Shown here in pieces: positions 1-32,427 of a DNA stretch of 32,427 nucleotides (position 1 is the first letter of the stretch; each line of letters begins with the position of its first letter). Both the position numbers and the translations under genes were made by a program. The notes under the pieces are model-generated. The model had not been told where the DNA came from. It made no database searches and was given only the letters and a program-made list of their open reading frames with translations. Origin of the DNA: an uncultured Archangium sp. (GTDB taxonomy: Bacteria > Myxococcota > Myxococcia > Myxococcales > Myxococcaceae); NCBI GenBank assembly GCA_903905455.1, contig CAIVGN010000216.1, positions 1-32,427 of the forward strand. Direction: 5' to 3'.

Positions 1-473
1 CTGCAGGGGTGCATCGCCCTGGCCCTGCTCTTCACCCACGACGTGCGCTCGGTGCTCTCGAACGTCGGGGCCATCCTGGTGCTCTTCGCGGCGCTCTCGG
101 TGCTCGGGCTGTTCATGGCCGACTTCCAGGGCGGGAAGGTGACGTTGCCCCCGCTCCAGAAGGTGATCATCGCCCTGCTGGTGGTGCTCGCGGGCGCGGC
201 GGTCTTCGCCAGTGACGCGGTGTCGTTGCCCCTGCGCCTCGGGGTGTTGCTGGTGGGCGCGCTGGCCGCGGCGGTCCTGCGGTACCGCGCGAACGGTGGC
301 GTCGGGCCCTCGCTGCCCGGGCTCATCGGCGCGGCGATCTACGTGGTGTCCTCGGCGTGGATGTTGTTCGTCGGCTTCCGCCAGAGCCTCTCGTTGCTGG
401 CCTGGGTGGCCGGGGTGGCGGTCATCGGGCTGGTGGCCTTCGCGCTGACCCGGCGCGCGCAGCAGGTGGCTGC

Positions 474-477
<4 letters not shown>
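1..477 (+). CDS. APC-superfamily amino acid permease, C-terminal fragment
   Basis: This frame is open from the first base of the window and ends in TGA at 475-477, so only the last 158 residues of a longer membrane protein are present. The opening segment (LQGCIALALLFTHDVRSVLS, then a hydrophobic helix ending in LGLF) resembles the late transmembrane helices of APC-type amino acid permeases, where a Gln-containing helix is followed by a 'L..VG..L.LFAAL.VLG.F' helix. About five hydrophobic helices follow and the protein ends in a short basic tail (TRRAQQVAA). A GTG at 43 could act as a start, but continuous hydrophobic coding upstream argues for a truncated gene. The stop overlaps the ATG of the kinase gene (ATGA), suggesting co-translation. 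The family call rests on this fragment alone and the substrate is unknown. Confidence 0.6.
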
Positions 478-2159
<1,682 letters not shown>

Positions 2160-2187
2160 GGGCGGGAGCGGGCTAAGTCGCCCCCCC

Positions 2188-3375
2188 ATGCCCCGCCTGT
2201 TGCCGTTGTCGCTCGTGTTCGTCCTGGCCTGCAGTGCGCCGCCCGTGGCCCCCGTCGATCCGCTCCCCTTCGAGGAGGCCTCGCCCACCGCGGCGCCCGA
2301 CCCGACGAAGTGGGGCCCGTACCCGGTCGGCGTGCGCACGGTGACCTTCGAAGACACCGGCCGCAGGAAGCCCGACGGCACCCCGCGCCAGCTGGTGACG
2401 GAGATCTGGTACCCGGCGGTGCAGTCGACGCGCGGCCAGCCCACCGTGAGCTACGACATCTTCTCGGTCTTCACCCCCGAGCAGCAGGCGGCGATCGGCC
2501 CGGGCACCATCGGCCTGCTGCCCACCGCGGCGGTGCGTGACGCCGAGCCCACGCGCGCCCACGGAAAGTTCCCGCTGGTGGTCTTCGCCCACGGCCAGGC
2601 GGCCATCCGCTGGCAGTCGACCTACTACACGGTGCTGCTCGCCTCGCACGGCTACGTGGTCGTCTCCACCGACCACGAGGGCGGCACGCTCTACGACGTG
2701 GTGCGCGGGCAGCTGCAGAACACCGCGGTGGGCGTCGAGACGCGCCCCGCCGACGTCATCTTCCTGCTCAGCCGCTTCGAGCGCCTCAAGGAGACCGACC
2801 CGCTCTACGGCCTGCTCGACTACGAGCGCATCGGCGTCACCGGCCACTCGTTCGGCGCGCTCACCTCGCTGCGCGTCGCGGCCATGGACCCCCGGGTGAA
2901 GGCCATCGTGCCCCAGGCCCCGGTGGACGCGAACCTCGCCTGGCTGGGGCTCCCGCTGCCGGTGAAGCTGGGCATCCCGGTGCACCTCCAGGCGGCGCAC
3001 GACGACCGCACCCTCCCGTGGGACACCAACATCGACCCCACGCTGCTGGTGATGAAGGACCCGTACTCGCTGCTCGACATCGTGCACGGCGGCCACTTCA
3101 CCTTCAGCGACCTCTGCGGCTTCGATCTCGCGGCCATCGCCGACAAGGTGAAGCTCGACATCCCCGGGGCCGACGTGCGCAAGGTGCTCGAAGACGGTTG
3201 CGGCCCCACCGCGCCCCCGGCCTCGCTCGCGCAGCCGCTCATCACCCACTTCGCCATCGCCTTCTTCAACGCCCAGCTCAAGGGCTCGACGGGCTCGCTG
3301 GAGTTGATGACCCAGGCGAAGGCCGACGCGCTGGCCGGGGCGACCGGTGTCGCCGTGCTGACCTCCGGCCCCTGA
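2188..3375 (+). CDS. Lipoprotein alpha/beta hydrolase, PAF-acetylhydrolase-like
   Basis: The 395-residue product has a lipoprotein signal peptide (MPRLLPLSLVFVLAC, lipid Cys15) and so should be membrane anchored outside the cytoplasm. The body is an alpha/beta hydrolase. It has an N-terminal strand region with 'TEIWYPA', an oxyanion-strand motif VVFAHG, and the nucleophile elbow GHSFGA with Ser221 in the sequence YERIGVTGHSFGALTSLRVA. A late HGGH segment probably holds the catalytic His. The arrangement resembles the platelet-activating-factor acetylhydrolase II / dienelactone hydrolase-like group, so an ester or lipid substrate is likely but not determined. ATG 2188 gives a perfect signal peptide; a GGGAGCGGG stretch lies upstream at rather long spacing. 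It follows the kinase gene by 28 bp. Its last 98 bp overlap the 3' end of the convergent PAP2 gene. Confidence 0.85.
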   Translation: MPRLLPLSLVFVLACSAPPVAPVDPLPFEEASPTAAPDPTKWGPYPVGVRTVTFEDTGRRKPDGTPRQLVTEIWYPAVQSTRGQPTVSYDIFSVFTPEQQAAIGPGTIGLLPTAAVRDAEPTRAHGKFPLVVFAHGQAAIRWQSTYYTVLLASHGYVVVSTDHEGGTLYDVVRGQLQNTAVGVETRPADVIFLLSRFERLKETDPLYGLLDYERIGVTGHSFGALTSLRVAAMDPRVKAIVPQAPVDANLAWLGLPLPVKLGIPVHLQAAHDDRTLPWDTNIDPTLLVMKDPYSLLDIVHGGHFTFSDLCGFDLAAIADKVKLDIPGADVRKVLEDGCGPTAPPASLAQPLITHFAIAFFNAQLKGSTGSLELMTQAKADALAGATGVAVLTSGP

Positions 3376-4048
3376 CGCGGCGGCCCCGCAGGGCGTTGAC
3401 GACGTCGACCAGCGCCATGGCCACCACGGCCAGGGCGGTGCCCGTCACCACGTCGACCAGGTAGTGCTGCTTGGTGGTGAGCGTCGAGACGGCGATGGCC
3501 ACCGCCCACGCCAGCAGCCCCCACGAGAGCTTCGGCCGCTCGCGGTGCACCAGCATCGCCGCGGCCATCGAGGTGGCCACGTGGAGGCTCGGCAGGCAGC
3601 TGCTGGGCGTGTCCACCGCGCGCACCGCGCTCAGCACGAAGGCCGACAGCGGGTCGGCGTCCGCGGTCAGGGGGAACAGCTCGCGGGGGAACCGCGTGGG
3701 CATCGCCCAGTGAATGAACCCCGCCACCACCACGCAGCTCAAGAAGACCGCGAGAAACCGGGTGCCGTTCTCGACGCGGCGCAGGCTCAGGAAGGCCACG
3801 AAGACCAGCGCGTAGGCGCTCACGTAGATCAGCACCGTCGCGGGGATGAAGGGCATCGCCCGGTCGAGCCCCGTCGGCTCCAGCAGCCGGGGCTCCCCCA
3901 ACGGGGCGTGGTTCGCGGTGAAGTAGAACAGCGCGTGCACCAGCGAGGCGAGGGACACCGCGCGGAAGCGACGATCGAAGGGCAGGTCGTGCACCAGGGC
4001 CGCCGCCTGGTGCAGTTTCTCCTCGACCTTGGCGAGCCCGGCGTCCAT
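3278..4048 (-). CDS. PAP2-superfamily membrane phosphatase
   Basis: The 256-residue integral membrane protein has about five to six hydrophobic helices. The PAP2 signatures are present: SSCLPSLHVATS with His156, and TLTTKQHYLVDVVTG with His195 and Asp199. This version (LPSLHVA followed by KQHY..DV) is typical of the PAP2_3/inositol-phosphorylceramide-synthase-like branch, so a lipid phosphate phosphatase or headgroup transferase is likely. ATG 4048 (MDAGLAKVEEK) is preferred; a TTG at 4069 in the same frame would add seven residues. Helices end near residue 220, and the last ~32 residues (Arg/Ser/Pro-rich) are encoded antisense to the 3' end of the hydrolase gene. This tail is therefore probably read-through rather than a functional domain. 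The gene lies 105 bp downstream of the flavoprotein gene on the same strand, with a hairpin between. Confidence 0.85.
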   Translation of the reverse strand: MDAGLAKVEEKLHQAAALVHDLPFDRRFRAVSLASLVHALFYFTANHAPLGEPRLLEPTGLDRAMPFIPATVLIYVSAYALVFVAFLSLRRVENGTRFLAVFLSCVVVAGFIHWAMPTRFPRELFPLTADADPLSAFVLSAVRAVDTPSSCLPSLHVATSMAAAMLVHRERPKLSWGLLAWAVAIAVSTLTTKQHYLVDVVTGTALAVVAMALVDVVNALRGRRVRGRRSARRHRSPRPARRPSPGSSTPASPSSP

Positions 4049-4100
4049 CGCAGGGCTTGACGGCTGCAAACGCCATGCGCTCGCAGTGGCGGTGGGTTGC

Positions 4101-4134
4101 CGGAGGCGACGCGCAAACGATGCGGGCGCCTCCG
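4101..4134 (-). terminator. Inverted repeat after nifJ-flavoprotein pair, possible terminator
   Basis: CGGAGGCG at 4101-4108 pairs perfectly with CGCCTCCG at 4127-4134 (8 bp). Within the loop, read on the minus strand, CGCA and TGCG can form a second stem of 4 bp around TCGTT. It begins 20 bp past the stop codon of the flavoprotein gene on the minus strand. No U-tract follows, so it may instead stabilise the mRNA 3' end or attenuate read-through into the PAP2 gene. Confidence 0.4.
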
Positions 4135-4153
4135 TATGCTCAGCGGCCCGGGC

Positions 4154-5149
4154 TCAGCGGTGCCAGCCCTGCAGCAGCTTGATGTAGTTGGCGCGCTCGT
4201 AGCCCGAAGCGTCAGGCACGCGGCTCAGGTTCATGCAGCCGATGAGCTGCTCGACCGAGGTGTACTCGTGCTCGTCGAGCCAGGTCTCGAGGCCGAGGCG
4301 CAGGTCGCGCAGGCGGTACGGGCTGTTCTTGAGCAGCTCGCTGACCATCTGCACCGCGTTGGCGCCGGCCATCAGCGCCTTCACCGCGTCCAGGGTGTCG
4401 TGCACGCCGCCGCTGACCGCGAGGCTCAGCTTGGTCTTCGCCGAGAGGATGGCCAGCCACCGCAGCCGCATCAGCAGCTCGCTGGGGTCCGAGAGGTGCA
4501 GCACCCGCGCGAGCTCGAAGTTCTCGGGGTCGATGTCGGGCTGGTAGAGGCGGTTGAAGACGATGACCCCGGCCACGCCCTCGGCCTCGAGGCGCGCCGC
4601 GAAGTTCGGCAGCGACGAGTAGAAGGGCGACAGCTTGACCCCGATGGGGATCTTCACCGCCGCCTTCACCGCGCGGACGACCTGCAGTTGCTCGTCTTCG
4701 ATGGTCGCCGCGCTGCGCGTGGGGTCGGAGGGCAGGGCGTAGAGGTTCAGCTCGAGCGCGTGGGCGCCGGCCTGCTCGATGAGCTTCGAGCACTCCAGCC
4801 AGCCACCGGGCGTGACGCCGTTGAGCGAGCCGATGACCGGGATCTTCACCGCCTGGCGGACACGGTGCACCTGCTCGAAGTACTGCTCCGGCCCCATCGC
4901 GTAGTCCGACGACGCGGGGAACCAGCTCTCGGCCTCGGCGCTCGAGTCGGAGAGCCGGCCCATGTGCTTGTGAATGGCCATCTGCTCGGCCACGAACTGC
5001 TCTTCGAAGAGCGAGTGCATGGTGATGGCCGCGGCGCCGGCGTCTTCCAGTTGCTTGACGCTGTCGAGGTCCTGCGCGAGCGGTGACGCGCCGGGGATCA
5101 ACGGGTGCTCGAGCTTGAGCCCGAGCCAGGTCGTGTTGAGCGAGGCCAT
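4154..5149 (-). CDS. Dihydroorotate-dehydrogenase-like FMN TIM-barrel protein
   Basis: The 331-residue protein has the TIM-barrel layout of the dihydroorotate dehydrogenase family. It starts with TTWLGLKLEHPLIPGASPL, has a central 'IPIGVKLSPF' strand, and ends with a phosphate-binding region AVSGGVHDTLDAVKALMAGANAVQ that should bind FMN phosphate. The family's ElNxSCPN segment reads ELNLYALPSD here, so the usual active-site motif of true dihydroorotate dehydrogenases is absent. The start codon (ATG, 5147-5149) directly abuts the nifJ stop (TAA, 5150-5152), so the two are almost certainly one transcript. Proteins of this kind are commonly found beside nifJ. A role as a flavin partner or accessory of the pyruvate oxidoreductase is more likely than pyrimidine synthesis, but this is inference. 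Confidence 0.85.
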   Translation of the reverse strand: MASLNTTWLGLKLEHPLIPGASPLAQDLDSVKQLEDAGAAAITMHSLFEEQFVAEQMAIHKHMGRLSDSSAEAESWFPASSDYAMGPEQYFEQVHRVRQAVKIPVIGSLNGVTPGGWLECSKLIEQAGAHALELNLYALPSDPTRSAATIEDEQLQVVRAVKAAVKIPIGVKLSPFYSSLPNFAARLEAEGVAGVIVFNRLYQPDIDPENFELARVLHLSDPSELLMRLRWLAILSAKTKLSLAVSGGVHDTLDAVKALMAGANAVQMVSELLKNSPYRLRDLRLGLETWLDEHEYTSVEQLIGCMNLSRVPDASGYERANYIKLLQGWHR

Positions 5150-8100
5150 TTACGTGTTCCCCTTCGTGACGTGGACGGCGGCGAGCTGCTCGTAGACGGT
5201 GCGGCGACGGGCCGAGTATTCCTCGGCGGCGGCCACGAGCATCTCGAAGCGCTTCGGGTCTTTGAGCGCGACCATGCGGAAGCGCCCCTCGTTCTTCATG
5301 TACTCGCGCGGCTTGATCTTCGCGGCCGGCGCGTCGAGCTGCAGCGGCGCCTCGCCCAACGCCACGCGGCGCGGGTCGAAGCGGTAGAGCGGCCAGACCC
5401 CGGAGTCGACGGCGAGCTTCTGCTGCTCGGCGCCGCGCTCGAGGTCGTACCCGTGCGCGATGCAGTGGCTGTAGGCGATGATCAACGACGGCCCGCGGTA
5501 GCTCTCGGCCTCGCGGATCGCCTTGAGCGTCTGGGCGTCCTTCGAGCCCATGGCGACGGAGGCCACGTAGATGTGGCCGTAGGACATGGCCAACAGGCCG
5601 AGGTCCTTCTTGCCCAGTGACTTGCCGGCCGCGGCGAACTTCGCGGTGGCGCCCAGCGGGGTGGCCTTGGAGGCCTGGCCGCCGGTGTTCGAGTACACCT
5701 CGGTGTCGAGCACCAGCACGTTGACGTCGGCGCCGCTGGCCAGCACGTGGTCCAGGCCGCCGTAGTCGATGTCGTACGCCCAGCCGTCACCGCCGACGAT
5801 CCACACCGACTTGCGCACCAGCAGGTCGGCCGACGCCAGCAGCTTCTTCGCCTCGGGCTTGCCGTTGCCGCCGAGCTTGCCCTTGAGCTCCGCCACCCGG
5901 GCGCGCTGGTCGGCGATGCCCTGCTCGTCATCCTGCTTCGCGTCGAGCAGCGCGGCGACCAGCACGTCGCCCACGTCGGCCGCGAGGCCCTTGAGCAGCG
6001 ACTGCGCGAGGCCCTGCTGCGCGTCGATGCCCAGGCGCATGCCCAGGCCGAACTCCGCGTTGTCCTCGAACAGCGAGTTGGCCCAGGCCGGCCCGCGGCC
6101 CTGCTTGTTCTTCGCCCACGGGGTGGTGGGCAGGTTGCCGCCGTAGATCGACGTGCAGCCGGTGGCGTTGGCCACCACCATGCGATCGCCGAAGAGCTGC
6201 GAGACGAGCTTCAGGTACGGGGTCTCGCCGCAACCCGAGCAGGCACCCGAGAACTCGAAGAGCGGCTCGAGGAACTGGGAGGCCTTCAAGTCGTCCTTCA
6301 CCTTGGTGCGGTCGATGTAGGGGAGCGGCTGGAAGAAGTTCCAGTTGGCGCGCTCGGCCTCGCGCACGGGCTCGATGTCGCCCATGTCGATGGCCTTGTG
6401 CTTGGGATTCGACTTGTCGCGGGCCGGGCACACCGCGACGCACAGGCCGCAGCCGGTGCAGTCATCGGGCGCGACCTGCAGCGCGTACTTCCACGGCTTG
6501 CCCGAGGGCGCGTCGCCGAAGTCCTTGCTCTTGAAGTCGGTGGTGAGGAACGTGGCCGGCGCCGCCTTCAGCGCGTCGGGGTCGACCAGTTGGCTGCGAA
6601 TGGCCGCGTGCGGGCAGATGAGCGAGCACTTGTTGCACTGGATGCACAGCGACGTGTCCCAGCGGGGCACCTCCAGCGCAATGGCGCGCTTTTCCCACTG
6701 CGTGGTGGCCGTGGGCCACGTGCCGTCGACGGGGAAGGCGCTGACGGGCAGCAGGTCGCCCTGGCCGGCCATCATCATCGCGGTCACGCGCTGCACGAAG
6801 TCGGGCGCGGCCACGGGCACCATCGGCGGCCGGGGCGTGCCCGCGCTCTTCGCCGGGACCTTGACCTCGAAGAGCTTGGCCAGGGCGCCGTCGATGGCCG
6901 CGTAGTTGCGCTTGACCACCTCGGCGCCGCGCTTGCCGTAGGCCTTGTCGACGCCGTGGCGGATGTGCTCGAGCGCCTCTTCCATGGGCAGCACGCCGGT
7001 CAGCTTGAAGAAGCACACCTGCATCACGGTGCTGATGTAGCGATCGAGGCCCGCTTCCTTGGCCACCGAGAAGCCGTCGATGACGTAGAACTTGAGCTTC
7101 TTGTCGATGACCTGCTGCTGCACCTCGAGGGGCAGCTTGCCGAAGGCCACCTCGGGCGCGTGGCTGGTGTTGAGGAGGAACGTCGCGCCGTCAGCCGCGG
7201 CCCCGAGCACGTCCTGCTTCTCGAGCAGCGGCGCGTAGTGGCAGGCCACGTAGCTGGCCCGGCGGATGAGGTACGAGGAGCGGATCGGGTCCTTGCCGAA
7301 GCGCAGGTGCGAGACGGTCATCGCGCCCGACTTCTTCGAGTCGTAGACGAAGTACCCCTGCGCGGTGTGGTCGGTCTCCTGGCCGATGATCTTGATCGTC
7401 TGCTTGTTGCTGGACACCGTGCCGTCGCTGCCCAGGCCGTAGAACAGGGCGCGCACCACCTCGGCGGGCTCGAGATCGAACTCCGTGTCGTAGTCGAGCG
7501 ACGTGTGGCTGACGTCGTCGTTGATGCCCACGGTGAAGTGGTTCTTCGGCGTGGCCTTGGCGAGGTTGGCGAAGACCGCGCGCACCATGGCCGGGGTGAA
7601 CTCCTTCGACGAGAGGCCGTAGCGGCCGCCGATGACGCGGATGGGGCGGCCCAGCTCGGCCAGCGCGGTGACCACGTCCTGGTAGAGCGGCTCGCCGGTG
7701 GCGCCCGGCTCCTTGGTGCGGTCGAGCACCGCGATGCTCTTGACCGACGCCGGCAGGGCCGCGGTGAAGCCGGAGAGATCGAACGGGCGGAAGAGCCGCA
7801 CGATGACCAGGCCCACCTTCTCGCCGTGCGCGACCTGCCAGTCGATGGACTCGCGGGCGGCCTCCGAGCCCGAGCCCATCATCACCACCACGTGCTCGGC
7901 CTGGGGGTGGCCCACGTAGTCGAAGAGCCGGTAGGCGCGGCCGGTGAGCTTCTCAAACTGCTCCATGGCCGCGGTCACCATCGCCGGGGCCTGCGCGTAG
8001 AACGGGTTGCACGCCTCTCGGGCCTGGAAGAACACGTCGGGGTTCTGGGCCGTGCCGCGGAGCACCGGCTGGTCCGGCGTCAGCGCCCGCGTGCGCAGCA

Positions 8101-8704
8101 GGGCGATGGCCGTCTCGTCGATCATCTGCCGCAGCAGGTCGTCGGACAGCGGGCTGATGCGGCTGACCTCGTGCGAGGTGCGGAAGCCGTCGAAGAAGTG
8201 GAGGAAGGGGATGCGCGACTTGAGCGTCACCGCGTGGGAGATGGCGGCGAAGTCCTGCGCCTCCTGCACCGAGCTCGAGCACAGCTCGGCGAAGCCGGTC
8301 ATGCGGGCCATCATCACGTCGGAGTGATCTCCGAAGATCGACAGCGCGTGGGTGGCGATGCTGCGCGCCGCCACGTGCATCACGAAGGGGCTCAGCTCGC
8401 CGGCGATCTTCAGCATGTCGGGCAGCATCAACAGCAGGCCCTGCGACGCGGTGAAGGTGGTGGTCAACGCGCCGGTCTGCAGCGCGCCGTGCACCGCGCC
8501 CGCCGCGCCGCCTTCGCTCTGCATTTCCTGGATGCGGGGGATCTGGCCCCAGAGGTTGGTCTTGCCTGCCGCGGCCCATTCGTCCGCGAGCTCCCCCATC
8601 GTCGAGCTGGGGGTGATGGGGTAGATGGCGATGACTTCGCTGAGCCGGTGCGCGACGGAGGCCACGGCCTCGTTCGCGTCGACAGTCAGATAGGTGTCGG
8701 ACAT
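5150..8704 (-). CDS. nifJ: Pyruvate:ferredoxin (flavodoxin) oxidoreductase
   Basis: The 1184-residue single-chain enzyme has the full family length. It oxidises pyruvate with CoA to acetyl-CoA and CO2, reducing ferredoxin or flavodoxin. Domains in order: N-terminal pyrimidine-binding domain with YPITPSSTMGE (Thr31); transketolase C-like domain; a gamma-type region; two 4Fe-4S clusters, CIQCNKCSLICP (Cys687, 690, 693, 697) and CTGCGLCVAVCP (Cys749, 752, 755, 759); and a TPP-binding domain with GGDGWAYDIDYGG near 970. The proximal cluster ligands are all present at Cys822, Cys825, Cys850 and Cys1081, with the family spacing. ATG 8704 is chosen because MSDTYLTVDANEAVASVAHRL aligns with family N-termini and a GGGGGG Shine-Dalgarno run (8710-8715) lies 5 nt upstream. 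The frame stays open upstream, but that part looks non-coding. It is divergent from the SulP gene, 127 bp apart, and is followed directly by the flavoprotein. Confidence 0.97.
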   Translation of the reverse strand: MSDTYLTVDANEAVASVAHRLSEVIAIYPITPSSTMGELADEWAAAGKTNLWGQIPRIQEMQSEGGAAGAVHGALQTGALTTTFTASQGLLLMLPDMLKIAGELSPFVMHVAARSIATHALSIFGDHSDVMMARMTGFAELCSSSVQEAQDFAAISHAVTLKSRIPFLHFFDGFRTSHEVSRISPLSDDLLRQMIDETAIALLRTRALTPDQPVLRGTAQNPDVFFQAREACNPFYAQAPAMVTAAMEQFEKLTGRAYRLFDYVGHPQAEHVVVMMGSGSEAARESIDWQVAHGEKVGLVIVRLFRPFDLSGFTAALPASVKSIAVLDRTKEPGATGEPLYQDVVTALAELGRPIRVIGGRYGLSSKEFTPAMVRAVFANLAKATPKNHFTVGINDDVSHTSLDYDTEFDLEPAEVVRALFYGLGSDGTVSSNKQTIKIIGQETDHTAQGYFVYDSKKSGAMTVSHLRFGKDPIRSSYLIRRASYVACHYAPLLEKQDVLGAAADGATFLLNTSHAPEVAFGKLPLEVQQQVIDKKLKFYVIDGFSVAKEAGLDRYISTVMQVCFFKLTGVLPMEEALEHIRHGVDKAYGKRGAEVVKRNYAAIDGALAKLFEVKVPAKSAGTPRPPMVPVAAPDFVQRVTAMMMAGQGDLLPVSAFPVDGTWPTATTQWEKRAIALEVPRWDTSLCIQCNKCSLICPHAAIRSQLVDPDALKAAPATFLTTDFKSKDFGDAPSGKPWKYALQVAPDDCTGCGLCVAVCPARDKSNPKHKAIDMGDIEPVREAERANWNFFQPLPYIDRTKVKDDLKASQFLEPLFEFSGACSGCGETPYLKLVSQLFGDRMVVANATGCTSIYGGNLPTTPWAKNKQGRGPAWANSLFEDNAEFGLGMRLGIDAQQGLAQSLLKGLAADVGDVLVAALLDAKQDDEQGIADQRARVAELKGKLGGNGKPEAKKLLASADLLVRKSVWIVGGDGWAYDIDYGGLDHVLASGADVNVLVLDTEVYSNTGGQASKATPLGATAKFAAAGKSLGKKDLGLLAMSYGHIYVASVAMGSKDAQTLKAIREAESYRGPSLIIAYSHCIAHGYDLERGAEQQKLAVDSGVWPLYRFDPRRVALGEAPLQLDAPAAKIKPREYMKNEGRFRMVALKDPKRFEMLVAAAEEYSARRRTVYEQLAAVHVTKGNT

Positions 8705-8831
8705 GGCGGCCCCCCGATGCAACTGGGGGACCATTCCGGTACCTACGAGAATCAAATCCGGGGCGCAGAGTTTGCGGCAGAGCGCACCGGTTCCTCTCGC
8801 CAGCGCACAAAAGTGGGAGCATTGAACCGCC

Positions 8832-10697
8832 ATGGGGCGCACGCGCTTTACGCAGACCGGGGCCACCCAACCGCTGTCTTCGCTGCCGGCGTCGGCGTTG
8901 AGGGCGGTCCTTCGCGAGGGTTATTCGCGCGCGCAGCTCAAGCAGGACGTGGTGGCGGGGTTCCTCGTGGGGGTCATCGCGCTGCCGTTGGCGATGGCGC
9001 TGGCGATCGCCGTGGGGGTGCCTCCGCAGGCGGGCCTGTACACGGCGATCATCGCGGGCTTCGTGACGCCGCTGCTGGGCGGTTCGCGGCTGCAGGTGGT
9101 GGGGCCGACGGCGGCGTTCATCGTGGTGCTCGCGCCGCTCTACGCGCGCTACGGGCTGGGCGGGTTGCTGGTCAGCGGGCTGCTCTCGGGCGTGCTGCTC
9201 ATCGCCCTGGGCCTGCTGCGCCAGGGCAAGCTCATCGAGTTCATCCCCTTTCCCGTCACCACCGGCTTCACCGCGGGCATCGCGACGGTGATCGCCTTCC
9301 TGCAGGTGAAGGATCTCTTCGGGCTCGAGCTGGCGTCGTCACCGGAGCACTTCGCGGAGCGGCTGACCGCGATGTGGCAGGCGCGCGGCACGGCCAACGG
9401 GCACGAGCTGATGATCGGCCTGGTGACGCTGGTGGTGCTGCTGATCCCCCGCATTCCGCAGAGGCACCTCGCGCGGCTGCCGGCGCTGTTCACCCGGGTG
9501 CCCGCGCCGTTGCTCGCCTTGCCGCTGGGCGCGCTGGTGGCGTTCGCCCTCTCGCGCTTCGTGCCCGGGTTCCACGTGGACACCATCGGCACGCGCTTTC
9601 ACACGGTCATCGATGGGCTGACCATCGACGGCATTCCGCGCACCTTGCCTTCGTTCACCCTGCCGTGGAACGCGCCGGGGCCGGATGGGCAACCCCTGGG
9701 GCTGTCGTTGGAGATCGTGCGCCGCCTGCTCCCCAGCGCGTTCACCATCGCCATGCTCGCGGCCATCGAGTCGTTGCTCTCGGCAGTGGTGGCCGACGGC
9801 ATGGCGCGCACCCGGCACGACCCGGACTCGGAGTTGATCGCCCTGGGCGTGGGCAACCTGCTGACCCCGTTCTTCGGCGGCATCCCCGCCACCGGGGCCA
9901 TGGCCCGCACCGCGTCGAACTTCAAGTTCGGGGGCCGCTCGCCCCTCTCCGCCATGACGCACGCGGTGACGGTGCTGCTGGCCATCGTCATCCTCGCGCC
10001 GGTGCTGCAGTACCTGCCCATGGCGAGCCTCGCCGCGCTGCTGCTGCTGGTGGCGTGGAACATGTCGGAGGCCGAGCACTTCCTTCACACCCTGAAGGTC
10101 GCACCCAGGAGCGACGTGGCGGTGCTGCTGACGTGCTTCTTCCTCACCGTGCTCTTCGACATGGTCATCGCCGTGACCGCCGGCGTGCTGCTGGCCTCCG
10201 TGCTCTTCATCCGGCGCATGGCGACCACCACCGAGGGGCGCATGACGAAGGACCTCGAGGCGCTGCCGGGGCCGCTGCCGGAGGGGGTGGTGGTCTACGA
10301 CCTGGTGGGGCCGCTGTTCTTCGGCGCCGCCGAGCGGGCCATGGGCGCCATCCGGGCCATCGACTCCACGGTGCGGGTGCTGGTCTTCAACATGGAGCAG
10401 GTGCTCACCATCGACGTCACCGGCCTGGTGGCGCTCGAGGGCGTGCTCGAGGAGATGGAGCACCACGGCATCAAGGTGATGCTGGTGGGCGTGCCCCGGG
10501 CCTCCCGGGCGCTGTTCGATCGCGCGGGCCTGGTGGCCGTCGACGGCAAGCTGGCCTTCTGTGACGACCTCGAGGCCGCGTGGAAGCTGCTGGGCGCGCG
10601 CCTGCACCAGTACGAGCGCAAGCAGAAGGGGCCGGTGCGGGTGCACGTGCTCAACCGGCACAAGCTGGCGATTCGCAGGCCTCGGCACATGGGCTGA
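8832..10697 (+). CDS. SulP-family anion transporter with C-terminal STAS domain
   Basis: The 621-residue protein has a SulP membrane core at about 30-460. Hallmarks include a DVVAGFLVGVIALPLAMALAIA first helix, the GLYTAI re-entrant segment, VGPTAAF, and the GGIPATGAMARTASNFKFGGRSPLS signature. A cytoplasmic STAS domain at about 485-590 contains VLTIDVTGLVALEGVLEEM. The protein resembles the bacterial DauA/YchM type, which moves C4-dicarboxylates, more than named sulfate permeases. Bicarbonate or sulfate transport cannot be excluded. A short, very basic tail follows the STAS domain. ATG 8832 is the first start in frame after the divergent nifJ promoter region. The regulator gene begins 14 bp downstream, so the two are probably cotranscribed. 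Confidence 0.92.
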   Translation: MGRTRFTQTGATQPLSSLPASALRAVLREGYSRAQLKQDVVAGFLVGVIALPLAMALAIAVGVPPQAGLYTAIIAGFVTPLLGGSRLQVVGPTAAFIVVLAPLYARYGLGGLLVSGLLSGVLLIALGLLRQGKLIEFIPFPVTTGFTAGIATVIAFLQVKDLFGLELASSPEHFAERLTAMWQARGTANGHELMIGLVTLVVLLIPRIPQRHLARLPALFTRVPAPLLALPLGALVAFALSRFVPGFHVDTIGTRFHTVIDGLTIDGIPRTLPSFTLPWNAPGPDGQPLGLSLEIVRRLLPSAFTIAMLAAIESLLSAVVADGMARTRHDPDSELIALGVGNLLTPFFGGIPATGAMARTASNFKFGGRSPLSAMTHAVTVLLAIVILAPVLQYLPMASLAALLLLVAWNMSEAEHFLHTLKVAPRSDVAVLLTCFFLTVLFDMVIAVTAGVLLASVLFIRRMATTTEGRMTKDLEALPGPLPEGVVVYDLVGPLFFGAAERAMGAIRAIDSTVRVLVFNMEQVLTIDVTGLVALEGVLEEMEHHGIKVMLVGVPRASRALFDRAGLVAVDGKLAFCDDLEAAWKLLGARLHQYERKQKGPVRVHVLNRHKLAIRRPRHMG

Positions 10698-10711
10698 AGT
10701 ACGGTGCCCGG

Positions 10712-12187
10712 GTGACACGGCAAGTACGGTTGGAGCGTGAACGGCAGTTCCTGCGCGAGTTGACCCACTGGCCCCCGCGCGAGGCCGTCGGGGCCTGGCT
10801 GCGCATGGTGATGGCGTGGCTGGCCGAGGTGGTGCGGGCCGAACGCGCCTTCCTCGAGCTGTACCGCCGCGACGGAGGCACGCTCACCGTGTCCTTCCAG
10901 TGCACCACCGCCCAGGAAGAGGCGATTCGCGGCGTGACCGCCCAGGGCATCGTGGCCTCGGCCATCGCCTCGGGGCGCACCCTGCACCTGCCCTGGGCTT
11001 CGCTCGACGCCGGCGCCGACCAGCAGGCGCGCCAGGAGACCGTGCTCTGCGTGCCCATCTTCTCCGCGCAGCCCGGCACCCTGTACCTCGAGGGCCGCAC
11101 CGGGGCCGGCCCGTTCTCCGACGAAGACGTGCAGCTCACCGAGCACGTCGCGCAGTTCCTCCTGCCCATCATCGAGGGCTCGGAGCTGGCCGGCGAGGTG
11201 CGCGTGCCCGACCCGACCTCCGAGCTGCGCAAGCGCCTGCGCCTCGACTCGCTGGCCGGCCGCAGCCTGGCGCTGGCCCGCGTGTTCGAGCAGGTGGCCC
11301 TCGTCGCGCCGCTGGACATCACGGTGCTGCTCGCCGGCGACTCGGGCACCGGCAAGACCCAGCTGGCGCGCGCCATTCACGACAACTCACCGCGCCGCGA
11401 CGGCCCGTTCATCGAGCTCAACTGCGCCGCCATTCCCGAGACGCTCTTCGAGTCGGAGCTCTTCGGCACCCGCGACGGCGCCTTCACCGGCGCGCGCAAG
11501 CTGTCCGGGAAGATCGCCGCGGCCGAGGGGGGCACGCTCTTCCTCGACGAGGTCGGCGAGCTGCCGCTCTCCGCCCAGTCCAAGCTGCTCCAGCTGCTCC
11601 AGAGCAAGCAGTACTACGCGCTGGGGTCGACCACGGTGGTGACGGCGAACATCCGCATCCTCGCGGCGAGCAACGCGTCGCTGCCCGGGTTGGTGCAGGA
11701 CAAGCGCTTTCGCGAAGACCTGTATTACCGGCTCAACGCCTTCTCCATTCGCGTGCCCTCGCTCGCGGAGCGCCGCGAAGACATCGGCACCATTCTCGAC
11801 ACGCTGATGAAGCGCGCGTCGTTCGAGCACTCGCTGCCGGTGCTGCCCTTCGCCAACAGCTTCCGCATGGCCTGCGAGACCATGGAACTGCCGGGCAACG
11901 TGCGCCAGCTGCGCAGCCGCCTCGAGCACGCCCTGCTGCGCGCCGTCGCCGAGCGGGCCACGCAGATCGAAGCGCGGCACCTCGACGAAGACTCCGCGGG
12001 CGCGGGCAAGGGCGAGAACGCCGGCCTCGAGTCCTTCGCCGAGTCGACGCGCCAGTTCCAGCGCGAGCTGCTGCGGCGCGAGCTCGAGCGCTGCGAGTGG
12101 AACGTGCGCGAGGTGTCGCGGCGCCTCGATCTCACCCGCAGCCACGTCTACAACCTGATGCGCAGCTACGGCCTGCAGCGCGCCTGA
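10712..12187 (+). CDS. GAF-domain sigma-54-dependent transcriptional activator
   Basis: The 491-residue protein has an N-terminal GAF-like sensory region (about 20-155), a sigma-54-interacting AAA+ domain (about 180-400) and a C-terminal Fis-type helix-turn-helix (NVREVSRRLDLTRSHVYNLMRSYGL). The AAA+ domain has Walker A GDSGTGKT (209-216), the sigma-54 contact loop GAFTGA (256-261, intact), Walker B LFLDE (Asp279, Glu280) and the REDLYYRLN segment. It should hydrolyse ATP to open promoters bound by sigma-54 RNA polymerase. There is no response-regulator receiver, so the signal probably acts through the GAF region. GTG 10712 (MTRQVRLERERQFL) is preferred because it lies just after the SulP stop; the frame is open into the SulP gene. 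Its target promoters are not evident here. Confidence 0.92.
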   Translation: MTRQVRLERERQFLRELTHWPPREAVGAWLRMVMAWLAEVVRAERAFLELYRRDGGTLTVSFQCTTAQEEAIRGVTAQGIVASAIASGRTLHLPWASLDAGADQQARQETVLCVPIFSAQPGTLYLEGRTGAGPFSDEDVQLTEHVAQFLLPIIEGSELAGEVRVPDPTSELRKRLRLDSLAGRSLALARVFEQVALVAPLDITVLLAGDSGTGKTQLARAIHDNSPRRDGPFIELNCAAIPETLFESELFGTRDGAFTGARKLSGKIAAAEGGTLFLDEVGELPLSAQSKLLQLLQSKQYYALGSTTVVTANIRILAASNASLPGLVQDKRFREDLYYRLNAFSIRVPSLAERREDIGTILDTLMKRASFEHSLPVLPFANSFRMACETMELPGNVRQLRSRLEHALLRAVAERATQIEARHLDEDSAGAGKGENAGLESFAESTRQFQRELLRRELERCEWNVREVSRRLDLTRSHVYNLMRSYGLQRA

Positions 12188-12197
12188 CCTGCAGGTC
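12186..12197. repeat. 12-bp perfect palindrome between convergent genes
   Basis: GACCTGCAGGTC begins inside the stop codon of the sigma-54 activator and lies in the 24-bp gap before the convergent lipoprotein stop. It has no loop and no T-tract, so it is a weak candidate for an RNA terminator hairpin. Its function is unknown. Confidence 0.45.
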
Positions 12198-12211
12198 CCG
12201 CCAGCCGGGGC

Positions 12212-13345
12212 TCAGGGCGTGGGCGGCAACGCCGCGGCCCGCAAGCACGCGGCCTTCATCGTTTCGTCCTTGAGTCCCTCGCACAGGCGGCCGCCGGCGC
12301 CTTCGCCCACCAGGCGCAGCAGGCAGCCGTCGACCAGGCCGGAGGTGCCGAGCCGCCGGCACGCGCCCTCGGTCGTCGGCGTCGCGAGGCCCTCGTAGCA
12401 GGCCCGGGCCGCCAGCGCGCCGAGGGTCGAGCGTCGCGCGTCCAGCTCGAGGCGCCCGCAGATCTCCGCGCTGTGCAGCGCGATGCCCACGTCCCGCAGG
12501 CAGGCGTCGCGCAGCATCGGGCCGAGGTCACCCGCGCCCGAGATGCGCGCACAGGCGTCGGGGTCCCTTGTCACGCGCGCGAGGTGGTCGAGGCACTCGG
12601 CCCCTGCCGAGCCGCTGAGCCCCTCGCAGGGGGCCGGGCTGCGGCGCACGCCCGCGAGGCACCTGGCGAGCACCGGGGCCTCGCGCAACGTCTCGCAGGC
12701 CGCCTCGCCGCCCCCGTGCACCGCCGCGTTCACCACGCACGTGGCGTCGCCTTCGCACTTCGCCGTCTCGCCGCGCTCCGCCGCGATGCCCCGCTGGCAC
12801 GCCGGCTGGTCCGCGGTCCGCAGTCGCGCGCAGACCGCGACGTCCCCCGAGGACAGGGCGAGCATCTTCCAGCAGGGACCGCCCAGCGAACCCGCGCGAC
12901 TCGCCGTGGCCAGGCCCTCGCACACCGCGGCTCGTCTCGCCCAGGCGGGGTTCATCGCGGGCAGCACGGGCAGCGTGGGCACTTCACGCGGCCGGGCCTC
13001 GGCGTCGATCCGCCGCGCGTCGAAGGTGGCCATGCCGTTCTTGTCGGTGCCGTGCATCTCGCGCCCCGTGAGGGTGACGTCCTTCACGTCGCGATCCACG
13101 TCGACGAAGATGAGGCGCGCGCCGTTGGCCTGGCCCTTGACCCAGGAACTGGTGCCGAAGGTCGTCCACTCGAGCGATCCGCGGAAGTCGCCGTCGCCGT
13201 CGACCTCCGTGATGACGAGGGTGAAGGCGTACTCGTCGCCGAGGTAGCGCATGGTGCCGCCCCAGGTCGAAGGCGTCAGCGGCGTGGGCGCGGGGCGCTC
13301 GCGACACCCCGCGGCGAAGAGCAGGGCGAGCACCACGACGGCCAC
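12212..13345 (-). CDS. Cysteine-pair-repeat lipoprotein
   Basis: The 377-residue protein has a short lipoprotein signal (MAVVVLALLFAAGC, lipid Cys14). Residues about 28-120 form a beta-rich region (WGGTMRYLGDEYAFTLVITEV, then WTTFGTSSWVKGQ) that looks like a small lipid-binding or barrel-like domain. The remaining ~240 residues hold 18 cysteines arranged as nine successive pairs, often C-x-x-L/I...C with 10-20 residues between partners, suggesting disulphide-clamped helical hairpins in the periplasm or on the surface. I do not know a function. The start is GTG 13345, which gives an unusually short n-region lacking basic residues. The frame is open upstream with no ATG, GTG or TTG (the preceding codons read IRSLRSP, beginning at an ATT). 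It is divergent from the Tat lipoprotein gene across 201 bp. Confidence 0.75.
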   Translation of the reverse strand: MAVVVLALLFAAGCRERPAPTPLTPSTWGGTMRYLGDEYAFTLVITEVDGDGDFRGSLEWTTFGTSSWVKGQANGARLIFVDVDRDVKDVTLTGREMHGTDKNGMATFDARRIDAEARPREVPTLPVLPAMNPAWARRAAVCEGLATASRAGSLGGPCWKMLALSSGDVAVCARLRTADQPACQRGIAAERGETAKCEGDATCVVNAAVHGGGEAACETLREAPVLARCLAGVRRSPAPCEGLSGSAGAECLDHLARVTRDPDACARISGAGDLGPMLRDACLRDVGIALHSAEICGRLELDARRSTLGALAARACYEGLATPTTEGACRRLGTSGLVDGCLLRLVGEGAGGRLCEGLKDETMKAACLRAAALPPTP

Positions 13346-13446
13346 GGGTGAGCGGAGGGAGCGAATGCCGGCACGGTACCGGTGCGGGGCGGCACGTTCC
13401 AGCAGGGCTTCGCGCGCTGAGCACCTGCGCAGTGCCGTGCGCGGAG

Positions 13447-13466
13447 CTGTGCAGTTCGGTGCACAG
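13447..13466. promoter_or_regulatory. Operator-like inverted repeat CTGTGCA-N6-TGCACAG
   Basis: Two perfect 7-bp arms (13447-13453 and 13460-13466) are separated by GTTCGG. The site lies in the 201-bp divergent region between the Cys-rich lipoprotein (start 13345) and the first Tat lipoprotein gene (start 13547), 81-100 bp upstream of the latter. The centre-to-centre spacing of 13 bp suits a dimeric regulator. The regulator is unknown. Confidence 0.5.
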
Positions 13467-13546
13467 GTTCGTGGCGCCCTTCCCTCGGTCGCTGTCCCGG
13501 CACGGCTCCTGCTCTGCAGCCCTGGCCTCGCTGCCCGGGAGCTCCC

Positions 13547-14629
13547 ATGCGCCGTCGATCATTCCTCAAGACAACCCTGGTCGGCGCGAGCGCGGTGGGC
13601 TCGGGCAGCTGCGCCCACCTCGGCAGCACGCTCACCTCCAGCAGCGCCGACGTGCTGGCCATGGTCGGCCAGCTCCGGGCGAACCTCGAGTACCTCGCCT
13701 CGCCTGGCGCGAAGGAGGGGCTCGCCGCGACGTTGCCGCCGGCCCGGCGTGCCCAGGGCGACGCCGCCGCAGATGAGCAGCTCTTCCTCGAGGGCGCGCA
13801 GACGCTGGTGCTCGCGGGCGCCTTTCATTCCATGTCCGAGGACGTGCGCGCGCACCCCGCGGTGCAGCAGTTGATGGGCGAGAAGCTGGCGATGATGAAC
13901 GCCACCGCGCAGCGCTTGAACCAGGTGGCCATCGCCACCACCCCCGAGGAGCGTCGCGCGCTCACGCAGCAGCTCAAGGAAGACCCCGCGGTCCTCGACG
14001 ACGCGGCCCAGCGCCTCGACGCAGAGGCCGTGCGGCTGGGGCTCACGCTCGAGGTGCGCGGGCGGTTGCGGGGGCTCTTCACCCAGGTCGGCGCGCGCCT
14101 GCGGCAGTCGGCGTCGCTCGCCATCGAGGAGTACTCGCACAAGGTGGCGCGCATCGAGGCCCGGCTGGCCGAGCCTGGCGCCTTCGAGCGTGAGTACGCC
14201 GCGCGCCTCGGGGCGCAGGCCTTCTGGGACTTCCAGGCGAGGCAGGAAGCCTACGTCGGCGCCTGGGCTGCGCAGTCCGGTGCGCCCTCGACGGGCCGGG
14301 TGCCGCTGCCCGCCGGGCCCCGCTCCGTCCCGCCGGCCCGGGTCGCCGCGCCGCGCCCCTCGGCGAAGGACGGCACCGGGGTCAAGGCGCCGAGTCGGAA
14401 CGACGGCTCGGTCGCGGTGCCCGTGGGCGGCATCCTGCTGGGCATCGGGGCGATCGCCGTCGCCGGGGGACTCGTCGCCGCGCTGAGCGGTGGAGGCGGC
14501 TTCGGTTGGGTCCCCGGGGCCATCGTGGTCACGGCCGGCGCGCTGCTGTTGATCGCCGGGTTCATCACGCTGCTCGTGGGGCTCAAGCGCCAGGAGCGCG
14601 CGCAGCAGGCGGCCCAGCGCCACCGCTGA
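13547..14629 (+). CDS. Tat-signal lipoprotein with C-terminal membrane hairpin, copy 1
   Basis: The 360-residue protein begins MRRRSFLKTTLVGASAVGSG and continues SCAHLG. This is a twin-arginine signal (RRxFLK) with lipid-type Cys22, so it should be exported folded and lipidated. Residues about 30-235 are mostly helical, rich in Ala, Leu, Glu and Gln, and contain FHSMSEDVRAHPAVQQLMGEK. A Pro/Ala-rich linker (about 245-290) precedes two strong hydrophobic helices (about 296-350) and a basic Arg/Gln tail. I recognise no family. A GGGAG Shine-Dalgarno (13537-13541) lies 5 nt before the ATG. The next gene is a paralog sharing the signal, the central motif and the terminal hairpin. Position at the head of the acyl-assembly genes suggests a role in handling or anchoring that pathway's product, which is inference. 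Confidence 0.85.
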   Translation: MRRRSFLKTTLVGASAVGSGSCAHLGSTLTSSSADVLAMVGQLRANLEYLASPGAKEGLAATLPPARRAQGDAAADEQLFLEGAQTLVLAGAFHSMSEDVRAHPAVQQLMGEKLAMMNATAQRLNQVAIATTPEERRALTQQLKEDPAVLDDAAQRLDAEAVRLGLTLEVRGRLRGLFTQVGARLRQSASLAIEEYSHKVARIEARLAEPGAFEREYAARLGAQAFWDFQARQEAYVGAWAAQSGAPSTGRVPLPAGPRSVPPARVAAPRPSAKDGTGVKAPSRNDGSVAVPVGGILLGIGAIAVAGGLVAALSGGGGFGWVPGAIVVTAGALLLIAGFITLLVGLKRQERAQQAAQRHR

Positions 14630-14687
14630 ACTCCGCACCGCCGCCGTCCCCTCGTCGCCCTGAGCCCGTCGAACTGGAGTTCCCTGC

Positions 14688-15641
14688 ATGCACCGTCGAG
14701 CCTTCCTCAAGACAGCCCTCGTCGGCGCCGGCACGGTCGGCGCCGAGGGCTGCGCGCACCTGGGCGGCGGCCTGCTGGTGGGCCACGAGGAGATCGTCGC
14801 GCTGGTGAAGCAGCTCGAGGCGGGCCTCGCGCACGTCGGTTCGCCCGGCGCGAAGGCGTCGTTCACCGCCGGCCTCCCCCTCGCGCACGCCGCCCACGAC
14901 GAGCAGGTGTTCCGCGACGCCTCGCGTACCCTGTTGTTGGCGGGCGCCTTTCACTCGATGACCGAAGAGACGCGCGCGCACCCGGCGGTGCAGCAGTTGA
15001 TGCGCTCGAACCTCGGCGCGATGGGTGGCGCCACGCAGCAACTGCACGACATCGCGCTGGCCACCACGCCCGACCAGCGCCGCGAGTTGACGAACCGTCT
15101 CAGGGAAGACCCCGCGGCCCTCGACGGGGTGGCCGAGCGCATGGACGCGGAGGCCGTCTCGATGGGTGTCTCGCTGGAGCAGCGCACCCGGCTGCGCGCG
15201 CTCTTTCACCAGGTCGGCAACCGCATGAAGCAGTCCGCGCCGCTCGCGCTCCAAGAGTACGGACAGAAGGTCGCGAAGCTGAAGGCGCGCCTCGCCGAGC
15301 CGCGCGACTTCGAGCGGGAGCTCATCGCGCGCATGGGCGAGCGGGCCTTCTGGGACTTCGAGGCGCGGCAGCGCGGCTTCACCGAGGCGTGGACGCGCCA
15401 GGCGCCCGCGGCGATCGTCGACGCCTCTCCTTCGGCGCCCAGGCGCGACCCGGACCGGGGCATCGCCACCCTCACCTCGGGGGGCGTGATGATGGGCATC
15501 GGCCTGCTCATCGGTGGGGGCGGCATGCTGGTCGTCGCCTCGGGCTCGATCGCCGGCGCCTTCATCGCGACCGCGGGGGGCCTGCTGTTCCTCGCGGGCC
15601 TCATCACCCTCATCGTGGGCCTCGCCCAGCGAGCCGGCTGA
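14688..15641 (+). CDS. Tat-signal lipoprotein with C-terminal membrane hairpin, copy 2
   Basis: The 317-residue paralog of the preceding gene starts MHRRAFLKTALVGAGTVGAE and continues GCAHLG, again a Tat motif with lipid-type Cys22. Shared blocks include TLLLAGAFHSMTEETRAHPA followed by VQQLM, ALATTPDQRRELT, LREDPAALDG, LARLAEPRDFERE and AFWDFEARQ. The linker before the two C-terminal hydrophobic helices (about 262-314) is shorter than in copy 1, which explains the length difference. A CTGGAG ribosome site lies 8 nt before the ATG. The gap to copy 1 is 58 bp and to the ketosynthase gene 11 bp. The pair therefore looks like the product of a tandem duplication within one transcription unit. The function is unknown. 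Confidence 0.85.
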   Translation: MHRRAFLKTALVGAGTVGAEGCAHLGGGLLVGHEEIVALVKQLEAGLAHVGSPGAKASFTAGLPLAHAAHDEQVFRDASRTLLLAGAFHSMTEETRAHPAVQQLMRSNLGAMGGATQQLHDIALATTPDQRRELTNRLREDPAALDGVAERMDAEAVSMGVSLEQRTRLRALFHQVGNRMKQSAPLALQEYGQKVAKLKARLAEPRDFERELIARMGERAFWDFEARQRGFTEAWTRQAPAAIVDASPSAPRRDPDRGIATLTSGGVMMGIGLLIGGGGMLVVASGSIAGAFIATAGGLLFLAGLITLIVGLAQRAG

Positions 15642-15652
15642 AGGAGCACGTG

Positions 15653-17536
15653 ATGCGCGTCGCGGTGACTGGCCTCGGGGTGGTGAGCGCGTTCGGCGTC
15701 GGTGCGGCGGCCTTGCGCCTCGCGCTGCAGGAGGGGCGGGGGGGCCTTTCGCCGGTGCGCCACTTCGACACCTCGCCGTACCCCTCGCGCCTGGCGGGCA
15801 GCGTGCCGGGCTTCGATGGCGGCCCCCAGCGGAAGAACGCGGCCTTCGAGTTCGCGGTGCGCGCCGGCACCGAGGCCCTCGCGCAGGCCCGACCCCGGGG
15901 CTCGGTGGCCCTGGTGCTGGGCACCAGCATCGGGGTGACCGACGGCACGCACCACGCGCTGGCCGAGCGGCTCGCCGGGGCGCTGGGGCTCACCGGGCCG
16001 GTCATCGCCATCACCACCGCGTGCTGCTCGTCGAACAACGCGCTGGGCCTGGGCGCCGAGTTGCTCGAGGCCGGCGACGTCGACGCGGTGCTCGCCGGCG
16101 GCACCGATCAGATCACCGAGGAGATGTTCGCCGGCTTCTCCATGCTCGGCGCGCTGAGCGCGGGGCCGTGCGCGCCGTTCAGCCTGCCCACGGGCACCAC
16201 CCTGGGCGAAGGCGCGGGCTTCGTGGTGCTCGAGCGCGCCGGCGAGGCCGCGGCCCGCGGGGCTCGAACCCTGTCGTGGGTGCTGGGCGAGGCGCTGTCG
16301 TGCGACGCGATGCACGAGGTCGCCCCCGACGCGACGGGCCGGGGCGTGGCGCGCTGCGTGGGCAGTGCGCTCCACCAGGCGCAGGTCGCGCCGGCCGCCG
16401 TCGACTACGTGAACGCCCACGGCACGGGCACCGCGCACAACGACGCCGCGGAATGGAAGGGCCTCACCACCGCGCTGGGTCGTGACTCGGTGCTGGTGAG
16501 CTCGACCAAGGGCACGCTGGGCCACGCCCAGGGGGCCGCGGGCGTGCTGGAGATCATCGCCAGCCTCCTGTGTCTCGAAGACGGCCGCGTACCCTCGACG
16601 CAGAACTTCGCCGGGCCGCGCAACCGCTGCCCCGGCGATCCCGTGGGCCAGGCCACGCCGCGCGCCGCGACGGTGCAGCGCTGGGTGGCGACCAACAGCG
16701 CGTTCTGGGGCGCCAACGCGTCGTTGGTGTTCTCCACCCAGGAAGTGCCCACCGCTCCCGCGGCCCGGGTGCGGCCGCGCATCGTGGTCGCCGGCTTCGG
16801 GAGCGCCGCGGGCACCGCGGAGCTGCAGCGCACGCTTCCCCGGGTCGATCTCTCGGCCCTCGATCTCCCCTCGCGCCTGGTGACCTGCGCCGTGGCCGAG
16901 GCGCTGGGTGGACTGGGCCCCGTCGTGAAGGGCGAGCTGCGCGAAGGGCTGGGGTTGTTCCTCGGCGCGGTGGCGCCGTCGCGCGACGCGCGCACCCGCT
17001 TCGACGCGTCCATCGAGGAGCGGGGGATGGCGAAGCTGTCCGCCGAGGCCTTCACGCGCATGGTGACCAGCGCCATCGGTGGCGCCTGCGCGCGGCTGCT
17101 GGGGCTGCGCGGGCCGTTCACCACGCTGACCTCCGGCTTCGGCAGCGGCCTCGTCGCGCTCGCCTGCGCCGCGCGGTACCTCGAGCTGCACGACGACGTG
17201 CGCGGCGTGGTGGTCGCCAGCGTCGACGAGCGCGAAGAACCGGGCGCGACCGGGCGGGCGTGCGCGGTGCTCCTCGCGCGCGAAGGTGCGTTGCCCGTGA
17301 CCGGCCCCCTGCTCGAGGTCTGCCTCGCCGGCGCAGGCCACCTGGCCCAGGCGCTCGCCGCGCTCGGGGCCCCGCCGCCGGCCTCGACGGACGACGCCTC
17401 GGTGAGCGGCTCGCTCGAGCGCCTCGGTGGCGTGCTCCAGGCGCTGCGCAGCTCGGGCGGCAGCCGCGTCGTCGGCCAGTCCCTCGGCGCGACGAGCTGC
17501 GCCGTTCGCCTCACCTGTTCCCCGGAGAACCCATGA
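15653..17536 (+). CDS. Beta-ketoacyl-ACP synthase fused to a degenerate KS-like domain
   Basis: The 627-residue protein has two parts. Residues 1-365 are a complete FabF-type ketosynthase with active-site Cys124 (ITTACCSSNNALG), His256 (NAHGTGTAHND), and Lys286 and His291 (KGTLGHAQGAAG). It should catalyse decarboxylative condensation of malonyl-ACP with an acyl chain. Residues about 377-627 start again like a ketosynthase (RIVVAGFGS) and show the nucleophile region LTSGFGSGLVALA, where Phe496 sits in place of Cys. They end in a Gly-rich segment GQSLGATSCAVRL but lack the His motifs. This half resembles the short 'ketoacyl-synt_2'/chain-length-factor-like proteins seen in aryl polyene clusters, so the gene may be a natural KS-CLF fusion. 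AAGGAG (15641-15646) lies 6 nt before ATG 15653. Its stop overlaps the ACP start. Confidence 0.9.
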   Translation: MRVAVTGLGVVSAFGVGAAALRLALQEGRGGLSPVRHFDTSPYPSRLAGSVPGFDGGPQRKNAAFEFAVRAGTEALAQARPRGSVALVLGTSIGVTDGTHHALAERLAGALGLTGPVIAITTACCSSNNALGLGAELLEAGDVDAVLAGGTDQITEEMFAGFSMLGALSAGPCAPFSLPTGTTLGEGAGFVVLERAGEAAARGARTLSWVLGEALSCDAMHEVAPDATGRGVARCVGSALHQAQVAPAAVDYVNAHGTGTAHNDAAEWKGLTTALGRDSVLVSSTKGTLGHAQGAAGVLEIIASLLCLEDGRVPSTQNFAGPRNRCPGDPVGQATPRAATVQRWVATNSAFWGANASLVFSTQEVPTAPAARVRPRIVVAGFGSAAGTAELQRTLPRVDLSALDLPSRLVTCAVAEALGGLGPVVKGELREGLGLFLGAVAPSRDARTRFDASIEERGMAKLSAEAFTRMVTSAIGGACARLLGLRGPFTTLTSGFGSGLVALACAARYLELHDDVRGVVVASVDEREEPGATGRACAVLLAREGALPVTGPLLEVCLAGAGHLAQALAALGAPPPASTDDASVSGSLERLGGVLQALRSSGGSRVVGQSLGATSCAVRLTCSPENP

Positions 17537-17823
17537 ATCCCCAGACCAGCGCCTACCTCGAACGACGCCGCCAGGTGCTCGCCGAGGTGCGAGACATCCT
17601 CATCACCCGCCTCAAGGTGGAGCGCGCGCCGGAGCACATCGATCCGGACGCCTTCCTCTTCGGCACCGGCCTGGGCCTCGACTCGGTGGACGCGGTGGAG
17701 TTGGTCGTCGCGCTCGAGCAGCGCCTGGGCCTGAAGCTCCCGGAAGGAGCGCGCACGCTGCGCTCGCTGCGCACGGTGGGCACGGTCATCGACCAGGTGC
17801 TCGGCGTGGAGGAGGCACCATGA
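17533..17823 (+). CDS. Acyl carrier protein
   Basis: The 96-residue protein has a carrier-protein four-helix pattern. The phosphopantetheine attachment site is Ser51 in GLGLDSVDAVELVVALEQRLG. The DSVD variant with the following AVEL resembles carriers of dedicated aryl polyene-like and other secondary acyl pathways rather than the DSLD of the main fatty acid ACP. The GGAG site at 17524-17527 is 5 nt before the ATG, which overlaps the ketosynthase stop (ATGA). The stop in turn overlaps the next start (ATGA). It should carry the growing acyl chain between the enzymes encoded around it. A phosphopantetheinyl transferase is not seen in the window. Confidence 0.93.
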   Translation: MNPQTSAYLERRRQVLAEVRDILITRLKVERAPEHIDPDAFLFGTGLGLDSVDAVELVVALEQRLGLKLPEGARTLRSLRTVGTVIDQVLGVEEAP

Positions 17824-18836
17824 GCCTCGAGCTGGAGCTGCAGACGCTGCGGACCCGCGTGGGCCTGGTGGAGAATCGCCACCTCGAGGTGTTTCGTGTC
17901 GAGGGTGCGCGGGCCTTCGAGGCCGTCGACGACGCCGTGCCCCAGCGGCTCTTCCTGCAGGACGCGCAGATCACCCAGACGCTGCTGCTGGCGGACGACG
18001 CCACCATCGTGGCCGACCTGCAGATCGCCCGCGACGACGAGGCCTTCTTCCTCCTGTGCGAGGCGCGCCCCGGGCTCTCGGCCGAGGCGCTGCTGCGCGA
18101 GCGACTGGGGACGAACGAGGTGACGGTGCAGCCCCTGTCGGCTACCCACGCGGTGTGGTCGGTGCATGGCCCCTGGGCGTGGGAGTTGCTGGGCGAAGCG
18201 CTGGGCCAGGAGATCGTCGGCCAGCCCTACCTTTCGTTGCAGCACGTCGCCGGCGTCACCTGCTTCCGCGGCGGGAAGACCGGGGAGTTCGGCTACGACC
18301 TCCTGGTGCCCCGGGCCGAGGTGGAGCCCACGATCACCCGCCTGCGCGAGCTGGGTGTGCGCTACGAGCTGGGCCCGCTGTCCCTCGAGGCGCTCGACCA
18401 CGCGGCCCTCGAGAACTGGTTCTTCAGCGTGCGCTTCGACGCGCTGTGGCCGTACACGCCGGTGGAGCTGCAGCTCCAGTGGCGGCTGTGGCACGAGAAG
18501 CACGCGTACCGGGGGGCCTCGGCCGTGGCCCAGCAGCAGGCGGGCGGGGCCGCTCGACGCCTGACGGTGCTCCACGCCGACGCGCCGATGGTGGCCCAGG
18601 CCCCGGTGATGCTCGAGGGCGAGCGCATCGGTCACGTGCTGCGCTCGGCGCGGCACTCGCTGGGGAAGGGGCACGTGGCCTGGGCGATGCTCGACGCGCC
18701 GGTGGCCATGGCGGGGTTGCGGGTGCAGGCCGGTGACGTCGCGGCGCGCACCGTCTCTCCGCCCACGGTGCAGAACGAGAGCCTGGGCATCGACCCGAAC
18801 AAGCACAGCTTCCGCTACGGCCGGAGGGTCGGGTGA
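17820..18836 (+). CDS. GcvT-like aminomethyltransferase-family protein
   Basis: The 338-residue protein has the overall pattern of the glycine cleavage T-protein family. An N-terminal domain has HLEVFRVEGARAFE and a strand ATIVADLQIAR whose Asp66 matches the conserved catalytic acidic position. A central segment CFRGGKTGEFGYDLLVP corresponds to the family's 'R.GYTGE.GYEI..P'. A C-terminal barrel-like part includes a G-rich late segment (LGKGHVAWAMLD). The KGC[FY].GQE motif of YgfZ is not present. Family members bind folate and move one-carbon or methyl groups. A GGAGGAGG ribosome site precedes ATG 17820. Overlapping stop/start codons lock it between ACP and ketoreductase, so its substrate may be ACP-bound. 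That is inference, and a non-catalytic role is possible. Confidence 0.82.
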   Translation: MSLELELQTLRTRVGLVENRHLEVFRVEGARAFEAVDDAVPQRLFLQDAQITQTLLLADDATIVADLQIARDDEAFFLLCEARPGLSAEALLRERLGTNEVTVQPLSATHAVWSVHGPWAWELLGEALGQEIVGQPYLSLQHVAGVTCFRGGKTGEFGYDLLVPRAEVEPTITRLRELGVRYELGPLSLEALDHAALENWFFSVRFDALWPYTPVELQLQWRLWHEKHAYRGASAVAQQQAGGAARRLTVLHADAPMVAQAPVMLEGERIGHVLRSARHSLGKGHVAWAMLDAPVAMAGLRVQAGDVAARTVSPPTVQNESLGIDPNKHSFRYGRRVG

Positions 18837-19582
18837 GCGGCCGGTTCGCAGATCGCACCGTCGTCGTCTCGGGCGCGTCGCGGGGCCTGGGCCGGGACTT
18901 CGCCGTGGCCTTCGGCCGCGAGCAGGCGTGGGTCGCGGTGGGCTTTCGCGAGCGCGTCGAGCAGGCCGAGCAGACGCTCGCGCTGGTGCGCCAGGCCGGC
19001 GGCGACGGCGTGGTGCTGCCGCTCGACGTCACCCGGGCGGCGTCGGTGAACGCGGCCGTGGCCGAGCTGCAGGCCGCGCGGGGGGGCGTGGACGTGCTGG
19101 TCAACAACGCCGCGGTGGTGCGCGACGAGCTGTTCGCGCTCTCCAGTGACGAGGCCTTCCTCGAGACGCTGGAGACCAACCTCACGGGCGCGGTGCGGCT
19201 CGCGCGCGCGCTGGTGCGACCGATGGTGGCGAAGCGGGGGGGCGCCATCATCAACGTCGCTTCAGTCTCAGCGTTGCGCGCGAGCCCGGGGCAGTCGAGC
19301 TACGCGGCGGCCAAGGGCGGGCTGCTGTCGTTCAGCCACACCCTCGCCGCGGAGCTCGCGCCCTCGGGGGTGAGGGTCAACGCGGTGGTGCCGGGGTTGA
19401 TCGCCACGGGCATGACCATGCGGGTCGACGCGCGGCTGCGGGAGAGCCGGACGAAGTGCATCCCCGCGGGGCGCATGGGCACGGGCGACGAGGTGGCCGA
19501 GGTGGTGCTCTTTCTCGCCTCCGACGCCGCCCGCTACGTCTACGGCCAGGCCCTGGTCGTCGACGGGGGGCTGAGCCTGTGA
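18833..19582 (+). CDS. FabG-like SDR, 3-ketoacyl-ACP reductase
   Basis: The 249-residue classical short-chain dehydrogenase has the cofactor motif SGASRGLG (13-20), NNAA at 91-94, structural Asn116, and the catalytic Ser144, Tyr157 and Lys161 (YAAAK). The C-terminus GQALVVDGGLSL is typical of FabG. It should reduce 3-ketoacyl-ACP to 3-hydroxyacyl-ACP with NADPH. The GTG start (18833) overlaps the stop of the GcvT-like gene, and GGAGG (18823-18827) lies 5 nt upstream. The stop overlaps the next GTG. Gene position fits the reductive step of the local acyl assembly line. Confidence 0.93.
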   Translation: MSGRFADRTVVVSGASRGLGRDFAVAFGREQAWVAVGFRERVEQAEQTLALVRQAGGDGVVLPLDVTRAASVNAAVAELQAARGGVDVLVNNAAVVRDELFALSSDEAFLETLETNLTGAVRLARALVRPMVAKRGGAIINVASVSALRASPGQSSYAAAKGGLLSFSHTLAAELAPSGVRVNAVVPGLIATGMTMRVDARLRESRTKCIPAGRMGTGDEVAEVVLFLASDAARYVYGQALVVDGGLSL

Positions 19583-20433
19583 GCGCCACCTGGGCCGTGG
19601 TCTTCCCGGGGCAGGCCGAGCGCGACGTCGCGGCTCAGCTCGCGAAGCTCTTCGCCCGCGAGCCGGCCTGGGCGGCGCTGCTCGAGGGGACCACGTCGGT
19701 CGCCGCATCGGAGTGGCTCGCGCAGGGTGGGCGCGCGCTCGAGCGCACCGAGCTGTACCAGCCGGCGATGGTGGCGCTCTGCCTCGACGCCTGGGCCCGC
19801 TTCTCGGCCACGCACGAGGTGGCCTTCGTCGCGGGACACTCGCTGGGTGAGGTGACGGCCTGGGCCGTGGTGCACGTGGTCGGCGCGCAGCGGGCGCTGG
19901 AGCTCGCGTGGCTTCGGGGCGTGGGCATGGCCGCGATCGCCCGCGAGGTGGGCGGAGGCCTGGCCCTGGTGGCGCGCTTTGAGCTGGACGAGGTGCTCGC
20001 GCTGGCCCACGCCGCGGGAGGCCGGGCCTGCCTCGCGCTGGAGAACTCGCGGGACACGGTCGTGCTCTCGGGTGACGCGTGCGCGCTGAGGGCCCTGGGC
20101 CACCGGGTGCGCAGGCTGCCGGGGCAGGGGCCGTGGCACGGGCCGTGGCTCGCGCCGGTCGAGCGGGCGCTCCGGGCTGCCCTGCTCTCGGTGTACCGGG
20201 CCCCCTCGCCGACGTGGGTGGGGGAGGGAGATCTCGCCGCCCGGGTTTGCGAGCCGGTGCGCTGGGTGGCGACCGTCGACGAGCTCTGCGCGCGCGGCGT
20301 GACGGACATCGCCATCGCGGGGCCGGGCCGCGCGCAGCGCGCGTTGCTGCGCGAGCTGGTTCCCCCTTCCGTGAACTTGCACCTCGTCGACGACGACGCC
20401 CCCCTGACTGGAGCCGTTCATGCCTCCCCTTGA
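19579..20433 (+). CDS. FabD-like malonyl-CoA:ACP acyltransferase
   Basis: The 284-residue acyltransferase-fold protein begins TWAVVFPGQ, the usual FabD opening. It has the nucleophile motif GHSLGE with Ser88, an upstream 'YQPAMVALCLDAW' segment corresponding to QPA, and a PWHGPWLAPV segment providing the second catalytic His as in FHSPLM. It is slightly shorter than housekeeping FabD. The extender-selectivity segment is not a clean FabD match, so malonyl specificity is likely but unproven. The GTG start at 19579 overlaps the reductase stop, and its last 14 bp overlap the dehydratase gene. It should load the extender unit onto the adjacent ACP. Confidence 0.87.
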   Translation: MSATWAVVFPGQAERDVAAQLAKLFAREPAWAALLEGTTSVAASEWLAQGGRALERTELYQPAMVALCLDAWARFSATHEVAFVAGHSLGEVTAWAVVHVVGAQRALELAWLRGVGMAAIAREVGGGLALVARFELDEVLALAHAAGGRACLALENSRDTVVLSGDACALRALGHRVRRLPGQGPWHGPWLAPVERALRAALLSVYRAPSPTWVGEGDLAARVCEPVRWVATVDELCARGVTDIAIAGPGRAQRALLRELVPPSVNLHLVDDDAPLTGAVHASP

Positions 20434-21037
20434 GTCCCTGCCCCTGGGCGCCGAGGTCATCGGCCTCTTCCTCAAGCAGCGCCGCCCGCTGCTGATGCTC
20501 GACGGCATCGAGGCGTACTCGTGGCGCGAGCCGCGGCCGACGCTGAAGACCTTCAAGAACGTCTCGGCGAACGAGCCCATCTTCGACGGTCACTTCCCCG
20601 ACCTCATGCTGTGGCCCGGCATCTACACGCTCGAGGGCCTGGGCCAGTCGTGCCACCTGCTGGGCATGCTCAACGGCCTGCTCGAGTTCGCCGAGGGGCG
20701 CGGGGTGTCGCGCGCGGACACCCTGAAGAACCTCGTCAACCTGCACCGGCTCAATCGCTTCGAGCCCGTGACGCGCTCGCCCGAACAGGAGGCGGTGTTG
20801 CGCGCGCTCGCCGACGAGAAGGCGGCGGCCCCGGCGGTGACCGCGGCCCTCGACGTGAAGTTCCTCGCGCCGGTCTTCGCTGGAGATCGCCTCGAGTTCA
20901 CCGTCGAGTTGGTCAAGCGTTTCGACTCGTTGATGCGCTTCGACGTGCGCGCCGAGGTGCGGGGCCGGGTGGTGCTCAAGGGCACGCACACCGGTTCGGT
21001 GGGTTTGTCACTCGCAGGCAGAGAGGTCTCGCCATGA
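20420..21037 (+). CDS. FabZ/FabA-like hot-dog 3-hydroxyacyl-ACP dehydratase
   Basis: The 205-residue protein opens with RRPLLMLDGIEAY, equivalent to 'hRyPfLLVDri' of FabZ. The catalytic pair is present: His58 in NEPIFDGHFPD and Glu72 in WPGIYTLEGLGQ. A segment of about 45 residues (roughly 84-130, EFAEGRGVSRADTLKNLVNL onwards) is extra compared with compact FabZ. The hot-dog resumes at VKFLAPVFAGDRLEFTVEL. It should dehydrate 3-hydroxyacyl-ACP to trans-2-enoyl-ACP; no sign of isomerase function can be read from the sequence. A GGAG site lies 7 nt before ATG 20420. The gene overlaps both neighbours, by 14 bp upstream and by ATGA downstream. Confidence 0.88.
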   Translation: MPPLESLPLGAEVIGLFLKQRRPLLMLDGIEAYSWREPRPTLKTFKNVSANEPIFDGHFPDLMLWPGIYTLEGLGQSCHLLGMLNGLLEFAEGRGVSRADTLKNLVNLHRLNRFEPVTRSPEQEAVLRALADEKAAAPAVTAALDVKFLAPVFAGDRLEFTVELVKRFDSLMRFDVRAEVRGRVVLKGTHTGSVGLSLAGREVSP

Positions 21038-22551
21038 GCCGCACGCACCACCTGGTCCTGTTCGCCGCGCTCGTCTCTGGCTGTGGCGCAAGTCGCTACG
21101 CCGCGCGGCCCGTCACCATCGAGCGGCCCGGTTGCGCGGCCCCTTTCACGGTGATCTCGACGGTCGATGGCCGCGTCGCGGGCGAGGACAACGCCATGGA
21201 GGACGTCCTGGAAGACACCGTGGTCTTCAGCCGTGATGGGCGCCACACGGCCTACGTCGCGCGCCAGGGCACGTCGTGGTTCGTGGTGCACGACGGCGAG
21301 CGCTCCAAGGCGTGGCACGGCATCGGCTTCCTTCGCTACGGCGAGGTGGGGCCGATCTACGCGGCGCAGTTCGGCGAGCGCTGGTGCGTGCAGCGGGGCG
21401 CCGCGGACGACCCGTGCTTCGGCACCATCTATGAAGACTCGCTGACGGTGGCGGGGCCGTCGGTGGCCTACGTCGCGCGGTCGGCGGACGCCTGGGCTCC
21501 AGCGGCCGCGGCGTCGTCGCTGGTCATCGACGGGGTAGTGGCCCTGCGCGCCGCCGAACTCTCCCTGGTGCGCGCGAGCGCCGACGGCAAGACCATCGGC
21601 GCGGTGGAGCGCGCGGTCGCCCCGGAGGTCGCGGACAAGCTCTACGTCAACGCCGCGTTGGTGGTGAGCGCGCCGCACCTCACCGACTGGACCCCAAGCG
21701 GAGGGGTCACCTGGGTCGCCACGCGCGACGCGGGCCTCTTCGTCGAGTCGGCCCGGCGCACGTGGGGACCGTACGAGAAGGTGTCCCGGCTGGTGTCGCG
21801 CGGAGACCACGTGGCCTTCGTGGGCAGCATGGCGCAGGGCCGCGAGGTGGTGCTCGATGGCGTGAAGGTGGGCCCCTTCGCCGACGTCGCGGTCCCCTCG
21901 CTGGTGCTCAGCCCCTCGGGTGACGACTTCGCGGTGGTGGTGAGGCTCGTGGGAGGGGAGATCAAGATCGCCACGCGGCGCAGCGTGCTCACCCCGGTGG
22001 AAGGCAGCCCGGTCACCGGCGTCTCGGAGTTGGTGTTCTCCCCCGACGGCGTCGCGCTGGGCGCCCTCGCGGCGGCGGAGAACCGGCAGTTCACCATCTC
22101 GCTCTACGGCGCGGCCACGGGCGAGCGGCTGTGGTCGCAGGGCGGCTTTGGTGACGCGAGCGACCTCGCGGTGGCAGCGCAGGGGGCGCGGGTCCTGGCG
22201 CTGACCCGAACCGGGGCCGTGACCTCGGTGTTCGCGCACTGCCCGAAGTGCGACGGGCCCCCGAAGCTGACCGCCGTGCGCGCCATGCCCGGGACGCTGG
22301 TGACGGACCCGGCCCTGTCGGCCTGGGGCGTGGTCGCCGGTGAAGGTCCGGTGAACGTGCCCTCGGAGCGGCGCATGATCATCGCCCGCTCGTGGGGCGT
22401 CGGGCCCCTCGACTTCGACGCGCGCCTCTTCGGCGCCGCGGTCACGCGCTTCGAGCGGCAGGGCACGCTGGACCCCGTCGTCGCCGCGTGGCGCAGCCAG
22501 GTGCGCTCGCAGCTCACGCGACACCTCGGTTGCCCCGCGCCCGCCCCGTGA
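21034..22551 (+). CDS. Lipoprotein with predicted beta-propeller body
   Basis: The 505-residue protein has a lipoprotein signal peptide (MSRTHHLVLFAALVSGC, lipid Cys17). The body shows recurring short beta segments such as VVFSRDGRHTAYVAR, LVRASADGKTIGAV, LVLSPSGDDFAVVVRL and LVFSPDGVALGALA. This 'SPDG...' rhythm is typical of WD40/TolB-like beta-propellers. There are few catalytic-looking motifs. A CPKCDG pair near residues 407-410 could form a disulphide or bind metal. A GAGAGG site precedes ATG 21034, which overlaps the dehydratase stop; the stop overlaps the next GTG. Its place between enzymes suggests it handles or senses the pathway product outside the cytoplasm. No function is assigned. 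Confidence 0.78.
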   Translation: MSRTHHLVLFAALVSGCGASRYAARPVTIERPGCAAPFTVISTVDGRVAGEDNAMEDVLEDTVVFSRDGRHTAYVARQGTSWFVVHDGERSKAWHGIGFLRYGEVGPIYAAQFGERWCVQRGAADDPCFGTIYEDSLTVAGPSVAYVARSADAWAPAAAASSLVIDGVVALRAAELSLVRASADGKTIGAVERAVAPEVADKLYVNAALVVSAPHLTDWTPSGGVTWVATRDAGLFVESARRTWGPYEKVSRLVSRGDHVAFVGSMAQGREVVLDGVKVGPFADVAVPSLVLSPSGDDFAVVVRLVGGEIKIATRRSVLTPVEGSPVTGVSELVFSPDGVALGALAAAENRQFTISLYGAATGERLWSQGGFGDASDLAVAAQGARVLALTRTGAVTSVFAHCPKCDGPPKLTAVRAMPGTLVTDPALSAWGVVAGEGPVNVPSERRMIIARSWGVGPLDFDARLFGAAVTRFERQGTLDPVVAAWRSQVRSQLTRHLGCPAPAP

Positions 22552-24164
22552 CGCTCGACGCCGACGCGGTGGTCATCGGCTCGGGCCTCGGTGGGCTCTC
22601 GGCGGCGTTGGGCCTCGCCCAGGCGGGGCAGCGGGTGCTGCTCCTCGAGCGCCACGAGGTGCCGGGTGGCTACAGCCAGAGCTTCCACGTCGACGGGTTC
22701 CGCTTCAGCCCGGGCGTGCACTACGTGGGAGAGCTGCACGAGGGCGGGCTGGTGCGGCGGCTCTTCGAGGGGCTGGGCGCGGCGCCCGACTTCTTCGAGT
22801 TGAACCGCGAACGCGTCGACAGCTGCGTCCTGGGCGAGGAGCGCTTCGAGCACTGCGCGGGGCGCGAGGCGTTGACGGCCCGCTTCGCCGCGCGCTTCCC
22901 GAGCGAGGCCCGGGGCGTGGCGGCGGTGCTGGAGACCATCGCGTCCCTGCACGCGCGCCTCACGTCGAGCGTCGAGACGCACCGGGCCCGGGACTTCCAG
23001 CGGTGGAGCGAGCGCGACCGCTTCTTCGCCCTGGCGCCGCTCGACACGCTCTTGAAGCAGTGGGTGCGCGACCCGCTGTGCCGCGCGTTCCTCACGGTGC
23101 ACTGCACCAACTACGGGCTGCCGCCTTCGCTGGCGCCGCTGGCGGTGCACGCCACGAACCAGGGCCACTACCTGGAAGGCGGGTTCCACCCCCGGGGCGG
23201 CGGCGCGGGGCTGGTGAAGTCGCTGCTGGCTCCCTTGCGCCAGCGAGGGGGCCAGGTGTTGCTCGAGACGGGCGTGGCGCGGGTGCTCGTGGAGCGGGGC
23301 CGCGCGGTGGGCGTGCGCCTGGCGGACGGCCGCGAGCTGCGCAGCAAGGTGGTCGTCTCCAACGCCGACCCGCTCGTGACGTGGACGAAGCTGGTGGGCC
23401 TGGAGCACGCGCCGCCCGCCGTGCGCGCGCGCCTCGAACGGGTGCGCTGGTCGATGCCGGCGGTGAGCCTCTTCCTGGTGGTGGACGCCGACGTCCGCGC
23501 GCTCGGGCTCGACTCGGGGAACCTGTGGATCACGGGGAGCGACCAGGAAGGGCTCCACCGCGCGGCGAATGACGAGCGGCCCTGGGGCGATGCGTCGCCC
23601 GCGTTCTTCCTCTCGGTCAGCACCTTGAAGGACCCCACGCACTTCGATGGGCGACACCACGTGCTCGAGGTCACCGCGGCCATCGGCTGGCACGTCTTCG
23701 CGCGCTGGGCGGCGGACCCCGAGGGGCGGCACGCGCCGGGCTACCTCGCGCTGAAGCAGCAGCTCGAGGCGCGGCTGCTCGAGGCGGTGGAGCGCGCGGT
23801 GCCGGGGCTGACGGCGCGCGTGGTGGCGAAGACCCTGGCCACGCCGCTGACCAGTGAGCGCTACGTGGGCGTGACCCGGGGCGCGCAGTACGGCGTGGAG
23901 AAGTCGAGAGACCTGTTCGGGCCCCATGCGTTCCCGGTCTCCGGCGAGCTCGAGGGCCTGGCGTTGTGCGGCGCGAGCACCCTGGGGCACGGGGTGCTGG
24001 GCGCGGTGCTCTCGGGCGTGGCGGCGGCGTCGAGCGTGCTCGAGGTGCCGCTCTCCGGCGTGCTGACCGCGCGGGACGCGAAGGTGCGCACCTGGCCCGC
24101 GGAGGATGCGTCGTGCTGGCCCGGGGAGCTCCAGGCGGCCGTCTCGCGGCGGAGCAGGGACTGA
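22548..24164 (+). CDS. FAD-dependent phytoene desaturase / retinol saturase-family oxidoreductase
   Basis: The 538-residue flavoprotein begins with a dinucleotide-binding motif (VVIGSGLGGLSAALGLAQAG, then VLLLERHEVPGGYSQSF), with Glu34 as the likely ribose contact. The RFSPGVHYVGEL block is typical of the carotenoid isomerase/retinol saturase branch (COG1233-like). A C-terminal FAD-contact segment LALCGASTLGHGVLGAVLSG closes the fold. Members saturate, desaturate or isomerise conjugated polyenes. The GTG start (22548) overlaps the lipoprotein stop (GTGA). It is the last gene of the run. With no enoyl reductase in the operon, this enzyme is the obvious candidate to change the double-bond pattern of the product, which is inference. 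Confidence 0.88.
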   Translation: MTLDADAVVIGSGLGGLSAALGLAQAGQRVLLLERHEVPGGYSQSFHVDGFRFSPGVHYVGELHEGGLVRRLFEGLGAAPDFFELNRERVDSCVLGEERFEHCAGREALTARFAARFPSEARGVAAVLETIASLHARLTSSVETHRARDFQRWSERDRFFALAPLDTLLKQWVRDPLCRAFLTVHCTNYGLPPSLAPLAVHATNQGHYLEGGFHPRGGGAGLVKSLLAPLRQRGGQVLLETGVARVLVERGRAVGVRLADGRELRSKVVVSNADPLVTWTKLVGLEHAPPAVRARLERVRWSMPAVSLFLVVDADVRALGLDSGNLWITGSDQEGLHRAANDERPWGDASPAFFLSVSTLKDPTHFDGRHHVLEVTAAIGWHVFARWAADPEGRHAPGYLALKQQLEARLLEAVERAVPGLTARVVAKTLATPLTSERYVGVTRGAQYGVEKSRDLFGPHAFPVSGELEGLALCGASTLGHGVLGAVLSGVAAASSVLEVPLSGVLTARDAKVRTWPAEDASCWPGELQAAVSRRSRD

Positions 24165-24165
24165 A

Positions 24166-24175
24166 CCCCCGGGGG
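24166..24175. repeat. CCCCCGGGGG palindrome between convergent stops
   Basis: A 10-bp palindrome fills most of the 15-bp gap between the flavoprotein stop (24162-24164) and the convergent metallophosphoesterase stop (24180-24182). It has no loop and no T-tract, so a terminator role is doubtful. Confidence 0.35.
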
Positions 24176-24179
24176 CGCT

Positions 24180-25040
24180 TCAGCGCGCGAGCATGCGGCC
24201 CGGCTTGAGGTGCGTCGCCTCGAGGGTCTGGTGGTCGTCCACGTCGAGCAGCCAGTAGCCTTCGCCGCCCGGCTCGGTGGAGCTGCCGCCGCCGAAGAGG
24301 TGAGGGTGGGCTTCGTGCCCCCGCCGCCAGGAGCGCACGTGCGAGTGGCCGTGGTGAAAGAGCACCGCGCGATCGCGCAGGACGTCGAGCAGGGCCGGGG
24401 CGTCGATGAGCGCCGACTCGCGCCAGTCGCGCTTGCCATCGGGCGACAGGGGGCCGTGATGGGCCAGCACGTGCACCGTCTTTCCCTCGAGCCGCGGGTC
24501 CGCGAGGATGCGGGTGAGCGCGGCGAGCTGCGCCTTGCCGAGGCGGCCGACGAAGTACTGCGCCCACCCGGGCACGCGCGTCGAGTCGAGGCCGATCAAC
24601 GCCACGTCGGCGCCCACGAACTTCACGAAGGGGTAGCCCCGGGCGTCGGCGTACTCCGGCATCACCGAGGTCAGCTCGGCCTTGAACACGCGCTCGAAGC
24701 CCCGCGCCGCCGAGCCATCGGTATAGCGGTCGTGGTTCCCCGGGATGATCGTCACCCGCCCCGCGCGCAGGAGGTGCCGCAGCGAGGGCTCGACGGCGAG
24801 GAACTCCTCTTCGTCGCCCATGGCCGTGAGATCGCCGGTGAGGATGACGTGGTCGGCCTCGAGCACCTCGATGTCCTCGAGGATTCCGTTCCAGGTGCGC
24901 TCGGCGAAGGCGAAGCGCTCCCAGCGGCCGAAGGCGTGGAGCTCGAGCCGGCCAGGGACGCCGCGCCAACCGGAGCTCGCCCACGAGCGCCGTCGCCAGT
25001 CGAGCTGGTGATGGAGATCGCTGACGTGGACGATGCGCAT
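24180..25040 (-). CDS. Calcineurin-like metallophosphoesterase
   Basis: The 286-residue protein has every metal-binding motif of the family: DLHH (Asp8, His10), GDL (Asp70), GNHD (Asn102, His103), AHHGP (His194/195) and HGHSH (His232, His234). It should be a cytoplasmic dinuclear-metal phosphoesterase, with CpdA-like cyclic-nucleotide or nucleotide-lipid hydrolases as the nearest style; the substrate is unknown. The start ATG 25040 (MRIVHVSDLHH) is chosen because family members begin at this strand; the frame is open upstream but that part is non-coding in character. It converges on the flavoprotein gene (15-bp gap) and diverges from the membrane protein gene. Confidence 0.92.
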   Translation of the reverse strand: MRIVHVSDLHHQLDWRRRSWASSGWRGVPGRLELHAFGRWERFAFAERTWNGILEDIEVLEADHVILTGDLTAMGDEEEFLAVEPSLRHLLRAGRVTIIPGNHDRYTDGSAARGFERVFKAELTSVMPEYADARGYPFVKFVGADVALIGLDSTRVPGWAQYFVGRLGKAQLAALTRILADPRLEGKTVHVLAHHGPLSPDGKRDWRESALIDAPALLDVLRDRAVLFHHGHSHVRSWRRGHEAHPHLFGGGSSTEPGGEGYWLLDVDDHQTLEATHLKPGRMLAR

Positions 25041-25141
25041 GGCCCATCGTGGCTGGGTGACACACGCACGCGCAACCCTCCGAACGCAGGGGCTGCGTGG
25101 TGGTGGGCTCAAAGCGCCCTGTCCGCGCAGACATGCCGGTG

Positions 25142-25170
25142 CATGACCGATGCATGACCTTGGGGTCATG
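25142..25170. promoter_or_regulatory. CATGACC direct and inverted repeats at a gene start
   Basis: CATGACC occurs at 25142-25148 and again at 25153-25159, 11 bp apart (about one helical turn). The second copy forms a perfect inverted repeat with GGTCATG at 25164-25170 around TTGG. If translation of the membrane protein starts at ATG 25168, the inverted repeat overlaps the start codon, a typical place for a repressor site or a ribosome-masking hairpin. Confidence 0.45.
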
Positions 25171-25905
25171 AGCCCCTCACTCTCAGGCTGGATGGAGATC
25201 GTCTTCGACCTCGCGTACCTGGTGATCATCTACGCGCTGGTGGTGTTGATGAGCGCCCGCCTCTCGAAGACCGGGGATCCCCGTCACGTGCTGCGGCGCT
25301 TTCGGGACGGCTTCCTGCTCCTCGCGTTGGGCGACACGGGGCACGTCGGCTTCCGGGTGATCGCGCTGCTGCAGGGGGGCCTCGAGGCGAAGGCGGCCAT
25401 CGGACGCTTCTCCTTCCCGCTGGTGGGCGTGGGCGCGCTGGCGACGGCGATCACCATCACCTTCCTCTACCTGCTGCTGCTCGACGTGTGGCGCGTGCAC
25501 TTCCAGGAGCAGCGCCCGTGGATCTTCTGGCCACTGGTCTCGGTGGGCGTGGTGCGGTTGCTGCTGTTGCTGCCGCCGGAGAACCGCTGGGCGGACGTGA
25601 TGCCGCCGTGGGACTGGTCGGTGTTGCGCAACCTGCCGCTGCTGGTGCTCGGCCTGAGCGTCGCCGCGCTGTTCATCGCCGATGGGCGTCGTCGCGGCGA
25701 GAAGACCTTCGTGCAGCTGGGCTGGTTGATCGTGCTCTCCTACGCCTGCTACGCGCCGGTGATCCTCTTCGTCCAGGCGGTGCCCCTCATCGGCCTGCTG
25801 ATGGTGCCCAAGACCGTGGTGTACCTGGTCATGGCGTGGCTGGTGTACGCGCGGCTCTTCAAGCCGACCGAGCACCACGATCACCCCGCGGCGCTCGCGA
25901 CCTGA
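25150..25905 (+). CDS. Multi-pass membrane protein of unknown function
   Basis: The product is 251 residues, or 245 if translation starts at ATG 25168 (MSPSLSGWMEIVFDLAYLVI). It has about seven hydrophobic helices: near 18-38, 53-75, 84-112, 122-141, 154-173, 190-210 and 212-236. Conserved-looking polar positions within or near helices include GDTGHVGFR at about 61-69, and the protein ends in a His-rich tail (TEHHDHPAALAT). I recognise no family. The alternative start at 25168 is attractive because the CATGACC inverted repeat would then lie at the start codon. The gene is divergent from the metallophosphoesterase, and its stop is only 5 bp from the convergent acetyl-CoA synthetase stop. Confidence 0.8.
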   Translation: MHDLGVMSPSLSGWMEIVFDLAYLVIIYALVVLMSARLSKTGDPRHVLRRFRDGFLLLALGDTGHVGFRVIALLQGGLEAKAAIGRFSFPLVGVGALATAITITFLYLLLLDVWRVHFQEQRPWIFWPLVSVGVVRLLLLLPPENRWADVMPPWDWSVLRNLPLLVLGLSVAALFIADGRRRGEKTFVQLGWLIVLSYACYAPVILFVQAVPLIGLLMVPKTVVYLVMAWLVYARLFKPTEHHDHPAALAT

Positions 25906-25910
25906 GCGGC

Positions 25911-27851
25911 TCAGTCGGCCAGCGTCGAGAGATCGCCCGGGTCTTCACCCAGCGACTGGGCGCGCAGGTAGCGGCGCACGATCTTCCCCGACCGGGTCTT
26001 GGGCAACGAGGTGCGGAACTCGACCTCGGAGGGCGTGGCGATGGCCCCGAGATCCGAGCGCACGTGGTCCTTGAGTGACGAGATCAACGCGGGCGTCTCG
26101 GCGATGCCCTTCTTGAGCACCACGAAGACCTTGATGCGTTCGCCCTTGAGAGGGTCGGGCAAGCCGATGGCCGCGCTCTCCGCGACCACCGAGTGCCCCG
26201 CCAGCGAGGCCTCGATGTCGGCGGTGCCGATGCGGTGACCGGCGACGTTGAGCACGTCATCGGCGCGACCGAGCACCGAGAAGTAGCCGTCGCCGTCCTT
26301 CACCGCGATGTCGCCGGCCGAGTACATGCCGGGCAGGGCCGACCAGTACTGCTCGTAGCGCGCGTGATCTCCCCACACGGTGCGCAGCATGTACGGCAGC
26401 GGCTTCTTGAGCACCAGCAGCCCCCCCGTGCCGTCGGGCACCGGCGCGCCCTTCGCGTCGACGATGGCAATGTCCACCCCGGGCATGGGCTTGCCCACCT
26501 TGCCGGGCCGCGGATCGAAGGTGGGCAGGGTGCCCAGCACCGGCGCGGCGATCTCCGTCTGCCACCAGTTGTCGACCACCAGCCCATCGGCCTGGCCCAC
26601 GAGGTGTTGCTGGGCCCAGCGGTGCGCCTCGGGGTTGAGCGGTTCGCCGGCGCAGGCCAGCAACCGCAGCCGCGAGAGGTCGTACTTCCCCGGGGCCTGC
26701 GCGCCGTGGCTCATCCACATGCGCACCGCCGTGGGCGCGGTGAACATGATGTTCACGCCGTAGCGCTCGCACAGTTCCCAGGTGACCTCCGGCGTCGGGT
26801 AGTCGGGCACGCCTTCGCGGATGAAGATGGTCGCGCCGATGGACAGCGGCCCGTAGACGATGAACGAGTGGCCCACCACCCAGCCGATGTCGGACGTGGA
26901 CCAGTAGATGTCGCGCTCGCCGATCTGGAAGAACGCCTTCGCGAGGTACGTGACGCCCACCAGGTAGCCTCCGGTGGCATGCACCACGCCCTTGGGCTTC
27001 CCGGTGGTGCCCGAGGTGTAGAGGATGAAGAGCGGGTCCTCCGAGTCCATCAGCTCCGGCTTGCAGTGGATCGCGCGGGCGTCCTGCACGTCGTAGAAGT
27101 CGTGCTCGCGCTCGGAGTCGAGTTCCACCGGCGCGTCACCCGGCCTCGAGCCGCGGCGGTGCACGATGATGTGCTCGACGGTGGCGATGTCGCGCACGGC
27201 CTCGTCCACCGCGGGCTTGAGGGGCAGCGCCTTGCCGCGGCGGTAGCCGTAGTCGGAGCACACCACCACCTTCGCGCCCGAGTCGTTGATGCGCGCCTTG
27301 AGCGCCTGCGTGCCCATGCCCGCGAAGACCACCGAGTGGATGGCGCCCACGCGCGCGCACGCGAGCATGGTCACCACGCCCTCGGGCACCAGGGGCATGT
27401 AGATGACCACCCGGTCGCCCTTGGCCACGCCGAGCTTGCGCAGCGCGTTCGCGAAGCGGCCGACCTCCCGGTAGAGCCGGCCGTAGGTGTAGGTGACCTC
27501 GTTGCCGTCTTCGCCCACCCAGATCAACGCGGCCTTGAGGCGGCGCTCGGTGACCACGTGGCGGTCGATGCAGTTGACCGAGGCGTTCAGCTTGCCGTTG
27601 AGGAACCACTCGTGCTTCGGCAGGTCGATGCGGCTGACCTCGTCGAAGGGTTGTTCCCACTGCACCAGCGCGGCCTGCTCTCGCCAGAACTGATCAGGGT
27701 TGGTCTCGGCCAGGCGTCGATCGAGTTCGTCGTTGCGCAGGTAGGCCTGGCGGGCGAGCCACAGCGGCGCGGGGATGGGGTGCTGATCATGGGTGAGCGC
27801 TTCGATCGCGGCTTTCTGACCGCTGGTGAGATCGACGGAACGGTTGGCCAT
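25911..27851 (-). CDS. acs: Acetyl-CoA synthetase (acetate--CoA ligase)
   Basis: The 646-residue protein has the full length of AMP-forming acetyl-CoA synthetase. Visible motifs are the N-terminal cap around EWFLNGKLNASVNCIDRH, the nucleotide loop YTSGTTGKPKGVVHATGGYL, the active-site segment VVDNWWQTEI, the hinge region DDVLNVAGHRIGTADIEASL, and the C-terminal PKTRSGKIVRR with catalytic Lys623, which is the usual acetylation-control site. It converts acetate, ATP and CoA to acetyl-CoA, AMP and PPi. A close relative with propionate preference cannot be excluded. ATG 27851 gives the normal N-terminus, though no clear Shine-Dalgarno precedes it. Together with nifJ it gives two routes to acetyl-CoA in this window. 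Confidence 0.95.
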   Translation of the reverse strand: MANRSVDLTSGQKAAIEALTHDQHPIPAPLWLARQAYLRNDELDRRLAETNPDQFWREQAALVQWEQPFDEVSRIDLPKHEWFLNGKLNASVNCIDRHVVTERRLKAALIWVGEDGNEVTYTYGRLYREVGRFANALRKLGVAKGDRVVIYMPLVPEGVVTMLACARVGAIHSVVFAGMGTQALKARINDSGAKVVVCSDYGYRRGKALPLKPAVDEAVRDIATVEHIIVHRRGSRPGDAPVELDSEREHDFYDVQDARAIHCKPELMDSEDPLFILYTSGTTGKPKGVVHATGGYLVGVTYLAKAFFQIGERDIYWSTSDIGWVVGHSFIVYGPLSIGATIFIREGVPDYPTPEVTWELCERYGVNIMFTAPTAVRMWMSHGAQAPGKYDLSRLRLLACAGEPLNPEAHRWAQQHLVGQADGLVVDNWWQTEIAAPVLGTLPTFDPRPGKVGKPMPGVDIAIVDAKGAPVPDGTGGLLVLKKPLPYMLRTVWGDHARYEQYWSALPGMYSAGDIAVKDGDGYFSVLGRADDVLNVAGHRIGTADIEASLAGHSVVAESAAIGLPDPLKGERIKVFVVLKKGIAETPALISSLKDHVRSDLGAIATPSEVEFRTSLPKTRSGKIVRRYLRAQSLGEDPGDLSTLAD

Positions 27852-27929
27852 GGCGCGCAGTTTTGCAGCGCAGGGGCCACGCTGTCGCCTCTCGCACGCG
27901 GTTCTTCGGCGCAGCCAATTCGTATTGAT

Positions 27930-27943
27930 GCAGTGCGCAGTGC
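27930..27943. repeat. Tandem GCAGTGC direct repeat upstream of acs
   Basis: Two head-to-tail copies of GCAGTGC (27930-27936, 27937-27943) lie about 80-95 bp upstream of the acs start. They may be part of its regulatory region; no promoter boxes could be assigned confidently. Confidence 0.3.
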
Positions 27944-27959
27944 AGGGCTTGCGCGGCGC

Positions 27960-28103
27960 TCAGCGACCCACCGCCAGCAACAGGCCCCAGTGTCTCTTCG
28001 CGTGCGCGTTGGGATCACCGTCGAAGGCGAGGGCCTGCTGAATCGAGACGTGCGCCGCCACGAGGGTTCCGGCCGACAGCACGGCGAGGATCGTCGTGAG
28101 CAT
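27960..28103 (-). CDS. Small predicted membrane or exported peptide (47 residues)
   Basis: A short reading frame between the GGDEF gene and acs, on their strand, runs from ATG 28103 to TGA 27960. It has a good ribosome site: GGAG at 28109-28112, 5 nt before the ATG. The peptide begins MLTTILAVLSAGTLVAAHVS, a single hydrophobic segment of about 17 residues, followed by a polar part with FDGDPNAHAKRHW and a hydrophobic end LLLAVGR. Third codon positions are strongly G/C, as in the neighbouring genes. It starts 48 bp after the diguanylate cyclase stop. No family is recognised. It could be a small inner-membrane protein or a chance frame in GC-rich DNA. Confidence 0.5.
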   Translation of the reverse strand: MLTTILAVLSAGTLVAAHVSIQQALAFDGDPNAHAKRHWGLLLAVGR

Positions 28104-28151
28104 GCACGCTCCGTATCGACGTCGGGCGCTCCGGCCACGCGGGCCTCCGGT

Positions 28152-29327
28152 TCAGCTGCGCCGGGGCTCGAGCGTGGGGGTCCAGGCGACGACCCGGTTT
28201 CGACCCGCTTCCTTCGCGGCGTAGCAGGCCGCGTCGGCGTGCCGGAAGGTGACCGTGGGGTCGCCCATGCCCTCGTCAACCGCGGCGACCCCGATGCTCA
28301 CGGTGAGCGCGACCACGGCGCCATCGATGGGGCAGGGGGACGCGGCGAAGGCCAGGCGGAGCTGCTCGCTGAGCTCGACGGCGCGGGCCTGGGTCGTGTC
28401 GGGGAGCACCACCACGAACTCCTCGCCACCAAGGCGCGCGATGAAGTCGCTGTCTCGGCGGAAGTGCGCGCGCAGCACGTCGCTGAAGTGGCGCAGGCAC
28501 GCGTCGCCGCCGAGGTGGCCGTACTCGTCGTTGACCTTCTTGAAGTGATCGAGGTCGAGCATCAGCAACGCGAGGGGCTGGCGTTGGCGCTGGGCGGCGG
28601 CCGCGGCCCGGTCCCACGCCACCTCGTAGTGGCGGCGGTTCGCCACCCCCGTCAGCGGGTCGGTGAGGGACAACACCGTCACCTCGGTGCGGCTGCGCAT
28701 CAGCTCGACCTCGGTGTCCACCTGGCGCGTGTATTCCTGCGACGAGCGCCGCAGGTTGGCCAGCAGGTAGAAGCTGTAGAAGAACAGCGTCACGCCCGTG
28801 GGGCGCAGGTCCAGGCCCGGCGCCATGAAGACCGCCACCCCGGGAATGATCAGCGCGAGCATGCTGAGGCGCGCCTGGCCGGGATGCATCGCGAAGGCCT
28901 GGCTGGCGGCGGTGCAGAACGCCATGGTCGACAGCGACACGACGAGCACCGCGCTGTCCGGCTTACCCTCGAGCCAGCCCACCACCGCGGGCACGACGCC
29001 CCAGGCGAAGGAGTTGGCGTGCACCAGCACCCAGTGCCTGCGGCCCCACTTCTCGAACTGCTCTTTCGTCGCGCCGGCGGCCGGTACCCTGTGCTGGTAC
29101 CGCGCCCAGCCCAGGCCCGCGAAGAGCACCGCCGGCAGCGCCACCCACCACGACGCCCGGGCGAAGAAGTCGGAGACCGAGAGCAGCAGCAGGTACGCCA
29201 CGAAGTAGAACACCGGGCCGATGAGGCCGCGCGCGTAGAAGTCATGGCTGCGCCGACGCAGCGGGTAGCTGTCGAGTTGGCTGGCCTCGAGTTGGACTTC
29301 GAGGTCGTGGGCGGCGAGGGCAGTCAT
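28152..29327 (-). CDS. Membrane-anchored GGDEF diguanylate cyclase
   Basis: The 391-residue protein has an N-terminal membrane sensor of about six helices (35-190), a short coiled linker (about 195-215) and a GGDEF domain (about 217-380). The domain has LTDPLTGVANRRHYE, the metal/GTP region LDLDHFKKVNDEYGHLGGD, the active-site GGEEF at 300-304, and an RxxD inhibition site RDSD at 291-294, exactly five residues before the active site. It should therefore make cyclic di-GMP and be feedback inhibited by it. The N-terminal sensor matches no named domain that I recognise. The gene lies 60 bp downstream of the lipoprotein hydrolase on the same strand. Confidence 0.93.
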   Translation of the reverse strand: MTALAAHDLEVQLEASQLDSYPLRRRSHDFYARGLIGPVFYFVAYLLLLSVSDFFARASWWVALPAVLFAGLGWARYQHRVPAAGATKEQFEKWGRRHWVLVHANSFAWGVVPAVVGWLEGKPDSAVLVVSLSTMAFCTAASQAFAMHPGQARLSMLALIIPGVAVFMAPGLDLRPTGVTLFFYSFYLLANLRRSSQEYTRQVDTEVELMRSRTEVTVLSLTDPLTGVANRRHYEVAWDRAAAAAQRQRQPLALLMLDLDHFKKVNDEYGHLGGDACLRHFSDVLRAHFRRDSDFIARLGGEEFVVVLPDTTQARAVELSEQLRLAFAASPCPIDGAVVALTVSIGVAAVDEGMGDPTVTFRHADAACYAAKEAGRNRVVAWTPTLEPRRS

Positions 29328-29387
29328 GGCGGGCCGCGCAGGGTAGCCGACTGGCTGCCGCGACAGGCAGGATTGAGTGCGGCTCAG

Positions 29388-30176
29388 TCAGCTGCGCCAC
29401 GGCGCGGCGAGCACCACTTCGCGCCACAGCGCGCTGAAGGTCTCCCAGGTGTGGCCACCGCTGAGCTGCACCACGTCCGCGGCCTCGAGGCTCGCGCCCA
29501 GCACCCGGTGTTTCCAGGCGAAGCCGTCGGCCGTGCCGAAGGCCAGCACCACGCGCGGGCCCGGCTCCTGGCGAGCGCGGGCCGAGAGCCAGGACCACAG
29601 CGGCTCGACCTCCATGAAGTGTCGCCGCGGCGCGCTGAGGGGCGCGAAAGGCCCCGTGTAGGCGTCCAGGCCTCCCGCGGCCTCGAGGCGCATGATGAGT
29701 GGGCGCACCTGCGCGGGCACACCCAGGAAGGGGCTGATCAACACCACGCCGTCGACGAGGTCGGGACGGGCCGCCGCGGTGAGCGACGCGCCGTAGCCGC
29801 CCAGCGAGACGCCCACCAGCCAGGTGCGCTGGTAGCGCGAGCGCAAGGGCGTGAGCAGCTCTTCGGCCAGCCGCTCCGGCAGCACCGCGTCGCGGTAGTA
29901 GCCAAAGTGCGAATCGACCACCACCAGGTCGCAGGCCGTGGGCCCGGCCGCGAGGGCCTCGGCAAAGCCGTGCTCCTCGAAGCGCCCCGGCGCATCACCC
30001 AGCCCGGGCAGCAGGACGACCACGCAGTCCTCTCGCGACCCGGCCAGCGTCGAGACTTGCAGCGGCTCGCGGCTGGAGCGCAGCAACGAACAGCCCATGG
30101 TGCACAACGCGAGACCCGCCACCCACCAGCGGCTCCAGAGACGAGGTCGAGGTGTCGGCGCATCGTCCAGGGTCAT
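29388..30176 (-). CDS. Lipoprotein alpha/beta hydrolase (esterase-like)
   Basis: The 262-residue protein has an Arg-rich n-region followed by WWVAGLALCTMGC, giving lipid Cys29. The alpha/beta-hydrolase fold shows VVVLLPGLGDAPGRF (oxyanion strand), the nucleophile elbow GVSLGG with Ser124, Asp217 in GTADGF and His242 in SGGHTWETF, a complete triad in the right order. The start ATG 30176 is chosen because it directly precedes the signal peptide; the frame is open further upstream across the promoter region and into the antisense strand of the LysR gene. It is divergent from the LysR gene with 63 bp between them, so it is a likely target of that regulator. The substrate is unknown. Confidence 0.85.
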   Translation of the reverse strand: MTLDDAPTPRPRLWSRWWVAGLALCTMGCSLLRSSREPLQVSTLAGSREDCVVVLLPGLGDAPGRFEEHGFAEALAAGPTACDLVVVDSHFGYYRDAVLPERLAEELLTPLRSRYQRTWLVGVSLGGYGASLTAAARPDLVDGVVLISPFLGVPAQVRPLIMRLEAAGGLDAYTGPFAPLSAPRRHFMEVEPLWSWLSARARQEPGPRVVLAFGTADGFAWKHRVLGASLEAADVVQLSGGHTWETFSALWREVVLAAPWRS

Positions 30177-30203
30177 GGCCCCTGAATAGGGGCGGCGACA
30201 CGT

Positions 30204-30218
30204 TTCGACATTGACGAA
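30204..30218. promoter_or_regulatory. Candidate LysR-type binding site TTCG-N7-CGAA
   Basis: The palindrome TTCGACATTGACGAA contains a T-N11-A core, the form expected for LysR-family sites. It lies in the 63-bp divergent region between the lipoprotein hydrolase and the LysR gene. An 8-bp direct repeat ACGTTTCG (30200-30207 and 30231-30238, 31 bp apart) overlaps it on one side. Confidence 0.5.
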
Positions 30219-30239
30219 GTTCGAGTAGGAACGTTTCGC

Positions 30240-31118
30240 ATGGAGCGAAAGCTGGAGTGGCTCAACTATCACCACCTGCAGTGTTTCTGGTTGGTGGCGC
30301 GGCGGGGCGGACTGGCGGCGGCGGGCCAGGCGCTCCACGTCTCACCTTCCACCGTGTGGGCCCAGCTCAAGGCCATCGAGGCCCGGCTGGAGGTTTCGCT
30401 GCTCGAGAAGCGCGGGCGCAAGCTGGTGCTCACCGAGCAGGGGGAGCGGGTGGCGCGGGTGGCCGATGAGATCTTCTCGCTCGGCCAGGAGGTGCTGTCG
30501 CTCGCGCGAGGCGCCGCGGAGGTGAAGGCGCCCCTGCGGGTGGGCGTGGTGGGCTCGCTGCCCCGGTTGGTGGGTCGCCGGCTGGTCGGGCCGGCGTTGG
30601 AGGCCGGGTTCCGGCTCAAGCTGCACCACGGCCATTCGGTGGAGCTCCTCGGAGAGCTGGCGGCGCACCGCATCGACGTGGTGCTCACCGATGGGCCGTC
30701 GCAGGGGGGGCCGGTGAAGACGTACCCCCGGCAGGTGGGCCACTCCCGGCTGGCGCTCTTCTGCCTGCCCGCGCTGCATCGCCGGCTGGCGCCCCAGTTC
30801 CCCCGCTCGCTCGAGGGCGCGCCGTTGTTGTTCCCTCCAGCGGGCAGCGCGCAGCGCGAGGTGCTCGACGCCGAGTTGGCCCGCCTGCGGGTGCGGCCCA
30901 CCCCGGTGGCGGAGGTGGATGACAGCGCGTTGCTCAAGACGCTCGCCGCGGCGGGCTTCGGCGTGCTGCTGGCGCCGGAGTTGGTGGGCGAGGAGCTGCG
31001 CGCGATGTACGGACTGGTACAGCTCGGGCGGTTGGCCGTCAGCGAGTCGTATTTCGCGGTGACCCTGGAGCAGAAGCTGCGGCACCCGGCGGTGCGGGCG
31101 ATGATCGACGCCGCATGA
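30240..31118 (+). CDS. LysR-family transcriptional regulator, NhaR-like
   Basis: The 292-residue protein has an N-terminal winged helix-turn-helix (about 8-67). Its opening WLNYHHLQCFWLVARRGGLA, followed by AGQALHVSPSTVWAQLKAIE, closely resembles the NhaR branch (NYHHL.YFW). A periplasmic-binding-like effector domain follows from about 95 (LRVGVVGSLPRLV) to the C-terminus. NhaR proteins respond to sodium in enterobacteria, but the effector here is unknown. The ATG at 30240 is preceded by a weak AGGA about 10 nt upstream. It is divergent from the lipoprotein hydrolase, the classic arrangement for LysR control. The pgm gene follows after 75 bp. Confidence 0.9.
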   Translation: MERKLEWLNYHHLQCFWLVARRGGLAAAGQALHVSPSTVWAQLKAIEARLEVSLLEKRGRKLVLTEQGERVARVADEIFSLGQEVLSLARGAAEVKAPLRVGVVGSLPRLVGRRLVGPALEAGFRLKLHHGHSVELLGELAAHRIDVVLTDGPSQGGPVKTYPRQVGHSRLALFCLPALHRRLAPQFPRSLEGAPLLFPPAGSAQREVLDAELARLRVRPTPVAEVDDSALLKTLAAAGFGVLLAPELVGEELRAMYGLVQLGRLAVSESYFAVTLEQKLRHPAVRAMIDAA

Positions 31119-31193
31119 AACAGCGCACCTCGCGGCGCTGCCTGGGCACGAAGGAGAACGCCGGGCCGAGGTGGTCGCGCTACAACCCCGCCC

Positions 31194-32427
31194 ATGGCGA
31201 CCCACCCCCTCGCAGGCAAGCCCGCCCCGCAGTCTTCGCTGGTCAACGTGCCGCGGCTCGTCACCGCGTACTTCACCGAGACGCCCGACGTGTCCGTGCC
31301 CGCCGAGCGCGTGGCCTTCGGCACCTCCGGGCATCGCGGCGTGTCGACCAAGCGCAGCTTCAACGAGGCCCACCTGCTGGCCATGACCCAGGCCGTGGCC
31401 GAGTACCGCGCGCAGCAGGGCTTCACCGGGCCGCTCTTCGTGGGCATCGACACCCACGCGCTCTCGGAGCCCGCGCTGGTCTCGACCCTCGAGGTGCTCA
31501 TCGCCAACGGCGTCGAGGTGCGCGTGCAGCAGGGCGGCGGCTACACGCCCACGCCGGTGGTGAGCCACGCCATTCTCGCCTTCAACCGCGGCCGCACCAG
31601 CGGGCTCGCCGACGGCATCGTGGTCACCCCCTCGCACAACCCGCCCGAGGGAGGCGGCTTCAAATACAACCCTCCGCACGGCGGGCCGGCGGACACCGAC
31701 GCCACCTCGGTCATCGAGGCCCGGGCCAACGCGTTGCTCGCCGAGCGCAACCGCGAGGTGAAGCGGGTGCCGTGGTCGCGCGCGTGCACCGCCGCCACGC
31801 CGCACGACTTCATCACCCCCTACGTGAACGACCTCGGCGCGGCCCTCGACCTCGAGGCGGTGGCGAAGAGCGGCCTGTCCATCGGCGTCGATCCGCTCGG
31901 CGGCTCGAACCTCGCGTACTGGGAACCCATCGCGCAGCGCTACGGGCTCAAGCTCGAGGTGGTCAACCCGCGCGTCGACCCCACGTTCTCGTTCATGCCC
32001 CTCGACCACGACGGGAAGATCCGCATGGACTGCTCGTCGCCGTACGCCATGGCCGGGCTCATCGGGCTCAAGGACCGGTTCGATCTCGCCTTCGGCAACG
32101 ACGCGGACTCCGACCGCCACGGCATCGTCACGAAGACCGGGCTGATGAACCCCAACCACTACCTCGCGGTGGCCATCTGGTACCTGTTCCAGAACCGGCC
32201 CCAGTGGCCGCGCGCGGCGGCCGTGGGCAAGACCCTCGTGTCGAGCGCGATCATCGACCGCGTCGCCGCGCACCTCGGGCGCCCGCTGATGGAAGTGCCC
32301 GTGGGCTTCAAGTGGTTCGTGCCCGGCCTGGGCGACGCGAGCCTCGGCTTCGGCGGTGAGGAGAGCGCGGGCGCGTCGTTCTTGCGCCGCGACGGCAGCA
32401 CCTGGACCACGGACAAGGACGGCATCC
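31194..32427 (+). CDS. pgm: Phosphoglucomutase (alpha-D-glucose phosphate-specific), 3' end beyond window
   Basis: About 411 residues are present, roughly three quarters of the family's ~546. The sequence follows bacterial Pgm closely: [20 protein letters not shown] near the N-terminus, the phosphoserine loop [13 protein letters not shown] with Ser147, the metal loop [10 protein letters not shown] (Asp303, 305, 307), the sugar-binding [12 protein letters not shown] segment, [11 protein letters not shown]-like [11 protein letters not shown], and [17 protein letters not shown]. It interconverts glucose 1-phosphate and glucose 6-phosphate for glycogen, trehalose and cell-surface sugar synthesis. 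ATG 31194 ([20 protein letters not shown]) matches the family N-terminus and no alternative start exists in frame back to the LysR stop. No strong ribosome site is adjacent; an AAGGAG at 31151-31156 is too distant. Confidence 0.95.

Follow-up and report, generated by a model that had tools for sequence, protein, structure and literature searches.

The window, a stretch of 32,427 nucleotides, carries a run of eight genes on the plus strand (15653–24164). Frames and junctions were verified base by base and, from the KS gene through to the flavoprotein gene, the overlaps amounted to 4, 4, 4, 4, 14, 4 and 4 bp, in agreement with the original prediction that the genes overlap at every junction. The first gene (15653–17536) encodes a ketosynthase (KS) fused to a second, CLF-like KS half and was matched by Pfam/NCBIfam profiles (ketoacyl-synt, E 9e-32); the catalytic motifs TACCSS, HGTGT and GHAQGA are intact and the second half has TLTSGFGSGL, without Cys. 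The solved KS structure matching best by sequence was 6kxd ("Ketosynthase"), barely ahead of FabF chains; we take 6kxd to be Iga11-Iga12, the KS-CLF pair for the polyene of ishigamide biosynthesis. The next genes encode an ACP (17533–17823; PP-binding, E 1.5e-9; GLGLDSV), a GcvT-like protein (17820–18836; GCV_T, E 2.9e-26), a KR of the FabG-type SDR family (18833–19582; SDR/KR, E 6e-60), a FabD/MdcH-type AT (19579–20433; Acyl_transf_1, E 1e-8; MdcH/FabD-like, E 6e-26) and a FabZ/FabA-like hot-dog DH (20420–21037; FabZ, E 1e-19; LEGLGQ). The motifs of KR (NVAS and YAAAK), AT (GHSLGE) and DH (HFP) are all intact, and the Pfam/NCBIfam profiles found no enoyl reductase among the operon genes. The seventh gene (21034–22551) encodes a lipoprotein with an LVSGC lipobox which had no Pfam match, but its predicted model (pLDDT 86.5) resembles beta-propellers (E 1.9e-10). 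The last gene (22548–24164) codes for a FAD oxidoreductase of the CRTISO/CrtI family, with a phytoene-desaturase/carotenoid-isomerase-type match (E 7e-42) which lies under the curated NCBIfam cut-offs (carot_isom, TIGR02730, 144 of 587 bits; TIGR02734, 122 of 238 bits).

Two further plus-strand genes precede this run. The stop codon of g2 (14688–15641) is located 11 bp upstream of the KS gene; its product has a Tat-type lipoprotein signal, an all-helical domain and a C-terminal pair of membrane helices, and a structure search with its predicted model (pLDDT 74) gave no PDB match at E ≤ 0.001. The product of g1 (13547–14629) is a paralogue of g2 (52% identical in the alignment) whose translation has a twin-arginine-type signal, a lipobox Cys and a C-terminal membrane segment. 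Promoter and terminator scans gave scores no better than those of shuffled sequence.

The order KS-ACP-GcvT-KR-AT-DH recurs across many Myxococcota, in line with the original prediction, and the arrangement is therefore not due to chance. Gene presence at each locus was taken as the union of profile and tblastn matches. Among assessable loci of the Myxococcota type, g2 was present in 30 of 31, KS in 31 of 33, ACP in 34 of 34, KR in 30 of 34, AT in 25 of 31, DH in 24 of 28, the propeller protein in 16 of 23 and the flavoprotein in 5 of 17. The conserved Myxococcota unit thus begins upstream of KS, at the Tat-type lipoprotein gene g2. These data uphold the eight-gene run and its assignment to one pathway but shift its limits: g1 and g2 belong to the unit, and the flavoprotein, which had been stressed as distinctive, is only optional. 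A ladderane-type cluster, raised by the phytoene-desaturase-like gene, was dropped because this gene is optional in Myxococcota loci and the 2009 ladderane paper does not mention an aminomethyltransferase or glycine-cleavage protein. An ORF between AT and DH in another locus (L032, 10766–12349) was rejected as a pathway gene; it had no domain match and an odd codon composition. In a sample of 195 genomes from the phylum the operon turned up in 4, a patchy spread; a culturable species, Polyangium fumosum (DSM 14668, L045), is among its hosts.

The GcvT-like protein scored 52.6 bits against the equivalog TIGR00528 (cut-off 235.85), below the threshold for functional GcvT. In the tree, it belongs to a clade apart from ordinary GcvT (support 99/97) which spans eight phyla, as labelled, and the GcvTs of Priestia megaterium and Enterobacterales clusters lie on its side of the tree; besides it, the genome has an ordinary-clade GcvT (C29; L004 in the tree). 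An ACP gene adjoins the GcvT-like gene in 30/30 loci of the clade versus 0/53 ordinary GcvT loci, and a lipoyl-type motif was found nearby in 0/30 versus 22/52. Compared with T-protein, with which it shares the fold family PF01571, the protein in the window retains Asp96 (its own D66) and Glu191 (T. maritima numbering) but carries the substitutions N112E, Y188K and R227L. Glu191 is retained in 57/57 and 18/18 clade members in two sets, and an Asp or a Glu occupies position 96 in 55/57 and 18/18, respectively. Since K188 was first seen in loci picked by the pattern GKTGE[FY]GY, which is circular, it was rechecked in 18 loci found by profile only; there, E112 was present in 18/18 and K188 in 17/18. 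K188 was nevertheless dropped as a mark of the clade in favour of E112, because the P. megaterium member keeps Tyr at 188, whereas N112E is nearly fixed throughout. The separate clade, the ACP adjacency, the spread over eight phyla and the change of Asn112 to Glu favour a switch of partner from the carrier of glycine cleavage to ACP and action on ACP-bound chains. Because the T-protein residues Arg227 and Tyr188 have been exchanged, folate binding is not assured.

A GcvT-like gene in such a set is not without precedent, contrary to what had been supposed. The cyl operon of Gram-positive bacteria makes the polyene granadaene with a core of ACP, malonyl transferase, KS, KR, DH and CylF (PMC6985545, PMC6920887); its hosts are Streptococcus agalactiae, Acidipropionibacterium and Lactococcus, and in Lactococcus the operon was sufficient (PMC6985545). 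CylF, which is homologous to aminomethyltransferases, occurs in every cyl operon, that of S. agalactiae among them, and its role in the granadaene pathway was termed previously unresolved (PMC6985545). Mutants in cylF had only a mild defect (PMC6920887), and the GcvT-like protein is therefore probably dispensable for chain building. The operon in the window has six enzyme classes in common with cyl, counting the GcvT-like gene as a putative counterpart of CylF on the published description of the latter; it differs in having KS and CLF in one protein, two kinds of lipoproteins, an optional FAD protein and a Gram-negative host. Domain profiles revealed no gene for a further acyltransferase or a protein like CylE, the enzyme for acylation and release that all cyl operons have, in 13547–24164 or the scanned neighbours, no CylA-type or other export ABC transporter was found among the operon genes or scanned neighbours, and CylA/B, CylJ, CylK, ornithine genes and a glycosyltransferase were not recognised among the operon genes. 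Since it has no CylE, ornithine genes or ABC transporter among its genes, the operon does not qualify as a cyl operon; it is instead a Gram-negative relation of a pathway type already known, so that the undescribed pathway suggested in the original prediction is upheld only in part.

In Fibrobacter and Opitutales, genes of the same GcvT-like clade are part of aryl-polyene-type clusters, where genes for an aromatic amino acid lyase, LolA, MMPL and FabA/ApeI lie near the ACP-GcvT pair. With aryl polyene and flexirubin systems the operon shares type II KS-CLF, KR, DH and ACP, but it lacks aromatic ammonia lyase, AMP ligase, LolA, MMPL and lipid acyltransferase; a supply of aryl starters (ammonia lyase, AMP ligase) was not found in the operon or the scanned neighbours. 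It shares the KS-CLF logic with the highly reducing type II PKS of ishigamide, although, to our knowledge, KS and CLF are unfused in the iga cluster, which is not known to have a GcvT-like protein or lipoproteins. A plasmid cluster of P. megaterium (pBMG6, L160) has AT-KR-ACP-FabZ-GcvT-like-KS in one operon, but in addition genes for a thioesterase, a PPTase and an MFS transporter, and no such lipoproteins are annotated. We know of no product of the pBMG6 cluster or of any Myxococcota member. A literature search pairing GcvT or aminomethyltransferase with polyketides or aryl polyenes gave nothing relevant, and a paper on the sponge swf PKS had no bearing on GcvT.

Taken together, we consider it fairly likely that the operon encodes a cyl-like type II polyene synthase that is iterative and highly reducing, with a GcvT-like protein acting on the ACP or the chain and a product directed to the envelope. 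AT would load malonyl onto the dedicated ACP, the KS-CLF fusion would elongate the chain, and KR and DH would turn each keto group into a double bond; because the operon has no enoyl reductase, the chain would remain conjugated, unless, conceivably, one encoded elsewhere works in trans. The polyunsaturated acyl-ACP that had been predicted is thus a probable product. The GcvT-like protein would act on the ACP or the bound chain, ACP replacing the lipoyl H-protein of ordinary GcvT, and the reaction, the weakest step of the scheme, would most likely be a folate-dependent one-carbon transfer. At the cell envelope, the product would be taken up or presented by the Tat-type and propeller lipoproteins, and the FAD protein of this genome would desaturate the polyene further or isomerise it. 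The complete KS-CLF/ACP/KR/AT/DH set with its motifs and conserved order suggests such a synthase, as does the analogy to granadaene and aryl-polyene-type clusters; the missing CylE and export ABC transporter, the mild cylF phenotype, the replaced Arg227 and Tyr188 and a possible trans-acting enoyl reductase count against it.

The universal ACP adjacency, the partial loss of the T-protein pocket and the mild phenotype of cylF mutants (PMC6920887) would also suit a GcvT fold that is a non-catalytic partner, binding ACP or the reactive polyene to tune chain length or protect it; we regard this as rather unlikely, since the near-invariant acidic residue 96 and Glu191 together with the new Glu112 resemble a selected active site. 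It is improbable that the cluster is an accessory fatty acid synthase of the ordinary kind, serving membrane or storage lipids and with GcvT as a passenger: KR, DH, AT and ACP are FAS-like, but the Cys-less CLF-like half, the missing enoyl reductase, the two conserved lipoproteins, the patchy spread and the strict ACP-GcvT pairing speak against it. Armistead et al. proposed that CylF provides ammonia by glycine-type cleavage for a head group such as ornithine, based on an ornithine cyclodeaminase co-occurring in some actinobacterial cyl operons (PMC6985545). Clade, ACP adjacency and Glu112 argue against a mere supply of ammonia, as do the absence of a lipoyl-type motif from the 30 clade loci, the lack of an ornithine gene in the operon and the presence of an ordinary-clade GcvT in the genome, making this role quite improbable here. 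That the operon is a true cyl operon yielding a granadaene-like ornithine polyene is, despite the six common enzyme classes (PMC6985545), highly improbable given the absence of recognisable CylE-like, ornithine, glycosyltransferase and ABC transporter genes.

With a polyene synthase as the preferred reading, the new part is the GcvT-like clade, judged from its sequences to be separate from ordinary GcvT, paired with ACP and changed from Asn112 to Glu; the ACP-GcvT pairing as such was already known from the streptococcal cyl pigment operon. Tentatively, in an old clade the chemistry of T-protein may have passed from lipoyl H-protein to phosphopantetheinyl ACP, with C1 units added to or removed from ACP-bound polyenes in a folate-dependent manner; this would hold in at least eight phyla, and clusters of the cyl, aryl-polyene and multi-ketosynthase types would have it in common. 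That proteins of this sort form a clade of their own in Gram-negative phyla, paired with ACP and with no ornithine genes in the operon studied here, weakens the ammonia proposal, and the question of CylF becomes whether such a protein binds folate and acts on acyl-ACP. Further, the operon points to polyene lipids yet to be explored in organisms that are in culture, Polyangium fumosum being one.

The window is a single complete contig, G000:C216, of 32,427 bases and comes from an 8.6-Mb assembly. The original prediction of eight coupled genes on the forward strand at 15653-24164 was confirmed, with overlaps at every junction (4, 4, 4, 4, 14, 4 and 4 bp), and its domain assignments agreed with domain searches except in details. 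In the KS-CLF fusion, the KS half contains the three catalytic motifs and the other half is CLF-like, without the Cys; the motifs of AT, KR, DH and ACP are intact. The propeller lipoprotein gave no Pfam match in the domain search, and its predicted model matched beta-propellers (pLDDT 86.5). Unlinked to the operon, a pyruvate:ferredoxin/flavodoxin oxidoreductase gene adjoins a dihydroorotate-dehydrogenase-like gene at 4154-8866 of the window.

Two further genes, g1 (13547-14629) and g2 (14688-15641), are located upstream of KS, g2 ending 11 bp before it. Their products are paralogues (52% identical), each with a lipobox Cys after a twin-arginine-like motif and with a C-terminal membrane segment. 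Since g2 homologues were found upstream of KS, mostly immediately so, in 30 of the 31 Myxococcota-type loci that could be assessed, g2 is a core member of the unit; its predicted model is all-helical and had no PDB match at E ≤ 0.001. The terminal flavoprotein gene, which the original prediction emphasised, is indeed present. Of 17 assessable loci, however, just 5 have one, and its position varies (upstream in loci L036 and L064), which makes it a recurring yet optional member with a putative role. The pairing of ACP with the GcvT-like protein is of greater interest. Sister clusters of the same genus (L031, 1878-3296; L032, 1906-3273) encode a GltD/adrenodoxin-reductase-like flavoprotein near the Tat-type lipoprotein gene. 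A second FAD-protein-like family (~527 aa) is encoded in three loci (L040, 927-2510; L068, 4814-6358; L053), in L040 and L068 divergently from the adjoining Tat-type lipoprotein gene. One genome, G004, has two differing operon versions (contigs C205 and C322).

A pattern scan of genome contigs revealed 56 loci with the GcvT-like family, and a profile separated the family cleanly from ordinary GcvT (391-475 versus ≤ 205 bits, within the phylum). By profile searches, the family was found in 4 of 195 genomes of its own phylum and in 3/388, 1/297 and 17/168 genomes of three others. The hosts are labelled in the records as Myxococcota, Gemmatimonadetes, Pseudomonadota, Verrucomicrobia (Opitutales), Planctomycetes, Fibrobacter/Chitinispirillum and Acidobacteria (Bryobacterales), to which a Bacillota plasmid was added later. 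Because the gene order g2-KS-ACP-GcvT-KR-AT-DH-propeller recurs in Myxococcota-type loci, scattering of the genes in relatives is ruled out; the operon is real and well conserved.

An ACP gene precedes the GcvT-like gene by at most 400 bp in 52 of the 56 pattern-scan loci (in L044 it is slightly further upstream, and three loci are at contig ends) and likewise in all 18 loci found by profile alone. ACP was present within 1.5 kb in 30/30 family loci versus 0/53 ordinary GcvT control loci; a lipoyl-type motif was seen in 0/30 versus 22/52, a rough measure since a regular expression was used. In a 58-sequence tree, one branch (99/97) parts the ACP-linked group from ordinary GcvT, the Priestia megaterium sequence having a long branch and a less sure placement. 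In the window protein, Asp66 is the counterpart of Asp96 in the T. maritima T-protein; of 57 sequences, 55 have Asp or Glu at this position, and all 18 of the profile-only set have Asp; Glu191 is invariant in both sets (57 and 18 sequences). Asn112 is replaced by Glu in 54/57 (Asp in two more) and in 18/18 of the profile-only set, Tyr188 by Lys in most members, and Arg227 is missing in almost all. From these residues we read the pocket as kept but remodelled; folate binding is plausible, and any folate-dependent one-carbon reaction would be a putative one.

The proposed "undescribed pathway" has to be narrowed, since the pathway type is already known: in group B Streptococcus, the cyl operon directs synthesis of the polyene granadaene and is sufficient for it in Lactococcus (PMC6985545). 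Every cyl operon encodes the aminomethyltransferase homologue CylF, whose role, termed previously unresolved, was proposed to lie in supplying ammonia for ornithine (PMC6985545); mutants in cylF show a mild effect only (PMC6920887). The cyl operon is a direct precedent for a GcvT-like gene in such a set, and CylF is a candidate orthologue of the present clade. The window operon is nevertheless not a cyl operon, since the defining genes for CylE, ABC exporter and glycosyltransferase were not recognised in it. Nor, by its gene content, is it an aryl polyene cluster: the operon has no aryl starter genes.

Other family members are arranged differently. Priestia megaterium plasmids have the order AT-KR-ACP-FabZ-GcvT-like-KS, in a compact cluster that begins with SDR-thioesterase-PPTase (L160, 7822-15849). 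Enterobacterales plasmids (L158, 8270-28724, Enterobacter bugandensis; L159, 9599-28706, Rahnella sikkimica) have AcpS-SDR-FabZ-ACP-GcvT-like-KS-KS with LolA-like and ABC transporter genes, immediately preceded by a two-partner secretion pair (filamentous-haemagglutinin-type TpsA and ShlB-type TpsB); records of Proteus mirabilis and E. coli also contain similar GcvT-like genes. The members from Fibrobacter and Opitutales are part of clusters of aryl-polyene type, with genes for an aromatic amino acid lyase, LolA, MMPL, a FabA/ApeI-like protein and a lipid acyltransferase; in one of these, from a Fibrobacter MAG (L078, 5860-9603), a B12-binding radical SAM domain is fused, in a single 1247-aa frame, to both a ketosynthase and a further ketosynthase half. 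In Paraburkholderia, Competibacteraceae and Bryobacterales, ACP-GcvT-like is part of larger clusters that also encode multiple ketosynthases and two acyltransferases (L081, 7244-18687; L071, 5932-17368; L080, 9681-18654); L153, which continues L081, encodes a LolCE-type permease.

The most probable reading of the operon is an iterative type II polyene synthase that has its own ACP and lacks an enoyl reductase, and whose presumed polyene product would be passed to two kinds of envelope lipoprotein, the envelope being the putative destination. What stands of the novelty claim is this Gram-negative variant with both Tat-type and propeller lipoproteins, of which the literature searched gave no example. 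As for the GcvT-like protein, its most probable target is the chain carried by the ACP, and the data sharpen the question of its function.
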